From NCBI RefSeq assembly GCF_017464355.1, contig NZ_JAFUAG010000015.1, positions 1 to 64,000 of the forward strand: DNA of 64,000 nucleotides. Reading direction: 5' to 3'. Position 1 is the stretch's first letter, and each line of letters starts with the position of its first letter. Made by a program: the position numbers and the translations under genes. Origin of the DNA: Ruminococcus sp. GTDB lineage: Bacteria; Bacillota; Clostridia; Oscillospirales; Ruminococcaceae. Positions 1 to 64,000 of the stretch are shown piece after piece. Below the pieces are notes generated by a model, which saw nothing but the letters and a program-made list of their open reading frames with translations, made no database searches and had not been told where the DNA came from.

Positions 1-141
1 AGTGCCGACCATCTCATAATCGGGCGTAACAATGCCGTTCTCGTCCGGCTCTGCATCTTCCCAATTCGTGACAACACCGATTCTCACAAGATTATCGTAG
101 TTCAGAAACTCGCCATACTGTGTGGTAATTGTCTTAGCCAT
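1..141 (-). CDS. Partial hypothetical protein of mobile element (N-terminal 47 residues)
   Basis: The reading frame is open from an ATG at 141 to the window edge, so only the N-terminus (MAKTITTQYGEFLNYDN...) is visible. The ATG overlaps the stop of the preceding gene in an ATGGCTAA arrangement, which indicates translational coupling and membership of the same minus-strand operon as the replication protein. The visible residues are acidic and hydrophilic with no signal peptide or membrane segment. I do not recognise the family. From its place after a replication operon it is probably another small maintenance protein of the integrated element. Confidence 0.6.
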   Translation of the reverse strand, partial: MAKTITTQYGEFLNYDNLVRIGVVTNWEDAEPDENGIVTPDYEMVGT

Positions 142-340
142 TGTCCTCACCGTCCTTTCCGTAAAGCTCTGCGAGCTTATTGTGATATTCTTCCTGTGTC
201 TCATCAAGTTGCTCGAAAACGCAACTCAGAAGATTGTAGCTAACTTCATCACCGAGCTTATCCATGATGATAGATTCAAGCTCACCGTGGAATCGGTAAA
301 AAAGTCTGTTTATCTCCTGAAAAGAAGGGCTTTCAGGCAT
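134..340 (-). CDS. Small hypothetical protein, mobile element operon
   Basis: This 68-residue protein (starts MPESPSFQEINRLFYRF) is highly charged and probably helical, with no membrane segment. Its start lies 3 bp after the stop of the upstream small DNA-binding-like protein, and its stop overlaps the next start by 8 bp, so it sits tightly within the element's replication/maintenance operon. No family is recognised. The dense packing is the main evidence that it is a real gene. Confidence 0.6.
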   Translation of the reverse strand: MPESPSFQEINRLFYRFHGELESIIMDKLGDEVSYNLLSCVFEQLDETQEEYHNKLAELYGKDGEDNG

Positions 341-342
341 AG

Positions 343-597
343 TTACACCTCCTCGTTGATTTGCTCAGGCTTTGGATTGTAGTATCCGGTCTTGAGATAC
401 ACAAGCCTGTCAGGGCAATAGAAGCGATGCTGTTCGCCCTTTTCGCTCCTGATCACATAACCGAAGTCGAAAAAGCCCTCACGCAGTCCTCGCCTGAGCG
501 TACTCATACCGATTCCGCTTGCCTGAGAGATCTCTGACAACGGTACATTTCTGCCTGTAAAAGCAGGAGTTACCGATGATGTCTTCTTTGCAGCCAT
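343..597 (-). CDS. Small MerR/excisionase-like helix-turn-helix protein
   Basis: This is an 84-residue basic protein. I chose the ATG at 597 over an upstream in-frame start at 663 because AGGAGGTGG precedes it and because the longer form would overlap the replication gene. Residues about 19-40 (PLSEISQASGIGMSTLRRGL) read as a helix-turn-helix, followed by a wing-like segment with GYVIRSEKGEQHRFYC. It probably binds DNA as a small regulator or excisionase-type accessory of the mobile element. It lies between the replication initiator and two small unknown genes in the same operon. The exact role is inferred only. Confidence 0.65.
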   Translation of the reverse strand: MAAKKTSSVTPAFTGRNVPLSEISQASGIGMSTLRRGLREGFFDFGYVIRSEKGEQHRFYCPDRLVYLKTGYYNPKPEQINEEV

Positions 598-617
598 AGA
601 GCCACCTCCTTTCCCGG

Positions 618-2015
618 TCAGACAGCATAGCCGAAATCTCTTGCCACAGCCTGAACAGCCCATCGGTTTTCGCAGCCTTCGTTGAAATGATATGTCAGAA
701 CCTCATTGTAGAGGGAACTGATGAAATATCTGCGGAAGTCTTTGATATTATCTACTTGCGCCATTTTCAGGAGAACAGTCTCCACAATGTTGAGGTCAGC
801 TTGCAGCAGCTTTGACTGTATCACAGCTCTGGGGAACGCCTGACCTCTGAGCGTTGTGTATGGTGCAGTGGAGCATATTTCGTCAACGATAAAGCCGACG
901 ATATTGTCTGCTTCCTTGTAGCCGTCATGACCGTCCTCAGTCAACCAGTAACCAAGCTCCCCGTATTCGATGTTATCCCTTACAACTTCCGTGTAATATT
1001 CAACTGCTTCTGCGTTATATCCGTCAGTCACTCTCTCAGCAGATTTTTCAACACTCGGAATGTTGAAAGTTGGCTTTGCCGCCGCAGGAATGATAGAGGA
1101 TTTATCACACAGTAATTGATTTTTCTGTTTTGTATTGTTGTTATTATATTGTCCCTGATTTTCAGACAGTGGAGTTTCAGCAGGCGGAGTGTCCAGATAC
1201 GGGTTTTCCACCCTCTGTTTTTCACCCGTAGAAGAAACAGTAGCCTTTGCCTTGCCGCCCTCACGGATCGTAATAGCCTTGCGTCTGGTCTCAGCTTCAA
1301 GTTCGTCTGCTTCTTCCTTGCTGACAGGAACATCGAAAAAGCTGTAAACATATTCAAAATGATTGTTTACGCTCTCGTTAGACAGGAGCTTAGTGCGAAC
1401 AAGGTAGCCCTTATCAATGAGCTTGTTCACAGCGTTATGCACGGCAGTCTTGCCCTCTTTGCAGATAGCTTTCAGTCCTGACATAGAGAAATTCCAGCTA
1501 TTCGGCAGAGAAAGAACTTTCAGCATAAAGCCGATCAGTTTGTTTCTGATCTTATTGGTTCTGAGGAGCTTTGCACTGATAATAGTGAAATTGCTGTCCT
1601 TCTTCACACGGTTCAGGGTAGCGTTATCTGCTGTAAATGTCTCCATTTCAATGTCATACTTCGGGATAGAATCGTCCAGTTCCGAGTATTCATAGAAGTC
1701 ATAGAGATAACTTATCCTGCCCGTAGGGGACTCGTTTGGCATCAGCAAGGTCTTTTTGACATATCCCCACTGTTCCAGTTCAGCAAGCTGGGACTTGATC
1801 GCTGTTTCTCCGTCCTCACAGATAGCCACAAGTCCGGCAATCGTGAAATTCCATGTAGGCGGTAAATCATTGATCTTACCGAGCAGACCTATCGAATCGC
1901 AGCCGATATTGGTTGACCGCACGAAGCAATTGCTCAGAACGGCATAACCGCCTGACCTATGTACTCGGCAGATCGTATCTGGTATTGTTTTTTTTGCTTT
2001 TGTTTTCTTGTCCAT
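618..2015 (-). CDS. Plasmid-type replication initiator with tandem winged-helix domains (DUF6017-like C-terminus)
   Basis: This is a 465-residue protein. The ATG at 2015 has GAGGTGGG upstream; a GTG at 2024 lies inside that ribosome site and is unlikely. Two winged-helix units occur in the N-terminal half, each with the core LP-x-x-WNF-x-x-x-GL-x-AIC-x-x-G-x-TA-(I/V), near residues 50-95 and 165-210. They look like an internal duplication. A polar linker with an N/K-rich run follows, then a C-terminal domain (YTEVVRDNIEYGEL ... FRRYFISSLYNEVL) typical of DUF6017 proteins found with RepA-like initiators on Firmicute plasmids and integrative elements. It probably binds the iteron-like repeats upstream (2479-2619) and starts replication of the element. 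The family assignment is from memory; the function is inferred from context. Confidence 0.75.
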   Translation of the reverse strand: MDKKTKAKKTIPDTICRVHRSGGYAVLSNCFVRSTNIGCDSIGLLGKINDLPPTWNFTIAGLVAICEDGETAIKSQLAELEQWGYVKKTLLMPNESPTGRISYLYDFYEYSELDDSIPKYDIEMETFTADNATLNRVKKDSNFTIISAKLLRTNKIRNKLIGFMLKVLSLPNSWNFSMSGLKAICKEGKTAVHNAVNKLIDKGYLVRTKLLSNESVNNHFEYVYSFFDVPVSKEEADELEAETRRKAITIREGGKAKATVSSTGEKQRVENPYLDTPPAETPLSENQGQYNNNNTKQKNQLLCDKSSIIPAAAKPTFNIPSVEKSAERVTDGYNAEAVEYYTEVVRDNIEYGELGYWLTEDGHDGYKEADNIVGFIVDEICSTAPYTTLRGQAFPRAVIQSKLLQADLNIVETVLLKMAQVDNIKDFRRYFISSLYNEVLTYHFNEGCENRWAVQAVARDFGYAV

Positions 2016-2030
2016 TTCTCCCACCTCTGC

Positions 2031-2315
2031 TTACGCGCCGTATACAAATTCCATGTTTGAAATTCGGAGCTTGTTGACCGCATAGACGTAGCCATACGGC
2101 TTTTTGACTTCAAGGAGAAAACCTCTCCCGTGCAGCTCGTTCATGGCATCTCTGATCTCCTCATAGCTGAACTGTGCAAGCTCCGTGACCTGACTCAGCT
2201 CATCGGCAGTCGAGTAGTCCTTGTCGGACTTATTGAGCATGACGGTCAGTACCGCATCGCAGGCGGTAGCTTCAAAATGGTAATCGAGCAGACTGATCTC
2301 AGTAGGGTTTGGCAT
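2031..2315 (-). CDS. Small winged-helix protein heading the replication operon
   Basis: This 94-residue protein starts at the ATG at 2315, which has AAGGAGGTC upstream. A longer in-frame start at 2393 has no ribosome site. The sequence STADELSQVTELAQFSYEEIRDAM followed by LHGRGFLLEVKKPYGYVYAV resembles a winged helix with a beta hairpin wing. It ends 16 bp before the replication initiator and is the first gene of the operon, directly downstream of the iteron-like repeats. It could be a copy-number or transcription regulator of the replication operon; this is inference. Confidence 0.6.
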   Translation of the reverse strand: MPNPTEISLLDYHFEATACDAVLTVMLNKSDKDYSTADELSQVTELAQFSYEEIRDAMNELHGRGFLLEVKKPYGYVYAVNKLRISNMEFVYGA

Positions 2316-2410
2316 AGAAAGACCTCCTTGACAAATTTCGTCTGAAAAAGAAAAATCGCTCCTCATTGCTGAGAAGCGATGTGCGTTATTCAATTTTGGG
2401 CATAAAAATA

Positions 2411-2444
2411 GCGGACAGCGCTTCTGTTATGAAACACCGTCCGC
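2411..2444. other. Hairpin upstream of replication operon
   Basis: The inverted repeat GCGGAC ... GTCCGC spans 34 nt with a 22-nt loop and is followed on the plus strand by TTT. A second short hairpin (ATCGCT/AGCGAT, about 2354-2380) lies next to it. They sit between the first gene of the replication operon and the iteron-like repeats, where single-strand structure or control of transcription would be plausible. Confidence 0.35.
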
Positions 2445-2478
2445 TTTGTCCATTATTCAGTTTTCTTTGTCAACAGGC

Positions 2479-2619
2479 TTTCTACCGTTTGTTTTAGGGT
2501 TTCTACCAGCTTTCTACCAACCTTGTCGGCGGTAGACATCTACCAAGTTTCTACCAAAATATGCGTTTCGATTGATTTGGGCGTTTTTACGATAATTCAA
2601 TGCTTTATAGGATTCTACC
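2479..2619. repeat. Iteron-like TTTCTACC repeats, candidate replication origin/operator
   Basis: Six copies of a TTTCTACC-type octamer occur at 2479, 2500, 2511, 2537 (CATCTACC), 2548 and 2612 (ATTCTACC), several followed by CAA or CAG. Two pairs are exactly 11 bp apart, one helical turn. The copy at 2537 is also half of a near-palindrome, GGTAGACATCTACC (2531-2544). The block lies in the otherwise gene-free stretch 2316-2668, directly upstream of the replication operon. This fits iterons bound by the adjacent initiator. The repeat pattern is seen; the origin role is inferred. Confidence 0.55.
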
Positions 2620-2668
2620 AGATAAAGCGACGTAAAATCGGGCATTAAATGACCTAAACGGCTACAGA

Positions 2669-3640
2669 GTGAAACAGATTGCAATATCTCAAAAAATTTT
2701 TGAAAAAATGTGGCAGGACTATGATGACATGGTACGCCTGATGGACGAAAAATACGGGGTATTCTTCATAGAAGAAGTACGGTTTTATTTTGAAGAACGG
2801 CTGTGGAACGGACCCTATTACAAAGGTAATTCGCTGATCGCATCTGATATGGCAGGCGAATATATCGAAAAGCAGACAGGCGTAGCCCCCGACCCTGAGG
2901 GGATAACGGTATATCTGCCGAAAGAACATACGAAAATTCAAGTGAATGCAGTGAAAGAATGGCTCAGAGGATCTGATGAGGAGAATAATAATAACGTCAA
3001 GATAACCTGGAAAGACTATGACAGGGCACTTATCATGGGTTCACAGTTTTTTCCTCATGATCGTGTGGGGGCAACCCTGGCAGTAAATATCGCTGACTCG
3101 CCGATCATTATTTATTATGCGCATTCGGCTGATTTTGAATATTTTAACAAGCACGACTTTTTCACAGCCGCCGACCGGAATGCGGCTGAGGCCGTCCGCA
3201 AAAAGAATATGCTGCTTGCTGTCAAGAGCAGATCCATACCCTGCAGCTCCCTCATAAGGGACTATAAGAGAAAGACTTCATCTGTTTCAGTTATTTTTGT
3301 ACTGATAATGCTTTCTGTAGGGGTGTACTATCTTACAATAGTCGTAAGCACCCTTTCTCTGGATATCAATATCAGAAAACGTGAACGTGCCGTGCGAAAA
3401 ATACTGGGACGTCCTGCCCTGTCAAGATATGCAGGCCTTGCAGCCGCCTTTGCGGGAACGCTGGCAGCTTCATCGGCAGCGGCATTTTTCCTGAAGAAAA
3501 AGATCCCATTCTCTCGTACAAATATGTTTATAGCAGCAGTGGCAGCCCTCGTCGTCCTTGAAGCGGCAGCAGTGTTCATAGCCGCAAAGCTGGACGAAAA
3601 ACGCAACACTCAGCAGGAACTCAAAGGAGGCGCACTATGA
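2669..3640 (+). CDS. 5'-truncated ABC transporter permease (bacteriocin-associated/DUF1430-like)
   Basis: The C-terminal part of an integral-membrane transporter subunit. The 323 residues from GTG 2669 comprise a soluble extracellular-type domain (about 1-205) and three hydrophobic segments (about 205-232, 253-272 and 285-305), with a basic RKRERAVRKILGR loop typical of FtsX-type permeases between the first and second. Intact members of this family have an N-terminal membrane segment and about 650 residues. Here the frame is open back to a stop at 2633 (LNDLNGYR before the GTG) and there is no ribosome site. The gene therefore appears to have lost its 5' half at the junction with the mobile element. 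It overlaps the ATPase gene by ATGA. Probably non-functional alone. Confidence 0.65.
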   Translation: MKQIAISQKIFEKMWQDYDDMVRLMDEKYGVFFIEEVRFYFEERLWNGPYYKGNSLIASDMAGEYIEKQTGVAPDPEGITVYLPKEHTKIQVNAVKEWLRGSDEENNNNVKITWKDYDRALIMGSQFFPHDRVGATLAVNIADSPIIIYYAHSADFEYFNKHDFFTAADRNAAEAVRKKNMLLAVKSRSIPCSSLIRDYKRKTSSVSVIFVLIMLSVGVYYLTIVVSTLSLDINIRKRERAVRKILGRPALSRYAGLAAAFAGTLAASSAAAFFLKKKIPFSRTNMFIAAVAALVVLEAAAVFIAAKLDEKRNTQQELKGGAL

Positions 3641-4260
3641 TAGAACTGAAAAATGTCAGCAAGGCTTTTGGCACGAACATTCTTTTCAGCAGCCTGACCT
3701 TTTCCATAGATGACGGTGACTTCGTGGTGTTTTCAGGCAAAAGCGGCTGCGGCAAAAGCACCATGCTCAACCTTATCGGCGGCATAGATAAAGTCAGCAG
3801 CGGCAATATCATCGTTGACGGCATGGATATCACCAAAAACTACAACCGTGTAAAATATTTCAGCGAAAAGGTAGGCTTCCTTTTCCAGAACTTCGCCCTG
3901 AGCGAGAACAAGACCGTCCTTAAAAACCTGCAGATGGTAGCAAAGAAGAACAGGACCTCCGTTACCATAGATGAAGCCCTGAAGGAGGTAGGCATACTAT
4001 CAAAAAAGGACGCTAAGGTATGCACCCTTTCAGGAGGCGAACAGCAAAGGGTCGCCCTGGCAAGGCTGATGATAAAAAAATGTGACATTATCCTTGCCGA
4101 TGAGCCCACAGGCTCCCTTGACAGGGAAAATGCCATGATAGTCATAAATATCCTGAAAAAGCTGAACGAAAAAGGCAAGACCATAATCATGGTCACTCAC
4201 GATGAGACCCTTAAAGAAGTAGGCAGAAGAGTCATCGTCCTTGACAGGGAAAGCGAATAG
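3637..4260 (+). CDS. ABC transporter ATPase, lactococcin-972 export type
   Basis: This 207-residue ATPase carries Walker A GKSGCGKST (near residue 34), Q-loop FQNFALSENKTV, signature LSGGEQQR (near 129), Walker B IILADEPTGSLD and H-loop VTHDE. Its size and the LSENKTVLKNL segment resemble the ATPases associated with lactococcin-972-type bacteriocin export or immunity. The start overlaps the permease stop (ATGA), so the two are one transcription unit. With the permease truncated, the transporter is probably inactive unless another permease substitutes. A bidirectional terminator hairpin follows at 4365. Confidence 0.85.
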   Translation: MIELKNVSKAFGTNILFSSLTFSIDDGDFVVFSGKSGCGKSTMLNLIGGIDKVSSGNIIVDGMDITKNYNRVKYFSEKVGFLFQNFALSENKTVLKNLQMVAKKNRTSVTIDEALKEVGILSKKDAKVCTLSGGEQQRVALARLMIKKCDIILADEPTGSLDRENAMIVINILKKLNEKGKTIIMVTHDETLKEVGRRVIVLDRESE

Positions 4261-4364
4261 GCAAACTCAAGTCCCGTACCGTCCCCATGGCGTACAGCGT
4301 AACAAAACACACTGATGACTGCCTGCTGTTCTTCCATATACCATAAATCCATGCTCACAAACAA

Positions 4365-4389
4365 AGAGCGCAGGCAGTACCTGCGCTCT
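4365..4389. terminator. Bidirectional terminator between ABC ATPase and GH26 gene
   Basis: The perfect stem AGAGCGCAGG/CCTGCGCTCT has a 5-nt loop, with T-rich sequence on the plus side and CTTTGTTTG on the minus side. It separates two convergent genes. Confidence 0.75.
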
Positions 4390-4406
4390 TATTCTTGCCG
4401 TTATTC

Positions 4407-6080
4407 TTACAACGGCCTTATGCCCTTGACATGAGCCGCTATGGCCGAAAGGTCTGTCACGTTCACATCGCCGTCGCCGTTCACATCGGCAAGGCTGTCA
4501 TCTGCCAGCGCCCTTATGCCCTTGACGTGTGCCGCCGTCATCGAAACGTCCGTCACATTCACGTCCCCGTCCAGGTTCACATCGCCTTTCAGCGGAGCTT
4601 CCTCCTGCTCCACGGGAGCTTCCTCACCCTCTTCAAGAGGGTAATTTTTCAGGTCGGGAAGCTCGTCCAGGGTCAGCACATATTCGCTGTTATAGACCTT
4701 CTTCCACATCTCCGCCGTGCTGTATTCCTCCGAAAGCCTGCTGCCGCTGCGCACGAACTCTCCGTTCCATACACAGAACCAGCTCCACAGGGTGCCCCTG
4801 TCATAAGCCTCATCAGGGTCGAAAAGGCAGCCGTTCTCCGAAAGGGTCACTATCTTGGTGTCATCGGTGTAATCCGCCGCTTCCAGGAACTTTGAGGACT
4901 GGGGCGAAGTCACCTGCCTGCCGGGGTAAATGTCCTCCCCGATGATATCCACATATTCGTCCCCCGGGTACCATTCCTTAGCCTGACCGTTGTATACCCA
5001 TATCAGGTTGTTCAGCCCATGCTCGACCGTCAGCTTGTCATACATAGTCACCCAGAGCTTCCTGTAGCTTTCCGCACTGCCGCTGCCCCACCAGAACCAG
5101 CCGCCGCTGCCCTCATGCAAAGGTCTGAACAGCACGGGAACATCTGCCTCCTGCAATTTTTTCAGCTGCTCTGCAATGGCATCTATGTCCGCCACGAGCT
5201 GTGCATAGCCCTCAGGGTCTTCCCCGTTCATGACAGCGTCAAAGTCCATGGTGACATTTGCGGTGTAAAAGCTGCCCCACCACATGGGGTTGCCGTTGGC
5301 GTCCTTACCCTCCTTGATGTACTGCTTGGGTGCGCTCCAGTGCCAGCACATCTCCACGATGCCCCCTGCCTGCGAGAACTCTATAGCCTTTTCCACCGAG
5401 CTGCAGCTTGCCCCCTGAGATACCCTCACAGGGGTGTAGTCCATAAGGTCAAGGCCGACAAGGGCAGGGGTCTTGCCCGTGGCTTCCTTTATGACCTTGA
5501 ATTCGCTGCCGTTGAGCCCGCCGTCGCACTGCTGCCCCGAAATTGTCTTCTCGCCGTAATTGTCTTTCAGAAAAGCCATGAGCCGCCTTGCGCTGTCCGT
5601 GGCATTTTTGTTTGAAAGCTCACCCTTTACATCGTAGCTGTCCTTAAGCTGAGAAGCCGTTATCACCAGCGCATCAAGGTCTATCCACCCCCAGGAGGGT
5701 GTCACAGTAACATCATGGCTGCCCTTTTCCACATACACATTGCCAATGACCGAGTCGCCCATTTTTCCGCTTGCAGACCTGAAGCTGCCCACCTTGTCAC
5801 CATCGACCAGCGCATTGTTCTCCTTTGCGCCGCCCACGCCCGCACTTATGAAATTCAGGCTGTACCAGCCGCTTTCGGGTATCTCCACCTTAAAGGTCAC
5901 ACTGCCCTCGCTTTTCAGGCTGACATGGTCTCCCGCTGCATCAACTCTGTCCAGCACAGCCTCCTCAGCCTCATACCTGTCCCCTGCTCCCTCAGCCGAA
6001 ACAGGCATAGCTGCCGCCGCCAGCACCGCCGCACAAACTGCCGCAAACAGACGGCTGTATCTTCCCTTGACATTACCCAT
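4407..6080 (-). CDS. Cellulosomal GH26 beta-mannanase with CBM35-like module and dockerin
   Basis: A secreted hydrolase that would cut beta-1,4-mannan. Signal peptide about 1-29 (ends PVSAEG). A CBM35-like jelly roll is at about 33-142 (YEAEEAVL ... WGWIDLDALVI). The GH26 barrel is at about 165-470, with acid/base Glu323 in RPLHEGSGGWFWWG and nucleophile Glu415 in TLSENG. A type-I dockerin is at about 498-557 with two calcium-loop repeats (GDVNLDGDVNVTD and ADVNGDGDVNVTD), each followed by an AAHVKGIR helix. Start ATG 6080 has GGAGGG upstream. Length 557 is normal for this architecture and the catalytic residues are intact. The dockerin means it docks onto a cohesin scaffold. Convergent with the ABC ATPase gene. 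Confidence 0.93.
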   Translation of the reverse strand: MGNVKGRYSRLFAAVCAAVLAAAAMPVSAEGAGDRYEAEEAVLDRVDAAGDHVSLKSEGSVTFKVEIPESGWYSLNFISAGVGGAKENNALVDGDKVGSFRSASGKMGDSVIGNVYVEKGSHDVTVTPSWGWIDLDALVITASQLKDSYDVKGELSNKNATDSARRLMAFLKDNYGEKTISGQQCDGGLNGSEFKVIKEATGKTPALVGLDLMDYTPVRVSQGASCSSVEKAIEFSQAGGIVEMCWHWSAPKQYIKEGKDANGNPMWWGSFYTANVTMDFDAVMNGEDPEGYAQLVADIDAIAEQLKKLQEADVPVLFRPLHEGSGGWFWWGSGSAESYRKLWVTMYDKLTVEHGLNNLIWVYNGQAKEWYPGDEYVDIIGEDIYPGRQVTSPQSSKFLEAADYTDDTKIVTLSENGCLFDPDEAYDRGTLWSWFCVWNGEFVRSGSRLSEEYSTAEMWKKVYNSEYVLTLDELPDLKNYPLEEGEEAPVEQEEAPLKGDVNLDGDVNVTDVSMTAAHVKGIRALADDSLADVNGDGDVNVTDLSAIAAHVKGIRPL

Positions 6081-6285
6081 TCTCTTTCCCTCCGAAAAAA
6101 ATATCCTTCACGCAGCACCCTGCTGCTGTATCATTTTACCATGTATCAGCCCCGTTGTAAAGGGAAAAAAGCTATTTCCCGCAAAAGAGAGAATGAAATT
6201 GTTTTCAGAAAAGGTTTAACCTGTCTTTTTACACAAATACCTTACCCGCCGCCCCCAATTATCATATACGAAAAAGTTCAGCCCG

Positions 6286-6615
6286 TCAGTCGGGCACATC
6301 TATAAAGTACAGCTCTTCGGCAGAAGACAGCTTTATCTCATCTTCCGATAACCATTCCACGTTCCAGTATACCGTTTCGGTAAAGCCTGTTTCTTCAAAT
6401 TCAAATATGCATTCGCTGCCGTAAAATACATAAGGCCTGCTGACATAGTCCACCATTAAAGTGACCGTCTTCTCCCCCGAGGGCGACACGATGTCGGTCA
6501 CGGTATCGTATATCAGAGCGTCACGCACCGCAGGAAATATCACCGCCGCCGCCATAGCTATGACCGCAAACCCGAGAACTATCCCCCCCAATATCAGATA
6601 TCTCCTTTTATGCAT
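6286..6615 (-). CDS. Small membrane-anchored hypothetical protein
   Basis: This 109-residue protein has an N-terminal basic stretch and one transmembrane helix (about 6-30), followed by a short extracytoplasmic beta-rich domain (SPSGEKTVTLMVDYVSRPYVFYGSE ... VYWNVEWLSEDEIKL). The SPSG...WLSEDEI pattern resembles small DUF5412-type exported proteins in Firmicutes, but I am not sure. GGAGAA precedes the ATG. It lies between the LRR-dockerin gene and the mannanase without evident co-regulation. Confidence 0.6.
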   Translation of the reverse strand: MHKRRYLILGGIVLGFAVIAMAAAVIFPAVRDALIYDTVTDIVSPSGEKTVTLMVDYVSRPYVFYGSECIFEFEETGFTETVYWNVEWLSEDEIKLSSAEELYFIDVPD

Positions 6616-6618
6616 ATC

Positions 6619-6705
6619 TCAGAGTTCTCCTTTCTGCCGCACCGTTTTCAGACATCTGCCAGAATGCCATAGCCCCCATATCAGCAGAGGAACTATGGCA
6701 TCCAT
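6619..6705 (-). CDS. Possible 28-residue small membrane peptide
   Basis: A short frame (MDAIVPLLIWGLWHSGRC...) stops 3 bp before the start of the 109-residue gene and has a hydrophobic N-terminal stretch. The tight spacing suggests a translationally coupled small peptide or the remnant of a truncated membrane protein. The ribosome site is weak, so this is a low-confidence call. Confidence 0.2.
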   Translation of the reverse strand: MDAIVPLLIWGLWHSGRCLKTVRQKGEL

Positions 6706-6724
6706 AACCTGTATCAGCGCCCTG

Positions 6725-8908
6725 TTACCAGAGGCTCTTTAATCCCTTAACATGGGCAGCTATCATGGCAAGGTCGGTGACATTCACGTCCCCGTCACCG
6801 TTCAGGTCGCCAAGACTATCGTCCGCCAGCGCCCGTATGCTCTTTACATGGGCAGCCATAAGCATAACATCGGTAACGTTAACTTCCCCGTCCAGATTTA
6901 CATCACCTCTCAGCCTGTCAACGACGGGCTTGTCCGGCTCGGTAGGCTCATCAGGCTCGGAAGGCTCATCGGGTTCGGAAGGCTCATCGGGCTCCGAAGG
7001 CTCATCGGGCTCAGTGGGCTGATCGGGCTCGGTGGGCTGGTCGGGCTCGGTGGGCTGGTCGGGCTCAGTGGGCTGATCGGGCTCAGTAGGCTGGTCGGGC
7101 TCGGTGGGCTGGTCGGGCTCGGTGGGCTGGTCTGGCTCAGTGGGCTTATCGGGCTCGACGGGGTCATATTCACTCACCAGCTGGAACTTTATACCGTTAG
7201 CCTTTGCATACTCATGCAGCACATCGCCCTCGTAGCACAGCAGCGTCAGCTTTGATTTCTCGTCCTTTGTATACTCGTACTCCTCCTCACCCTTGGTAAC
7301 AGAAGTATATCCGAAAGCATACTCGTCCACATTGCGTATATGCATTATGGTATCAGTATCGGGCATGAAAGGTCCGAAGCTCTCCAGCGCAGGGCAGTTT
7401 GCAAAGACACCTACACCAATGTACCCGATATCATTGTTATTCTCAAACGTCAGCTTACTCAGAGAAGTACACCCGCAGAAGCACCTGTCGTTCAGTATGT
7501 CGGGGCTGCCCTTGAAAGTCACCTCTTCCAGCGAGGTGCAGTCCTCAAACGAAGATGAAGCCACGAACTTTACCTTTTCGGGTATGGTTATCTTTTTCAG
7601 CGAGCTGCACCCACTGAAGCATCCGGTATTTATCGCATCGATGTTTTCAGGCAGATATATGCCCGTCAGCGAGCTGCATCCGCTGAAAACCTCCCACTCT
7701 ATCCCTGTGACCGTATCGGGGATATTTATATTCCACAGAGAGGTGCAGCCCTTGAATGCCTTTGACCCTATGACCTTGAGTCCCTCGCACAGCTCCACCT
7801 CTTCAAGGGCGGTGCAGTTCTCAAAAACTCCCAGAGGAAGCTCCGTAAAACTGCCGTACAGGCGTATCCTCTCCAGACCCGCTTCCTTGAACGGTTTCTG
7901 ACCCAGGCTCTCCAGGGACTTTGGCAGCACCAGGTCCTTCACCTTAGAATACGCAAAGGCAAGGTTGCCTATCTCCTTAAGGCCCTCCTCCACATCTATA
8001 GTTTCTATATCTGTTCCATAGAAAGCGTAGGTACACAGGCGCTCAACGTTTGAGGGAATGATGAGGTGTTTTATCGTAGAGCCTGTTTCAAAGAAAGCAC
8101 GTCCTCCGATGAGCCTTACATTATCGGGCACCGTCATCTCAGCGGAAGCCTCTGTCACCTCCAGCAGCACCCCATTCTCCACGACAAATCCGTCATCTGC
8201 CAGGCGTTTGCGCTCCTCTAGCCAGGGGGTACCCCGAAATACACTATCTTCTATATCCTGCAGGCCGTCAGGTAAATTCACCGAGATAAGTGACTCACAG
8301 TTCTCAAAAGCGCTGCTGCCTATGGAAGTCACGCTGTCAGGTATCTTTATCTTTTCAAGAGCTGTACAGCCTCTGAAAGTACCATTATCCAGCCTTTCCA
8401 GGTTTGCAGACAGCTTCACCGAAGTCAGCAGCGTACAGAACGAAAAAGCCCTTTCCCCTATGTACGTTACGCTGTCGGGTATCTCTGCCTTTTCAAGCCA
8501 GGAGCAGTTGTGGAATGCACCTACGCCTATACGCTCAAGGGTGTCAGGCAGCTCGACACTTATCAGCTCTGAGCAATCCATGAAAGCGTAGTCGGATATT
8601 TTGGTCACACCCTTGGGTATCACCACATTCCGCACCGAAGACTCGCTGAAAGCATCCTCATTGATACCCACGACCTTGTGGCCGCCTAACTTAGCGGGTA
8701 TGTTTACATCCTTGCTGCTGCCGCTGTACTTGGTGATGTACGCATTATCATTGCTGATATAATAGGTATAATCTCCGTACACCTGCTCCTCGCCCGCAGC
8801 AGAAGCCACCGTCTGCTGCATGAAAATGTTCCTCGCCTCAGGCAGTGCCCCGCCCCCGAAGACCATAGTCAGCGCCATAATTCCCGCTATCACTCTTTTG
8901 TTTTTCAT
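6725..8908 (-). CDS. BspA-like leucine-rich-repeat protein with EPDxP linker and dockerin
   Basis: A 727-residue secreted surface protein. Signal peptide about 1-38 (ends VASAAG). Residues about 48-580 are LRR_5/BspA-type repeats (pattern I-GVGAF-x-x-C-x-x-L-x-x-x-x-IPDSV-x-x-IG). A linker of about 14 six-residue units (TEPDQP, TEPDEP, SEPDEP) follows, and the last 61 residues (about 667-727) are a complete type-I dockerin. No catalytic domain is visible, so it probably has a binding or adhesive role on the cellulosome. It is a tandem paralogue of the next upstream gene: the dockerins are almost identical while the LRR parts have diverged. A third BspA-like gene starts at 63614. The linker is encoded by 18-bp DNA repeats that could vary in number. 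Confidence 0.9.
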   Translation of the reverse strand: MKNKRVIAGIMALTMVFGGGALPEARNIFMQQTVASAAGEEQVYGDYTYYISNDNAYITKYSGSSKDVNIPAKLGGHKVVGINEDAFSESSVRNVVIPKGVTKISDYAFMDCSELISVELPDTLERIGVGAFHNCSWLEKAEIPDSVTYIGERAFSFCTLLTSVKLSANLERLDNGTFRGCTALEKIKIPDSVTSIGSSAFENCESLISVNLPDGLQDIEDSVFRGTPWLEERKRLADDGFVVENGVLLEVTEASAEMTVPDNVRLIGGRAFFETGSTIKHLIIPSNVERLCTYAFYGTDIETIDVEEGLKEIGNLAFAYSKVKDLVLPKSLESLGQKPFKEAGLERIRLYGSFTELPLGVFENCTALEEVELCEGLKVIGSKAFKGCTSLWNINIPDTVTGIEWEVFSGCSSLTGIYLPENIDAINTGCFSGCSSLKKITIPEKVKFVASSSFEDCTSLEEVTFKGSPDILNDRCFCGCTSLSKLTFENNNDIGYIGVGVFANCPALESFGPFMPDTDTIMHIRNVDEYAFGYTSVTKGEEEYEYTKDEKSKLTLLCYEGDVLHEYAKANGIKFQLVSEYDPVEPDKPTEPDQPTEPDQPTEPDQPTEPDQPTEPDQPTEPDQPTEPDQPTEPDEPSEPDEPSEPDEPSEPDEPTEPDKPVVDRLRGDVNLDGEVNVTDVMLMAAHVKSIRALADDSLGDLNGDGDVNVTDLAMIAAHVKGLKSLW

Positions 8909-8949
8909 CTTTTTTGCCTCCTGTTATTTATCTGTATTCTAAGGGATAT

Positions 8950-9045
8950 CCCAATTTGGTTGTGTATTGTTTCCCCCGCCGAAGGCGGGGGAAACAATAC
9001 GAAAAAAGCCATTCTGTATCATCAGCAATACACTTCAAAATTGGG
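8950..9045. repeat. 96-bp double-palindrome dispersed repeat, copy 1
   Basis: The ends are inverted (CCCAATTTGG ... CAAAATTGGG with GTGTATTG/CAATACAC inside). The left half contains a long perfect hairpin, GTATTGTTTCCCCCGCC paired with its complement around a GAA loop. An almost identical 96-bp copy is at 26898-26993, a diverged copy at about 18901-18983 and a half copy at about 47533-47581. There is no reading frame, so it resembles a MITE or REP-type element. It lies between the two LRR-dockerin genes. Confidence 0.8.
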
Positions 9046-9064
9046 AATAAGGAATATCCCCTGC

Positions 9065-11044
9065 TTACCAAAGACTTTTCAGCCCCTTTACATGGGCAGC
9101 TATCATTGCCAAGTCGGTGACGTTCACGTCCCCGTCCCCGTTCAGGTCACCAAGACTGTCGTCCCCCAGCGCCCGTATGCTCTTCACATGGGCAGCCATG
9201 AGCATAACATCGGTAACATTCACTTCCCCGTCCAGATTTACATCACCTTTCAGCCTGTCCTTGTCGGGCTCGGCAGGCTCGTCGGGCTCGGTAGGTTCGT
9301 CTGGCTCCGCAGGCTCATCGGGCTCCGTAGGCTCATCGGGCTCCGTAGGCTCATCAGGCTCCGTAGGCTCATCGGGCTCCGTAGGCTCATCGGGCTCCGC
9401 AGGCTCATCGGGCTCCGTAGGCTGGTCGGGCTCCGTAGGCTCATCAGGCTCCGTAGGCTCATCGGGCTCCGCAGGCTCGAACCCGGGATACACAGGCTCA
9501 GGTCTTTCAACTATCTCATAATCTATGCCGTTGTCAATGGCGTACTGCTGCAGCGGGTCGCCCTCGTAGCAGTATACCTTCACATCGTCGTACTTTTCAC
9601 GTTCGTCATCGCCCACTGACCTGTAGCCGAAGCAATAGTCCTCGGTAACGTATGTACCCTCTCCGTCGCCTATGGGGCCTATGGACTTAAGTGACCTGCA
9701 GCCTGTGAACATATCTTTGTGCAGAGCCGAGTTCAGCGTTCCTATACTTTCAAGCTTTGAACAGCCCATGAAAGCTTCCGCCATAACATTTTCGTTTCCG
9801 TTCAGCTCTATCTCTTTCAGTGACGTGCAGTTCTTGAAAGCACCCTCGCCTATGTACCATACGGTCTCGGGGATATTCACCCTTGTCATCATATAGCAGC
9901 CGGAAAAAGTATAGGGCTCTATCACTTTTACACTGTCGGGCAGATGGATACCTGTCAGCACCTCACAATGCTCAAAGGCTCCTTTACCGATAGGATAATA
10001 ATAGTCTTCACCCCGCTGTCTTTCGGCGGGGTCGTCTTCACAAACAGTTTCGGGGATATTTATCGACCACAGCTCCGTACAAAAACGAAATGCCCACGGG
10101 CCGATATATTCCAGCCCCTCAGGAAGCTCCACCGTTTCCAGAGAATTGCAATATTCAAAAGTATTCTTTTTTATTTCCTTGATACTTGCAGGTATGCTGA
10201 TGTTCACAAGCCCCGACTGTCTGAACGCATAGCAGCCCAGTTCCGTTACAGTATCGGGGATAGATATTTCAGTAAGGTTTTTTGCACTATCAAAAGCATG
10301 GTCTCCAATGTACTTCAGCCCCTTGTTCAGCCTTATCTCAGAAGCCTCAGTATAGTCAAAGGCAAGGGTACCGATATACCTTACGCTGTCGGGCAGTGTG
10401 ATGCTGTCCACCTTACTATCCTGCAGGGCACTTCCGCCTATGACCCTTATCCCGTCGGGAATGACAAGATCGCGCTCTAATTTGTCGCCATTAGTGCCCA
10501 AAAGTATATCGCTGACGATGAGCATATCAGTCTTCTTCATCTGCTCCTTGTACCACTCGGTCATGGTATAATTAGCGCTTCCCAGGAGTTCAAGTTTCTT
10601 GGGAACATTTACCTCCTTGATATTCTCACAAAGATAGAAGACACCATCTTCCATTACTCTGACGCTGTCAGGTAACTTTACGCTCTCAAGCGCAGAGTCA
10701 CTGCGGAAAGCCTCCTCGCGTATGGCAGTAACACCCTCAGGAACGACCACGCTCTTAAGATCATCCATGTTGGCAAAGCACATCGTCCCCAGCTCTGTGA
10801 CCCTTTGTCCGTCTATCTCAGAGGGTATGACCACGTTCTTCTCGGTGCCAAGATACTTCTTTATGCATATTCCACCGTCTTCAGCCGAGTAGTAACGGTA
10901 CTGCCCGTCCTCCGAGTCCTTAGGGATCGCTTCGGCCGATGCCGCAATGTTCTGCGTGAACACATTTCTTCCCTCGGGCAGCGCCCCGCCCCCGAAGAGC
11001 ATGACAACAGCCGCCAGTCCTGCAATAATTCTTTTCGTTTTCAT
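9065..11044 (-). CDS. BspA-like leucine-rich-repeat protein with EPDxP linker and dockerin (paralogue)
   Basis: A 659-residue secreted protein. Signal peptide about 1-37 (ends AASAEA). LRR_5 repeats run from about 60 to 520. A 12-unit EPDEP/EPDQP linker follows, then a C-terminal dockerin (last 61 residues) that differs from the neighbouring paralogue at only two or three positions. No enzyme domain is present. Both paralogues have a cysteine in many LRR units (F-x-x-C-x-x-L). The tandem arrangement implies duplication, with later homogenisation of the dockerin and linker. The inferred role is a cellulosome-attached binding or adhesion protein. Confidence 0.9.
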   Translation of the reverse strand: MKTKRIIAGLAAVVMLFGGGALPEGRNVFTQNIAASAEAIPKDSEDGQYRYYSAEDGGICIKKYLGTEKNVVIPSEIDGQRVTELGTMCFANMDDLKSVVVPEGVTAIREEAFRSDSALESVKLPDSVRVMEDGVFYLCENIKEVNVPKKLELLGSANYTMTEWYKEQMKKTDMLIVSDILLGTNGDKLERDLVIPDGIRVIGGSALQDSKVDSITLPDSVRYIGTLAFDYTEASEIRLNKGLKYIGDHAFDSAKNLTEISIPDTVTELGCYAFRQSGLVNISIPASIKEIKKNTFEYCNSLETVELPEGLEYIGPWAFRFCTELWSINIPETVCEDDPAERQRGEDYYYPIGKGAFEHCEVLTGIHLPDSVKVIEPYTFSGCYMMTRVNIPETVWYIGEGAFKNCTSLKEIELNGNENVMAEAFMGCSKLESIGTLNSALHKDMFTGCRSLKSIGPIGDGEGTYVTEDYCFGYRSVGDDEREKYDDVKVYCYEGDPLQQYAIDNGIDYEIVERPEPVYPGFEPAEPDEPTEPDEPTEPDQPTEPDEPAEPDEPTEPDEPTEPDEPTEPDEPTEPDEPAEPDEPTEPDEPAEPDKDRLKGDVNLDGEVNVTDVMLMAAHVKSIRALGDDSLGDLNGDGDVNVTDLAMIAAHVKGLKSLW

Positions 11045-11228
11045 CTTTTTCTGCCTCCTGTAGTTCTTTTCTTTTTCCGCTGAAGTCCTACCCTCTCATT
11101 ATACCTTTGAAAACTCCCTTTGTCAAGGTACTATATGAACATTTTTTTAAGCATATGCCACTTGCTTTTTCCCGGGAAATATGTTATCATCTTCTTAAGA
11201 AAATAATGACCGTACAGGGGGTGCTTGT

Positions 11229-11909
11229 ATGCATACCATTCTCATAATCGAAGACGATGCGGGCATAAATGATATGCTCCGTGTCCTGCTCACACAAAAC
11301 GGCTATAAGACCGTCAGCGCCTATTCGGGTACCGAGGGTCTGCTTGCCCACAGCGATGATATCGACCTTATCCTCCTCGACCTCATGCTTCCCGGCAAAA
11401 GCGGCGAGGCTGTCATCAAAGACCTCAAAAAGAAAAAGAACGTCCCCGTCATCGTCACCAGTGCCATTCATGATGTGAACAAAAAAGTGGACTTGTTCCT
11501 CCTGGGCGCCGATGACTATGTGACCAAGCCCTTCCATAATGAAGAGCTTCTCGCCCGCATTGCCGCCAGGCTCCGTTCCGCCCCCGCCGAAGGCTCTGCC
11601 AAACGCGGCGACAGGCTCACCTATAAGGACATAGTCCTCGACAAGTCCGACCACAGCGTCACCTGCCGCGGCACCGAGATAGAACTCTCAAAGCATGAGT
11701 TCGCCCTGCTGGAGCTATTCATGGAAAGCCCTGGCCGCACCTGCACCAAAAGCCGTATCTACGATACCGTCTGGGAATACGAAAATTCCGCCGACGATAA
11801 TACCCTTAACGTCCATATCAGCAAGCTGCGTAAAAAACTAAAAGAATGTGACCCCGACACCGACTACATCGAAACCGTCTGGGGCATAGGCTACCGCCTG
11901 CGCAAATAA
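11229..11909 (+). CDS. OmpR/PhoB-family response regulator (no adjacent kinase)
   Basis: A 226-residue transcription regulator. The receiver domain (1-120) has acidic EDD near residue 8, phospho-acceptor Asp in LILLDLMLPG (near 53), Thr/Ser in VIVTSA and Lys in DDYVTKPF. The C-terminal winged helix (about 130-226) has the typical LSKHEFALLELFMESPGR ... DNTLNVHISKLRKKL ... VWGIGYRL. The usual partner kinase is absent: downstream is the inverted-repeat element and then a convergent gene. It is therefore an orphan here, with a kinase elsewhere or lost. GGGGGTG lies 5-11 nt before the ATG. Confidence 0.92.
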   Translation: MHTILIIEDDAGINDMLRVLLTQNGYKTVSAYSGTEGLLAHSDDIDLILLDLMLPGKSGEAVIKDLKKKKNVPVIVTSAIHDVNKKVDLFLLGADDYVTKPFHNEELLARIAARLRSAPAEGSAKRGDRLTYKDIVLDKSDHSVTCRGTEIELSKHEFALLELFMESPGRTCTKSRIYDTVWEYENSADDNTLNVHISKLRKKLKECDPDTDYIETVWGIGYRLRK

Positions 11910-11913
11910 ACCA

Positions 11914-12221
11914 AGACACCTCTGCATAGTCAGTGGGGGGACATACATCTGCGTGTTTTATCGGGGGAAACCTTTCTGAAGAAAGGTTGTCCCCCGAACC
12001 CCTTTCCAAAGACTTTTTATATTGGTGTGGCGATAGGTCACTGTTCTGATGTATAACAGTGAATGTCGGACTATTGCTATTCTTTGATAGCATAGTGACC
12101 TATCGCCACACCAAAATAGAAGTTTTAGGAAGGGGGTCTGGAGGATAACCCTTTTTCAAAAGGGTTTCCCCCAGTAAGATACGCAGATGTACGCCCCCCC
12201 ACCGACCGTGCAGAGGTGTCT
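11914..12221. repeat. Element A: 308-bp nested inverted-repeat element, candidate structured RNA/MITE
   Basis: Outer arms 11914-11954 and 12181-12221 are both 41 nt and pair with 5 differences, all transitions. Inside is a hairpin at 11962-11996 (CGGGGGA-AA-CCTTTC/GAAAGG-TTG-TCCCCCG), a perfect 20-bp inner stem (12023-12042 with 12094-12113) around a 51-nt loop, then a second hairpin (AACCCTTTT/AAAAGGGTT). There is no reading frame. Element B (52374-52679) has the same plan in the opposite orientation. The left arm starts 5 bp after the response-regulator stop and the right arm ends 13 bp before the convergent CAT gene, where a shared terminator would lie. Confidence 0.8.
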
Positions 12222-12233
12222 TTGCGTTTACTT

Positions 12234-12899
12234 TCATATCTTCCCCGCCTTTTTTCTGCTGACGAACTCAGCCATCTCCTTTTCCAGCAGCCTGAAAACA
12301 TTCGCCACCAGAAAACCGTCTGCCACTGCATGGTTCAGCCGCACCGTCACAGGCATCATCAGCCGCCCGTTCTCACTGCGGTACCTGCCCCAGTTTATTA
12401 TGGGCAGAAAATACAGATACCCGTCAGGCAGCTCAATGTTCATGCTGTCATATGAAAGCCACGATATGAACGACGCATCGAACCAGTTGGGGTGCCTGTC
12501 GTCCAGCAGATATTCCCTTGTCTGCTTCGCCCTTTCCACATCAGCCAGCGCCCCTTTGTAAAACTCATCGTAGTCCTCGTGATACTCAGTGTACACAGGG
12601 GTGCAGGTCTCGGTGTCCTCATGGAAGATATACTGTGTCGGGTTTATCACATCGTAGCAGATGAGCTGCTCTTTCTCCCATAAATAGCCCATTCTGTAAT
12701 CCTCTCTCGAATTCAGCACCTTTGTAAGCATATACAGAAAGTTTATGTAAAACTTGCTCCCCTCTCTGCGGGAAAGATCTGCCAGCTCCGTCACATCTAT
12801 CCTTGCCGTCATGCTCACCGAGCATTTGCAGTCCTCCGAAAAATGCCTGAATACCCCCTTGCGGTAATAGCTGTCCATATCAATGACCCTGTAACTCAT
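12234..12899 (-). CDS. Chloramphenicol acetyltransferase-like acetyl-CoA acyltransferase
   Basis: A 221-residue cytosolic enzyme of the CAT trimer family. I chose the ATG at 12899 (MSYRVIDMDSYYRKGVFRHF, the family's usual beginning), with GGAGGTG upstream; the longer frame lacks a ribosome site. The catalytic motif reads NHAVADG, with catalytic His190 and Asp194 kept. The first His of the classic HHxxxDG is Asn, as in many chromosomal CAT-like proteins of unknown substrate. Length fits the family (about 215-220). Whether it inactivates chloramphenicol cannot be told from sequence. It converges on the response-regulator gene across element A. Confidence 0.85.
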   Translation of the reverse strand: MSYRVIDMDSYYRKGVFRHFSEDCKCSVSMTARIDVTELADLSRREGSKFYINFLYMLTKVLNSREDYRMGYLWEKEQLICYDVINPTQYIFHEDTETCTPVYTEYHEDYDEFYKGALADVERAKQTREYLLDDRHPNWFDASFISWLSYDSMNIELPDGYLYFLPIINWGRYRSENGRLMMPVTVRLNHAVADGFLVANVFRLLEKEMAEFVSRKKAGKI

Positions 12900-12980
12900 C
12901 ATCAGCACCTCCGTCATACTTTGTCCATCGTTGTTCGTAAACATCTGCGGATCCCTTGCGTAAATATAACATACCACATA

Positions 12981-14645
12981 CTACCCCGATATGTCAAGCC
13001 GCCTTAAGGCCGAGGGCCTGCCCTCCTCCAGCAGCATGACGGATATGCCGTAAACGATACCCCCGAAAGCCACCGCCAACAGAGTGCCTGCACGCCCGCC
13101 GACACCCAGCCGCAAAAGAAAGTCACAGCCCAGCCGCGCCGCCGCCGCACACATCGCCCCCGCATACACAGGCTTCACAAAAGCCCTCCACAGGCCGCCC
13201 CCCTGCCCCGAGAGCCTGTCTGCCTCCCGCAGTGCCGCAATGCAGACATAAATGCAGCTGACAAGCTCCGCCAGCGCCGCACCCTCCAGCCCCATAAAGG
13301 GCACCAGACAAAGGTTCAGCCCCAGCTTGATGACTCCGCTTGTCAGCAGCATGAGCGTCACCCTGCCCGCCTTGCCCAGCGCCTGCACCACCGTGAAGCA
13401 GGGCAGCGCCGTCCCGAAAAATATCACCGATATCCCCAGTATGGCCAAGGGCCTTTCCGCCGCCATACATTCCGCCTGCCGCCCTGCAAACAGCAGCCTC
13501 AGCAGTTCCCCCGAAAGGGCAGCTATCCCCAGTCCGCAGGGTATGGCAGCCATGGCCGAAAGCTTTATCAGCCGCCGCAGCCCCCTGGCCGCCCCGCACT
13601 CATCGCCCCTGGCAATGCTCTCCGTCAGGGGAGGAAGTGCGCTTTTCCCCAGCATGGCCGTCACCGTAGGCACCAGACCATACAGCATGACCGCCAGCCC
13701 CTCATATGAGCCGTACAAAAAATTGGGCAGTTCAGCCTTGCCTATATTCGCATATCTCTCATACATCTGCGGATATCTCTCTATAGCCCGCCCAAGACAC
13801 GGCGCTATGGTCAACATATCCGTCATGCCCGTCAGGGTCGTCACCACCGCCGCCAGGGCTATGGATAACGAAAGCCCCGCCAGCGCTCTTGCGTGCCGCC
13901 GCCTGCTGTCCGTCACAGGGTCTTCTGCCAGCATTTTTGCGCTTATGCCGTCCCCCCGTATCTTCATGACTATGAGCAGTACCCCGCAGGCTATCCCCGA
14001 AGCCGCCGCCGAGCCCAGCACCGCCCCCGCCGCCACAAAGGGCAGTGCCGCCTGTTCCGCCTCCGCCTGAGTTTCGCATATCTTCCCGAAGACCGCCTTC
14101 CCCGCCCGAAAGCTTTCCTCCCCCAGCCCTTTGGCATACAGCGCCAGTCCCAGCCCCAGCACCAGCCTCAGCAGAGTTTCCCCTATCTCCGAAAAAGCCG
14201 TGGGCAGCATATTCCCAAGACCCTCGTGATACCCCCTCTCAGTGTTCATCACACAGCAGAATACCACCGAGGGCGCCAGACACATCAGCGCCCACTTAAC
14301 CTCAGGCTGACCTGCCCCCAGCTGCGCCAGCAGAACTATCCCCCCGCAGCCCGCAAGTCCCGCCGCCGTGTATATCACCATGGCCACCCGCTTCTGCCTG
14401 CGTAGATTCGCATACCTGCCAAGGGCAGCATTCTCCGCCGCCAGCCGCGCCATGGCCGAGGGTATCCCCGCCGCCGCAAGCGCAAATATCGGCGTGAACA
14501 CCGAGAACGCCGCCGAGAAATACCCCATGCCTGTACCGCCCAGTATGTTCGCCAGCGGCACCTTGTATAAAAGCCCCAGTGCCTTCGTTACCACCACCAT
14601 GCCCACCAGTATGGCACTGCCCTTTACAAAACCCTGCTTCTTCAT
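12981..14645 (-). CDS. SpoVB/MurJ-type polysaccharide flippase (MOP superfamily)
   Basis: A 554-residue integral membrane protein with about 14 hydrophobic segments. The N-terminus (KGSAILVGMVVVTKALGLLYKVPLANILG) and the motif GIPSAMARLAAENAALGR are typical of SpoVB-family lipid-linked oligosaccharide transporters. ERGYHEGLGNMLPTAFSEIGE around residues 135-155 is the family's conserved loop. It probably flips a lipid-linked wall or polysaccharide precursor. The coding DNA is noticeably more GC-rich than its neighbours. It lies 81 bp upstream, on the same strand, of the CAT-like gene, so joint transcription is possible. Confidence 0.88.
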   Translation of the reverse strand: MKKQGFVKGSAILVGMVVVTKALGLLYKVPLANILGGTGMGYFSAAFSVFTPIFALAAAGIPSAMARLAAENAALGRYANLRRQKRVAMVIYTAAGLAGCGGIVLLAQLGAGQPEVKWALMCLAPSVVFCCVMNTERGYHEGLGNMLPTAFSEIGETLLRLVLGLGLALYAKGLGEESFRAGKAVFGKICETQAEAEQAALPFVAAGAVLGSAAASGIACGVLLIVMKIRGDGISAKMLAEDPVTDSRRRHARALAGLSLSIALAAVVTTLTGMTDMLTIAPCLGRAIERYPQMYERYANIGKAELPNFLYGSYEGLAVMLYGLVPTVTAMLGKSALPPLTESIARGDECGAARGLRRLIKLSAMAAIPCGLGIAALSGELLRLLFAGRQAECMAAERPLAILGISVIFFGTALPCFTVVQALGKAGRVTLMLLTSGVIKLGLNLCLVPFMGLEGAALAELVSCIYVCIAALREADRLSGQGGGLWRAFVKPVYAGAMCAAAARLGCDFLLRLGVGGRAGTLLAVAFGGIVYGISVMLLEEGRPSALRRLDISG

Positions 14646-14755
14646 TGACCTGCCCCCTTATCCGTCCTGACCAATGATATGCCCAAATACAGCAATTTAT
14701 GCACAGCCTCTCCTGTTTTATGAACACTAATCCGCAATAATTGTTAAATTTTTTG

Positions 14756-14784
14756 TTGACTTATCTTTTCCTATGTTGTATAAT
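14756..14784 (+). promoter_or_regulatory. Sigma-A promoter of subtilase gene
   Basis: TTGACT (14756-14761), a 17-bp spacer and TATAAT (14779-14784), about 90 bp before the ATG at 14876, which has AAAGGAG upstream. Confidence 0.8.
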
Positions 14785-14875
14785 TTAGATATGTAGTCAT
14801 ATTAAATAAGGTATCACTCACATTATCTTATCTGATCTAAGGGCATACCTGCCCGATAAAAGCAAAGGAGAAAAT

Positions 14876-17800
14876 ATGAAAAACAAAAACATCATCCACC
14901 GTGCCGCAGGGCTGCTGTCAGCCATAGCTGTGGCGGTATCCTCACAGGTACCCATGGCGGTGCAGGCTGCTGAAAAAAGCAAGACCTACAGCGAAGACGA
15001 AATGGTAGACATCATCGTTGAACTCTACGGCGAGCCTATCCTGTCCGATGATCTCGGTACACTCACCGCCGATTATCTCGATACCCGGGCCGCCCGTGAC
15101 CGTGCCGCCCAGCTGGATAACAAGCGTCAGGCGGCCATAGCAGAGATAAAGTGCCTCTATCCTCAGGCGGAGATCCGCTTTGTCTATGACTCACTGCTCA
15201 ACGGTTTTTCCTGCACTATCCCCGAGGAATTCCTCGATGAGACAGAAGCCCTCCCCGATGTGTGGAGAGTGGCCGTATCCAACGAGATAGAGCTTCCCGA
15301 AATGCACCATGCCACCGAATATACAGGCATAAATGCCATGTCCAACGATTTTAAATTCACAGGTGAGGGCAAGGTCATCGCCGTACTTGATACCGAGCTC
15401 AATACCGACCACGAAATGTTCGCCCCCCTGCCAGAGGGTGTCACCCCAAAACTCACCAAGGATGACATCATCGACGCTGTGGGCCGCGGGCTGAATGTGG
15501 ATATAGACCCCGATATGGTCTACCTTAATGATAAAGTGCCCTTTGCGGCAAACTATGTCTGCGAAGACCCCTATCTTATCCAAAACGACAATTTCGGTGT
15601 GCTGCATGGCACCCACGTTTCAGGCATAGCCGTCGGCAACCGCGGGGTCGATGAGTTCGGCAACGATATCCACGGTGTAGCCCCCGATGCTCAGCTGCTC
15701 TTCCTCAAGATACTTGTGGACGAAGAAGCCGATGCAGCCTCCATGAGCGACGATGCCGCCCTGGCTGCCATCGAAGATGCCGTCAAGCTGGGCGCTGACG
15801 TTATCAGCATGAGCTTCGGCTCCGAGGGCCAGAACCCCGAGATACGTGCGACCTACGACGAGGCAGTTTCCAACGCTGTCAATGCAGGTGTCTTTGTTTC
15901 TATCGCCGCAGGCAATGAAGGAGGCATTGATACCCCTGATAACACTGATGTGTGCAGACTCGATGCACAGAGTACCGTGACCGACGGTTTTACAGTAGCT
16001 GCCGCCAGGTCTGATATCTCAAGCTTTGATGCCGCAAAACTGGCTGACGACTCTGAGGTCATCTATCAGGATTTCAGCCCCTGCTGCTACGACTTCAATG
16101 AGAAATATCTCTGCGAGGATGTCGAATATGTTGACGGCGGCACAGGCACCCCCGAGGAGCTGGCTGACCTTGATATCGAAGGCAAGCTGCTCATGGTATG
16201 CACCAAGGACTACGACGAGATGATCGGGCTGGCAAACTACTGCTCCGAGAAAAACAGCAATGGACTTATCCTCTATCCTCCCGAGGGCTGGGAAAATATC
16301 GACTGCTTTATGTATGACTGTGAGATCCCTCCCGAGTGCCTCATCTATGTGGAGTATGAAGATGCTCAGAGAATGCTGGCTATGGAAGAAAAGAGGATTT
16401 CTGTCGGCTTTGAGACCGTATACAGCGATGAAGTCGTAGATTCCAGCGATTTCAGCTCCATGGGTATCCCCCATGACCTTACCCTCAAGCCCGAGATAAG
16501 CGCCCCTGGTGAATTTATTCGTTCAGCCTGCTACGAAGGCTATACAGATCTCAGCGGCACCTCCATGGCAGCTCCTTTCATTGCAGGCTGCGCTGCCCTT
16601 ACCGAGCAGTATATGGAGTCCATGGGTATCGAGCTTGAAGGCAAAGAAAAGGTCGATTTTATGAAGACCCTTATGATGAACTCTGTCAAACAGCTTCCCA
16701 TAAATGTGGACAGCTGTATGAGAAGCCCCAGAAAACAGGGCGCAGGCCTTGTCAATATGGATAGTCTCTGCCATACCACCGTTTCCCTGACCACCCCCGA
16801 AGGCCGCCCCGTTGCCGAGCTTGGCTCAGGTGTGGGCGACAGCTTCAGCTTTGATCTCAAACTGCATAACTTCGGCAGGGAGGAAGTTTCTTTCACCGAT
16901 GCAGAAGTAATACTGCTGAGCAATGACCTTGATACCGCTGAATCGAGCGGAGGCAGCAGCGGTACCAGTATCACCAATTCCCTTTCCGATATGCTCAACT
17001 GCGAATATTCCTTCTCGGATAACGACTTCACTATCCCCGCAGGTGAAGACAAGCTCTTTACTGTCACCGTGACTATCGACCCCGCAGATGTGGCAGCCTT
17101 TAACGAGACTTTCAAGAACGGCTGGTTCACCGAAGGCTACCTCAGGATAAGCGGCTCTGAGCGCTGCTCTGATATCTCCCTGCCCTTCGTAGGCTTCCAC
17201 GGAGACTGGAACGCCCTGCCTATCCTGGGACCCGACCGTGAATCCAACGGCATAGACCCGTTAAATTATCTTTCCAACAACGGCTTCGGCTACAGGCTGC
17301 CTGCTTCTTCCTCCCCTGTGGATCTCTATCTGGCGCAGCAGCTGCTCTTCAGTGATGATGATAACATAACGGAATATGTCGAGGCTATCCGCGCTGCGAT
17401 CGGCTATGAAAATATCCTGACTACAAATCCTGCTCTGAATTCCACTCCCCGGTATTATGTCGATCCTCATCGTGACGGCATTCTGAGCCTTATGGAACTA
17501 TTCGATGAAGAGGGCAATGTGGTATCGTCCGAAGAACAGGGCAACACCCTGACCAAAGGCAGCAGTACCGTTGCATTGTTCCCCTTTGATCTCAGGCTGA
17601 AAACAGGAAAATACTCAGCCAAGATCTATTCACATCTCTTCACTCAGGAGTCTGAGGATAACCCCCAGATAACTTCCTTTGAATTCACCATAGACAATAC
17701 CCCGCCCGAGATCTCCGATCTCAGATACTACACCGAGGACGGCAGAGATATGGTATCCTTCAAGGCCGCCGATCCAAACCTTGACGGTGTGTATGTGCTG

Positions 17801-18784
17801 GCACATACCGAGGGCGCGAGCAAGGTGGATCCCTCCGCGTTCTACAACGCTATCAATGCCTTTGATGAAGATATGTACCCTATCGAGACCGATGATGTCT
17901 ACACCGATTTTGTTCAGGACGACGTTCCCCTGCCGATCACTGACTATATAAACGATATCTCAGGCTATTTAGCCGAGGGCTACTTCAATTATCTGGACGT
18001 TGTTAAAACTGCCCCCGATGAGAACGGCGAGGCTGTATTCACCTACGATATCACAGGCCTTGAAAATGCCAGCCTGTCCGTCTGCGACCGTGTCTTCAAT
18101 TTCGCACTGCTCAACAAGTCTTGCCCCTATATAGCCAATGTAGATGATCTCCGTGAGCTGAACGCAGGCGATAAGCTCCTGCCCGATACCATTCCCGAGA
18201 TCACGACTTCCGACAAGATATACTCTCAGGGCTGGGAGTACTATGATATCCACTCCAACTCGTGGCTGGCTGTTGAGGATCCCGAAAGAAATGCAATGCC
18301 CTATGACCTGCACTCCATGCTCAGATATGCAGTTTATACCGAAAACGGTTCAGGCTTCAGCAACGCCATGGCCCTCGACATCAAGGATATAGGACCTCTC
18401 AGCATGAAGGTCTATATGAACGGTGAGTTCTCCTATGATGTTCCGCTTATCGACCCCCAGCATTTCCTTGACACATGGAACGACCCCGATTCAGAATACA
18501 GGTATGTGGTATCAGGTGAAGGCTACGTTACCCGTGAGTATGTCTTCCCCAAGAACACCGAAGCGATCGAATTTGACCTCTACCTCTGCAAGAAAGGCGA
18601 TGTCAATGGCGATTTCAATATCAACGTTACCGATGTTACCCTGGCAGCAGCCCAGGTCAAGAGTATCAGGGCTCTGGAAGACTATCCCTACGCTTGTGCC
18701 GATGTCAATGAGGACGGCGATGTAAATGTTACCGACCTCATGATAATAGCCGCCCACGTTAAGGGTATAAGAGCCATAGCTTAA
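14876..18784 (+). CDS. Cellulosome-associated subtilisin-like protease (S8) with PA insert and dockerin
   Basis: A 1302-residue secreted protease. Signal peptide about 1-32 (ends AVQAAE) and a propeptide about 33-140. The S8 domain is about 155-620 with the triad Asp172 (VLDTE), His244 (HGTHVSG) and Ser563 (GTSMAAP), and oxyanion Asn347 (AAGNEGG). A PA-like insert (about 395-515) separates His from Ser, as in lactocepin/C5a-peptidase types. Beta-sandwich Fn3-like modules follow (about 635-1235). The C-terminus (about 1240-1302) is a dockerin with loops GDVNGDFNINVTD and ADVNEDGDVNVTD. A protease on the cellulosome could mature or turn over complex components or digest substrate-associated protein. 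It has its own promoter and terminator, so is monocistronic. Confidence 0.93.
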   Translation: MKNKNIIHRAAGLLSAIAVAVSSQVPMAVQAAEKSKTYSEDEMVDIIVELYGEPILSDDLGTLTADYLDTRAARDRAAQLDNKRQAAIAEIKCLYPQAEIRFVYDSLLNGFSCTIPEEFLDETEALPDVWRVAVSNEIELPEMHHATEYTGINAMSNDFKFTGEGKVIAVLDTELNTDHEMFAPLPEGVTPKLTKDDIIDAVGRGLNVDIDPDMVYLNDKVPFAANYVCEDPYLIQNDNFGVLHGTHVSGIAVGNRGVDEFGNDIHGVAPDAQLLFLKILVDEEADAASMSDDAALAAIEDAVKLGADVISMSFGSEGQNPEIRATYDEAVSNAVNAGVFVSIAAGNEGGIDTPDNTDVCRLDAQSTVTDGFTVAAARSDISSFDAAKLADDSEVIYQDFSPCCYDFNEKYLCEDVEYVDGGTGTPEELADLDIEGKLLMVCTKDYDEMIGLANYCSEKNSNGLILYPPEGWENIDCFMYDCEIPPECLIYVEYEDAQRMLAMEEKRISVGFETVYSDEVVDSSDFSSMGIPHDLTLKPEISAPGEFIRSACYEGYTDLSGTSMAAPFIAGCAALTEQYMESMGIELEGKEKVDFMKTLMMNSVKQLPINVDSCMRSPRKQGAGLVNMDSLCHTTVSLTTPEGRPVAELGSGVGDSFSFDLKLHNFGREEVSFTDAEVILLSNDLDTAESSGGSSGTSITNSLSDMLNCEYSFSDNDFTIPAGEDKLFTVTVTIDPADVAAFNETFKNGWFTEGYLRISGSERCSDISLPFVGFHGDWNALPILGPDRESNGIDPLNYLSNNGFGYRLPASSSPVDLYLAQQLLFSDDDNITEYVEAIRAAIGYENILTTNPALNSTPRYYVDPHRDGILSLMELFDEEGNVVSSEEQGNTLTKGSSTVALFPFDLRLKTGKYSAKIYSHLFTQESEDNPQITSFEFTIDNTPPEISDLRYYTEDGRDMVSFKAADPNLDGVYVLAHTEGASKVDPSAFYNAINAFDEDMYPIETDDVYTDFVQDDVPLPITDYINDISGYLAEGYFNYLDVVKTAPDENGEAVFTYDITGLENASLSVCDRVFNFALLNKSCPYIANVDDLRELNAGDKLLPDTIPEITTSDKIYSQGWEYYDIHSNSWLAVEDPERNAMPYDLHSMLRYAVYTENGSGFSNAMALDIKDIGPLSMKVYMNGEFSYDVPLIDPQHFLDTWNDPDSEYRYVVSGEGYVTREYVFPKNTEAIEFDLYLCKKGDVNGDFNINVTDVTLAAAQVKSIRALEDYPYACADVNEDGDVNVTDLMIIAAHVKGIRAIA

Positions 18785-18795
18785 GCTAATATCCC

Positions 18796-18828
18796 ATATC
18801 CCCTGCTTTTTGCGGGGGATATTTTTTT
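18796..18828 (+). terminator. Intrinsic terminator of subtilase gene
   Basis: The stem ATATCCCCTGC/GCGGGGGATAT (one G-T pair) is followed by seven Ts at 18822-18828. Confidence 0.85.
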
Positions 18829-18859
18829 CGTTCAGCACAGCCCGCCTGCCCTCTCCCCA

Positions 18860-18889
18860 TTGACAACCCCCGTCCAAGTATGGTATATT
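18860..18889 (+). promoter_or_regulatory. Promoter of wall-polymer transferase operon
   Basis: TTGACA (18860-18865), an 18-bp spacer and TATATT (18884-18889). The transcript leader carries a diverged copy of the 96-bp repeat before the ATG at 19044. Confidence 0.6.
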
Positions 18890-18900
18890 ATAAATAGTAT

Positions 18901-18983
18901 CCAAATCTGGATGTGTATTGCTTTCCCTGCCGAAGACGGCGGAAACAATACGAAAGAACAGCCATTCTCTGTCATCAGCAATT
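18901..18983. repeat. Diverged copy of 96-bp double-palindrome repeat in a 5' leader
   Basis: CCAAATCTGG then TGTGTATTG, a weakened central hairpin (CTGCCG/CGGCGG) and GCCATTCT ... CATCAGCAAT match copy 1 (8950-9045), but the right terminus is lost. It sits inside the 5' untranslated leader of the transferase operon. Confidence 0.65.
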
Positions 18984-19043
18984 AAACAGTAGACCCAAAA
19001 ACGTTATCGGGAAATGACTTCCGTTTCCCCGAAAGGATATGCC

Positions 19044-20150
19044 ATGAGCCTTAAGCTTAAGATCCGCCAGCTGGCAAAAATGCTCCTGCAGAACTGCCTG
19101 CTGCCCATATTGTATTTTCTCTGCTCCGGAGGCAGTATAGAAAAAGGCCTGGTCATCTTCGCCGATGCCCACCACAACAGCTGCCCCTTCTCCATGCGGG
19201 TCATGCGTGCCAGACTCGCCAAGCGGGAAGACCTGCGTATCAAAGAGTTTTACCTTGATTTCGGCAAGTGCTCAAAAGCCTCCCTGCTGCGCTTTCTGCT
19301 CGATTTCTACATTGCTTTCGGCAGGGCTGAATATGTGTTCATCTGCGATACCTTCCTGCCCGTGTCAAGCTGCAAAAAGCGTAAGGGAACTTTCGTCACC
19401 CAGCTGTGGCATTCCTGCGGCCTGCTGAAAAAAGCAGGCTATGATTCCGAGGACTGCGTACCCGCTTTCTATAAAGGCGAGGTCTTCGGCGGCTATGACC
19501 TGTGGACGGTCAGCGCCCCCTGCGTCCGACCAATAATGGCCTCCTCCTGCCGCCAGCCCATAGAGAACGTCGCAGCCGTCGGTGTCAGCCGCACGGATAT
19601 CTACTACAGCAAAAAATATAACGCCCGCTGCCGTCAGAGATTTTTCTCCGCCCACCCCGAAGCCGTCGGCAGAACTGTCGTCCTGTGGGCACCCACCTTC
19701 CGCGGCAATGCTGCCGAGCCCTATGTGGTCGGCGAGGATATGATAGAAAAAGCCTGCGCTGATAAAGGCTTCTATCTCATAAAAAAGCTGCACCCCCATA
19801 TGCAGCCCGATGACGGCTTCCCGACCGAGACACTTTTCGCCGCGGCAGATATACTTGTCACCGACTATTCCAGCGTACTTTTCGACTGGCTCATCTACCG
19901 CAGGCCCTTTGTGTTCTTCGCCCCCGACCTGGAGGAGTTCGATACCCAAAGGGGCTTCTATGTGGATTATCACAGCTTCCCCACCACCGTGGCAAAGACC
20001 GCCGATGAACTTTCGGCTGCCCTTTCCCATGAGCTTGACAGCCGTGACCCCGCTGACCTTGAAGCACTTTTTGACTACCATATGTCCGCCTGTGACGGCC
20101 ATGCCACCGACAGGATAATAAACGAGATATCTAACAGAAAGCAGAGATAG
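19044..20150 (+). CDS. CDP-glycerol glycerophosphotransferase-family wall-polymer transferase
   Basis: The chosen start MSLKLKIRQ at 19044 has AAAGGA 7 nt upstream, giving 368 residues; an in-frame ATG at 19014 lacks a site. The C-terminal half has the TagB/TagF hallmark series: VLWAPTFRGN, IKKLHPHM, AAADILVTDYSSVLFDW and RPFVFFAPDLEEF. The conserved HPH and DYSS motifs of the nucleotide-binding region are intact. It should transfer polyol-phosphate units onto a teichoic-acid-like or polysaccharide acceptor at the cytoplasmic face. The next gene begins 1 bp after its stop, so the two are translationally linked. Confidence 0.85.
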   Translation: MSLKLKIRQLAKMLLQNCLLPILYFLCSGGSIEKGLVIFADAHHNSCPFSMRVMRARLAKREDLRIKEFYLDFGKCSKASLLRFLLDFYIAFGRAEYVFICDTFLPVSSCKKRKGTFVTQLWHSCGLLKKAGYDSEDCVPAFYKGEVFGGYDLWTVSAPCVRPIMASSCRQPIENVAAVGVSRTDIYYSKKYNARCRQRFFSAHPEAVGRTVVLWAPTFRGNAAEPYVVGEDMIEKACADKGFYLIKKLHPHMQPDDGFPTETLFAAADILVTDYSSVLFDWLIYRRPFVFFAPDLEEFDTQRGFYVDYHSFPTTVAKTADELSAALSHELDSRDPADLEALFDYHMSACDGHATDRIINEISNRKQR

Positions 20151-20151
20151 C

Positions 20152-22791
20152 ATGAAACTTTCCGTATTACTCATAACAGGCAGGTCAGACCGTATCGCCC
20201 TTGACACCGTGGAGAATATAGCCTCCCGTTCGGCAGGGCTGACCTCAGATATATTCCTTATAATCGCAGGCGACTTCACTGAGGAGGACAGAAAAAAGCT
20301 GTACCTTGAAAGAGCCGCCGCCTTCGGCATGACCGCATTTATAAATGTCGGCGGAAAAAGCTCGGCCGAGCTTCTCAATACTTTCGTAAAGTATGCCAAT
20401 GCCGACTACTGCACCCTCATGCGTGCAGGCGGCAGGACAGACACGGGCTATCTTCCCCGCCTGACCGCCGCCCTTGACGAGAACAGCGATGTAAATATCG
20501 CTTTCGGCCGCCGCATGACCTCCGTGCAGGACCCTTTCACTCCCTCCGCCATGCCTGCGGGCATCACCGACTATTCAAAGAACAGCTGCTGCTTCCCCTC
20601 AAATCTTGAGGGCACCGTGGTGCGTACCTCCTATGCCCTCGCCCACCCCTTTGATGTGGAAGCAGGCCCCTTTGCCGAAACCAAGGGCATTCTCTCCATG
20701 CTGGCAGAATGCGGCAAAGCTTACTTCGACAGCCGTCTTTCTCTCTGGACGGCAGATAAGTCTGCCCCCGCCAAAACCAAGGGCGACCTCCCCGAGGCCG
20801 CCCGCACCGCCGCCTATCACACCGCCCCCTTTGAAAAATGCATTCTCCCCCTGGAGGAAAGCTGCAAGGGCAAGGACGGCAGACTGCCCCTGTTTTTACA
20901 GCAGTATGTCCTCTCACAGGTGCTTGCCCGTATAAACGAAGGCCTGCTGCTGGACGATTTCCCGAAAGATGAGCAAAAGCCCCTCACCGATACCCTCACC
21001 GCCGCCCTGAAGCCCGTTGAGGACAAGGTCATCTGCGGGGTGTACGATGTCAGGCTCCCTGACTGTGACCTTCAGAAAAAGCGCCTGCTCCTGGGTCTTA
21101 AGCACGGCCGTGAGCGTTTCTATACTGATATGAACTATGACCGTGCGACCCTCTACGCTGTCCAGAAGGATATCGTCCTCTTTGACAGCTCCTGCCTCAT
21201 CATTCATATCGACCTGCTCAATTCCCGCAAAAACCTGCTGGAGATAGACGGCTCCTTTGAGGATATCTTCAACGAGCGCCGCACCAAGCTGGTGGCCGAA
21301 TACGCAGGCAGCGAGCATACCCTTACCTATGACCGCAAGGGCGAGCCCACCCTGCTCTTTGGCAGAGAGGTCTCCCGCACCCGAACATTCCACCTGTCCC
21401 TACCCGTGGCTGAGGACTATGCCGAGCTTAAATTCTTCCTGCTCTACAAGGGCTGCCGCTATGAGATAAAGACCTCTTTCAGCGACACTCTCCATTCCCG
21501 CCTGACCGATGAGGGAAATGACAGCTGTTTCCCCGTATACGGAGGTATCTGCGCTGTATCCGAGGGCGGCAGGCTCACCACACAGCCCCTGCTCCCCAAG
21601 GATATCCGCCGCCGCTTCCGCGAAAGCCTTTCAAATGCCGCGGCCGCAGGTGTGCCTTTCCTGCTGCGGACAGCCTACCGTGTCACCCGCCCTTTCTTTT
21701 CGGGCAAAAATATCTGGATATTCGCTGATGATACCGAAAAGGGCGGGGGCGCCGCCGAGGATATGTTCCGCTATGCCATGACCCGTCATGACGAGCTTTA
21801 CTGCTACTACCTCACCGATAAGGACAGCCCCGCCGCCGCAAACCTCATGGCTGACGGCTACAAACCCCTTATCCGAGGTACCCTGCTCCATAAGCTGCTC
21901 TGGCTGAATGCTCAGGTCTGCCTGACTACAAAGCCCCATACGGAAGAAACTAACCTGGGCGACCTTGCCGCAGCCTGCCGACCTCTTGCGAGAAATTCCC
22001 GCAGGAACATAGTTTTCCTGCAAAATTCCCCCGCAGATATCCCCACCCCCGCCGAAAACAGCCGCCTTACCGATAACGTGCGCCTGTACTTCTGCGGCAC
22101 GGGAGAATATATCGACGAACTGCGAAAGCCCGCCTGCGGCTACGAGAACACCGATGTTCTCCGCCTGACAGGCCTTACCTCCTACGATGATATCACCGAT
22201 ACCTCAGGGGAAGACAAGCTCATACTCATTCTGGCGGCCTATTCCGCCGATGAAGCCGCACCCTTTACCGATACGGACTTCTATAAAAACTGCAAGGCTC
22301 TCCTTGAAAACGAAGCCTTCACCAAAGCCCTGAACGAGTCTGACTACACCCTGACCCTGGCCTTTGAGGGCGTCACCAACGACGAAGCCGACAAGCTGCC
22401 CAAGTCAGAGAAAGTCACCCTCCTCACCGATGAGTACGACCCCGATGAGCTTATCTCCCTGGCCTCACTGGTGGCCACCGATGACCCCGATGAGCTTGCC
22501 CCGGGCTTCATGCGCAAGCCCCTGGTCTACTTCGGCTGCACAGGCGCCCACAGCTTCGGCAAACAGGCCGATACCCCCGAAGCCCTCGCAGAACTGCTCT
22601 GCGCTTTCCTGAAAAACGAGTTCCCCGATAAGGAAGAACTCTCCCAAAACGCCGATGCCTACTTCGGCACAGCCCCTCTCGGCTGCAAACGGGAGATATA
22701 TAACACGCTGATAACCTATCTCTACGAAAACGGCGAGATAGACAGCTACGAAGATTTTGAGGTGGCAGATACTTATGATGACGAAGATTAA
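20152..22791 (+). CDS. Large glycosyltransferase / CDP-glycerol transferase-related protein
   Basis: An 879-residue protein. Residues 1-200 look like a divergent GT-A (family-2-like) domain (KLSVLLITGRSDRIALDTVENI, then NADYCTLMRAGGRTDTGYL in place of the usual DxD region). The middle (about 250-500) is beta-rich. From about 515 (FFSGKNIWIFADDTEKGGGAAEDMFRYAMTRHDELYCYYLTDKDS) it resembles the N-terminal half of TagF-type transferases. The HPH/DYSS acceptor motifs are not obvious at the C-terminus, so activity of that half is doubtful. It is directly coupled to the preceding transferase, suggesting joint action in wall-polymer synthesis. Function inferred. Confidence 0.65.
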   Translation: MKLSVLLITGRSDRIALDTVENIASRSAGLTSDIFLIIAGDFTEEDRKKLYLERAAAFGMTAFINVGGKSSAELLNTFVKYANADYCTLMRAGGRTDTGYLPRLTAALDENSDVNIAFGRRMTSVQDPFTPSAMPAGITDYSKNSCCFPSNLEGTVVRTSYALAHPFDVEAGPFAETKGILSMLAECGKAYFDSRLSLWTADKSAPAKTKGDLPEAARTAAYHTAPFEKCILPLEESCKGKDGRLPLFLQQYVLSQVLARINEGLLLDDFPKDEQKPLTDTLTAALKPVEDKVICGVYDVRLPDCDLQKKRLLLGLKHGRERFYTDMNYDRATLYAVQKDIVLFDSSCLIIHIDLLNSRKNLLEIDGSFEDIFNERRTKLVAEYAGSEHTLTYDRKGEPTLLFGREVSRTRTFHLSLPVAEDYAELKFFLLYKGCRYEIKTSFSDTLHSRLTDEGNDSCFPVYGGICAVSEGGRLTTQPLLPKDIRRRFRESLSNAAAAGVPFLLRTAYRVTRPFFSGKNIWIFADDTEKGGGAAEDMFRYAMTRHDELYCYYLTDKDSPAAANLMADGYKPLIRGTLLHKLLWLNAQVCLTTKPHTEETNLGDLAAACRPLARNSRRNIVFLQNSPADIPTPAENSRLTDNVRLYFCGTGEYIDELRKPACGYENTDVLRLTGLTSYDDITDTSGEDKLILILAAYSADEAAPFTDTDFYKNCKALLENEAFTKALNESDYTLTLAFEGVTNDEADKLPKSEKVTLLTDEYDPDELISLASLVATDDPDELAPGFMRKPLVYFGCTGAHSFGKQADTPEALAELLCAFLKNEFPDKEELSQNADAYFGTAPLGCKREIYNTLITYLYENGEIDSYEDFEVADTYDDED

Positions 22792-23263
22792 AGCTTTATT
22801 TATCCCCCTGATGATGACCCTTGCGCTGGCAGGCTGTTCCTCCGTAAACACAGCTGCAAACTCATCTTCGGCAGACCCCTCTGCCCCCGCCACAGCCCAT
22901 ACCCTGCTCGATAACGTGGAGGATGACCTCCTTGACGCAAGATTTTTCCTCGGCAATGAACGTTTCGATAACAACACCAAAGCCCTCTTCGGCGCTGAGT
23001 TGTCTTCCCTTAGTGACGGCGGCACCATCTGCAATGCTGAGGGCGGCTATGCCGATGAAGTCACCGTGCTGAAATTCAAGGACGATACCGACGGTCAGGC
23101 TCTGCTGGAACAGCATCTTGAGTCCCGCAGGAACACCTTCCGTGACTACCGCCCCGATGAACTTGCCAAGCTGGACAAGGCAAAGATACTGGAGATAGAC
23201 GGCTTCGATGTCCTCATAATCTCCGATAATGCCGACGCTATCGAAGCCGCCATGAAAGGCTGA
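22775..23263 (+). CDS. DUF4358-type lipoprotein
   Basis: A 162-residue exported lipoprotein. The start ATG at 22775 lies inside the end of the preceding gene, with GAGGTGG 9 nt upstream. The signal sequence ends in lipobox LALAGC (Cys about 20). The mature part has the DUF4358 features: EVTVLKFKD, LLEQHLESRRNTFRDYRPDE and DGFDVLIISDNADAIEAAM. Family function is unknown. It overlaps the wall-transferase operon and ends before a bidirectional terminator at 23288. Confidence 0.75.
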   Translation: MMTKIKALFIPLMMTLALAGCSSVNTAANSSSADPSAPATAHTLLDNVEDDLLDARFFLGNERFDNNTKALFGAELSSLSDGGTICNAEGGYADEVTVLKFKDDTDGQALLEQHLESRRNTFRDYRPDELAKLDKAKILEIDGFDVLIISDNADAIEAAMKG

Positions 23264-23287
23264 CAGACCCTTACCCGATAAAACACA

Positions 23288-23319
23288 GCCCCGAAGTGAC
23301 CGATGTCACCTCGGGGCTT
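23288..23319. terminator. Bidirectional terminator
   Basis: The stem AGCCCCGAaGTGAC/GTCACcTCGGGGCT has a 4-nt loop, between the convergent lipoprotein and cwlD genes. Confidence 0.8.
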
Positions 23320-23328
23320 TCTGCATTT

Positions 23329-24060
23329 CTACCCTCCCTTGGCACCCTCGTACTCCATTACTCCCGTCATTATGGTAAAGGCCACTTTCCGCCTGTACTC
23401 CTCCGTTTCCAGCAGTGCGGCCTCCGCGGGGTTTGAAAGGAACCCACATTCCGCCATGACCGCAGGGGTGTCCGTCTTGTCCAGCAGGAAAAGCTCGTCG
23501 TCCACAGGCTTGGTCTCCCGCTGATTGTCAGGCTGTAGCATGGCCGTAAACCGTTCCCGCAAAGCCTCCGCCAGCCTTTCGCCCTCGCTGTTACGGCGTG
23601 AATAGAACATCTGCGCCCCGCTGTACCTGCCGTCCGTGAACTGGTTCTGGTGAATGGACAAAGCTATCCCTCCGCAGCTGTCAAATACCGCCAGCCTGTT
23701 TTTCATGTCCGACTGCTTCTGCTTAGCCAGACCCTCCACCCCCTCATCGTACACCGAACGGTCGTCCTCACGGGTCATCACTACCTCGTATCCCATTATG
23801 TTCAGAAGTTCCCTCTCCGTCAGGGCAATGTCAAGGTTTATCCCCTTTTCAGCCACCCCGTTTACCGATACACAGCCACCGTCCATGCCCCCGTGTCCCG
23901 CATCTAAGGCGACCTTCGGCCGCACTATCACAGGGGCGCTTGCCGCCGCTATAGTACGGCGTGCCCTCTTCCCCACAATGTCCCCCGCCCATACAGCCCC
24001 CGTAAGTACCGCAAAAGCCCCGCATACCGCCAGAACACGCTTTCCCTTGAATGCACACAT
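23329..24060 (-). CDS. cwlD: N-acetylmuramoyl-L-alanine amidase, CwlD type
   Basis: A 243-residue zinc amidase that removes the peptide stem from peptidoglycan; in spore formers CwlD is needed for muramic-lactam formation in cortex. The start ATG at 24060 has GGGAGG upstream. An N-terminal membrane anchor (about 8-27) is followed by an Amidase_3 domain with zinc ligands His in DAGHGG, Glu in GVAEKGINLD and His in SIHQNQF, and catalytic Glu in VMAECGF. The single-domain form with an N-terminal anchor and the phrase YEVVMTREDD fit CwlD. It converges on the wall-transferase operon. Confidence 0.85.
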   Translation of the reverse strand: MCAFKGKRVLAVCGAFAVLTGAVWAGDIVGKRARRTIAAASAPVIVRPKVALDAGHGGMDGGCVSVNGVAEKGINLDIALTERELLNIMGYEVVMTREDDRSVYDEGVEGLAKQKQSDMKNRLAVFDSCGGIALSIHQNQFTDGRYSGAQMFYSRRNSEGERLAEALRERFTAMLQPDNQRETKPVDDELFLLDKTDTPAVMAECGFLSNPAEAALLETEEYRRKVAFTIMTGVMEYEGAKGG

Positions 24061-24131
24061 ACCAAAACCTCCCAAGCTTTTCATCTGATAGATAATATGC
24101 CCCCGCCCCCCTTTTTATGCATAGGCTGTCC

Positions 24132-24173
24132 CGCAAAAAAGCCGCCCCGTGACACCTGCCACAGGACGGCTCT
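24132..24173 (-). terminator. Terminator of the SMI1/KNR4-like gene
   Basis: On the minus strand an AGCCG...CGGCT stem is followed by TTTTTTGC, just after the stop at 24182. Confidence 0.75.
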
Positions 24174-24181
24174 GCTATTGC

Positions 24182-24595
24182 TTATGCTCCGTAGAACTTC
24201 TCTATATATCCCAAAATATCCTCAGCGTAGTATTCGCCCTCTTCACCGACATACTCGTATAAATACACAGCCCCGTCAGCATTCATCACAAAATATCCCC
24301 CTGCACCGTTTCCCGCAAATACCGTGCCCTCAGCACCGTACAGCTCACGGAAGACCTTCGTCTGCGAAACTATCTCCTCAAAGGGATAAATTATGCTCCC
24401 CGCAGCAAAGGGCTCTCCTCCGCCTGCTTTCGGGTGTTCCATCAGCTGAAGTATGCCGTCGCTCACCTTAAGCACCTCACAAAGCTCCTCAGGCAGCAGC
24501 TCCTCCGCCCGAACGAGCCCGTCCCCCTCCAGCGGCGGACAAAGCCTGTACAAACTCCCAAGCTTCCGCTCTATGGCCTCGATGACCCTGTTCAT
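24182..24595 (-). CDS. Possible SMI1/KNR4 (SUKH)-type small protein
   Basis: A 137-residue acidic cytosolic protein. LLPEELCEVLKVSDGI near residue 35, GSIIYPFEEIVSQT near 67 and GNGAGGYFVMNADGAVYLYEY near 95 match the order of motifs in SUKH proteins, which are often immunity proteins or regulatory adaptors. No toxin gene is adjacent, so an immunity role is not supported here. It lies 10 bp downstream of the PAP2-like gene, probably co-transcribed with it. The family call is tentative. Confidence 0.55.
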   Translation of the reverse strand: MNRVIEAIERKLGSLYRLCPPLEGDGLVRAEELLPEELCEVLKVSDGILQLMEHPKAGGGEPFAAGSIIYPFEEIVSQTKVFRELYGAEGTVFAGNGAGGYFVMNADGAVYLYEYVGEEGEYYAEDILGYIEKFYGA

Positions 24596-24605
24596 ACGCC
24601 CCCTC

Positions 24606-25079
24606 CTATCTCAGGAAAACATTGTATACTATAATAGCGTTAACTATACCAAGTATAACTCCCGCCCCTACCTGGGAGGGTGTGTGTCCCACAAATTCTT
24701 TCAGCTTTACCTCAGGCATCTTCTTTGAGGTTATCAGCTCCACCGCTTTCATCATCTCGTTAAGTACAGTGGACTGCTTTCCCGTTTCCAGCCTGACACC
24801 CATGGCATCATGGCAGACTACTACCGCCACTATGCCCGCTATGGCAAATTCCACCGAGCCCAGCCCCTTTACCAGGCCAATGCAGGCTGCCAGCGAAGTC
24901 ACCGTGGCCGAGTGTCCGCTGGGCATACCGCCGTCCCCGAAAAGCCTGCTTATGTCCAGCTTCCTGTTTACTATGGCATGGATAATGGTCTTCAATACCT
25001 GTGCCTCCGCCCAGGAAGCCAGCGCCGTCATCACAAAAACATTTGAAAACAGATCCGTGATGTATTTCATTTCTATCAT
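24606..25079 (-). CDS. Divergent PAP2-family (DUF212/YuiD-like) membrane protein
   Basis: A 157-residue membrane protein with about four hydrophobic segments. It has the DUF212 signature GDGGMPSGHSATVTSLA (residues about 48-64) and CHDAMGVRLETGKQSTVLNEM, which recall the acid-phosphatase/PAP2 PSGH motif. Members may act on lipid phosphates but activity is not established. It is transcribed with the small SUKH-like gene downstream. Confidence 0.85.
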   Translation of the reverse strand: MIEMKYITDLFSNVFVMTALASWAEAQVLKTIIHAIVNRKLDISRLFGDGGMPSGHSATVTSLAACIGLVKGLGSVEFAIAGIVAVVVCHDAMGVRLETGKQSTVLNEMMKAVELITSKKMPEVKLKEFVGHTPSQVGAGVILGIVNAIIVYNVFLR

Positions 25080-25170
25080 TCCTTAAAATTACTAGCATTC
25101 AGCCGTTCTACCATTATACCACGTTTCCCGCAGGATTTCAACCCCTGTTCCCATATTATTCCATAACAGC

Positions 25171-25207
25171 AAAAGCCCCGGGAACAGCCTTGGCCGCCCC
25201 GGGGCTC
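25171..25207 (-). terminator. Terminator of HMA-domain gene
   Basis: A GAGCCCCGGG...CCCGGGGCTTTT stem-loop lies downstream of the stop at 25230 on the minus strand. Confidence 0.7.
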
Positions 25208-25229
25208 ATCTTTCTTTTTCAGACTTCCC

Positions 25230-25454
25230 TCATACCTCTTCACAGCTGTATGAAGTCAGCTTGTAGCCCGCCTCGTCAATGACCTTTTTCAGCTCATCTT
25301 CCGCAATAGCCGCCGCTGCCACTACCGTTGTGGTGTTGGCCTCGTGGTCGCTGACTACGCTCTCCACCTCAAAAGCCTCGCTTATGTCATCGTTAACGTG
25401 TGCCTCACAGTGGTGACACATCATGCCCTCCACACCAAGTACCATTTTTACCAT
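25230..25454 (-). CDS. Heavy-metal-associated (HMA) domain protein, CopZ-like
   Basis: A 74-residue ferredoxin-like metal-binding domain with the metal loop GMMCHHCEAHV (Cys13, Cys16). It probably carries Cu(I). GAGGAGG lies before the ATG. No P-type ATPase or metal regulator is adjacent, so it stands alone. The extra Cys and His (CHHC, and a further Cys near the C-terminus) are slightly unusual. Confidence 0.85.
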   Translation of the reverse strand: MVKMVLGVEGMMCHHCEAHVNDDISEAFEVESVVSDHEANTTTVVAAAAIAEDELKKVIDEAGYKLTSYSCEEV

Positions 25455-25598
25455 AATTATCCTCCTCTATCTGTCTGTAAACGGGAACTTGCATTCATGT
25501 AAACGCATTCCGCAGTACAATAATTTTCTATAATAATATTATACTTTTTTCTCCCGTTTGTCAAGGGGCAAAATTCGGCAGAATTTGTCAGAAAGCGG

Positions 25599-25627
25599 TT
25601 GACTTTTCAGGTCGGATGTGTTAGAAT
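25599..25627 (+). promoter_or_regulatory. Sigma-A promoter of beta-lactamase-fold lipoprotein
   Basis: TTGACT (25599-25604), a 17-bp spacer and TAGAAT (25622-25627). Confidence 0.8.
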
Positions 25628-25738
25628 ATAGGGGTATATTAGTCCCATGCTTTCGTGGTGGTCAGCATCGGGATACGGGAGGGTGATCCTTTCGGCAGAG
25701 GTGCTGCCGTCATGAGATCACAGTGAGGTCTGGTAAGA
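25628..25738 (+). promoter_or_regulatory. Structured 5' leader with two hairpins
   Basis: About 110 nt lie between the promoter and the ATG. Stem 1 pairs TCCCATGCT with AGCATCGGGA. Stem 2 pairs GTGATC with GATCAC, enclosing a second stem CGGCAG/CTGCCG. GTGAGG before the start is the probable ribosome site and lies just 3' of stem 2, so folding could affect initiation. No known riboswitch was recognised. Confidence 0.4.
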
Positions 25739-26887
25739 ATGAAAAAAAGATTTTTTGCAAGTGTCGCCGCCCTGACAGCAGCCCTGTGCCTGCTATCAGC
25801 CTGCGGTCAGGCAGAAGAATCCCCCAAAGTAATGCGTAAGGACGAATCTCTGTCCTCAGCAGCCAATGATGAAGCAAGCTCTTCAGAAGAGGATAAGGAC
25901 TCTTCCCTGCTCTCTCCCCTGCTGAAAGATACTTCGTCCACTGCCCCCGATGAGGCAGTAGTGAACCCCGAGGTCGAAAAAGCCGTAGAAGAACGCACCC
26001 CCGAATATTACAGCCTTCAGGGCTACTACAGCTTCACCGTGAACGGCTTTGATATGGTCTATTCCAATGAAGAACTGGCAAACTGCTTCGATAAGCTCCA
26101 GCAGATATGCAATGAGTCCTATTTCCCCATGGGCTTCTGCTATAAGAATATCGAAACAGGGGCGAGCATAGGTTATAACCAGTATAATACCTTTATGACC
26201 TGCTCAACTATCAAAGCCCCCTACGTCAAGTCATTGCTGACTAAGGATATCGACCTTGATACAGTTATCCCCCTGAATGAAAAATGGCCGGGGGACGACG
26301 GCACTCTCTGCACTATGGATTACGGCACCGAGTACACAGCTAAGGAGCTTATAGAGTATACCATAATTGAAAGCGATAACACAGCCTATCAGCTGCTCTG
26401 CCGCAATTTCGGCACAGATACCTTCAATTCCCGCCAGTATGAGCTTGGCTCAAACTTCACCCTTGGCTATAACGGTGAGTGGATATTCACCTACTGCACC
26501 CCCGAGGATATGGCGAAGGATTATATAGATATCTACGAATTTGCCGAGGAAAACGAGAACGGCAAGTGGCTCATCGACCTCATGTGCAATGCCAAGCTCA
26601 ATATCCAGATAGGCAAAGCCCTGGGCAGTAAATATCGGGTCGCCCAGAAATACGGCACCGACTGCCTTGAAAGCGCTTTCAGCGACTGCGCCATAGTCTA
26701 TGCCGACTCACCTTTCGTGCTGTGTATCTATACCGTGCAGACTCCCGAAACAGAAGAAAGCTGTCAGGTCTTCAAGGATATCGCACTGGTGTGTGACGAT
26801 ATCAATTCCCTTATAGCCAGCGAGCCTGTTTCGGAAGAAAACGAGCATGAGGCCGATAACGAAACTCAGCCCGAAAATAACGCATAA
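25739..26887 (+). CDS. Lipoprotein with class-A beta-lactamase/PBP-like serine hydrolase domain
   Basis: A 382-residue exported lipoprotein. Lipobox LLSAC (Cys22), then a Ser/Glu-rich linker to about 80 and a domain about 95-365 with Ser156-x-x-Lys159 (STIK) and Ser212-Asp213-Asn214 (SDN), the order of class-A beta-lactamases. The KTG-like third motif is not clear (AQKYG near 301). It may be a wall-acting serine hydrolase rather than a true antibiotic-degrading enzyme, as commonly seen for beta-lactamase2-type proteins in gut clostridia. Own promoter with a structured leader. Confidence 0.75.
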   Translation: MKKRFFASVAALTAALCLLSACGQAEESPKVMRKDESLSSAANDEASSSEEDKDSSLLSPLLKDTSSTAPDEAVVNPEVEKAVEERTPEYYSLQGYYSFTVNGFDMVYSNEELANCFDKLQQICNESYFPMGFCYKNIETGASIGYNQYNTFMTCSTIKAPYVKSLLTKDIDLDTVIPLNEKWPGDDGTLCTMDYGTEYTAKELIEYTIIESDNTAYQLLCRNFGTDTFNSRQYELGSNFTLGYNGEWIFTYCTPEDMAKDYIDIYEFAEENENGKWLIDLMCNAKLNIQIGKALGSKYRVAQKYGTDCLESAFSDCAIVYADSPFVLCIYTVQTPETEESCQVFKDIALVCDDINSLIASEPVSEENEHEADNETQPENNA

Positions 26888-26897
26888 AAACCAAAAT

Positions 26898-26993
26898 CCC
26901 AATTTGGTTGTGTATTGTTTCCCCCGCCGAAGGCGGGGGAAACAATACGAAAGAAGCCATTCTGTATCATCAGCAATACACTTCAAAATTGGG
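26898..26993. repeat. 96-bp double-palindrome dispersed repeat, copy 2
   Basis: Nearly identical to 8950-9045, with the same termini (CCCAATTTGG / CAAAATTGGG) and the same CCCCCGCC-GAA-GGCGGGGG hairpin. It lies 45 bp before the ATG of the GH-A gene, so it is either in that gene's leader or upstream of its promoter. Confidence 0.8.
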
Positions 26994-27037
26994 AGAAACC
27001 AAAAAAGAAAATAAGAAAGAAATAACGGAGGTTTACT

Positions 27038-28480
27038 ATGAACGAGTACAAGGTGTATGGGGTACATATGGGCACCGCAAAATGTGCCGTTGACCTGGGC
27101 GACGGCTCAGAAAGAGGCGAGTACGTCGATCAGGATTATATCCTGCATAAGCTGGGCAGGCCCCACAGAAGCATCAGCCTGATGTATTGCTACTATCCCC
27201 TGGATAAAGAGTTTCCGGGCAGGATATCCGAGGTCATGAAGGACGCAGATGTCAAGTTCCAGTGGGATTACCCCTACGATGACTACTTCACCTATAAGGG
27301 CGGACTTGAAGGCGACCGCACAGGCGAGCCCTTCACCTTTATGCGCGATGTCAGAAGACACGGTCAGGACGTTACCCTGACCCTCACCGTTGACCCCAAT
27401 GTCTCCGATGAACAGCTCATCGCCATCGCCGAAGACCTCCGCACTTTCGGCAGGGTCTTCCTCCGTGTCAATCACGAGGCTACAGGCGACTGGTTCAGCT
27501 TTACTAAACGCACTACCTATCAGGGCGTGGCTGATTTCTACTGCCGCTTCAATAAGATACTCCACGAGAAAGCCCCCAATGTGCAGACAGTCCTCTGCAT
27601 AGGCGGTATCGAGGATCCCAATGCCACCGAGATCATCATGGAAAAGGAATTCTCCCGGGCCGTTAAGGAGACCGATATCTGGTCGGTGGATAAGTACATG
27701 GCGCTCCACTGGGGCTGGCCTTTCGATGTGGCACTCAAGACCTCCGAGAACAAGTCCTTCAAGCGTGATACCGTGGAGAACACCTATAAGCTCACCAAGA
27801 TGAGCTATGACCGCTTCAAGGTCATCAACGGCGGCGTAAGCAAGCCCATGGTCATGAGCGAGTTCAATGCCGACGGCGACGTTACAGGCGCCTATGACCA
27901 GGCTGAAATGGTCAAAGGCTTCTGCGATATGCTCAAAGCCGACGAGGACGAGTGGTTCAGCGGATTTACTTTCTACCAGTTCCGTGACAGAGGCAGGCTT
28001 GGCCTTGAGATAGAAGACCCCAACAACGTCAATGTGGGTATCGAACAGCCTGTCCTTAAGACCTATAAGGAGATCATCCACGATGATTTCTTCAAGCCCT
28101 CCATGACAAAGGGCGAAGAAGTTTCTTTCCCCGTCACCCTCCGCTGGGGCAATTCCGAAGACGCCGAGGGTATCGAGATACCCCTCCACTTCGACAGCAC
28201 CCCCCATTTCTGCGAGCTGACCTTTGATGACGAGTCCAACCTCATGCTGGAGATAAACGGCAAGTGGTTCTATAAGTCCCCCAAGGCTAAAACTATCGAC
28301 CTCATGAGCGCTTTCTACGAAAAGCCCCTTGACGGCCCCGCAGACCTCACCCTGAGGATATTCGCTCCCCCCGCTGGCGGCGAGAACGACCTCTCCATCG
28401 AGGACGGCCTGTTCAACTCTTACCAGACTATCAATAAGCTCCCCCATATCAGGATAGAGTTTGGACCCGTTGAAAAATAA
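27038..28480 (+). CDS. Putative clan GH-A glycoside hydrolase (GH26-like barrel), cytoplasmic
   Basis: A 480-residue protein with no signal peptide. The N-terminal TIM-barrel-like region has FLRVNHEATGDWFSF (near 143-157; Glu in NHE as acid/base candidate) and KPMVMSEFNADG (near 270; Glu in SEF as nucleophile candidate), the clan GH-A spacing and close to GH26 wording. A C-terminal beta-rich domain (about 365-480, VSFPVTLRWGN ...) may bind carbohydrate. It lacks a dockerin, so would act on imported oligosaccharides or be an uncharacterised family. GGAGG lies before the ATG. A terminator follows at 28488. Confidence 0.6.
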   Translation: MNEYKVYGVHMGTAKCAVDLGDGSERGEYVDQDYILHKLGRPHRSISLMYCYYPLDKEFPGRISEVMKDADVKFQWDYPYDDYFTYKGGLEGDRTGEPFTFMRDVRRHGQDVTLTLTVDPNVSDEQLIAIAEDLRTFGRVFLRVNHEATGDWFSFTKRTTYQGVADFYCRFNKILHEKAPNVQTVLCIGGIEDPNATEIIMEKEFSRAVKETDIWSVDKYMALHWGWPFDVALKTSENKSFKRDTVENTYKLTKMSYDRFKVINGGVSKPMVMSEFNADGDVTGAYDQAEMVKGFCDMLKADEDEWFSGFTFYQFRDRGRLGLEIEDPNNVNVGIEQPVLKTYKEIIHDDFFKPSMTKGEEVSFPVTLRWGNSEDAEGIEIPLHFDSTPHFCELTFDDESNLMLEINGKWFYKSPKAKTIDLMSAFYEKPLDGPADLTLRIFAPPAGGENDLSIEDGLFNSYQTINKLPHIRIEFGPVEK

Positions 28481-28487
28481 TGACACC

Positions 28488-28523
28488 AAAGCTTTCCCCG
28501 CCCTTGGCAGGGAAAGCTTTTTT
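28488..28523 (+). terminator. Intrinsic terminator
   Basis: The stem AAAGCTTTCC/GGAAAGCTTT is followed by TTT, 8 bp after the stop. Confidence 0.8.
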
Positions 28524-28556
28524 CCGCCGCTGATAAATAGTTGTACAGAATTTCTA

Positions 28557-28585
28557 TTGACACCGAGGGTATCATGTGCTATGAT
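28557..28585 (+). promoter_or_regulatory. Sigma-A promoter
   Basis: TTGACA (28557-28562), a 17-bp spacer and TATGAT (28580-28585), driving the small membrane protein at 28673. Confidence 0.8.
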
Positions 28586-28672
28586 AGGTATGTTATGTAT
28601 CAGAACGCTTGTCGGGGCATTTCTCAGCTCCCCGGGCAGTAAAAGAAACGAGAAAGACCAAGGAGGACAACT

Positions 28673-29149
28673 ATGATTTTCGCTTACATTGTAGCTATTT
28701 TTTTCGCCGCTTCAGGACTGTTCCTATTACTGCACGATATCCCCGCATTTCTGCTGTATCATGATAAAGTGCAGGCCGAAGCCATAAGGGGCAAGAGATA
28801 TGTGCGCCACCCCCATAAGCATATCGGAAAGTACGGGGCACGCCCCAGCGAGGACATCGGCACTACAAAAGCTGTTTTCCTGTACGGCCACGGAGAGCGT
28901 AAGAGCCGTGCAACAGCAGTTAATCTGGTGGGCGATGACAACACCCTGGTCTGCAGCGGCAAGACCTATACCATAAAGCTCTCACCCTCCGACCCGCATA
29001 AGTGCTATCTTCCCCCTCTCGAGCTCTATAAGGGCTGCAGTATCCCCGCCAAGATCTTCATTTTTGTGAAAAGGCTCCTCCCGAAGCTGGGCGCACTTAT
29101 GTTCCTGGGCATCGCCTGGTTCACCTATACCAGCATCATTCTTGAATGA
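28673..29149 (+). CDS. Hypothetical membrane protein with two terminal TM helices
   Basis: A 158-residue protein with AAGGAGGA before the ATG. TM helix 1 is about 3-28 and TM helix 2 about 135-156, enclosing a basic, beta-rich domain (TKAVFLYGHGERKSRATAVNLVGDDNTLVCSGKTYTIKL). The topology resembles DUF3592-type proteins but the family is not recognised. Own promoter and terminator. Confidence 0.6.
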   Translation: MIFAYIVAIFFAASGLFLLLHDIPAFLLYHDKVQAEAIRGKRYVRHPHKHIGKYGARPSEDIGTTKAVFLYGHGERKSRATAVNLVGDDNTLVCSGKTYTIKLSPSDPHKCYLPPLELYKGCSIPAKIFIFVKRLLPKLGALMFLGIAWFTYTSIILE

Positions 29150-29173
29150 TACCCCTTACCATAAAAGCACAAT

Positions 29174-29203
29174 GCCCCCGAGCGCCATGCAGCGCCCGGG
29201 GGC
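29174..29203. terminator. Bidirectional terminator
   Basis: A GCCCCC-GA-GCGC ... GCGC-CCGGGGGC stem lies between the convergent membrane-protein gene and the sortase operon. Confidence 0.7.
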
Positions 29204-29224
29204 TTAACTTATGTATTCCTGCTT

Positions 29225-30133
29225 TTATTCATCATTCTCGTCATGAGAAGCCTTTGCGTCCTTTACACGGAAAACGTGTATCACCTGGGTGAATATCAGC
29301 AGTACAAATCCCAGGGCGAACATTATGGAATTTACCAGTATCATCCTGTTGGTAACGCCGTAAAGCGCCCCCGTGATAGCATAGTAAACGCTCTCTTCCT
29401 CCATGAACAGTCCGTCAAAATATCCCGTGAACCTGACATACAGCGTGGGTATCAGCAGCAGCGCCGAACCGCACATAAGTATGCAGCCTATCCAGTAGGG
29501 CATATCAAAGGGGTGATGCCTGTCAACGTACCACATCAGACATATCAGCCCGACCAGCACCAGTATGCCCACACCCATCAGTATGTTCAGCGAGGATACC
29601 AGCCGCCTTGTTACGGAAGGTATGCTGCTCTCCGCCAGCTGCTGGGTCATCATTATGTCGAAGGTAGCGTCCATTTTCTTCTCGGCCACATAAATGGTGT
29701 TGTCAATGAAAGAATAATACTCGCTGTCCTTTTCAATGTTGTTCGCATCAGAATATTTCTCGATATAATCGGTAACGTCTTTTTCAAACTGTGTGTAGTC
29801 GTACTGCACCACAGGCTTGGCGTTGGATCTTCCAAAGGTGTAATCCAGCGACATCTTAGCCAGCCTCTTGGCAGCCACCGAAACACTCTCCTTGGTCAGG
29901 CTCTTGGTGTATACCTCCTGAGGTACACCTGTCGCCTTTGAAAGCTGGCTGAAATAAGCGTTCAGCTCGTTGTACAAAGCCGTGTCCGAACCGCTGTCAC
30001 TGATAGTCCACACATAGTAATCCGTGTCAAAGACCATAGTGTTGCAGAATACCAGCAGCTGCACCAGTACCATTACCACCGAAGCCAGCATGGTGAGTAT
30101 CAGCATGGGGGTGTAGTGATATAGATTTTTCAT
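29225..30133 (-). CDS. Integral membrane protein of sortase operon (DUF1461/TIGR01906-like topology)
   Basis: A 302-residue protein. TM1 is about 8-33, followed by an extracytoplasmic loop of about 145 residues, then three further TM helices (about 185-206, 213-233 and 262-286). The topology is like TIGR01906/DUF1461 proteins, but the match is not certain. It overlaps the sortase stop by ATGA, so it is the third gene of a substrate-sortase-membrane protein operon. It may help presentation or assembly of the sorted protein; this is inference from linkage. Confidence 0.55.
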   Translation of the reverse strand: MKNLYHYTPMLILTMLASVVMVLVQLLVFCNTMVFDTDYYVWTISDSGSDTALYNELNAYFSQLSKATGVPQEVYTKSLTKESVSVAAKRLAKMSLDYTFGRSNAKPVVQYDYTQFEKDVTDYIEKYSDANNIEKDSEYYSFIDNTIYVAEKKMDATFDIMMTQQLAESSIPSVTRRLVSSLNILMGVGILVLVGLICLMWYVDRHHPFDMPYWIGCILMCGSALLLIPTLYVRFTGYFDGLFMEEESVYYAITGALYGVTNRMILVNSIMFALGFVLLIFTQVIHVFRVKDAKASHDENDE

Positions 30134-30882
30134 TCCTCAGCCTTTACCTCTTTCCATTCGATACTTTCAAGCTTGCATATTATAGCAAGTCTGTACTCCG
30201 ACATACCCAGCTTACCGTTGTTCCAGCAGGTGTACATGGTCAGCCTGTCGTCGTCAGTGGGGAAAACGTAGGTGTAGTCCTTCTCGTGGAAAACCACCCT
30301 GTCATTAACGATGTAGGTGCATTTGCAGTAGGAAGTCTCCAGCGTTACCACATCACCTATCTCGCACTTGGGCAGCCTGAGGAAATCCGTGTGGTTGTGC
30401 CCCGCAATGACCACGTTGCCTGGTCTGCCTATATAGACAGAGCCGTTGTACCAGCCCGCACCGTATTCCAGTACGTCAGTGGCAGTACCGCTGTAAACAG
30501 GTATATCCTCCATACCCGCAGCCTCGCAGTTCAGCGTAGCATAAAAATCACCATAATAAGGGTAAACGATGGTGTGGGTCTCCTGCTTTCCGTTGACCTC
30601 CACCTCTATTTCCTTTATCTGGTCAGGGGCGTCATCGTCCTTGTACTTGTTCAGTGTACGCAGATTTCTGACCTCCATAGGTGTCGCGCCGAAAGCCATG
30701 TCCAGATAAGGCTTGTACTCATTGAACGGCTTGTACAGCGCCAGGAAAGACCCACTGCACAAAAAAATCAATATCAAAAAAGGTGTGAGAACATAGGTGA
30801 ATGTCCTCAACACCTTAGATGACGAATTTCTGTGCTTATGAGTGTGTCTTCCCGTCTTCTTTTCAGAAACGGTATCGCTCAT
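30130..30882 (-). CDS. Sortase family transpeptidase
   Basis: A 250-residue membrane-anchored sortase that joins a surface protein to a wall or pilin nucleophile. A basic cytoplasmic tail precedes TM about 28-50. The sortase beta-barrel has His162 (VVIAGHNHTDF), catalytic Cys219 (LTMYTCW) and Arg231 (SEYRLAII), the full triad with normal spacing. It lies 27 bp downstream of its probable substrate and overlaps the membrane protein after it. The class (D- or C-like) is uncertain. The dedicated operon suggests a substrate-specific rather than housekeeping sortase. Confidence 0.88.
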   Translation of the reverse strand: MSDTVSEKKTGRHTHKHRNSSSKVLRTFTYVLTPFLILIFLCSGSFLALYKPFNEYKPYLDMAFGATPMEVRNLRTLNKYKDDDAPDQIKEIEVEVNGKQETHTIVYPYYGDFYATLNCEAAGMEDIPVYSGTATDVLEYGAGWYNGSVYIGRPGNVVIAGHNHTDFLRLPKCEIGDVVTLETSYCKCTYIVNDRVVFHEKDYTYVFPTDDDRLTMYTCWNNGKLGMSEYRLAIICKLESIEWKEVKAEE

Positions 30883-30909
30883 AGATCATACTCTCCGAAT
30901 AAGTCTTGA

Positions 30910-31536
30910 TTATGCTCTGTTCTTCTTAGCAACAACAGCAACGCCGAAGCCTGCCAGTGCCAGAGTTACAGCTGCAACTGCTGCAGCAGCGTTAGAAGTA
31001 GACTCCTCAGCACCTGTAGCAGCTACAGGGTTGTCAGTCTTGGTCTGTGTGCCGCCGGCCTTGGAAGAAGAAGAGCTGTCCTTGTGCTTGTGCTCAGCGC
31101 CTACGATGTAGTGAATCTTGTCGTCAGCCTGCTTAACGGTAACAGTAACATCGTACTTCTTACCCAGGTTGATCAGTGTGTCAGAAATAGCCTTTCTGTC
31201 ATCATCGGTCCACTTCTTGCCGATAGCTACCTTCTCGTCCTCGGTCAGCTCAGCAGGAGTCTTGTCGAACAGCTGCTTGTCGCCGCCCTTGCAGTAAGGA
31301 GCAACATACTTGTCTCTTACATCGTTCAGGGTCTTGATCATCTCATCATACTGAGCAGATGTGAAGCAATCCTTGTGTGCCTGCAGGAAGTTGTCCAGTT
31401 CCTGTACGTTGTTAGCCTGTACGCCCGCAGCCTTAGCTGCGTTTACAGCATCCTCATAACCGGTTGCAAAAGCAGTTACAGACATTGTTGCAGCCATGAT
31501 AGCAGCTGCTGCGATAGCGGAAATTTTCTTTATCAT
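30910..31536 (-). CDS. Sortase-anchored secreted protein with NPVAATG-type sorting signal
   Basis: A 208-residue secreted protein. Signal peptide about 1-25 (ends VTAFATG). A helical domain (about 26-140) contains two Cys (in KDCFTS and APYCKGG) that could form a disulfide. A Ser/Lys/Thr spacer follows, and the last 40 residues form a sorting signal: NPVAATG (169-175), a hydrophobic helix and the tail KKNRA. The motif is not LPxTG; it resembles the NPxTG or xxATG variants used by special sortases. It is the first gene of the sortase operon with its own promoter (31606-31634). Function of the displayed domain unknown. Confidence 0.8.
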   Translation of the reverse strand: MIKKISAIAAAAIMAATMSVTAFATGYEDAVNAAKAAGVQANNVQELDNFLQAHKDCFTSAQYDEMIKTLNDVRDKYVAPYCKGGDKQLFDKTPAELTEDEKVAIGKKWTDDDRKAISDTLINLGKKYDVTVTVKQADDKIHYIVGAEHKHKDSSSSSKAGGTQTKTDNPVAATGAEESTSNAAAAVAAVTLALAGFGVAVVAKKNRA

Positions 31537-31605
31537 ATTTATTCTCCTCCAAACTCTTGATTTTGTGGTATGCTATGATAATACTATACCACCTTGACAA
31601 TACAT

Positions 31606-31634
31606 ATAATATCACAAATCTCACTGAATTGCAA
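31606..31634 (-). promoter_or_regulatory. Promoter of sortase operon
   Basis: On the minus strand TTGCAA (31629-31634), a 17-bp spacer and TATTAT (31606-31611). An inverted repeat GGTAT ... ATACC (31568-31591) lies just downstream and could be an operator. Confidence 0.65.
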
Positions 31635-31741
31635 GAGTATAAACGCAACTTTATTTATTTTGCACAAAACTTTCTTAAGCAAGGCAGGGCGTTAATGTAT
31701 TTTTCACATAAAATTATTTAGTTTTCAAATAAGTATTCACA

Positions 31742-33250
31742 TTAAACGTCTTCGCTGGTGGAAAAAGGTGCCAGCGGGATACCATTTTTACCAAAAACAG
31801 CCACTTCGCCGTAGTTCACCCGACAGTATCTCACAGCCTTTGGCTGCGCCACTTCCGCCGATGTCACCACAATGGTGCTGCCCTCTATCTCAGCCTTTGC
31901 AGGACGATATTCTCCGTCCTCCCCCGCCAGCTCGAAAGCGTTTTCGGGTATCTCGCCCTTTACCACAAGACCGCCGTTTTTCAGACTCACTGTCACAACT
32001 GCCCTGCCGTCCTCAAATACGGCCCCCGCAAACATGGGCGCATCACCGTCAACGTCCATGCCATAGGCCACCTTCTCAGCCTGTAAACAAAGCCTCTCGC
32101 CCACTGGCAGCTTGTCCTTGGGGTGTATCTCGTTGAACTCTCCGCAGTCCAGTATAACGGCTATGCCCGTGTTCTTCACCGTGCGGTAAGCCTTCATCTG
32201 CGCCGAGCGTATCTTGCACCAGTGCTTGTAGTCAGGGTCTGCCGCATACTTGAACATGGGCAGCTGTACCATTATAAAGGGCAGGGTGTCATCGCCCCAG
32301 GCAGTTCTCCACCTGTCTATCAGCGCCGTGAAAAGCCTGTAGTAGCTGTCAGGCTTGTGGTCGTCCGACTCTCCCTGATAATACAGAAATCCCTTTATGG
32401 TATACGGACACACCCTCATCACCATGTTCTCAAACATATTTGTCGGCCTGAAAGGGTTGTACTCGTTCAGGGGACCCGGCCACTTGTTCTTGCCCAGACG
32501 CTTTTCCAGCTCTCCCCAGTCAAGCCCGGGCTCCTCTTTCAGTATCTCCGCAGACTTCCTGTTCCATTCCTCGTTCTCCTCGAAATACTGCTCGTACTCC
32601 GCCTTCTGCTCCTCCAATGACTTCCCTGCTATCTTCGCGTCATATTCCTCTATGTAGGAGGATATGCGCTTATCCGCCTCCAGGGTCGCCCTGTCTACCC
32701 AGCAGCTGGCCGAAGTCCCGCCCCAGTTGCACCCGATGAGCCCGACCACGACCCCCAGCTCCTTAGCCAGCTTCATGCCAAAGTGGAAGCCCACTGCGCT
32801 CCACGCCTTTGAACTTTCGCTGCCCGCTTTGCCCCAGCAGCTCCGTGCGCCCTCGCGCTCAGCCTCCTCGAAGGTCGCTACCTTCGGCGTGTAGTAGTAC
32901 CTCACAGGCACACCTTCATTCAGCTCCGAAAGGTACTTCGCTCCGTCCTTTGCATTCTGCAGTTCCAGTTCCATGTTGGACTGTCCCCCCAGGAACCACA
33001 CTTCGCCCACAGCCACATCTCTGAAGACCACGCTCTCGGCCCCGTGGGTCACTTTCAGCTCCAGACCCTCTGCCGCTGCCATAGGCTTCAGCCTGCAAAG
33101 CCACCTGCCATCTTTTACAGTGCAGACAGCCCTGTTGTCCCCGATCTCAGCCGTAACAACAACACCGTCCTCGCCCTGCCCGAACACAGCCACAGGCCTG
33201 CCCCGCTGCAAAACCATATTGTCCGAAAAAACCTGCGCACACTTAAACAT
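31742..33250 (-). CDS. SGNH-family sialate O-acetylesterase-like esterase
   Basis: A 502-residue enzyme, likely a carbohydrate O-acetylesterase. AGGGGG lies 7 nt before the ATG at 33250 (MFKCAQVFSDNMVLQRGRP, the typical beginning). The N-terminal beta domain is about 1-90. The nucleophile Ser is in GQSNMELEL (block I), with block III in CNWGGTSASCWV and the catalytic His in GEFNEIHPKDKLPVGERL. The GHG-type YYQGESD is also present. No signal peptide, so it would act in the cytosol on imported acetylated oligosaccharides. It lies near galE and GH43 genes on the same strand, consistent with hemicellulose use. Confidence 0.85.
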   Translation of the reverse strand: MFKCAQVFSDNMVLQRGRPVAVFGQGEDGVVVTAEIGDNRAVCTVKDGRWLCRLKPMAAAEGLELKVTHGAESVVFRDVAVGEVWFLGGQSNMELELQNAKDGAKYLSELNEGVPVRYYYTPKVATFEEAEREGARSCWGKAGSESSKAWSAVGFHFGMKLAKELGVVVGLIGCNWGGTSASCWVDRATLEADKRISSYIEEYDAKIAGKSLEEQKAEYEQYFEENEEWNRKSAEILKEEPGLDWGELEKRLGKNKWPGPLNEYNPFRPTNMFENMVMRVCPYTIKGFLYYQGESDDHKPDSYYRLFTALIDRWRTAWGDDTLPFIMVQLPMFKYAADPDYKHWCKIRSAQMKAYRTVKNTGIAVILDCGEFNEIHPKDKLPVGERLCLQAEKVAYGMDVDGDAPMFAGAVFEDGRAVVTVSLKNGGLVVKGEIPENAFELAGEDGEYRPAKAEIEGSTIVVTSAEVAQPKAVRYCRVNYGEVAVFGKNGIPLAPFSTSEDV

Positions 33251-33535
33251 CATTATACCCCCTGTTTGTTTCCATACCATATTTATTATATAAGAGCCTG
33301 TCTTCCGTCACCCGAAAGCAGCCCTTTTCCTCACAAGACCCTCATCACAGCCAATATCAGCAGGTAAACAGCCTGATAAGCCATAACTATCCACCTGCCT
33401 CATAAAAGCCCCTGTTTTCTTTGATTTTACCATACCCCGCCCGCTTTGTCAACACCCCAAAAGACAGTTTCAAAAATCAAACCCCACCCCCGACCTGCGC
33501 CAACACCCCACCCATCAGTACCCCAAAGATCATAC

Positions 33536-33718
33536 CACTTTCAAAATTCAAACTACCGCCAAAAACAGCACCCTCCCGCCCCTGCCGACAATTATGAATT
33601 AAAAAGTGCGCCAACAGCCAAACCGTCAGCGCACCAAAACCATATACCTTTCAAACCCAAACCCCCGACAAGAACAGCAATCTTCCGCCCCTGCCGACAA
33701 TTATGAATTATGAATTAT
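33536..33718. repeat. Two direct copies of a 3'-end repeat ending AATTATGAATTA
   Basis: The 434-bp gap 33281-33714 is C-rich and gene-free. It holds two diverged direct repeats of about 65-70 bp (33536-33602 and about 33651-33718), each running TTTCAAA ... CAAAC ... ACAGCA ... CCGCCCCTGCCGACAATTATGAATTA. The right copy overlaps the stop codon of galE. Shorter relatives are at 42729, 45328 and 47638. Confidence 0.7.
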
Positions 33719-34725
33719 AATCCGTTGGGGTTGTTCTTTATGAAGTTCCAGCTGCTCGCCGTCATCTCATCAAGGGTCAGCTTGGCCTCCCAGCCGAAAA
33801 CTCTCTTCGCCTTCTCTGGGTCAGCATAACAGGTAGCTATGTCACCCGCACGCCTGGGCATTACCTTGTAGGGAAGCTCCCTGCCGCAGGCCTTCTCAAA
33901 GCTGTGCAGTACATCGTATACGGAAGACCCCTTGCCTGTGCCCAGATTTACTGCGTCACAGCCCTTGTTCTCCAGCACATACTTCAGCGCACACAGATGT
34001 CCCTTCGCCAGATCGACAACGTGTATGTAATCTCTTACACCCGTGCCGTCAGGGGTGTCGTAATCGTCACCGAATACTCCCAGCCTCTCCAGCTTGCCCA
34101 CAGCTACCTGACAAATGTAAGGCAGCAGGTTGTTGGGTATGCCGTTGGGGTCCTCACCTATAAGACCACTCTCGTGAGCGCCGATAGGGTTGAAATACCT
34201 CAGCAGAGATACCGACCACTCAGGGTCTGATACGCATACATCTCTCAGTATCTGCTCTATCATCACCTTGGTGTAGCCGTAAGGGTTGGTGGCCGAGGTA
34301 GGCATATCCTCCGTGTAGGGCGCCTTGTTCACAGGGCCGTATACCGTAGCCGATGACGAGAACACCATCCTCTTGCAGCCCGCCTTGCGCATGGCCTGTA
34401 TCAGCATCAGCGTGCCCGTGATGTTGTTGTGGTAATACTCTATAGGCTTCGCAACGCTCTCGCCTACAGCCTTAAGACCCGCAAAGTGTATCACCGCATC
34501 TATCTCGTTCTCCTCAAATATCCTGTCCATGGCCGCGCCGTCCAGCATATCTGCCTCGTAAAAGCCGAACTCTTTCCCCGTTATCTGACGTATCCTGTTC
34601 AGCGCCTCAGGCTTCGAGTTCGAGAAATTGTCCATTATAACTACATCATAGCCTGCATTCAGCAGTTCAACAACAGTGTGGCTGCCGATAAATCCCGCGC
34701 CGCCTGTTACAAGTATCATTGACAT
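33715..34725 (-). CDS. galE: UDP-glucose 4-epimerase
   Basis: A 336-residue SDR enzyme that interconverts UDP-glucose and UDP-galactose with bound NAD. GGAGG lies 7 nt before the ATG at 34725. The Rossmann motif GGAGFIGSH is near residue 8. The catalytic Ser-Tyr-Lys is in SSSATVYG and NPYGYTKVMIEQIL, and IHFAGLKAVGES is typical of GalE. The C-terminus is complete. The stop codon lies inside a dispersed AATTATGAATTA repeat. It probably serves galactoside use and supply of UDP-Gal for wall polymers. Confidence 0.95.
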   Translation of the reverse strand: MSMILVTGGAGFIGSHTVVELLNAGYDVVIMDNFSNSKPEALNRIRQITGKEFGFYEADMLDGAAMDRIFEENEIDAVIHFAGLKAVGESVAKPIEYYHNNITGTLMLIQAMRKAGCKRMVFSSSATVYGPVNKAPYTEDMPTSATNPYGYTKVMIEQILRDVCVSDPEWSVSLLRYFNPIGAHESGLIGEDPNGIPNNLLPYICQVAVGKLERLGVFGDDYDTPDGTGVRDYIHVVDLAKGHLCALKYVLENKGCDAVNLGTGKGSSVYDVLHSFEKACGRELPYKVMPRRAGDIATCYADPEKAKRVFGWEAKLTLDEMTASSWNFIKNNPNGL

Positions 34726-34858
34726 ATGCATACCTCCATATCATATACCGTTCGGGAAAGCTCCTCCCTCACACAAAAATATTATAGCATATTATCAGGA
34801 TATTTCAATTGACAAATCGCCTAAAATTATCCCCGTATTTTCGCAGTGCAGAAAAGCC

Positions 34859-36187
34859 CTACTTCATCACCGTGAGATATTCCAGCTCAAACATACACTT
34901 CGGGTCGAACTGGGGCTTCACCCAGCCCTCAACACCGTGGTATGTCTTAAAGAACAGCGAGTGCCGCCCCGTTATGTTCTTTATCTTGCACTTGTATACT
35001 CCGTCCGCAAGGCCTATCTCCAGCTGCCCGACTTCTTCGCCGTCCTCACCGTCAATGAGTACCCTCACATGGCTCCTCATGCCCATGCCCCTTACCTTTA
35101 CCGCCAGGGTCAGGCTGTCCCCCGTGTAGTCCTCACCGAAATCAAAATACTTGTACCCGATGACCGCACCCTCGGTGATGTTGGTTATCACCCTGGTGAA
35201 TATGTCCTTCTCCGTCACAAAGCACCCGCCCTTAAGCACGCAGGCTATCTCCGCAGGTACTGTCTTGTATGGGTCAAGGCTCTCCTCAAATCCCAGAGAA
35301 GTCATCTCCACAGGCGGTATGGTGCCGTCCTCCAGTATCTCTATCCTCTCCACACAGGCACGCCTCGACATGATGGTGTTGTTGGTCATGCGGTGGTAGA
35401 ATACATACCACTGCCCGTTTATGTTCGCCACCGAGCCGTGGTTGTTGCCCCCGGGGTAGTCCACCCCGTTGTCGATGATGTACCCCTTGTACTCAAAGGG
35501 CCCCCTGGGCGACTCAGCTATGGCATAGGCAAGCCTGCTGCCCTTCCTCGGCGAATATATAAGATAGTACCGCCCGTTTATCTTCCTGGGGGAGCTTGCC
35601 TCGTAAAACCTCCGTTCCACAGGCACGCTCTCATCATCGGGCATAACAGGCCTCATGTGGCTGTCAGGCAGAACACTGTGCATATCCGTCGGATCAAGCT
35701 CGTTCATGTTCGAGCCCTCAAACCCGTAGTAAACATACACCCTGCCGTCGTCGTCCACCAGCACTCCCGCATCATTGAAAATGCCGTCGTCCCCTACCTT
35801 TATGCTCTCATCATACCTGTACTGCCCCAGCAGTTCAAAAGGCCCCTCAGGCTTGTCCGATACGCCCACAGCCCCCTTTGAGCCCACAATGTACGCATAA
35901 AGATAGTACTTCCCGTCCTTCTCTATAACATCGGGAGCATAGCATTCGTTCCTGGTCCATGGGGTGTCCGCAGGCCGTTCGCCGCCGTCCTTCGTGCGGA
36001 AACTGTCACCGTGGCAGACCCAGTTGTTAAGGTCATCAAGCGGCGCGCTCCATACCTTCAGCTTGTAGTCGCAGAAAGCCTCGCAGCCCACTCTGTCGTG
36101 AGAACCGTAAAGATAAACTCTGTCCCCGAAAACTCTGGGTTCACCGTCAGGGATATATTCCCATAAAGGCAGTATAGGATTTGGCAT
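34859..36187 (-). CDS. GH43-family arabinofuranosidase/xylosidase-like enzyme with C-terminal beta-sandwich
   Basis: A 442-residue cytosolic glycosidase. The start ATG at 36187 (MPNPILPLWEYIPDGEPRVF) has GGAGTG upstream. It is a five-bladed GH43 propeller with base Asp in PDGEPR, pKa-setting Asp in IFNDAGVLVDDDGRVYVYYG and acid Glu in RRFYEASSPRKING. A CBM6-like beta-sandwich follows (about 330-442). No signal peptide or dockerin, so it acts on imported oligosaccharides such as arabinoxylan or arabinan fragments. Exact specificity cannot be assigned. Confidence 0.88.
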   Translation of the reverse strand: MPNPILPLWEYIPDGEPRVFGDRVYLYGSHDRVGCEAFCDYKLKVWSAPLDDLNNWVCHGDSFRTKDGGERPADTPWTRNECYAPDVIEKDGKYYLYAYIVGSKGAVGVSDKPEGPFELLGQYRYDESIKVGDDGIFNDAGVLVDDDGRVYVYYGFEGSNMNELDPTDMHSVLPDSHMRPVMPDDESVPVERRFYEASSPRKINGRYYLIYSPRKGSRLAYAIAESPRGPFEYKGYIIDNGVDYPGGNNHGSVANINGQWYVFYHRMTNNTIMSRRACVERIEILEDGTIPPVEMTSLGFEESLDPYKTVPAEIACVLKGGCFVTEKDIFTRVITNITEGAVIGYKYFDFGEDYTGDSLTLAVKVRGMGMRSHVRVLIDGEDGEEVGQLEIGLADGVYKCKIKNITGRHSLFFKTYHGVEGWVKPQFDPKCMFELEYLTVMK

Positions 36188-36706
36188 AGTCATACACTCC
36201 GATCAAATAACATCTCAAATCAAAAATAACCGTCCCCCGCCATCGGGAAGACCATGAAGACAAAAACGTCTTCACCTCATCATAACATATTTCCCCCGAA
36301 AATTCAACACAAAATCATATAAACATCAGAAACAACCATAAAATATTTCCCCGACCACACCACACACACCCCCGTCACCACTCCGTCCGCCCCCTCATTC
36401 AAATCATGACGTGTGCTAAACACGGCGGGGGCAAGCCCCCGCCCTACAATTATCTCATACCACAAAAAGAACCCACACCCCAAAAAGCGAGCGCAGCGAA
36501 CACCACAATTATGGATCATGAATTAAATATGCAGCTTCCACAAGACGAAAATCAGAGGGACAGAAAAATTCGTAAATAATAATGTGCAGAAAAATATAGA
36601 AATTTTCAGCGGAATATGCTATAATATCATCGGCAAAGGAATGAGCCTTTGCCCGTTGTAATGTACCCGCCCCCCATAGCGGGATATTAACAAGGAGGAA
36701 CTAAAT
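36188..36706. other. Gene-free stretch with hairpin repeat and ECF-gene promoter
   Basis: Contains a perfect GGCGGGGGC/GCCCCCGCC hairpin (36424-36443) followed by CTACAATTAT, a degraded copy of the 3'-end repeat (ACAATTATGGATCATGAATTA, about 36502-36525), and a -10 TATAAT at 36620-36625 without a clear -35. The only long frame here runs across the hairpin and low-complexity sequence and is unlikely to be real. Confidence 0.5.
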
Positions 36707-37333
36707 ATGACAAGAAACACCAAGACCAAGAACCTGGTGCTCATGGGCATCATGACTGCGATCATCTTCCTTATGGGTCTCACCCCCATAGGCTATGTCA
36801 AAACAGGTACCCTGTCCATCGCACTCATCACTATCCCCGTGGCCATCGCAGCTTATGCCCTCGGACCTGTGGGCGGCACCGTCGCAGGCCTCGCCTTCGG
36901 CACTACAAGCGCAATAATGGCTTTCACAGCACCCAGCCCCCTCATGGTAGCCCTCACAGCTGACAGCCCCGTAAAGGTCGTTGTCCTCTGCGTGGTACCC
37001 AGAGCCCTCGTAGGCCTCTGCGCAGGTACTATCGGCTATTTCATGAGAAAAGCTAAGCTCCCCTCAGCATTTGCAGGCGGCGCAACAGGCTTCAGCGTAG
37101 CTTTCCTGAATACCGTCTTCTTCATGAGCAGTATCCTGTTCCTTTTCGGCAATACCGAAACAGTTCAGAGCATGAAGGGTCACGAGAACCTCTTGATCTT
37201 CGTATTTGCTGTTGTGTCGGTCAATGTGGTCATCGAGTGGATATCCTGCACCGTCATCACTTCGGGCGTGGCAGCCGCACTTTCCGCTGCAAGACTTATC
37301 GATGTCCCCAAGAGCAAGGCAGCAGCACAGTGA
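36707..37333 (+). CDS. ECF transporter S component, probable pantothenate (PanT-like)
   Basis: A 208-residue membrane protein with six hydrophobic segments. The N-terminal MGIMTAIIFLMGLTPIGYVKTG and LSIALITIPVAIAAYALGPVGGTVAGLAFG are typical S-component features (the AxxxA-type coupling motif near helix 1, the substrate loop G-x-x-x-IGYV). It would bind a vitamin and work with the shared EcfAA'T module encoded elsewhere. The next gene downstream is type III pantothenate kinase, so pantothenate is the likely ligand. AAGGAGG lies before the ATG and a strong terminator after it. Confidence 0.8.
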   Translation: MTRNTKTKNLVLMGIMTAIIFLMGLTPIGYVKTGTLSIALITIPVAIAAYALGPVGGTVAGLAFGTTSAIMAFTAPSPLMVALTADSPVKVVVLCVVPRALVGLCAGTIGYFMRKAKLPSAFAGGATGFSVAFLNTVFFMSSILFLFGNTETVQSMKGHENLLIFVFAVVSVNVVIEWISCTVITSGVAAALSAARLIDVPKSKAAAQ

Positions 37334-37343
37334 TAAAAAATAT

Positions 37344-37371
37344 AAGGACGGCACTCAGCCGTCCTTTTTTT
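37344..37371 (+). terminator. Intrinsic terminator of ECF gene
   Basis: The stem AAGGACGGC/GCCGTCCTT has a 5-nt loop and the T tract 37365-37371. Confidence 0.9.
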
Positions 37372-37372
37372 G

Positions 37373-37401
37373 TTGACAATACTGCCCTTTTGTGGTAAAA
37401 T
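37373..37401 (+). promoter_or_regulatory. Promoter of coaX
   Basis: TTGACA (37373-37378), a 17-bp spacer and TAAAAT (37396-37401), starting directly at the end of the upstream terminator T tract. Confidence 0.8.
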
Positions 37402-37671
37402 GTTGATGTTGTCTGCGGTATGCCCCGCAGCAGTAAATGCTCTGAGGTGGTGTCCCCGTGACAGAGATCATCAGAATGCTCGCCGCTGAAACGGACGCTG
37501 CTCTTCCTGACCTTATCACGGCGGTAAAGACCTGTGACCGAAATGCACAGGCCTGCTCAGCGGCAGGACTATGGAGCGTACAGACAGACCTGGCGTCTCC
37601 GCCGCTGAAAGGCTCAAAAAAGGCCTCTGCGACGAATAAAACTATCCCCGATCTATAAGGAGTGAAAATAA
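37402..37671 (+). promoter_or_regulatory. 270-nt coaX leader, possible cis-regulatory RNA
   Basis: A long leader for a single metabolic gene, with a hairpin CTGCGG ... CCGCAG (about 37413-37430). An open frame of 66 codons begins at GTG 37458 with GAGGTGG upstream and ends 13 bp before coaX. It could be a real small gene, a regulatory leader peptide or chance. No known riboswitch consensus was recognised. ATAAGGAG before coaX is its own ribosome site. Confidence 0.35.
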
Positions 37672-38436
37672 ATGCTTTTAGCAGTTGACGTTGGAAATAC
37701 CAACATCGTCCTCGGCTGTATCGAGGAAAATAAGATCCTCTTCTGCGAGCGTATCTATACCAACCAGCTCGCCACCGACCTCGAATATGCCGCAAATATC
37801 AAGACCGCCATGGAAATGCATGATGTCCGCCCCGTCAGTATCAGCGGCGCCATAATCTCTTCCGTCGTGCCCACCATGACCAGCGTCTTCTCCGCCGCTG
37901 TCCGCAAGCTCATCGGCGTCAAGCCCATGGTCGTAGGCCCCGGCATAAAAACAGGCCTCTCTATCGTCATTGATAACCCCGCCCAGCTGGGCAGCGACCT
38001 GGTGGTGGACGCAGTGGCAGGTATCAGCGAGTACCCCGCCCCCATGATAATCATCGATATGGGCACCGCCACCACCCTCTCCGTCATCGACGACCGCAAG
38101 CGCTACCGCGGCGGCATGATAGTCACAGGCATGGCAGTTTCCTCCGATGCCCTCATCAAGCGCACCGCCCAGCTGCCTAAATTTGCCTTTGAAAAACCTA
38201 AGCACGTCATCGGCACCAATACCGTTGACTGCCTTAAAAGCGGCCTTATGTACTCCACCGCCTGCGCCCTTGACGGTATGGTCGAACGCATAGAGGAAGA
38301 GCTTGGCCGCAGGTGTACCGTCATCGCCACAGGGGGTCTGGCCTCCACCGTGGTGCCCCTCTGCCGCAGAGAAATGATACTTGATGATGACCTGCTGCTC
38401 AAAGGCCTGAACATTATCTATAATAAGAATATCTGA
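37672..38436 (+). CDS. coaX: Type III pantothenate kinase
   Basis: A 254-residue ASKHA-fold kinase for the first step of CoA synthesis. The phosphate-1 motif DVGNTNIVLG is at residues about 5-14, the catalytic Asp region GSDLVVDAVAG follows, and the phosphate-2 motif IIDMGTATTLSVID is near 122. GGMIVTGMAVSSDAL and TVIATGGLAS complete the set. The length is normal. It follows the ECF pantothenate-type transporter gene but is separated from it by a terminator and its own promoter. Confidence 0.95.
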   Translation: MLLAVDVGNTNIVLGCIEENKILFCERIYTNQLATDLEYAANIKTAMEMHDVRPVSISGAIISSVVPTMTSVFSAAVRKLIGVKPMVVGPGIKTGLSIVIDNPAQLGSDLVVDAVAGISEYPAPMIIIDMGTATTLSVIDDRKRYRGGMIVTGMAVSSDALIKRTAQLPKFAFEKPKHVIGTNTVDCLKSGLMYSTACALDGMVERIEEELGRRCTVIATGGLASTVVPLCRREMILDDDLLLKGLNIIYNKNI

Positions 38437-38448
38437 ACTCAAAGAAAT

Positions 38449-38486
38449 GCCCCCGCAGCTGTTCCTCAGCCGCAGGGGTGTTTTTT
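38449..38486 (+). terminator. Intrinsic terminator of coaX
   Basis: A CCCCCGCAGCTG ... CAGCCGCAGGGG stem is followed by TTTTTT. Confidence 0.8.
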
Positions 38487-38496
38487 GCATATTTTC

Positions 38497-38907
38497 TCAG
38501 GGGACAGGCCGTCCCCGCTGATCGTTAACATTTTGTTCCTCAGCCCTGCCGCCTATCTCTTTGCGTATGCAGCAAGCTATCTGCCCGTACTCCTCATAAG
38601 CCGAGATAAAGCTTTCCTTCGCCGCCTCAGGCTCTCCGTTCCGCAGATGTTCCACCGTGTCAAAACAAAGCCTGTAAAGCCTGTTCATCGAAAGGGTGCC
38701 CGTCACCGACTTCATAGCGTGTACCGCCTTCAAAAAGCCCTCTTCGTCCCCTTTTTCAAGACAAAGTGCCGCCCCGTCAAAGGTGTTCTCTGTGAGGAAA
38801 TCCACCAGCAGCCCGTCATACAGCTCTTCCTCCCCCATGAACTTTTCCATTCCCTCATCGTAATCCACGCCGCATTCTTTCAATGCCTGCCGTTTTCTGT
38901 CGCTCAC
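38497..38907 (-). CDS. Hpt (histidine phosphotransfer) domain protein
   Basis: A 136-residue helical protein. I chose GTG 38907 (AAGGAGG 7 nt upstream) over a longer frame. The four-helix Hpt core includes FLKAVHAMKSVTGTLSMNRLYRLCFDTVEHLRNG, where the His of H-A-M-K-S is the phospho-acceptor. The usual Gly after Lys is Ser. It would relay phosphate from a hybrid kinase to a response regulator. No kinase is nearby. The C-terminal tail is short and polar. Confidence 0.8.
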   Translation of the reverse strand: MSDRKRQALKECGVDYDEGMEKFMGEEELYDGLLVDFLTENTFDGAALCLEKGDEEGFLKAVHAMKSVTGTLSMNRLYRLCFDTVEHLRNGEPEAAKESFISAYEEYGQIACCIRKEIGGRAEEQNVNDQRGRPVP

Positions 38908-39065
38908 ATTACCACCTCCTTGAAATATATTATACGTCATTTGTTCATAAATTTCAATAGAAAATTAATATTTCTGTAAAATACACAAATTTTTCGCAGC
39001 CAAATGTATGCATTTTATGTACATTTTTGCATTGCCCCTCTGCCATAAAAAAATGTTCAAAGCCC

Positions 39066-39093
39066 TTGACTTTTTCCGATAATGTGATATAAT
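39066..39093 (+). promoter_or_regulatory. Promoter of XRE/S24 regulator
   Basis: TTGACT (39066-39071), a 16-bp spacer and TATAAT (39088-39093). Confidence 0.75.
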
Positions 39094-39143
39094 ATTATTG
39101 ATAAGAATTTCTGAACAACGATCAAAGGCAGGTGTACAGAATT

Positions 39144-39692
39144 ATGAGTTCATTTGCAGAAAATCTCCGTGCCGCCATGGCAGAGCGTAACCTTACCCAG
39201 GCCGAGCTCAGCAAGCGCACAGGTATATCTAAATCATTCATCAGCCAGTACCTCTCAGGCAAATTCAAGCCCAGGGAGGATAAGCTATCTGCCCTGGCAC
39301 AGGCTCTGGGTACCACCAAGGGCGCATTGCTGGGCTACGAAAGCCCCAGGGGCGAAGGCGGCGCACCCCTGGCTCATGACCTGATAAAAGTGCCCGTCTA
39401 CAGCGCCGATGACCCCAATGACCCCTGGGGCGAAGAGTATGCCAGCGCCGAACACGGCACCTATCGCTTCTATATCTGCCGCGACGACAAGAACAGACCC
39501 TTCGTCATGTTCGGTGACTACCTGCTGGTAAGCGTTGACGAGATAGGCTCCACAGGCCTCTATGCCGTCATCAAGGAAGACCCCGCCGACCGCGTCTATT
39601 TCCGTGAGTTCTCCGACCCCCGCCGTGAAGCCGCAGAGCTTGGCCTGCGCATTATCGGCCGTGTCTGCGAGATAAGAAGAAAAATGACCTGA
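39144..39692 (+). CDS. XRE-family repressor with degenerate S24 (LexA-like) C-domain
   Basis: A 182-residue regulator. N-terminal HTH about 4-60 (LRAAMAERNLTQAELSKRTGISKSFISQYLSG). The C-terminal half has the S24 layout (IKVPVYS ... VMFGDYLLVSVDEIGSTGLYAVIKED ... IIGRVCEIRR). The nucleophile Ser expected just before the FGD stretch is not visible (NRPFVMFGD), so self-cleavage may be lost. Start ATG 39144 is preferred; an upstream GTG at 39132 overlaps the only purine-rich site. It stands alone about 1.7 kb from the phage-like module and could have come from it. Confidence 0.8.
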   Translation: MSSFAENLRAAMAERNLTQAELSKRTGISKSFISQYLSGKFKPREDKLSALAQALGTTKGALLGYESPRGEGGAPLAHDLIKVPVYSADDPNDPWGEEYASAEHGTYRFYICRDDKNRPFVMFGDYLLVSVDEIGSTGLYAVIKEDPADRVYFREFSDPRREAAELGLRIIGRVCEIRRKMT

Positions 39693-39698
39693 CCACTG

Positions 39699-39724
39699 AG
39701 GTGTCCCGCGGGACACCTTTTTTA
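39699..39724 (+). terminator. Intrinsic terminator
   Basis: The perfect palindrome AGGTGTCCCGCGGGACACCT is followed by a T run. Confidence 0.85.
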
Positions 39725-39824
39725 TTATCAAAGGGCTTCCGTCAGCGGGGATCTTTGTGCAATAAAGCTTAAAATCCCCTCCGTTTGTCATTAAAATTTC
39801 ACCTCGCTCTCACCCCCTCACTTA

Positions 39825-39897
39825 TTGACAGGGACGCCCCGATAGTATATAATATAAATATGTATGGTCAGACCGTGGCTCCACCACGACCCTGACC
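39825..39897 (+). promoter_or_regulatory. Consensus promoter and leader hairpin of WG-repeat lipoprotein
   Basis: TTGACA (39825-39830), a 17-bp spacer and TATAAT (39848-39853). The leader then has a stem GGTCAG ... CTGACC (39864-39897) with inner GTGG/CCAC. AAGGAGG lies before the ATG at 39964. Confidence 0.75.
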
Positions 39898-39963
39898 TAG
39901 TGAAAGAGAGAAAGACAAGCACGTCTACGGGAGACAGCAGCTTTTTTCAAGGAGGATATTTAA

Positions 39964-41337
39964 ATGAATAAGATATTTCGCAGCATAGCAGCTGCGGCAG
40001 CGGCGGCGGTGGTCTTCGCAGGCTGTACTATACCGGGTACAAACCAGAAGATAGGCGGCAACGACAATGCCAACTCCTACAGCTTCAGCCCCACCGAGAA
40101 CACCGAGAGCGAAGAGGTCTTCAGCTGGATGATACAGCCTTCTGTCCAGGCCGATAATATCATCTCATTCGATGCCAGCCGTATCGACCCCGACAGCCAG
40201 AACAACCGTTCATTCATCAACTATTCCGTCATAAGGCTCAGCGGAAAATACGGCCTTATCGACTACGCAGGCAATACCATAATCCGCCCCGAGTACGATG
40301 ACTACTATGTATGCCGCTGCGGCGAGATAGTCCTCGTCAAGGTGCTGGACGAGCGCAAGCAGGAATATGAGTACTGCACCATGGACGCCGACAGAAAGCT
40401 GTCCGAGACCCCCGCCCACACCACCGATGACTCAGATGTGTATTACTGGGACGCAAGCACTTCCAAAATATTCGCAGGCAAAAAGGACAGCAGTACCGTG
40501 ACCGAATATACAGGCAAACGGGCAGTTGCCGTCACCGAAGCCGTGGTCGAGCTTGATGACTACGGCACCCTTAAAGCCACCGTACCCGAAGGCGCCCTCT
40601 GCGGCCTGGCCAAAAGCGGCAAGCTCCTGGCCGACTGCCAGTACGATGCCTACTATGCCCCCACCTATAAGGGCATAGGCTCCACCCTCGTGGCCTTCAG
40701 GAATGCCTCGGGCAAATGGGGCTACCTTGACGCCGACGGCAATACCGTCATCGACTTCGTCTGCGACGGCGACCCCAATGCCTATAACGGCATGATAAAT
40801 GATGACGAAATGCTCATACACCCCTACCTCTTCTGTGATGAATACGTCCCCGTCTATAAGGACGGCTACTACAGCTACTACGATTTCTCAGGCGAACAGG
40901 TCGTCCGTGCAGGCGAATTCGAGCAGGCACGCCCCGTCAATAACGGCAGGGCATGGGTAAAGCAGAACGGCTTCTGGGGAGTTATCCAGCTGGGCGAATA
41001 CGTCGAGGAAGAAAGACCCAAGGAGGAAGACTCCTCCTCTAAGGCAGACTCCTCAAGCTCCACCGCCACCTACTGGACGACCACTGCCGAAAGCTCCGAG
41101 AGCGAGGCCGCTTATACCGATGTCTGGACAGCCCTCACCGATGAGAACGGCAACCCCGTTACCTCCGATACAGGAGCCTGGACAGATACAGAAGTCTATA
41201 CAGACTATTCCTCCGATACAGGCGCATGGACAGAACCTGCCTATACCGAACCCGCCTATACCGAGCCTGTCTATACAGACCCCGTGTATACCGACCCCGT
41301 TGTAACAGAACAGCCTGCGGATTTCTTCGCATACTGA
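39964..41337 (+). CDS. WG-repeat lipoprotein with YTEP/YTDP C-terminal repeats
   Basis: A 457-residue exported lipoprotein. Lipobox VFAGC (Cys21). Residues about 85-350 hold WG-type repeats (GKYGLIDYAGNTIIRPEYDD, GKWGYLDADGNTVIDF, GFWGVIQLGEY), a beta-rich fold found on cell surfaces. The C-terminal 100 residues are low complexity, Ser/Thr-rich then repeated YTEPAYTEP/VYTDP units, probably an extended wall-spanning stalk. Function unknown, possibly binding. Strong consensus promoter and terminator. Confidence 0.8.
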   Translation: MNKIFRSIAAAAAAAVVFAGCTIPGTNQKIGGNDNANSYSFSPTENTESEEVFSWMIQPSVQADNIISFDASRIDPDSQNNRSFINYSVIRLSGKYGLIDYAGNTIIRPEYDDYYVCRCGEIVLVKVLDERKQEYEYCTMDADRKLSETPAHTTDDSDVYYWDASTSKIFAGKKDSSTVTEYTGKRAVAVTEAVVELDDYGTLKATVPEGALCGLAKSGKLLADCQYDAYYAPTYKGIGSTLVAFRNASGKWGYLDADGNTVIDFVCDGDPNAYNGMINDDEMLIHPYLFCDEYVPVYKDGYYSYYDFSGEQVVRAGEFEQARPVNNGRAWVKQNGFWGVIQLGEYVEEERPKEEDSSSKADSSSSTATYWTTTAESSESEAAYTDVWTALTDENGNPVTSDTGAWTDTEVYTDYSSDTGAWTEPAYTEPAYTEPVYTDPVYTDPVVTEQPADFFAY

Positions 41338-41343
41338 TAAACC

Positions 41344-41380
41344 AAGAGCGTGAACGGAATTTTCCGTCCACGCTCTTTTT
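41344..41380. terminator. Bidirectional terminator at end of phage module
   Basis: The stem AAGAGCGTG-ACGGAA/TTCCGT-CACGCTCTT has a T tract on the plus side and lies between the WG lipoprotein and the convergent phage genes. Confidence 0.85.
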
Positions 41381-41385
41381 GCGCC

Positions 41386-41706
41386 TTATAAAGCAGGCAG
41401 TATCCTCGCCGTGAATATCTCCGACATGAATACATTGTCAGGTGAACCGCCGTCCTCCCATGCCCTGAACTGCAGCTGTACCTCACCTGCCATGTCTGTC
41501 AGCTGACTCGTCATCGTCAGTATCCCCCCGAAGATCTCCATAGTTACCGTGTCTCCCGCGGGCAGCTTCATCACCATGCTGTACCTCGCCCCGCTGAACT
41601 TCGGGTGTATCACCCTGTGCTCCCTCAGGTTATGCTCGCCCTTTACCGCCAGTATATTTCCCATGGGCAGACTCGCCCTGCCGTTCTCGCTTATTATCAC
41701 TACCAT
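41386..41706 (-). CDS. Phage module, small terminal protein (tail-fibre/baseplate-like, unknown)
   Basis: A 106-residue beta-rich protein (MVVIISENGRASLP ... GNILAVKGEHNLREHRVIHPKF), with AGGAGGG before the ATG. It is the last gene of the module, 11 bp after the hub-like protein. No family recognised; the position suggests a small tail or head-decorating protein. Confidence 0.5.
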   Translation of the reverse strand: MVVIISENGRASLPMGNILAVKGEHNLREHRVIHPKFSGARYSMVMKLPAGDTVTMEIFGGILTMTSQLTDMAGEVQLQFRAWEDGGSPDNVFMSEIFTARILPAL

Positions 41707-41717
41707 GCAAAACCCTC

Positions 41718-42656
41718 CTATTTCTGTCCGTATCTGTCATCGTAAGCCTTCACCGTGGTAAATATCCCCCGCTTTCCCCCGATGACCCTTATGTAGTTTA
41801 TCCGCTTGCCAGCCGTTATCCCGCTTAGCGCTATGTCCATCAGGTCCTCCTGCTTCCAGCCCTCGTAGGTGAAGCCTGCTGTCCTCATGGCTCTGTTTGA
41901 GTAGTCCAGCTTGTGCTGAAGCCCCACCTGCGGGTCGTAAAGCCACTGCATATCCAGGGGATAATACCTGCTCCTCACAATGCCCATGGCCGCCGCCGAG
42001 GTATCGTGCGCCTCAAAGGGGTAGTCGTCCTCCAGCTCCTTCATGTATACGTCCGAAAGCACCGAAGAACTGTTTATCTCCGTGAATACCTCCGTCACCA
42101 CACAGCCGCTGTAGTCTATGTACTCGGCCGCCCCCGCTGTCATCATAACCGTGCCCGCACCGTGTATGTAGGGGTACCTGCCGCTTGCCTTTATGCAGTA
42201 AGCCACCGCCGCGTCCCATACCTTAGAGCCCTCGTTGACATATATGTTCCTTACCACAGGGGTGTCCTCCTCGTAGCTGACAGCACTGCATACCAGGTTC
42301 GCCTGACATAAGCTTTTCAGCGTAACATTGCTGTTTATCCTGGGGTAAGGCTCGTTCTGCGCCAGCAAAAGGGTGTACCCGCGGGACTTCACCCTCACCC
42401 TGAAACCGCTGCCCTCCTGCACGACCCTCACTCCGTCCGCCATGCCGTAGTGTATCTCCACACCGTCCAGCCGTACCCTCACATCAAGTATCTGCCCCGC
42501 CATAAAGTCAGGGGCGCCGTCCTCATAGAAAACTCCCTCAAAACGTGTGTACGGCACATACAGCGCCTTCTCGAACATCATCTCCAAACATTCCCCCAGC
42601 TGCCTGGTCCTCCTTATCCCGCCGCTGAGTACCGTAACTTCCGCCCTGCACCTCAT
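41718..42656 (-). CDS. Phage late-control/baseplate-hub-like protein
   Basis: A 312-residue protein starting at ATG 42656 (GGAGTG upstream). The layout is hub-like: N-terminal beta-domain (YVPYTRFEGVFYEDGAPDFMAGQILDVRVRLDG), a GPD-like central domain (NVTLKSLCQANLVCSAV ... VWDAAVAYCIKASGRYPYIHGAGTVMMTAG) and a C-terminal GITAGKRINYIRVIGGKRG. It resembles gpD or late-control proteins of contractile-tail phages, yet no tail sheath, tube or tape measure is present in the module. Family call moderate. Confidence 0.55.
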   Translation of the reverse strand: MRCRAEVTVLSGGIRRTRQLGECLEMMFEKALYVPYTRFEGVFYEDGAPDFMAGQILDVRVRLDGVEIHYGMADGVRVVQEGSGFRVRVKSRGYTLLLAQNEPYPRINSNVTLKSLCQANLVCSAVSYEEDTPVVRNIYVNEGSKVWDAAVAYCIKASGRYPYIHGAGTVMMTAGAAEYIDYSGCVVTEVFTEINSSSVLSDVYMKELEDDYPFEAHDTSAAAMGIVRSRYYPLDMQWLYDPQVGLQHKLDYSNRAMRTAGFTYEGWKQEDLMDIALSGITAGKRINYIRVIGGKRGIFTTVKAYDDRYGQK

Positions 42657-42728
42657 CACATCACTCCATTCCAAATATCTCGCCCCCCACCCCATTCCCA
42701 AAAGAACAACTCCCTCTCGCCAATGTCA

Positions 42729-42750
42729 ACAATTATGAATTATGAATTAA
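42729..42750. repeat. 3'-end repeat AATTATGAATTATGAATTA overlapping a stop codon
   Basis: One copy of the dispersed repeat. On the minus strand it encodes the last residues (IHNS) and stop of the upstream gene, so the gene's C-terminus is set by the repeat. The preceding bases (AAGAACAACTCCCT) match those before the copy at 47638. Confidence 0.75.
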
Positions 42751-43092
42751 AACCAAACGATACCTCCCCCCGGACTCCCCCACATTTTCCGTCAGCGAAC
42801 CCTCCAGCAGTATCATAGGCCCGTACTGCACACCGTCCACCGTCACACTCTGCCTGCCCGAAACGAAACTGCTTATCAGCCTCTCCAGCATATATCTCTC
42901 ATCAGGGGAAAATTCCCCCTCAGCTTCTATCTCCAACCCCTTAGTGCCGTTGGTCCTCAGGTCTATGCCGCCCCCGACTTTCTCTATCTCATAACAGCTG
43001 TCCCGCCTTGAAAAACTGACAGCCATGGGGTATATCCGCGCATTCTCCGTCACCAGAACATGAGCCGCCTGCTCGCATAAGCTGTACCTCAT
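42733..43092 (-). CDS. Phage module hypothetical protein (119 aa)
   Basis: A beta-rich protein (MRYSLCEQAAHVLVTENARIYPMAVSFSRRDSC ... EGEFSPDERYMLERLISSFVSGRQSVTVDGVQYGPMILLEGSL). AGGAGG lies before the ATG, and the start overlaps the previous stop by ATGA. It could be a small tail or connector component; not recognised. Its final residues and stop come from a dispersed repeat, implying truncation or replacement of the original end. Confidence 0.55.
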   Translation of the reverse strand: MRYSLCEQAAHVLVTENARIYPMAVSFSRRDSCYEIEKVGGGIDLRTNGTKGLEIEAEGEFSPDERYMLERLISSFVSGRQSVTVDGVQYGPMILLEGSLTENVGESGGRYRLVLIHNS

Positions 43093-43553
43093 GTACCTGC
43101 CTCCTTTCCGTCCTCAGCCTGCGCATTCTCTTTCAGCCATACCTCAAATATGACCTCCAGCTCCCTTACAAGCCTGCGCTGCTGCATATCTCTCTTCACT
43201 TCTCCCAGCCCGCAGCGTATCCTCCCGTACCTGCGGAATGCCATAAGCTTCCCGCAGACCTCGCCGCACCTGTCCTCAAATTCAGCATAGTCCTCATGAC
43301 AGCCCGCCTGCCCCATGAGCTTTACTTTGTACCTTACCTTGCCTTTCACAGCACCCAGCCCCGTGTCAGCCCTCAGCTCCTCCTGACAAAGCTCGTACCC
43401 CTCCACCGACCATACCGCCTGGCATTCCTCTTCCGCCCTGCTGTCAAAGTCCGTGAATTCCCGTACCGCCCGAAAGCCGCCGTCATTAAGCACCCCCGCC
43501 AGCACAACGCCCAATACCCCAATGCCCAGGCTGTCCTTTATCTCGTAACTCAT
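43089..43553 (-). CDS. Phage module hypothetical head-tail protein (154 aa)
   Basis: An alpha/beta protein (YEIKDSLGIGVLGVVLAGVL ... GKVRYKVKLMGQAGCHEDYAEFEDRC) with GGAGGG before the ATG. It lies between the connector-like gene and the 119-residue gene and is coupled to the latter. Position matches head-completion or tail-terminator proteins (minor capsid type); not proven by motif. Confidence 0.5.
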   Translation of the reverse strand: MSYEIKDSLGIGVLGVVLAGVLNDGGFRAVREFTDFDSRAEEECQAVWSVEGYELCQEELRADTGLGAVKGKVRYKVKLMGQAGCHEDYAEFEDRCGEVCGKLMAFRRYGRIRCGLGEVKRDMQQRRLVRELEVIFEVWLKENAQAEDGKEAGT

Positions 43554-43563
43554 CTTTCCCTCC

Positions 43564-43929
43564 TCACATGGTCTTAAAGAGGAAATCCTCCCCCTTCATG
43601 AGCCACTCTATCCTACGCAGGCTCTCCGCTTTCAGCCTCTCAGCCCCCTTTATCCTGTGGCTGATGTCTCCGCTGTTGTCCGCAGTTCCCGCCGCCGTCA
43701 CTGTCATCATGTCCTGCCCCGCTTCACGGCAGACATAGTCGTATACCGCCCCGCAGGCCGCCGCATATTCGCAGGCAGGTACATCGTTCTCAGTAAGCTT
43801 CGCAGGGTCCACCTTCCTCTCCACTTCTTTCATGGCGCTCATCACCAGCGGTACCACCTCACTGAGCTTGTCCTCCCTGCAGCCGCTAAGCTGCCTGAAA
43901 CATAAAAGCACCCTCTCAAATTCCAGCAT
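43564..43929 (-). CDS. Phage head-tail connector-like protein
   Basis: A 121-residue helical protein. Start ATG 43929 has AGGAGG upstream. The pattern FRQLSGCREDKLSEVVPLVMSAMKEVERKVDPAKL ... CEYAAACGAVYDYVCREAG and a C-terminal helix is like the gp6/HK97 head-tail adaptor. It follows the capsid gene, which is the usual place for the adaptor. Confidence 0.6.
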   Translation of the reverse strand: MLEFERVLLCFRQLSGCREDKLSEVVPLVMSAMKEVERKVDPAKLTENDVPACEYAAACGAVYDYVCREAGQDMMTVTAAGTADNSGDISHRIKGAERLKAESLRRIEWLMKGEDFLFKTM

Positions 43930-44006
43930 TACCGTTCCTCCTTTCTCCCCCATAAGGGGCAGGGCGGCACCCCGCCGCCCCGTCAGATATGCAGTTTTTC
44001 AAGAAC

Positions 44007-44978
44007 TCAGTTACCTACGTTCAGTACCTTCACCGCACCCTCGCTGACCTTCGCTATGCCCGCCAGAATGCTGCAGCTTATCTCGCTCATCTGTGTGTTT
44101 ATCAGCTTGTCCTGATCCACTACCACATCGCTTCCCAGCACCAGCTCAGCCGCCGCAGTGCTGTCCACCCCGAGTATCTTGTTCTCGGTCATCTGGCTGC
44201 ACTTTATCAGTGTCACACCATAGGGCGTCTGTATCCTGCCGTTCTTCATGTAGTCGCTCACGCAGAACTTCATCTCGGGCAGCGCCAGTATCTGCGCCAT
44301 CACCGCAGGTGTGCAAACCATAACGTCCATGTCGTATTCGCTCATGTCGCTCCAGAACTTCGCCAGGTCCGCATAAGTTATGCTGTCACCCGCTGTCTCC
44401 GAGGGTGTCACACCGTCAATAAGCTTTGTGCAGATGTACTGGTTCAGCCTTCTGCCCACATTAGCACCCAGGTCTCTCAGGATTATCCCGAAAGCCTCCA
44501 GCCTGTGCTTTCTCACTGCCTCGTAGGATATCTTCAGCAGCCTTGCACACTTCTTCAGATCCCAGCTGTGATCCTGTAAATAAACATAGGTCTCAGGAAG
44601 CTCAGTGCCCTGCTCCACTACCTGCTCCTCCATGTTTATTATGCGGAAACTCCTGTATGCAATGTCGTCTGTCCTGGATACCGCACCGCATACAGCGTCC
44701 GCAATGCTCACCTTCTCCAGACCCTTCTTTATCATTCTTCTCACATACTCAGGGAACAGTACCGCCGACTGCGCCGTCACGAAGAACTTCTCTACCCTGT
44801 CGCTCTCCGCACCGCTGACCTTTATGTCAAAGCGCTTCAGCTGCCTCTCGAAAGCGTCCAGCCCCCTCAGCTCAGTGTCCTTGTAACCCTCATCAGGGTC
44901 AAGCTCGGCAAGTGCCTGTGTAAAGCTCTTGCCTGTGATGTTGTAAAGTGATCTGTCAAGTCTGATGTTATCGTACAT
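44007..44978 (-). CDS. Phage major capsid protein (HK97-fold-like)
   Basis: A 323-residue protein starting MYDNIRLDRSLYNITGKSFTQAL at ATG 44978 with AGAGAGGT upstream. The frame is open another 267 bp upstream across direct repeats but without a start site. The order after portal and protease and the features VEKFFVTAQSAVLFPEYVRRMIKKGLEKVSIADAVCGAVSRTDD, SYEAVRKHRLEAFGIILRDLGANVGRRLNQYI and GVTPSETAGDSITYADLAKFWSDMSEYDMDVMVCTPAVMAQILALPEMK fit capsid proteins with a helical linker and the spine helix. It probably forms the shell of a small capsid. Confidence 0.75.
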   Translation of the reverse strand: MYDNIRLDRSLYNITGKSFTQALAELDPDEGYKDTELRGLDAFERQLKRFDIKVSGAESDRVEKFFVTAQSAVLFPEYVRRMIKKGLEKVSIADAVCGAVSRTDDIAYRSFRIINMEEQVVEQGTELPETYVYLQDHSWDLKKCARLLKISYEAVRKHRLEAFGIILRDLGANVGRRLNQYICTKLIDGVTPSETAGDSITYADLAKFWSDMSEYDMDVMVCTPAVMAQILALPEMKFCVSDYMKNGRIQTPYGVTLIKCSQMTENKILGVDSTAAAELVLGSDVVVDQDKLINTQMSEISCSILAGIAKVSEGAVKVLNVGN

Positions 44979-45058
44979 ATTTACCTCTCTTTCTCCCGCT
45001 GTCCGATCATTCCGGCCGCACCCGACAGCCAAAGCGCAGCCATTCCTCTTTTTGCAGT

Positions 45059-45278
45059 AAAACTCCCCAAGTCCCCGCCGCACCATGCCCCCAAAGACCA
45101 CTCGTCCCGCATTCGGCTCCCTCAGGAAATCCCCACAGTCCGCACCCGCACTCCCCTCCCCATAAGTGCCACCCGCCCCTCCCAAAGCATTCCCTCCCCC
45201 ACAAAACTCCCCAAGTCCTCGCCGCACCATGCCCCTAAAGACCACTCGTCCCGCATTCGGCTCCCTCAGGAAATCCCC
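45059..45278. repeat. Two 76-bp direct repeats upstream of capsid gene
   Basis: Copies at 45059-45134 and 45203-45278 (offset 144 bp) are nearly identical, beginning AAAACTCCCCAAGTCC and ending AGGAAATCCCC. They fill much of the gap 44979-45369 between the capsid and protease genes. The offset is a multiple of three, so the minus-strand frame stays open, but no start signal is present. Confidence 0.8.
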
Positions 45279-45327
45279 TATAACACACCCACAGTTGCGT
45301 TAACGCAACTCCCTCCCGCCCCTTTCA

Positions 45328-45362
45328 ACAATTATGAATTATGCATTATGAATTATGAATTA
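45328..45362. repeat. 3'-end repeat, expanded copy
   Basis: Contains three ATTATGAATT/ATTATGCATT units in a row and ends 8 bp from the stop of the protease-like gene on the minus strand, in the same orientation to the gene as the other copies. Confidence 0.7.
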
Positions 45363-45369
45363 AAAAGCC

Positions 45370-46209
45370 CTATACCCTGAAAGCCCCCAGCTCATCACTG
45401 TCCGCTGCCGCGATCCCCACAGAACCGCCTGCCGCCTCAGCCCTCAGCTGACTCTCCAAAGCCTTCTTCATATCCAGCAGACCGCCGATGTCAAGCCCGT
45501 CAAAGTCCTCGGTCTTCCCCGAGATAAAGCTTTTCAGCCTGATGATGTCTCTCCTCAGCTCCTCGCAGAACCTCTCTTCAAGCCCACGCAAAGCCTCCTC
45601 AGCACCGCCCTCGGATCTCTCACCGTATACCTTCGTTACTCCCGCAGCCCTCTGGGCAGGCACCGCCACAAAGCTCCATTCGTATGCGTCCGTCGGCTCC
45701 TCCAGTACCACATAGCAAAGCTTTCCGCCGTAGACCTTCCCCCTTACATGGGAACAGCCCCCTCTCGCTCCGTCAGCCCCGCATACCGAGCATCTGCGCT
45801 TCTTCACCGCACAGCCCACCGATACCTCTTTCTTTATGCCGCCCTCTATCTCAGCTATCAGCGAACCGTTCTTCTCCGTGCGCACCATGTACGCATACCC
45901 GAACAAAGCCGTGTATACCTCACCGTCCGCCGTCTTCCTCTCAGGATATGCCTTCACCTCCGTGTCGTATATCCTGGCCGTCTGCCCGCTGCTCCTGCAT
46001 TCATGGTCGGATATCCCCGTCCTGCCCACAAAAAGCCCCGCCAGTACACCCAGCGCCTCCGCCGAGAACTTCTCGTAGTCGCGGTCAACTTCGTTGTCGC
46101 ATAAAAGCACCCTGAAACAGTATACCTGCTCCTTCTTAAGCACCCCCACCGAATGGCGGTTTATCTTCTCCATGACCTCGTCCGTTATCCCTATCTTCTC
46201 CTCGCTCAC
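45370..46209 (-). CDS. Phage prohead protease/scaffold-like protein with Cys-rich insert
   Basis: A 279-residue protein beginning at GTG 46209, overlapping the portal stop. The N-terminal half (YCFRVLLCDNEVDRDYEKFSAEALGVLAGLFVGRTGISDHECRSSGQTARIYD) has the look of phage S14/U35-type prohead proteases, with a possible His in SDHE and Ser in KKEVSVGCAVKKRRC. The segment CSVCGADGARGGCSHVRGK is a zinc-ribbon-like insert that I find unusual. The C-terminal third is coiled-coil and could be the scaffold part. The position between portal and capsid is the classic place. Confidence 0.65.
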   Translation of the reverse strand: MSEEKIGITDEVMEKINRHSVGVLKKEQVYCFRVLLCDNEVDRDYEKFSAEALGVLAGLFVGRTGISDHECRSSGQTARIYDTEVKAYPERKTADGEVYTALFGYAYMVRTEKNGSLIAEIEGGIKKEVSVGCAVKKRRCSVCGADGARGGCSHVRGKVYGGKLCYVVLEEPTDAYEWSFVAVPAQRAAGVTKVYGERSEGGAEEALRGLEERFCEELRRDIIRLKSFISGKTEDFDGLDIGGLLDMKKALESQLRAEAAGGSVGIAAADSDELGAFRV

Positions 46210-47375
46210 TCCCGTGACCTCCTATTCTCAGTTTCCTCGTTCTCCAGCTCCAGCTTTCTCGCCTGGGCATTGTATAGCCTGCTCCTCGCCAGCGCCTCCT
46301 CGTCCTGCAGATTTATGTTTTCCCACTCTATCTCAGCCCCGCAGTCCGTGCCGCAGCTTTTCAGGAAAGCATCGCATATGTCCGAAAGCACAGGCCCCAG
46401 CAGACGTCTGTAATACTCCAGCTCACTGGTCAGTATGTCCGCCTGCTGACTGCTCATCCTCTCCGTGGTGGACCAGTTCAGCCCCAGCAGAAAGGGCGGC
46501 ACCGAAAGCTTGGCCACCAGCTGTTCCAGAAGCTGCCTTACAGGCACCTCCGTGTCTATCAGCTGGTTCTCCGCCCCGATGACCTTTATGCCCACATCAC
46601 CCACCGTGATGAAGTCCTTGACTATGCCGTTTTTCGCACTCTGCATCCCGTCCGCCCAGGCCCTGGCTATCTCCTGTGCCCTCTCCGCAGCATACCTCTT
46701 GTCCGAGCCGTCCTCCGCAGGCTTGTATGTCACCGCATACCTGACATTCCCTACCCTGTCAAAGTTCTGCCCTATGCACTGGTATATCCTCATAAGCACC
46801 CCGCTGATAGCAGGCAGCCCCCGCAGTATGGATACCCCGTCAGGGTGCCTGGGGCTGGGGTTCAGCACCGTGTATAACAGCTTCTCAGGCTCAGGGAGCC
46901 TCACCTCCCTGCCGTCCCCGCAGAAGAGGAACTCCTTGTCCAGCTCCCCTCTGCCCTGCCGTACCCTGAAAAGACTGCTGTCACCCACAGCCAGCCCCCG
47001 TATGGTCATGCTCTCCTTGTCCGTCACTATCCGCCCTACAGCCCGCCCGTAGGTCAGCAGACTGTCCAGATACATATCAGCAAAGGTATTCAGCGACTTA
47101 CCCGAGATGCCCACCGTCACCTCTCTGCAAAACTTCTCCAGCTCCTCCTGATACCTCTCGTCCTTGGCCCTTACTCTGAAATCACCCGTCAGCCTTATTA
47201 TCTTCCCGAAGCAGGCATCTATCACAGGCACCGTTGCCCTCAGCCCGTCGTAAATGCCCCCCTCCAGCACTCCCGTGTCAGCTGCCATGCGAAAAGCCCC
47301 GTCCCCCGCCGCAGCCGAGAAACACTGCCTCTCATAAGCCTTCTCCTCTTTCTCCTTCCGTCCGAAGATCTTCAA
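46206..47375 (-). CDS. Phage portal protein
   Basis: A 389-residue protein. The TTG start at 47375 is supported by GGAGTGG 7 nt upstream. Portal-family features: GDSSLFRVRQGRGELDKEF, LLYTVLNPSPRHPDGVSILRGLPAISGVLMRIYQCIGQNFDRVGN and SVPPFLLGLNWSTTERMSSQQADILTSELEYYRRLL (the PF-LLG motif). A portal forms the DNA entry ring at one capsid vertex. Shorter than many portals (400-450) but with no visible gap. It lies 290 bp after the terminase, the gap being filled with repeats. Confidence 0.88.
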   Translation of the reverse strand: MKIFGRKEKEEKAYERQCFSAAAGDGAFRMAADTGVLEGGIYDGLRATVPVIDACFGKIIRLTGDFRVRAKDERYQEELEKFCREVTVGISGKSLNTFADMYLDSLLTYGRAVGRIVTDKESMTIRGLAVGDSSLFRVRQGRGELDKEFLFCGDGREVRLPEPEKLLYTVLNPSPRHPDGVSILRGLPAISGVLMRIYQCIGQNFDRVGNVRYAVTYKPAEDGSDKRYAAERAQEIARAWADGMQSAKNGIVKDFITVGDVGIKVIGAENQLIDTEVPVRQLLEQLVAKLSVPPFLLGLNWSTTERMSSQQADILTSELEYYRRLLGPVLSDICDAFLKSCGTDCGAEIEWENINLQDEEALARSRLYNAQARKLELENEETENRRSRE

Positions 47376-47665
47376 CCTCCGACCACTCCTTTCAAACCAT
47401 TACATTCCGTCCTCCTGCTCCGCTTACCTGTCATCTGCTGGTCAACACCGCCCCGTGTCCCCGCATTAGTGCCCAACTGCTTCCCCGTAAGCTTCCTCCT
47501 CCCCACCCACCCGCCCACAAATCATTCCGTACTCCCATTCCCCAGCCTTCGGCGGAGAAAACAATACATAATCAAATTGGGATAATAATAATTGCCCCCA
47601 CTCCTCCTCCCAAGAACAACTCCCTACCGCCCATGCCAACAATTATGAATTATGAATTAAAAAAA
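47376..47665. repeat. Repeat-filled gap between terminase and portal genes
   Basis: Holds a right-half copy of the 96-bp element (about 47533-47581: CAGCCTTCGGCGG ... AACAATAC ... CAAATTGGG) and a 3'-end repeat (47638-47660) that ends 6 bp from the terminase stop. No gene is seen. Confidence 0.65.
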
Positions 47666-48922
47666 CTATACCGATAAGACCGCGAACCCCCGTCCGCCGC
47701 TGTCCTCCAGGGAACTCACAAAATACCTCAGGTCGTCCATGGCGTGGTCGTTCTCCTTGACAGGACAATCCCTGCCCGCCCCCTCTTCCCAGCGGTATAA
47801 GGAAAACTCCCGCAGTATGTCACTGCATTCTCTGCTTATCATCAGCTTTCCTTCACGTATAAAGTCCTGGGTCCTGCGTATGCCCGATACCACATCGTTC
47901 TTCGCCGCCGTCACCCTGAACCTCCCGTGGCGCTTTATGCACTGTATGAATGACGCCGCACTCGGGTCGCATACCACATAGTCTATGTCACGCTCCCCCG
48001 CTAATTCTTCCAAAGCCCCGTAATGCTCCTCGTCTGTCCGCCTGCTGCCCTCTCTCGCCGAGTCGTAGTAGTATTCCTCTATCCTGTACCATATCCCTCC
48101 GCTAAAGCCCCAAAGCCCGAAACTGCTCGGGTTGACTGTGCCGTAGTCACAGCTCACCACAAACCTTTCGTATTTCTCAGGCAGCTCCCCGCAGACATAT
48201 TTCCTCTCGTCGAACATGGGGTATACAAGCCCCTCCGCCGCACTCCACTTTCCCAGAACGAACCTCTCATAAAACGCACCGGTGTACAGCCTCTTGTACC
48301 GCTTGATGACCGCCTCGCTCAACGAGGGATTGTCGCTCAGATCAAAGTGTATATACAGCAGATTTTTCACCGCCGCTTTATCTATCCATTCCCTCTTGAA
48401 CCAGTGGTAAGGGTGATCGGGATTGCAGTTGAACCATAGCTTCGACCCCGTCACCGAACACCTCGCCACCGCCTGCTCCACAAAACTACGGGGCATAAGC
48501 GCCGTTTCGTCCATAAGTACCCCCGCCAGCGTCACACCCTGTATCAGCGAGGCCGAAGCCTCGTCCTTTCCGCCGAACAGATAGTACCTGTTGCGCCGCC
48601 CCCCGAAATCTACGTCCATGTAGTTCTTCGATATGTTCTCCGTCACCGTGAACCCCAGCTTCTGCGCCCATCTCAGCAGCTCCGTCAGCAGATTTCTCCT
48701 CAGGCTGATTATGGTCTTCCCGCATAACCCGAAGTTCCTGCCGTTGAACCGCCCCATGCTCCATACCAGAAAACTCAGCGCCATGCAGCTGGTCTTTCCC
48801 GACCTCACTGCCCCGTCGCATATAACTCCGTCATACCCGCGGAAATCCTCGCTGCACCACCACTTGAACAGAAATCTCTGCTTCTCCGAAAATTCAAGGC
48901 CCCTGCGCTTAGGCTTCCCCAT
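47666..48922 (-). CDS. Phage terminase large subunit
   Basis: A 418-residue packaging motor. Start ATG 48922 with a purine-rich site upstream (a GTG at 48928 is possible). Walker A is GAVRSGKT (about 37-44) and Walker B VLMDETALM. The nuclease domain has the acidic residues of VVSCDYGTVNPSSFGLWG, YVVCDPSAASF and NDHAMDDLRYF. All ATPase and nuclease motifs are intact. It overlaps the small-subunit gene. Typical of PBSX/Terminase_3-type enzymes. Confidence 0.92.
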   Translation of the reverse strand: MGKPKRRGLEFSEKQRFLFKWWCSEDFRGYDGVICDGAVRSGKTSCMALSFLVWSMGRFNGRNFGLCGKTIISLRRNLLTELLRWAQKLGFTVTENISKNYMDVDFGGRRNRYYLFGGKDEASASLIQGVTLAGVLMDETALMPRSFVEQAVARCSVTGSKLWFNCNPDHPYHWFKREWIDKAAVKNLLYIHFDLSDNPSLSEAVIKRYKRLYTGAFYERFVLGKWSAAEGLVYPMFDERKYVCGELPEKYERFVVSCDYGTVNPSSFGLWGFSGGIWYRIEEYYYDSAREGSRRTDEEHYGALEELAGERDIDYVVCDPSAASFIQCIKRHGRFRVTAAKNDVVSGIRRTQDFIREGKLMISRECSDILREFSLYRWEEGAGRDCPVKENDHAMDDLRYFVSSLEDSGGRGFAVLSV

Positions 48923-49406
48923 CAGCACCGCCCCTCTCCGTCACATCTCTCAGGTCCTGGGAACCCCCGTATACCGCATTCAGGAATTCCTGCGCCGCCG
49001 ATACTTCCTTAAGCTCAGGGTCAAGCTCCACCAGCTTCTCCAGTGCCTTCTGCCTGTCAAAGAACTTCATCTCAACTCCGCCGCCCTTCACACGCTTTAT
49101 CTCCGCCACGTTGAAAAGGTCAGCCTTGAGCACGTCCTCTGCCTTAAGCTCCTCCGCAAACACCAGCGCCGCCGCCTCGTTAATGCTCCCGAATGCCAGC
49201 CTCGATAGACCCGTCTTCACATAGCACAGGGTCTGCATATCCTCCTTGTCCAGCTTCTTTATCTCCCGCTTTACCGCCGCGTTCGCCAGAAAGTCCGCCT
49301 CTATCCGCTTAGCCTCCGCAGGCTCCGCCCCCAGCCTTACCGCTGTCTCCGAACCGTTCCTTGTCCTCACGAACATCTTCGCAAATGCCCTCGCCGAAAT
49401 TTTCAT
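48909..49406 (-). CDS. Phage terminase small subunit
   Basis: A 165-residue DNA-recognition subunit, first gene of the module. AAGGAGG lies before the ATG. An N-terminal helix-turn-helix region (ARAFAKMFVRTRNGSETAVRLGAEPAEAKRIEADFLANAAVKREI) has the terminase_2 layout, followed by a helical oligomerisation region. It overlaps the large subunit by 14 bp. No integrase, repressor or replication genes lie upstream. Confidence 0.8.
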   Translation of the reverse strand: MKISARAFAKMFVRTRNGSETAVRLGAEPAEAKRIEADFLANAAVKREIKKLDKEDMQTLCYVKTGLSRLAFGSINEAAALVFAEELKAEDVLKADLFNVAEIKRVKGGGVEMKFFDRQKALEKLVELDPELKEVSAAQEFLNAVYGGSQDLRDVTERGGADGEA

Positions 49407-49479
49407 CGCTCTTCCTCCTTAGCTTTCTCTCATCAGTCCCGAAGAACTGCTCTCACTATCCCCCTCTCCCCACCGAAAA

Positions 49480-49499
49480 GTTGTACGTTTTTGTACAAC
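49480..49499. promoter_or_regulatory. GTTGTAC inverted repeat, possible operator
   Basis: GTTGTAC-(6 nt)-GTACAAC lies in the AT-rich 330-bp gap between the divergent terminase gene and the small helical gene at 49737. Its position between two divergent starts suits a regulator site. The rest of the gap is AT-rich without a gene. Confidence 0.4.
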
Positions 49500-49644
49500 C
49501 TTTAATGAAATATGTAAAAATAAAATAATAAAACAGAAGTTTGCACAACACCGCCCCCCGATTTCAGTGCATTCCGACAGTTTTCTTTCCTATCAAAATT
49601 TATTTGTTAAATAAGTAAAATATTTTTCCCCGCTTTTAAGACTA

Positions 49645-49673
49645 TTGAAAAATCTTAGCCTTTGTGATATAAT
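49645..49673 (+). promoter_or_regulatory. Sigma-A promoter
   Basis: TTGAAA (49645-49650), a 17-bp spacer and TATAAT (49668-49673), upstream of the ATG at 49737. Confidence 0.75.
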
Positions 49674-49736
49674 TAAATTAGGGTATTATCGCAGAATATG
49701 TCCCTTTGCCCCAGTAAACCGAAAGGAGCGCGCAAA

Positions 49737-50072
49737 ATGTATAGTATCAAAAACCTGCCCGAGGAAGTCCACTCTCTCCGTGAGGAAAGAGGCAGCGGCT
49801 ACGAAACAAAAGATGTCCTGGAACTTCTCTCAAGTATGATGACCGAGCTGAAAGCCCTCGAAGAATGCTGGCAGCTCAAGACCTGGAACAAAGAATTCAC
49901 CCGCCCCGAACCCTACCGCAAGACCCGCCTGCGCGCCGCCCGTATGCTGGGTTATAATGTGGAGGACGTTCAGAAACTGGTGAAAAGCCTCGATGATAAG
50001 ATCGTCCAGATGCGGGCTAAACTCGGCGTCGAAAGAGATAAAAAGAACTGGAACCAGGAGTGGCAGAACTGA
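49737..50072 (+). CDS. Small helical hypothetical protein
   Basis: A 111-residue protein. GAAAGGAG lies before the ATG at 49737 (longer frames lack a site). It is strongly charged and helical (YETKDVLELLSSMMTELKALEECWQLKTWNKEF; VQKLVKSLDDKIVQMRAKLGVERDKKNW), with coiled-coil character and no membrane segment. Not recognised. It has its own promoter and is followed by the element C hairpin. Confidence 0.65.
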   Translation: MYSIKNLPEEVHSLREERGSGYETKDVLELLSSMMTELKALEECWQLKTWNKEFTRPEPYRKTRLRAARMLGYNVEDVQKLVKSLDDKIVQMRAKLGVERDKKNWNQEWQN

Positions 50073-50091
50073 CCCTCCCGATGTTATAAAG

Positions 50092-50230
50092 AAAACTGCT
50101 GGACTCTATGGGCGGTGCTTGCAGAGGAGCTTATATGTTTTACCGTGGAAAACCTCTCTTCAGAAAGGTTTCCCACGATAAAATACATAGTCTTCTCTAT
50201 AAGGCACCGCCCGTAAAGTTCAGCAGTTTT
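50092..50230. repeat. Element C: 139-bp near-complete palindrome, minimal relative of elements A/B
   Basis: Outer arms AAAACTGCTG / CAGCAGTTTT continue through GGGCGGTGC/GCACCGCCC (3 differences in 27 nt, all transitions). The centre is the A/B hairpin module CGTGG-AAAACCT/AGGTTT-CCACG. It lacks the inner 20-bp stem and the asymmetrical spacer. On the plus strand the right arm ends in CAGCAGTTTTTAT, like a terminator. It lies after the 111-residue gene. Confidence 0.75.
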
Positions 50231-50442
50231 TATATACAAATCCCCGACCTGCCAATTGTTTAAGTTCTACAATGATTGGTTCAGCTTGTTGCTTTTTTAG
50301 TGTGAATGTGTTATAATTACTTGTGTAATATCGTATGTTAATTTTTTGGCATTTTTCTGTAAGATACCAAAAATGCCGTTTATCGTAAATATCGCCCGAA
50401 CAAGCCTGCAAAGGCTTTTCAGGCCTGTAAAGGAGGGTCGTT

Positions 50443-52365
50443 ATGCCCTTTACCAGCCAGTTCAAAATTGTCATGTATGCGGCCAGTATGCTCATCTGCG
50501 GCACAGGCCTGCTCTTTACCCTGCTCAACCGCCGCACCGACAAGACCCAGAATAAAATATACGTCAGCACCCTCATCATGCTCATACTCAACTGCATCTC
50601 CGAGATAGTCGCTGCCGTGGCACAGCCCTACAGCACCACATCTCCCGCCGCAGCTTTCCTGGAAAATGCAGGCAATTACACCTACTTCCTTATCCACATC
50701 ATGGTGTCGCCTGTGTTCTTTTTCTATGTGCTGGTGGTCTGCGGCGCCAATATCAAGGGCAAGAAAAAGCGCTATATCCTCTGCGCCGTCCCCTGTATCC
50801 TGGGCGAGCTTACAGTGGCGCTCAACCCCGTTACCAAGTGGGTCTACTACTATGACAATAATATGCTCTACCACCGCAACTGGGCGCTCATGCTGCTCTA
50901 TGCAGGGGCAGGGCTCTATATCGTCATGGCCGTTTTTATGCTCATGTTCTCCTGGCGGGCGCTCAATCCAAAACGCCGTATCGCCCTCATCTACTTCTTC
51001 GCCCTCGTCATCGGCGGACTTTGTGTGCAATTCTATTTCTTCGACCTGCGCACCGAGCTTATGGGCGAAGCCCTGGCGCTCCTGGGCGTCATGATATCTA
51101 TAGAGATAGAAGATGACCGTATCGACGCAGATATGGGCATTTACAACCGCCGTGCCCTCAGCGCCGATATGAATACCTATCTGGTCAGCGACCGCAGCCT
51201 TTACCTGCTCTGCGTGAAGATAACCAATACCGAGATAATCAAGCGCGCCACAGGCTCCGACAGCACCGATGCCCTCTCCCGCCTTGTGGCCGAATACCTG
51301 CGTACCCTCGTGCCCAGGTATTACATCTATTCCTCCAGCCCGGGAACTTTCATCATCACCCTCCTCGATGAGAACGAGCAGAAAGCCGTGTGGCTGGCAA
51401 ACACCATAATCACCCGCTTTGAAGAACCCTGGGATATCGGCGATAACGTCATTCCCCTGAAAGCTACCGTCATGGCCGCCAGCGTCCCCGACAGGATAAA
51501 GTCCGTCAGCGATGCCCTCTATATGGCCGACAGCCCCGTTCCCAAAAAGCTTGAAAAAAATATCCTCACCGATTCCGACCTTGACTACCTGCTCCGCCGT
51601 GCCGCGGTGGAAAGCGCCATTTCAAAGGGTCTTGATGCCGAGAACTTTGAGGTATTCTACCAGCCCACCTACCACGTCGGCACCCGCAGGCTCCACGGTG
51701 CCGAGGCTCTTATCCGCCTCCATGACCCCGACCTCGGCAACCTCTTCCCCGATGAGTTCATTCCTATCGCCGAGCAGATAGGCCTTATCGACGAGATAGA
51801 TGCCTACGTCCTGCGGCAGGTCTGTGAGTTCATCAAAAGCGGTATACCCGCCCGCTATGGCATGGACTGCATCAACGTCAACCTCTCCGTCCTCGAATTC
51901 ATGCAGCCCGCTTTCGTTGACCGTATCGTCGCTACCGTCACCGAGTTCGGCATAGATACCAAAATGATCAATTTTGAGATAACCGAAACTATCGCCGCCA
52001 GCGATTATATCACCCTCAGCCGCGTCGTCCGTGCCCTGAAAAAACAAGGCTTCCGCTTCTCTATGGACGACTACGGCACAGGCTACTCAAATATGCAGTC
52101 TATCTTCCGCCTTGATTTCGATATCGTCAAGATAGATAAGAGTATCCTCTGGAGCGCCGAAAAAGGCCAGATGGGCAGGATAATCCTCGATAGCAGCGTC
52201 CGTATGATAAGACAGATGAAGCGTAAAATTCTGGTGGAAGGTGTCGAGACCGAGCAGCAGCTCAAAATGATCCGTAACCTCGGTGTCGATTTCGCCCAGG
52301 GCTACCTCTTCTCCCGCCCCATCTCCAAAACTGACTTCATCACCCTCCTGGAAAAAGAACTGTAA
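50443..52365 (+). CDS. Membrane cyclic-di-GMP phosphodiesterase (degenerate GGDEF + EAL)
   Basis: A 640-residue protein. The N-terminal about 220 residues contain seven or eight TM helices (7TM-type sensor). A GGDEF-like domain (about 225-380) lacks the active motif, reading SSSPGTF, so it is not a cyclase. The EAL domain (about 390-640) keeps catalytic groups: AEALIRLHD, NFEITET, DDYGTGYS, VKIDKSIL, VEGVETEQQ and QGYLFSRP. It should hydrolyse c-di-GMP in response to a membrane signal. AAAGGAGGG lies before the ATG. Element B lies just downstream. Confidence 0.9.
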   Translation: MPFTSQFKIVMYAASMLICGTGLLFTLLNRRTDKTQNKIYVSTLIMLILNCISEIVAAVAQPYSTTSPAAAFLENAGNYTYFLIHIMVSPVFFFYVLVVCGANIKGKKKRYILCAVPCILGELTVALNPVTKWVYYYDNNMLYHRNWALMLLYAGAGLYIVMAVFMLMFSWRALNPKRRIALIYFFALVIGGLCVQFYFFDLRTELMGEALALLGVMISIEIEDDRIDADMGIYNRRALSADMNTYLVSDRSLYLLCVKITNTEIIKRATGSDSTDALSRLVAEYLRTLVPRYYIYSSSPGTFIITLLDENEQKAVWLANTIITRFEEPWDIGDNVIPLKATVMAASVPDRIKSVSDALYMADSPVPKKLEKNILTDSDLDYLLRRAAVESAISKGLDAENFEVFYQPTYHVGTRRLHGAEALIRLHDPDLGNLFPDEFIPIAEQIGLIDEIDAYVLRQVCEFIKSGIPARYGMDCINVNLSVLEFMQPAFVDRIVATVTEFGIDTKMINFEITETIAASDYITLSRVVRALKKQGFRFSMDDYGTGYSNMQSIFRLDFDIVKIDKSILWSAEKGQMGRIILDSSVRMIRQMKRKILVEGVETEQQLKMIRNLGVDFAQGYLFSRPISKTDFITLLEKEL

Positions 52366-52373
52366 ACACCAAA

Positions 52374-52679
52374 ACAAGGCCGAAAAAGCACGCTCCTGCG
52401 GGGAGTGGCGCTTATAGAGAGAGCTGCGTGTCTACTGGGGGAGACCCTCCCTAAAACTTTTTACGTTTTGGGGCGAAAGGGTGCTGTCCTATAATAGTAT
52501 AGCGAATATCCGCCACTTACTGTTCTATCGTAGAATAGCACCCTTTCGCCCCAAAAATATAAAAAGTCTTTGGAAAGGGGTTCGGGGGATAACCTTTCTT
52601 CAGAAAGGTTTCCCCCGATAAATACGCAGTTTTCTTTATAAGCACCACCCCTTGCAGGAGCGCGCTTTTTCGGCCTTGT
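52374..52679. repeat. Element B: 306-bp nested inverted-repeat element, candidate structured RNA/MITE
   Basis: Outer arms 52374-52429 and 52624-52679 are each 56 nt and pair with 8 differences, all transitions. A perfect 20-bp inner stem (52466-52485 with 52537-52556) encloses 51 nt. On the right is the hairpin CGGGGGATAACCTTTC/GAAAGGTTTCCCCCG. Read on the minus strand it aligns end to end with element A. It begins 8 bp after the EAL stop and ends 8 bp before the convergent ABC-F stop. Confidence 0.8.
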
Positions 52680-52687
52680 CTGAGGGT

Positions 52688-54634
52688 TTACAGGCTGTCG
52701 GAGAGTTCGGCCCATTCGTCCATCATCTCGTCCAGTTCTGCACGTTTGTTTTCGAGTTCTTTGCACTTTTCGGACATGAGCCCGTAGTCGGCGGCCACCT
52801 CGGGGTCGGCTATCTCGTTCTCCAGGCGGAAGATATCCACCTCTGCCTGTTCTATGAGGCTTTCCAGCTCCCTGACCCTTGCCCTGCGCTTTGCATCGAG
52901 GGCACGCTGTTCCTTGCTGCGGTAGCTTATCTCCTTCTGCTCCCGCTTGTCCTGTTCCGCCTGTATACGGCGCTGTTCGGCAGCTGCCTCCGCGGCCCTG
53001 GCACCTGCGGCGCTCACCGCCTCAGCGTAGGCATCGAAGTTGCCCTCGTAGCAGTTCACCTCGTCCGCCTTGACCTCAATAATGCGGTCAGCCACCTTGT
53101 TTATCAGGTAACGGTCGTGGGAGACCAGTATGATAGTCCCCTCAAACTCCGCCAGCACGTCCTCCAGGACCTCCTTGGTGTTCATGTCGAGGTGGTTGGT
53201 GGGCTCGTCCAGCACCAGCACATTGCCGCGGGTGTTGGCCATTATGGCGAAGCACAGCTTTGCCCTCTCGCCGCCGCTTAGCACCGAAACAGGCTTGAAT
53301 ACGTCCTCTCCCGTCAGCAGCACCGCCCCAAGGGCTTTCCTTGCCTCCGCAGGGGTCATGCTCGGGAAGCGGTCGAGCAGCTCATCTATGACCGTGCTGC
53401 CCATGTGCAGGATATTGTGCTCCTGCTCAAAGTAAGCTATCTTCACATTTCCGCCCCAGACGATGTTGCCCCTCTCGTGGGGGATAATGCCCTGTATCAG
53501 CTTGAGTATGGAGGTCTTGCCGATACCGTTTGAGCCGATGATAGCAGCGTGCTCGCCCCGCCTTATGTGCATATCAAGGCTGTTTATCAGGGTCCTGCGG
53601 CTCTCGCCCTCCCCTACCGTCAGGGGACAGTCGATGACCTTCACGATATCCTTGGTGGGCTCAATGTCGTATTCCAGCTTTATCTTCGGGGGTCTTGTGA
53701 ACATCAGGGGCTTGTCTATGCGCTCTATCCTGTCCAGCATATGCTGGCGGGACTTGGCCATCTTCGCCGTTGAAGCCCTGGTCTTGTTGCGGACTATGTA
53801 CTCCTCCAGCTTCTTTATCTCCTCCTGCTGAGCCTCCCACTCCTTCAGCTGACGTTCAGCGTTGTGCTTTCTCTGCACCACATAGGCCGAATAACCGCCC
53901 TTGTAGGAGGTCAGCCGCCCCTGCTCTATCTCGCATATCCTGGTACATACCTTGTTCAGGAAGTACCTGTCGTGAGATACCACGAGTATGGAACCCTTGT
54001 AGCTTTTCAGATAGTCCTCCAGCCACATCAGGGTGGTCAGGTCAAGGTGGTTGGTGGGCTCGTCCAGTATGAGCAGGTCGGGGCTCTCCAGCAGCAGCTT
54101 CGCCAGCGCCAGCCTGGTCTTCTCGCCGCCCGAAAGGGAGGATATCACCCTGTCCCTGGGCACATCGCCGAAGCCCATGCCGTTTAGTATGCGGCTTATG
54201 TTGACATCTATGCGGTAGCCGTCATTGGCCTCAAAATAGGCCGAAAGCTCAGCATATTCCGCACTGACCATCTCCAGCTCCGCCCCCGTCAGGCGGGTCA
54301 TCTCCTGCTCCAGCTCGTCCATTCTCGCCCGTGCCGCCAGCAGCTTGTCGAAGGCCTTGTGCAGTTCCTCGTCAATGGTAGCAGAGCTTTCCAGCCCGCT
54401 GTTCTGCCTGAGGAAACCTATGGTGCAGTTTGAAGATACCTCCACCGAACCCAGACCGTCGTCTGTCCTGTCAAAACCCATGTCCCCCATGAGTATGTTC
54501 AGCAGCGTTGACTTTCCGCAGCCGTTCACCCCGACGAGCCCCACCGCCTCGTGATCCTCTATCACAAGGCCGATGTCCTTAAGCAAAGGCTCACCGTTGA
54601 AATATTTATACAAATGCTCAATTTTAACCAGCAT
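52688..54634 (-). CDS. ABC-F family ATPase (Uup/YdiF-type)
   Basis: A 648-residue soluble protein with two ABC domains: Walker A GVNGCGKSTL and GSNGIGKTSI, signatures LSGGEKTRLAL and LSGGERAKLCF, and Walker B LLILDEPTNHLD and VLVLDEPTNHLD. The linker between domains (about 240-330) is the PtIM-type charged helix pair. The C-terminal coiled coil (about 550-640) is typical of Uup/YdiF subfamilies. No TM segments. Members act on ribosomes or in stress. Promoter at 54796 and a leader of about 160 nt. Converges on the EAL gene. Confidence 0.9.
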   Translation of the reverse strand: MLVKIEHLYKYFNGEPLLKDIGLVIEDHEAVGLVGVNGCGKSTLLNILMGDMGFDRTDDGLGSVEVSSNCTIGFLRQNSGLESSATIDEELHKAFDKLLAARARMDELEQEMTRLTGAELEMVSAEYAELSAYFEANDGYRIDVNISRILNGMGFGDVPRDRVISSLSGGEKTRLALAKLLLESPDLLILDEPTNHLDLTTLMWLEDYLKSYKGSILVVSHDRYFLNKVCTRICEIEQGRLTSYKGGYSAYVVQRKHNAERQLKEWEAQQEEIKKLEEYIVRNKTRASTAKMAKSRQHMLDRIERIDKPLMFTRPPKIKLEYDIEPTKDIVKVIDCPLTVGEGESRRTLINSLDMHIRRGEHAAIIGSNGIGKTSILKLIQGIIPHERGNIVWGGNVKIAYFEQEHNILHMGSTVIDELLDRFPSMTPAEARKALGAVLLTGEDVFKPVSVLSGGERAKLCFAIMANTRGNVLVLDEPTNHLDMNTKEVLEDVLAEFEGTIILVSHDRYLINKVADRIIEVKADEVNCYEGNFDAYAEAVSAAGARAAEAAAEQRRIQAEQDKREQKEISYRSKEQRALDAKRRARVRELESLIEQAEVDIFRLENEIADPEVAADYGLMSEKCKELENKRAELDEMMDEWAELSDSL

Positions 54635-54795
54635 AGTTTTCTCCCGTATTTTTCCATTCTGATATTCGTTTCTTCCTCATGGGCATAAGCCCGCTGACAG
54701 GCGCTCTCAGCCGTCCCGTACTGCCCGAAAGGACTCCCGTCAGCCCTCGCCCGTCCATGACTGCACCGCCTTGCGAAACATATACATACTGTTTT

Positions 54796-54824
54796 ATTAT
54801 ACACTATTTCCCGAAGTTTTGCAA
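54796..54824 (-). promoter_or_regulatory. Promoter and long leader of ABC-F gene
   Basis: On the minus strand TTGCAA (54819-54824), a 17-bp spacer and TATAAT (54796-54801). The leader to the ATG at 54634 is about 160 nt. It contains an AUG frame (about 44 codons) that runs out of frame into the ABC-F start, which could allow attenuation as known for some antibiotic-responsive ABC-F genes. That last point is inference. Confidence 0.5.
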
Positions 54825-54914
54825 GCCCATGCCCCCTGTTTTTTCCCGTGGCGGCGGCCTATAAAAAATTTGCAAATTTTTTCAAAAACTATATACTTTT
54901 TCGGAAATTTGTGC

Positions 54915-54920
54915 TATAAT
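54915..54920 (+). promoter_or_regulatory. -10 element of polyamine operon
   Basis: TATAAT about 70 bp before speD, with no convincing -35. The stretch 54825-54987 otherwise holds only AT-rich sequence and the speD leader. Confidence 0.5.
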
Positions 54921-54987
54921 AGATTAAAGTTTGTTCGGGCGGTGTCCCAACAGCTCACCGATTTCAGGCCTATACCTGTCAAAGCCC

Positions 54988-55839
54988 ATGTTTTCGGGGT
55001 TTGACGATACTTCCACCGAAAGGATAGATGATAGATTGGAGAATAATAAGATCACCCTTTACGGCTTCAACAACCTGACCAAGACCCTCAGCTTCAACAT
55101 CTACGATGTCTGTTATGCCAAGGGCCAGAAGGAACAGAAGGACTATATCGAGTACATTGACGAGCAGTACAACTCTGAACGTCTGACCAAGATACTCTGC
55201 GACGTCACCGAGATGATCGGCGCCCGCGTCCTCAACATATCCAAGCAGGATTACGAGCCCCAGGGCGCTTCGGTGAATGTGCTGATCGCCGAGAAGGAAC
55301 TGGACAAGGACTCTATCGACCCCTCGTGCAACCTGGGCAGGCTGCCCGATGCCCCCGAGATGATACACGCTCATCTGGATAAGAGCCATGTCACGGTGCA
55401 TACCTTCCCCGAGTATCACCCCGATAACTCTATCTCGACCTTCCGTGTGGACATAGATGTTTCCACCTGCGGAACTATCTCACCCCTTAATGCGCTGAAC
55501 TACCTGATAGCCAGCTTCGATTCCGATATCATCACCATAGACTACCGTGTCAGGGGCTTCACCCGTGATGTGCTGGGCAAGAAGTTTTTTATCGACCACG
55601 ATATAACTTCCATACAGGACTACATCGACAACAGCACCCTTACAAAGTATGACGCTATCGACGTGAATGTCTATCAGTCCAATATTTTTCACACTAAGCT
55701 TCTCATAAAGGAGATAGACCTGCAGAATTACCTGTTCAAGAAGGACGTTTACGAACTGACCCCCAAGCAGCGTCTGGACATAACCGACAGCCTGCGCCGC
55801 GAGATGATAGAGATCTACAGCGGAATGAACATCTATTAA
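54988..55839 (+). CDS. speD: S-adenosylmethionine decarboxylase proenzyme
   Basis: A 283-residue (from ATG 54988) pyruvoyl enzyme that makes decarboxylated SAM, the aminopropyl donor for spermidine. The core matches the enterobacterial SpeD type: [22 protein letters not shown], cleavage site LDKSH (Ser133 becomes the pyruvoyl group), [26 protein letters not shown] and [15 protein letters not shown]. The start is uncertain: no clear ribosome site precedes ATG 54988, and a TTG (at LENNK) is an alternative. First gene of the polyamine cluster. Its stop codon is the first triplet of a dispersed repeat. Confidence 0.92.
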
Positions 55840-56300
55840 TTCATAATTCAAAATTCATAATTCATAACTGGCAAGTAAAACAGCGTGGCTGTTCTTGTCG
55901 GTCATGGGTTATGGGTTATGTTTTTATATGGGGGATCTATCTGTTGAAAAATGATAATATTATACTTGATAAAAGCATGGATCTTGCAGTTCGCATAGTT
56001 CGGCTTTATCAATACCTCGGCGGTGATAAACGTGAATATGTTCTGTCAAAGCAGGTATTAAAAAGCGGTACGAGTATAGGGGCTAATATAAAAGAAGCAT
56101 CTGAAACCGGGTATTGGCCGGAACTATTGTATAAGACCGAATACATCAGCGAAAAACAATTCTGCTCGATAAATGAGGATCGTATCGAAATTATCAGAAT
56201 TCTTACCTCTATAATAAAAAACACAAAGGAGGGTTAATATTCATATTGTTGACAAACCACAAAGCTGATGGTCATGTCAATAATTATGAATTATGAATTA
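55837..56300. mobile_element. Candidate cassette carrying a four-helix-bundle gene, flanked by inverted repeats
   Basis: The left end TAATTCATAATTCA ... (55837-55867) and right end ... TGAATTATGAATTA (56279-56300) are inverted copies of the dispersed 3'-end repeat. Between them lies one small gene. The cassette separates speD from speA and supplies both the speD stop codon and the likely speA start. Seen: the inverted flanks. Inferred: movement as a unit. Confidence 0.5.
55944..56237 (+). CDS. Four-helix-bundle (S23/IVP family) protein with internal deletion
   Basis: 97 residues from TTG 55944 (GGGGGA upstream). The N-terminal helices (DLAVRIVRLYQYLGGDKREYVLSKQVLKSGTSIGANIKEA) and C-terminal helices (YWPELLYKTEYISEKQF ... 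EIIRILTSIIKNTKEG) are typical. The family normally has about 20 further residues, with a QSKxDFxxKxxIALKEA-type helix, between GANIKEA and SETGYW. Here the two KEA motifs are joined as one, giving an in-frame deletion that removes most of one helix. Family function is unclear; members occur as insertions in 23S rRNA genes and as scattered cassettes. Probably decaying. Confidence 0.7.
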   Translation: MKNDNIILDKSMDLAVRIVRLYQYLGGDKREYVLSKQVLKSGTSIGANIKEASETGYWPELLYKTEYISEKQFCSINEDRIEIIRILTSIIKNTKEG

Positions 56301-57734
56301 CAAAACAGTGCGCCTTTGCATGAAGCGCTGAAAAAGCATATGAAAAACCGTATCGTCCGCCTTGATGTGCCCGGGCATAAGGGCGGGAGAATGAATAAAG
56401 AGCTTAAGGCTTTTCTTGGGGAGCAGTGCATGGCCTGCGACGTAAACTCCATGAAAAATCTGGATAACCTGTGCCACCCCGTTTCGGTCATAAAGGAGGC
56501 TGAACAGCTGGCGGCAGAGGCTTTCGGGGCTGACCACGCTTTCTTCATGGTGGGGGGCACTACCTCCGCTGTGCAGACCATGGTGTTCACCGCCTGCAAA
56601 GCGGGCGAGAAGATAATCATGCCCCGCAACGTTCACCGCAGCGCCATAAACGCACTGGTGGTCTGCGGGGCGGTGCCTGTCTACGTTGACCCCGGCACCA
56701 ACAAGCGGCTGGGCATTCCTCTTGGTATGTCGGTGGAGGACGTGGAAAAAGCTATCCTCGCCAACCCCGATGCCAAGGCGGTGCTGGTCAACAACCCCAC
56801 CTATTACGGCATTTGCTCCGACATAAAGAGAATAGCCGAGCTTGCCCACAAGCACGGTATGCTGCTGCTGGCAGACGAAGCCCACGGCACCCACCTGTAT
56901 TTCGGGGAGGGTCTTCCCTGCTCGGCTATGGCTGCAGGGGCGGATATGGCTGCTGTCAGCATACATAAAACAGGGGGCAGCCTGACCCAGTCTTCCCTGC
57001 TGCTTTGCAGAGATACGGTTTCAGAGGGCTATGTGCGGCAGATAATAAACCTCACCCAGACCACCAGCGGCTCCTACCTGCTAATGGTCAGCCTTGACCT
57101 GGCCAGGAAAAATCTGGCGCTCAACGGCAGGGAGCTTTTTGCGAAATCGGTGGCATACTCCGACTATGCCCGCGAGGAGATAAACAAGATAGGCGGCTAT
57201 TATGCCTATGGCAGGGAGCTGGAGAACGGCGATGATATCTATGCCTTCGACTCCACCAAGCTCAGCGTACACACCCGTGATATCGGCCTGGCAGGGGTGG
57301 AGGTCTATGACATTCTCCGTGACGACTACGATATACAGATAGAGTTCGGGGACATCGGCAATATCCTCGCTATAGTTTCCGCGGGAGACAGGGAGCTGGA
57401 GATCGAGCGCTTCATATCCGCCCTCAGCGAGATAAAGCGCCTTTACTCAAAGGACCCCACAGGTCTGTTCGACCACGAGTACATCGACCCCCTGGTGGAG
57501 ATGAGCCCCCAGGCCGCTTTCTACAGCGACAAGAAGCCCATGTGGATAAACGAGAGCGCAGGGCACATCTGCGGAGAGTTCGTCATGTGCTATCCTCCCG
57601 GGATACCCATACTTGCCCCGGGTGAACGCATAACCAAGGAGATAATCAGCTACATCAACTACTGCAAGGAAAAGGGCTGCCTGCTCACAGGCACCGAGGA
57701 TCTGGAGATAAATTACATAAACGTAGTCGGGTAG
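56286..57734 (+). CDS. speA: Arginine decarboxylase (Orn/Lys/Arg decarboxylase class I, PLP)
   Basis: A 482-residue PLP enzyme converting arginine (probably) to agmatine, since agmatinase is in the same operon. The fold-I core has the PLP Lys228 in VSIHKTGGSLTQSS, ADEAHGTH upstream and the substrate loop LDVPGHKGGRMN. The C-terminal domain (CYPPGIPILAPGERI) is the typical ending. The start is odd: ATG 56286 lies inside the AATTATGAATTATGAATTA repeat so the protein begins MNYEL. In-frame ATGs at 56268 and 56274 have no ribosome site either. Confidence 0.9.
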   Translation: MNYELQNSAPLHEALKKHMKNRIVRLDVPGHKGGRMNKELKAFLGEQCMACDVNSMKNLDNLCHPVSVIKEAEQLAAEAFGADHAFFMVGGTTSAVQTMVFTACKAGEKIIMPRNVHRSAINALVVCGAVPVYVDPGTNKRLGIPLGMSVEDVEKAILANPDAKAVLVNNPTYYGICSDIKRIAELAHKHGMLLLADEAHGTHLYFGEGLPCSAMAAGADMAAVSIHKTGGSLTQSSLLLCRDTVSEGYVRQIINLTQTTSGSYLLMVSLDLARKNLALNGRELFAKSVAYSDYAREEINKIGGYYAYGRELENGDDIYAFDSTKLSVHTRDIGLAGVEVYDILRDDYDIQIEFGDIGNILAIVSAGDRELEIERFISALSEIKRLYSKDPTGLFDHEYIDPLVEMSPQAAFYSDKKPMWINESAGHICGEFVMCYPPGIPILAPGERITKEIISYINYCKEKGCLLTGTEDLEINYINVVG

Positions 57735-57779
57735 TATGCTGACACATATAACAGGGCAGAGATATAAAGGAGTAAAAAA

Positions 57780-58040
57780 ATGGACAGCAAAATCAGTTTG
57801 AAAAAGGGCACGGAAGTCACCCCTTACGGACAAAACAGCAGTACAGGTCAGGGCTTTCAGGGCAACGGAAGCTTTTACACCGAGGACACCCCTCAGCCCC
57901 CGAAGCACGGCCTGCGCATTCAGGCGGCCATTCCGCCCAAGACCTTCAACCGCATAGTTATAGGTGCAGTGGTGGTCATGGGGGCGGCGGCAATAGCGGC
58001 AGTCATCAAGCTGATAATTTTCCTGTCGGTCATATTCTGA
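57780..58040 (+). CDS. Hypothetical single-TM protein within polyamine operon
   Basis: An 86-residue protein with AAAGGAG before the ATG. A polar, Gly/Gln-rich N-terminal region (cytosolic) is followed by one C-terminal TM helix (about 57-85, tail-anchor topology). Not recognised. The first of three small genes placed between speA and speE. It ends 7 bp before the next ATG. Confidence 0.6.
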   Translation: MDSKISLKKGTEVTPYGQNSSTGQGFQGNGSFYTEDTPQPPKHGLRIQAAIPPKTFNRIVIGAVVVMGAAAIAAVIKLIIFLSVIF

Positions 58041-58047
58041 GGTGACT

Positions 58048-58545
58048 ATGGACAGAAGATACAGAAAAGCTGTCATCGTCACAGCAGCGGCGGCGGCCAT
58101 GGGGGCGGCTGTGCTGGTGGCGGTAAAGCTTTCGTGGGATATGACAAAGGCTGACTCTTTCAGGGAGTACACCGAGTTCGGCAGTGAGGAAACTGCGCTG
58201 ATACGGCAGGATATGGGGCTGGAACTTTCGGGGGCGGCCGAACCTGTCAGGCTGACCATAGGCCACGGGGGCGGCGACTACTGCTATCAGCTGTGGCTGG
58301 AGGATATCGGCGACCCCGAAAAGTTCATGGAAGAAAGCTTTGCGGGCAAGATGAAAAACGTCGGCAAAGATAGTTTATGGGATAAGGAAGCCCTGGAATA
58401 CAAGGGTAAAAAAGCGGACAGTGCAGAAGTGATATACGAATGTGAGCTGGCTGCTGACAGCGGTTTGAGCTTTGACCATTACTATGCAGCTTTCTATGAA
58501 GACGGCGGAGAACATTCCGCAAAGATATTCGCAAACAAGATCTAG
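58048..58545 (+). CDS. Hypothetical membrane-anchored protein, paralogue of next gene
   Basis: A 165-residue protein. Start ATG 58048 with GAGGTG. The N-terminal TM helix (about 5-26) is followed by an extracytoplasmic domain with IGDPEKFMEESFAG (about 91-105) and EVIYECELAADSG ... DHYYAAFYEDGGEHSAKIF at the end. The same two blocks occur in the next gene, so the two are tandem paralogues. Function unknown. Confidence 0.6.
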   Translation: MDRRYRKAVIVTAAAAAMGAAVLVAVKLSWDMTKADSFREYTEFGSEETALIRQDMGLELSGAAEPVRLTIGHGGGDYCYQLWLEDIGDPEKFMEESFAGKMKNVGKDSLWDKEALEYKGKKADSAEVIYECELAADSGLSFDHYYAAFYEDGGEHSAKIFANKI

Positions 58546-58554
58546 GAGATGCAA

Positions 58555-59187
58555 ATGGACAACAAAGAAGAACTTGACAGGGGCACGGAGATCCCCCGTC
58601 CCGAACAAAGCTGCGGCTTTTATCAGTGGTACGCACCACGACAGCAAGTACCTGCTGTCAAGCCGAAAAAACGCGGCTGTCTCATATTCCTTGCAGTTTT
58701 TATGACGGTCTGTTTTGCTGTGCTTTTCTGGAGCGCTTACGGGTTTTCAAAGCTTTTCGTATCAGAAAAGACCGAGTTCACAAAGGAGGATATCAGCACT
58801 CTTGAAGAACGGCTCTGCATAGATATCCCCGAGGACGGCACGCTGAAAAAATCTGAAATATCTTCGGGTCCCGGGGACGCTCCCAGCGGCAGGTATCATC
58901 TGGATTTTGAGGGTATAAGCGACCCTGAGAAATTCATGGAGAATGCCTTTGCAAATGGGAACTTCCACATCGTTGACAAGACTGATGAGAACTATGGCTT
59001 TGCTGTGGAACAGATAAATGCCGAGCACGGTCTTTGGAAGGACAGAAGCTTTAAAGAGCCCGATGTGATATATGAGATAGTCGTGCCCGATGATGGAAAA
59101 CGGAAACGTCATGACTATTATGCGGCATTTGCCGACGGCAGAGATGGCAGCAAGTGCAGGATAACTGTTATCATGATAGAATTTTAG
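58555..59187 (+). CDS. Hypothetical membrane-anchored protein, paralogue of previous gene
   Basis: A 210-residue protein. Start ATG 58555 (AGGAG 7 nt upstream). A basic, Pro-rich cytosolic tail precedes TM about 44-66. The outer domain shares ISDPEKFMENAFANG and DVIYEIVVPDDG ... HDYYAAFADGRDGSKCRI with the previous protein. Together with the 86-residue protein it forms a membrane-protein trio inside the polyamine operon. A role in sensing or export of polyamines is possible but unsupported by motifs. Confidence 0.6.
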   Translation: MDNKEELDRGTEIPRPEQSCGFYQWYAPRQQVPAVKPKKRGCLIFLAVFMTVCFAVLFWSAYGFSKLFVSEKTEFTKEDISTLEERLCIDIPEDGTLKKSEISSGPGDAPSGRYHLDFEGISDPEKFMENAFANGNFHIVDKTDENYGFAVEQINAEHGLWKDRSFKEPDVIYEIVVPDDGKRKRHDYYAAFADGRDGSKCRITVIMIEF

Positions 59188-59254
59188 TGTACATATTTTT
59201 GGATAATTCAGTATTATTGAAGCATTTACATTGCAGATGAACGGAGTGAGATAA

Positions 59255-60103
59255 ATGGAACTTTGGTTTACAGAAAAGCATACAGACGATGTCAACTTCA
59301 CCATAAAGGTGAAAAAGCAGCTGTATTCGGGGAAAAGCTATTATCAGGATATAGATGTTTTCGACACCTGCGAATTCGGCAGGGTGCTGGTGCTGGACGG
59401 CTTTATCATGCTGACGGAAAAGGACGAATACATCTACCACGAAATGGTAACAGCGGTGCCTATGGCGGTCAACCCCGATATAAAGAACGTTCTGGTCATC
59501 GGTGCGGGGGACGGCGGCACTGTCAGGGAGCTGACAAGGTACCCCACCATTGAGAACATAGACATGGTGGAGATAGATGAGCAGGTGGTCAAGGTGTGCA
59601 AGGAATATCTGCCCCAGACAGCCTGCAGATTCGATGACCCGAGAGTTCACCTGTTTTTTGAGGACGGGCTGAAATACGTCCGCAGAAAGCAGAACGAATA
59701 CGACCTTATCATCGTGGATTCCACCGACCCCTTCGGCCCGGGAGAGGGGCTGTTCACCAAGGAGTTCTACGGCAACTGCTCCAAGGCGCTGACCGATAAC
59801 GGCATACTTATAAACCAGCACGAAAGCACCTATTACGACAGCTATGTGGACATGGTGACACGCACCCACAAGCGCATAGGCGCGAACTTCCCTGTTACCA
59901 TGGTGTACCAGGCGCACATACCCACCTACCCCTCGGGGCACTGGCTTTTCGGGTTCGCCTCGAAAAATCTCCACCCCGTATACGACCTGAAGGCTGACAG
60001 GTGGAAAGAGTTCGGACTGAAGATGAAATACTACAACACCGAGCTGCACAAGGGCTGCTTCGCACTGCCCAACTATGTGCTGGAGGTACTGGAGAACTCA
60101 TGA
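59255..60103 (+). CDS. speE: Spermidine synthase
   Basis: A 282-residue aminopropyltransferase joining putrescine and decarboxylated SAM. GGAGTG lies before the ATG. Motifs: FGRVLVLDGFIMLTEKDEYIYHEM, VLVIGAGDGGTVREL (SAM-binding loop), DMVEIDEQVVKVC, VHLFFEDGLKYV, LIIVDSTDPFGPGEGLF (catalytic DSTDP) and YQAHIPTYPSGHWLFGFAS. Complete and typical. Its stop overlaps the next start by ATGA. Confidence 0.95.
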   Translation: MELWFTEKHTDDVNFTIKVKKQLYSGKSYYQDIDVFDTCEFGRVLVLDGFIMLTEKDEYIYHEMVTAVPMAVNPDIKNVLVIGAGDGGTVRELTRYPTIENIDMVEIDEQVVKVCKEYLPQTACRFDDPRVHLFFEDGLKYVRRKQNEYDLIIVDSTDPFGPGEGLFTKEFYGNCSKALTDNGILINQHESTYYDSYVDMVTRTHKRIGANFPVTMVYQAHIPTYPSGHWLFGFASKNLHPVYDLKADRWKEFGLKMKYYNTELHKGCFALPNYVLEVLENS

Positions 60104-60698
60104 CCGATGAGCAGAAGCGCCGAATGTGCAAGCTGCTGGGCGACTACGACAGGTTCGCATATCTCGCAGCGAACATTGAGTGGACAGATGTGCGGTACGA
60201 TCACATAAATGTCCCCATTGACACGGACTCGAACCATTGGGTGAACTTTATTACGGTGGACTTTGAGAAAGGCTATGTCGGAAAGCATTTTGATGAAGCT
60301 GTAATTCAGATGATGATAATGTTCATATCAGCGGCGGAGGACTGGTCCCCTCACGACGGCTGGAAGGATATGACAGTACAGCAACGTCTGGAAAGCTTTG
60401 AGAGGGCAAGAGGGCTGTACGAGGGCTATGTGGGCTCCCCCGAGGTATGGGCGCTCAATGAAGAAATGAGCCCGCGGGAGTTTGAGAACGATGTCTTCAC
60501 CTGCTGCAAGATTTGGGACAGAAGCTTTATCGAGCGAAGATACCCGATGGAGCAAAGGCCTTGCTTGAACGTTTCAGCGGCGGCAGGCACTTTTGGTTAG
60601 GCAATGGCAGCGGGACTTTCGGCGGCCTGTACACCGACTGGCTGGCGGTGAATGAAGACAGCTTTTTATTTGTTTACTACTATCAGGGGTGGAGTTAA
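60100..60698 (+). pseudogene. Hypothetical protein split by a frameshift, speE-speB intergenic gene
   Basis: A gene starting at ATG 60100 (coupled to speE) reads about 166 residues (MTDEQKRRMCKLLGDYDRFAYLAANIEW ... CCKIWDRSFIERR) and then loses sense. The missing end (PDGAKALLERFSGGRHFWLGNGSGTFGGLYTDWLAVNEDSFLFVYYYQGWS) is in another frame from about 60530 to 60698. A one-base shift near 60535-60560 would join them into a protein of about 199 residues. Not recognised as a family. Either a decayed gene, a sequence error or a programmed shift. Confidence 0.55.
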
Positions 60699-60738
60699 AG
60701 CAGCCCCCATAACACAGACGATCGAAAGGAGTTTTATC

Positions 60739-61605
60739 ATGTTGGAAAAAAATATCTCTACTTTTATCGCTTGCGACAGCGAGTACGATGAGGCGAAAAT
60801 AGTTATGTTCGGTGCCCCCTTTGACAGCACCACATCTTTCCGCCCCGGCACAAGGTTCGCAAGCCAGGCCATGAGGAGCGAGAGCTTCGGCATTGAAACT
60901 TTCTCGGTTTACCAGATGAAGGATATGCTGGACATAAAGGTCTTCGACAGCGGCGACCTGGAGCTGCCTTTCGGTTCGCCAAACAAGGCAATTTCGGACA
61001 TTCAGGCGAGGACAGCCACCATACTTGATGACGGCAAGATACCCTGCATGATAGGCGGCGAACATCTGGTGACGCTGGGGGCTGTTCGGGCGGCGGCGGA
61101 AAAATATCCCGACCTGCACGTTATACAGTTCGATGCCCATGCCGACCTGAGAGATGAATATCTCGGGGTAAAGCTGAGCCATGCCTGCGTTATGCGCCGC
61201 TGCCACGATATACTGGGTGACGGAAAGATCTTCCAGTTCGGCATTAGAAGTGCTGAGAAGAGCGAGATAGATTTTGTCATGGACGGCCACACCTCCATGA
61301 ACCTGTTTGATTTCAGGACGCTCCGTGAAGCTGTGGGCTTCATCGGCAATGCACCCGTTTATTTCACCCTGGATATGGACGTGCTTGACCCCTCGGAATT
61401 CCCAGGCACAGGCACCCCCGAGGCAGGCGGCGTTCACTTCGATGAGCTGCTGGACGCTATCGAGATCATCTCCGAACTCAATATCGTCGGCTTCGATATG
61501 AACGAGCTTTCCCCCGTCTATGACCAGAGCGGCAGAAGCACTGCCCTCGCCTGCAAGGTAATGCGTGAAATGCTGCTTCGCTTCTTTCCCGTGGAAGGGC
61601 AGTAA
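60739..61605 (+). CDS. speB: Agmatinase (ureohydrolase family)
   Basis: A 288-residue Mn-dependent enzyme converting agmatine to putrescine and urea. Start ATG 60739 with AAAGGAG. Metal-binding motifs: GGEHLVTLG (His), QFDAHADLR (DAHAD) and TLDMDVLDPSEFPGTGTPEAGG (DxD). C-terminal DMNELSPVYDQSGRSTALA is family-typical. Substrate agmatine (rather than arginine) is supported by the operon: speA makes agmatine and speE uses putrescine. A terminator follows at 61674. Confidence 0.93.
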   Translation: MLEKNISTFIACDSEYDEAKIVMFGAPFDSTTSFRPGTRFASQAMRSESFGIETFSVYQMKDMLDIKVFDSGDLELPFGSPNKAISDIQARTATILDDGKIPCMIGGEHLVTLGAVRAAAEKYPDLHVIQFDAHADLRDEYLGVKLSHACVMRRCHDILGDGKIFQFGIRSAEKSEIDFVMDGHTSMNLFDFRTLREAVGFIGNAPVYFTLDMDVLDPSEFPGTGTPEAGGVHFDELLDAIEIISELNIVGFDMNELSPVYDQSGRSTALACKVMREMLLRFFPVEGQ

Positions 61606-61673
61606 GTCCCCTGCCGAATGAAGACCTGTCTGCTGCAAAGGGGCTTTCCTTCGGCCGTTTATATGAAAACAAC

Positions 61674-61707
61674 ATCGCCCCGAAGCCATATGCGGCCTCG
61701 GGGCGAT
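61674..61707. terminator. Terminator at end of polyamine operon
   Basis: The stem ATCGCCCCGAAGCC/GGCCTCGGGGCGAT lacks a long T run on the plus side. It lies between speB and a convergent membrane-protein gene. Confidence 0.65.
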
Positions 61708-61735
61708 GCCCGTACTATATGTTGATCACAGAAAG

Positions 61736-62221
61736 TTATACTATCAGTTCTCTTACCCCCGCAATAACAGCCGCTATAACAGGGTAGCCCACCAGCGTCA
61801 TGAGCCATTTCCCGATGAGGGTCTTACCGTAGATATAAGGCTTCAGGTCTTCCGTGCCCTTGATATCCCAGGCCTTTGTTTTGCCGACCCACCAGTAGTC
61901 AATAAATAACCTGTCAAACAGCCCCTCGCACAGCAGGATAAAAGTTATCTGCCAAAAGCCCTGCCAAAAACCGTCAGCACCGTTGAGCCCGTAAACAGCC
62001 CATATCACGAACAAAAATAAAGGCACTATGCCAAAAAAACGAAACAGAGCTGCATTTCTTTTTATCCTTGCCTTGTCTGTCAGCCCCAGCTCGCAGGCTC
62101 TCTCATGAACTTCCTTTTCGTAAAATATCACCAGCCCCACAGGACCGTTAGCTATGCCCACAACACAGCATATCAGTACGATAAAGCAGCTGACTATCCC
62201 CTCAAGTATAAGCATTCCCAT
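61736..62221 (-). CDS. Hypothetical four-TM membrane protein
   Basis: A 161-residue protein with AGGAGG before the ATG. TM segments lie at about 5-28, 60-80, 87-107 and 138-155. A polar loop with YEKEVHERACELGLTDKARIKRN follows TM1. Not recognised. Preceded by a repeat-filled gap. Confidence 0.6.
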   Translation of the reverse strand: MGMLILEGIVSCFIVLICCVVGIANGPVGLVIFYEKEVHERACELGLTDKARIKRNAALFRFFGIVPLFLFVIWAVYGLNGADGFWQGFWQITFILLCEGLFDRLFIDYWWVGKTKAWDIKGTEDLKPYIYGKTLIGKWLMTLVGYPVIAAVIAGVRELIV

Positions 62222-62277
62222 AATTATCCTCCTGAAAAAAACAGGGCAGCAGCCTTTCGGCCGTTGCCCTTATTATA

Positions 62278-62562
62278 TTTTGCCGACCTCTGAAAAATCA
62301 GACCCGTCAGCTTAAACGTTTGGATTTTCCGACAGCGCCTGCCGCCGCAGCCCCGCTGCCCGCCGACCTCCGCACCCGCAGACCCGTCAGCTGTTCTTCC
62401 TTTCTTCCGAACCCTCCGCCTTACTTCTCTCTCTTTACCGCAAGGCCGAGTGTCCGTGTATACCATTATATATCTCTCTTTCCGTAAGCAGCACCGCAGC
62501 CCCCTCTCACAAGAGCCGCCCCCGCTTTTTTGCCGACCTCTGAAAGATCAGACCCGTCAGCT
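62278..62562. repeat. Dispersed TTTTGCCGACCTCTGA...TCAGACCCGTCAGCT repeats
   Basis: The 439-bp gap 62222-62660 is gene-free. It holds two near-identical 35-bp direct repeats (62278-62312 and 62528-62562) with a CTGA...TCAG mini-palindrome, and a third partial copy (about 62361-62391) sharing GCCGACCTC and AGACCCGTCAGCT. A hairpin AGGGCA...TGCCCT is at about 62243-62271. Confidence 0.65.
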
Positions 62563-62660
62563 ATATATCAATATCCGTTTTCTCCTTGTACCCCGACACC
62601 CGCAGCGCCTGTCTTTTTCTCGGCGACGCCCGTCTCAGTACCTATCTCATTTATTCTGCC

Positions 62661-63332
62661 CTACCATATAAAGGGCACCAGCCTGTATCTCACCTTCTGT
62701 TTGTATTCGGTGTAGCCTTTCAGCCCCTCTTCCAGTACCTTTTCTTCGTTGCCTATCCTCGCAGCTATGGCAGCAGGATAGATAAGGCATATCACAAAAC
62801 TTATCCACGACCCCAGCACCAGCGGTGCCGCCATAAACATAAGTATGGTCGCCGTGTACATCGGGTGACGTATCACCCCGTAAAGTCCCGTGTCAACTAC
62901 CTGCTGACCCTCCTGCACCTCTATGGTGCGGGAAAGATAGGCGTTCTCTCTCAGTACTTCCCCATACATGGCATACCCCGCAAGAAAAACAACTGCCGCC
63001 GCGATACTCCCGCCAAAGCTGAGCCTCAGCCACCCGAAACGGCAGCTAAGCCCCGCCATCACAAAAGCCCCCGCGAACATCAGCGCACTCAGCGCAACTA
63101 CTGCCTTCTGGGTATTTTCTTTCTCTTTGCCGTTCAGCCTTTTTTCAAGAAGTTCAGGGTCCTTCACTGCCATGACCAGCCCCATTATCAGCATGGGGAT
63201 AAAAAGCACCGCCATGAAAAGCCCGCCCTGCCCGAATTTCAGCGTGCCCGCAGGCACAAATATCAGCAGTCCCAGTATGACCAGCCCACCGAGATATTTC
63301 ACCACAGCATTCAGAAGCAGCTTCCTGTTCAT
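62661..63332 (-). CDS. Isoprenylcysteine carboxyl methyltransferase-family membrane protein
   Basis: A 223-residue membrane protein with five TM helices. AGGAG lies before the ATG. The C-terminal motif VVDTGLYGVIRHPMYTA ... YTEYKQKVRYRLVPFIW is the ICMT/PEMT-type SAM-binding signature (RHPxY). In bacteria the substrate is unknown. Stands alone. Confidence 0.85.
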   Translation of the reverse strand: MNRKLLLNAVVKYLGGLVILGLLIFVPAGTLKFGQGGLFMAVLFIPMLIMGLVMAVKDPELLEKRLNGKEKENTQKAVVALSALMFAGAFVMAGLSCRFGWLRLSFGGSIAAAVVFLAGYAMYGEVLRENAYLSRTIEVQEGQQVVDTGLYGVIRHPMYTATILMFMAAPLVLGSWISFVICLIYPAAIAARIGNEEKVLEEGLKGYTEYKQKVRYRLVPFIW

Positions 63333-63534
63333 ACGATCATCTCCTGTCTTCTTTTTTTCGGGGTCACCTCCTGTTCTTTCTCCCCTTGTATGACTCTATT
63401 ATAAGCCAAAACCTCCCAAAGGTCTACCAACTACCCTAGGCGATTGCGCAACGCATAGTTGCAATTTCTGCCACAGTCGGAAAGATCTGCCTTCCCTGCA
63501 TTCAATTAAATTATCAAAATATATCCCATATCGA

Positions 63535-63563
63535 TTGACATCAACAAACTCAAGTGCTATAAT
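63535..63563 (+). promoter_or_regulatory. Perfect-consensus promoter of third LRR gene
   Basis: TTGACA (63535-63540), a 17-bp spacer and TATAAT (63558-63563). Both hexamers and the spacer match consensus. AGGAGGT lies before the ATG at 63614. Confidence 0.85.
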
Positions 63564-63613
63564 GTATTCATAAATAGTTTTTATTTTATCAATTTTTCAG
63601 GAGGTATACTAAT

Positions 63614-64000
63614 ATGAAACAAAAAAACTGCTGGCCGCCCTGCTGTCCCTGACCCTTGTCTTCGGCAGCACCATAGTCCCCGCAGCAACCATAGCCGCCC
63701 CCACCGCCATAACCGCCGCCGCCGAGTCGTTCACCGACGGCGACTACACCTACACCGTCCTCAATGACGGCACTATCGAGATAACCAAATACTACGGCCC
63801 CGAAACAGAAGTAACTATCCCCTCTGAGATAGATGGCAAAACCGTAACAAGCATAGGCAGCCAGTCATTTTTTGGGAATAGTTCACTCAAAAGCATTACT
63901 ATCCCCGATAGTGTGACGACCATAGGCAACAGTGCTTTTCGAGAATGCACAAGCCTTACAAGCGTAACTATACCCGAAGGTGTGACATATATCGGATACT
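63614..64000 (+). pseudogene. BspA-like LRR surface protein, frameshifted in signal peptide at an A7 tract (runs off window)
   Basis: From ATG 63614 the frame stops after 12 codons. With one more A in the A7 run (63621-63627) the frame would read [20 protein letters not shown] and continue as a signal peptide, then [23 protein letters not shown] and LRR_5 repeats ([20 protein letters not shown]) to the window edge. It is paralogous to the two dockerin LRR proteins at 6725 and 9065, but whether it has a dockerin cannot be seen. The strong promoter and clean ribosome site argue that the gene is or recently was used. Phase variation, sequence error or decay are all possible. Confidence 0.75.

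Follow-up and report, generated by a model that had tools for sequence, protein, structure and literature searches.

MITEs are short and non-coding, bear terminal inverted repeats, occur in tens of intergenic copies and give transcripts with strong hairpins, a general description that draws in part on PMC10969869. The pneumococcal repeats SPRITE, RUP and BOX are presented in part of PMC3049150 as MITE-like and over-represented between convergent genes, with SPRITE resembling a terminator. According to sections of PMC1525189, IS1397, ISRm22 and IS621 target palindromic extragenic REPs, often between convergent genes, and ISRm22 inserts at the axis of palindromy. The subject of the IS1447 paper, in the portion of PMC6211511 consulted, is not terminator targeting. 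Part of PMC8604942 describes how template switching in quasipalindromes makes the arms alike, inverts the spacer and lowers the ratio of transitions to transversions, and also mentions earlier bacterial data favouring transversions; multi-base compensation and loop inversion are described for rRNA genes in part of PMC8794818. Each case in these sections concerns one locus, in a yeast gene or in rRNA, at which both the arms and the spacer are short.

The repeat family described here was found in a window of 64,000 nt from Ruminococcus sp. (contig NZ_JAFUAG010000015.1, positions 1 to 64,000). Like MITEs, its members have terminal inverted repeats, are multicopy and dispersed, and are short with no transposase gene inside. 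In contrast to MITEs, neither a target-site duplication nor a parent transposase was found, the site lies inside a terminator-like hairpin, and the arms vary among copies yet match within a copy. The over-representation between convergent genes is shared with the pneumococcal repeats, a likeness at the level of description; SPRITE has its own terminator-like duplex, whereas the outer stem here is locus-specific. The choice of site is also similar to that of IS1397, ISRm22 and IS621, but those elements are coding and address one repeated target family, while the present family is non-coding and its host stems are unrelated. Several marks of template-switched quasipalindromes are present, namely homogenised arms (outer repeats and inner stem, not the side hairpins X and Y), spacer inversion and multi-base compensation, and the ratio of transitions to transversions is lower when all 28 analysed copies are counted, though not significantly so in the 19 less diverged ones. 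Unlike the published cases, the repeat is dispersed, has loops of about 50 nt and displays such marks in numerous copies. Group IIC introns are likewise associated with terminator hairpins, insert beside the hairpin and are ribozymes; an Rfam scan of the window, proposed in the initial annotation, returned no match to any family at the gathering score. The family belongs to a broadly known kind; what sets it apart is where it sits and how visibly its arms match. In a literature search, with most subscription papers outside its scope, no description of the repeat was found, and six sequence strings occurred in no paper. PMC8040213, which deals with candidate structured RNAs from the human microbiome, could contain the motif. 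The family is probably (at a probability of roughly 0.64) a MITE-like, non-coding palindrome residing in terminator loops, with arms kept matched mainly by correction at the DNA level.

Organization of the element

From the outside inwards, a copy is composed of a host stem, a terminal inverted repeat, hairpins X and Y, linkers, and an inner stem with its loop. The terminal inverted repeat starts near GGGYGG and includes a variable segment, hairpins X and Y stand one on each side with related yet different sequences, and the inner loop is about 50 nt long across copies. The entire nested palindrome of copy A spans 11913-12222, with no strand assigned, between a response-regulator gene (11229-11909, + strand) and a CAT-family acetyltransferase gene (12234-12977, - strand). 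Its locus-specific, terminator-like host stem comprises 14 perfect bp, with the left arm at 11913-11926 and the right arm at 12209-12222 (both annotated on the + strand), the latter followed by a T-rich stretch. Between these arms, and on the + strand except for hairpin Y, are the left terminal inverted repeat (11927-11961, variable segment plus X-type end), hairpin X (11962-11996), linker X (11997-12022, imperfectly paired with linker Y), the left arm of the inner stem (12023-12042), the inner loop (12043-12093), the right arm of the inner stem (12094-12113), linker Y (12114-12137), hairpin Y (12138-12174, - strand) and the right terminal inverted repeat with its Y-type end (12175-12208). Both hairpins are conserved modules detected by model R1.

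The initial annotation had placed two elements of common plan in the window, and both are present. Copy B (52374-52679, no strand assigned) is oriented opposite to A and lies between an EAL-domain gene (50443-52365, + strand) and a gene for an ABC-transporter-type ATPase (52688-54634, - strand). Its outermost 16 bp form the host stem, which is locus-specific and bears no relation to the outermost arms of A. The inner stem of B (arm 52466-52485, - strand; partner 52537-52556) and that of A are each perfect over 20 bp, and the loop is exactly 51 nt in both (52486-52536 in B), as had been claimed; the stem of A can be lengthened outward by one further bp. The two inner stems were said to differ at eight of 20 positions; seven differences were counted, every one compensated and five of them transversions. 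The claim of a shared plan holds for hairpin X (52583-52617 in B, - strand), which is kept, and fails for hairpin Y, which by eye is deleted in B with its flanks remaining. As judged by eye, differences between the outer arms of A and B are indeed all transitions.

The family is not confined to the two copies noted in the initial annotation, and a third, short copy lies within the window at approximately 50093-50229 (no strand assigned, outer limits by eye), where both terminal repeats surround a single hairpin. A separate terminator-like stem encloses this copy, and the genes on its two sides (49698-50072 and 50443-52365) are both on the + strand. A gene for a terminase small subunit (Pfam Terminase_2) at 48909-49406 suggests prophage genes near copy B.

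Other repeats occur in the window. A second palindromic family is found at 8948-9046, 26896-26994 and 47538-47584, with two copies 99% identical over 99 nt and the third related; a similar sequence follows gyrA in a relative (L221). The short unit AATTATGAATTA recurs at 33581-33722, 36498-36530, 42722-42754, 45321-45367, 47632-47664 and 56273-56305. Furthermore, three adjacent related genes at 4407-11044 contain repeats in their C-terminal parts, with a motif that may be dockerin-like.

RNA folding of A and B yielded energies far under those of shuffled sequences (z of -23.7 and -18.1, respectively). A simple consensus scan of 11700-12450 detected no sigma-70-type promoter around A, which counts against reading the family as a structured non-coding RNA transcribed mainly on the X-to-Y strand and held in shape by selection on RNA pairing, an explanation that we consider unlikely.

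Family size and distribution

In the genome of the window, 63 matches on both strands corresponded to 40 distinct places, seven of them at contig ends. Within the genus, 21 of the 29 genomes (own included) had matches, at 2 to 53 per genome with both strands counted, and the remaining eight genomes contained no family match. Genus-wide conservation of the X and Y modules speaks for a structured RNA; the eight genomes without a match and the lack of an Rfam match in the window speak against it.

Relatives were searched with a covariance model, as the initial annotation had advised, here built from 36 sequences of the conserved module of hairpin plus linker, and matches beyond A and B were obtained. 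Under stricter filters in both cases, the family-level search was positive in 14 of 100 genomes, representing 13 of 99 sampled genera (own included), and the phylum-level search in 4 of 398 sampled genomes, two of them weakly. A pattern scan of named genomes gave at least 114 stretches. Among the 80 listed, the assemblies were named as Ruminococcus (including Ruminococcus albus KH2T6), Oscillospiraceae and other Clostridia, with one labelled Nitrospinota (L144) that may be contamination. No match to the repeat was found in the plasmid and phage collections.

Copies vary in composition. Short copies consist of the two ends around one hairpin, and some copies carry an additional insert of about 21 nt beside hairpin Y. 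In G002, another genome of the genus, paired hairpins are about 178-223 nt apart and about a dozen are unpaired, these having been followed in part; most hairpin pairs among the 80 listed named loci are 80-240 nt apart. The hairpin-plus-linker module is also seen in loci lacking the inner unit (L107, L131, L160 and L144), and L160 has two inverted copies of about 300 nt, 84% alike, on either side of a SipL-domain gene. By eye, three loci from other members of the genus (L054, L073 and L055) carry a relative of the element with hairpin Y at one side, the opposite side being diverged and devoid of a hairpin.

Location in terminator-like stems, mostly between convergent genes

Statistics of arms and position were calculated for 28 of the 40 places (23 long and 5 short copies). 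The seven at contig ends were excluded, together with five that were partial, diverged or otherwise unused, including the short copy of the window. The longest perfect stem formed by the host flanks averaged 11.25 bp across the 28 copies versus 5.75 bp for shuffled partners (0 of 300 shuffles). This stem reached at least 9 bp in 21 copies and was below 9 bp in seven, with practically none in L012. The flanks of the host stem contained 48% A before and 49% T after, values for which a control was not computed.

By a lenient ORF test, 27 of the 28 copies are located between convergent genes; the contig of the remaining copy is too short for a decision, and some five of the 27 calls depend on a one-side ORF of 92 to 125 codons. 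For comparison, the window has 53 pairs of adjacent ORFs, of which 8 are convergent. A and B occupy two of the corresponding gaps (324 and 322 nt); the other six comprise three of 48-75 nt with one hairpin each (by eye), two of 146 and 344 nt, and one overlap. The preference for convergent genes is not absolute, because the short copy of the window sits between same-strand genes.

The position of copies directly after the stop codons of convergent genes, together with the A-rich and T-rich flanks, would fit selection for strong two-way termination or for protection of mRNA 3' ends, which would keep long hairpins paired on both strands. A single short hairpin is nevertheless sufficient after clpB in relatives and is what three of the other six convergent gaps of the window contain, and termination does not need a stem of about 100 bp. 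Taken with the loop inversions described below, which it leaves unexplained, selection of this kind appears somewhat less probable still than the structured RNA.

Among relatives, copies are present at some gene ends and absent at others. The 3' end of clpB has a copy in the genome of the window and, by eye, plain terminator hairpins with a different stem in the nine closest relatives. Copies or remnants follow gyrA in G002, G003, G005, G013 and G010 and are absent in G026, G023, G018 and G004, and by eye no copy was seen at the rqcH ends of nine relatives. No strict empty site was found among the clpB, gyrA and rqcH ends of relatives.

Co-variation between the arms

Compensation in the stems, as reported in the initial annotation from two copies, is real and far beyond chance in the family. 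Pairs were counted in 16 of the 23 long copies, with B and six copies bearing the extra insert omitted. In this set 40 of 104 pairs had changed on both sides, compared to 27.6 +/- 2.2 in shuffles; the covariation score was 0.275 against 0.116 shuffled, and slid structures gave at most 21 two-sided pairs. In 23 copies, the outer variable segment was 84% complementary when the two arms belonged to one copy and 65% when they came from different copies (0 of 5000 permutations). Furthermore, 103 identical two-sided changes were observed where 12.7 were expected under independent arms. Strong co-variation across copies is what a structured RNA would predict.

Decay of old repeats was considered as a source of the pattern and rejected: complementarity is steady with divergence from the most uniform, and possibly youngest, subfamily (Spearman 0.10, p 0.62, 28 copies). 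Results for G002 were weaker and in the same direction, with complementarity of 0.69 within versus 0.63 between copies (54 of 5000 permutations, 19/21 rows), or 0.76 versus 0.67 (30 of 5000) for 13 rows that omit half copies, a duplicate, and L102, whose arms are offset. Hairpins X and Y are not homogenised, with identities among 22 copies of 0.99 for X-X, 0.93 for Y-Y and 0.83 for X-Y, the last both within and between copies. Since X and Y are unmatched within a copy, either correction is local or the identity of X and Y is held by something else.

Types of change and loop orientation

In all change-type counts, cells and pairs are not independent. Two-sided changes comprised 60 transitions and 43 transversions (43 of 103), and one-sided changes 68 transitions and 7 transversions. 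Loops had a transition to transversion count of 165:38, from which the two-sided 60:43 of all 28 copies differs (Fisher p 3e-5). With the analysis restricted to the 19 copies of lesser divergence, the two-sided count was 27:12 and its difference from the loop count was not significant (p 0.13); the one-sided 68:7 did not differ significantly from the loop count either (p 0.07). Two-sided changes accounted for 43 of 50 transversions and 60 of 128 transitions. The higher two-sided share of transversions fits tolerance of wobble pairs, which could arise from selection or from the correcting process itself; correction that is blind to the type of change should treat transitions and transversions alike.

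These counts bear on both explanations that invoke selection on RNA. One-sided changes are almost all transitions, in agreement with a structured RNA, and they are wobble-compatible on both strands, in agreement with selection for two-way termination. Two-sided transversions are common, however, and they argue against RNA selection because a transversion has no G-U intermediate; in addition, compensation by way of G-U would shift the ratio of transitions to transversions in the direction opposite to the observed 60:43. The outer arms, read on the X-to-Y strand, have no excess of G-U over A-C (30:47), contrary to expectation for an RNA transcribed on that strand. The linkers on the same strand do show a wobble bias (81:24), from few sites that are shared by descent; L020 is misoriented in these G-U and A-C counts, and those for the core exclude B. 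In alignment A2, the fixed differences between the X and Y linker helices (columns 85-108 with 205-227) read as G-U on one strand only. This observation is in favour of a structured RNA and is not explained by simple correction between arms.

The inner loop was inverted relative to X and Y in 13 of 44 pairs of copies with related loops, in two stem families. Both orientations among related copies are most easily explained by exchange between DNA arms, and loops invert at the level of DNA. As a second possible cause, the inner unit may have inserted independently in either orientation, which we consider less probable because linker variants are associated with inner-stem families. The occurrence of both orientations is a further point against a structured RNA. 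The initial annotation had taken the compensated stems to point to selection on a folded molecule, perhaps within a non-autonomous element; the family does look like a non-autonomous repeat, and the step from compensation to selection on a folded RNA is made less probable by the outer-arm counts, the two-sided transversions and the loop orientations.

Mobility

L007, L010, L011, L030 and L035 form a subfamily whose members have almost identical ends and differ in host stem, suggesting recent spread. Among the matches in the genome of the window, in G002 and among the 80 listed named loci, no autonomous copy enclosing a gene, and no related IS sharing the ends of the element, was recognised. 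The wide facing pair of L107 encloses a 3-dehydroquinate synthase gene and the gene within L160 is that of the SipL domain, neither being a transposase, and the two hairpins of L116 enclose several ordinary-looking ORFs. Flanks were inspected by eye for target-site duplication; loop remnants are often complementary, and a duplication is thus inseparable from the stem.

Two types of mobiliser were considered and rejected, as the distribution of neither follows the element. Y1_Tnp, of the Y1 type (RAYT), is present in 16 of 29 genomes, with one weak match in the genome of the window and none in carriers including G010, G015, G016 and G020. A match to PF02371, for the IS110 type, is absent from the genome of the window, an assembly that is 91% complete.

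Movement as a self-targeting hairpin of folded single-stranded DNA into terminator loops, with pairing needed for the transposition intermediate, would account for the loop-centred position with locus-specific stems, for the nested hairpins, and for near-identical ends at different host stems in the young-looking subfamily. The arms of that subfamily are only 72-80% matched, however, no better than those of old copies, and no candidate enzyme of the IS110 or Y1 type was found to track the element. Pairing maintained by such an intermediate is therefore the least probable of the explanations considered and appears remote.

Proposed mechanism and implications

For the preferred reading, a palindrome in terminator loops with arms corrected at the DNA level, the following sequence of events is envisaged. 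The element would sit in the loop of an intrinsic terminator, mostly a two-way terminator between convergent genes, where its terminal inverted repeats, its two side hairpins and the inner stem would stack with the host stem as a single hairpin. Copies would reach new sites through an enzyme supplied in trans. During replication of the palindrome, template switching or recombination would copy changes from arm to arm, and the same switching would sometimes flip the loop, such that arms stay matched while copies drift apart. The host may tolerate or use the element because the outer stem would still terminate transcription from both sides. A bolder version, in which a mobile palindrome addresses intrinsic terminator loops between convergent genes and has its arms rewritten as a matched pair after landing, leaving dozens of self-correcting hairpins in the genome that share an architecture and differ in sequence, is offered tentatively and at less than even odds. 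DNA correction may also be combined with weak selection on pairing, a contribution for which the wobble bias of the linkers speaks.

Stem positions that co-vary are ordinarily taken to indicate a conserved RNA. In this family, located in the gene terminators of gut Ruminococcus-like bacteria, strong co-variation extends over dozens of copies, but the two loop orientations, the two-sided transversions and the lack of strand preference in the outer arms favour DNA copying between arms, making the family a test set for telling selection from template switching. If the bolder version is true, the family would be a natural, replicated record of bacterial template switching and would caution against accepting two-sided co-variation among repeats as proof of a functional RNA.
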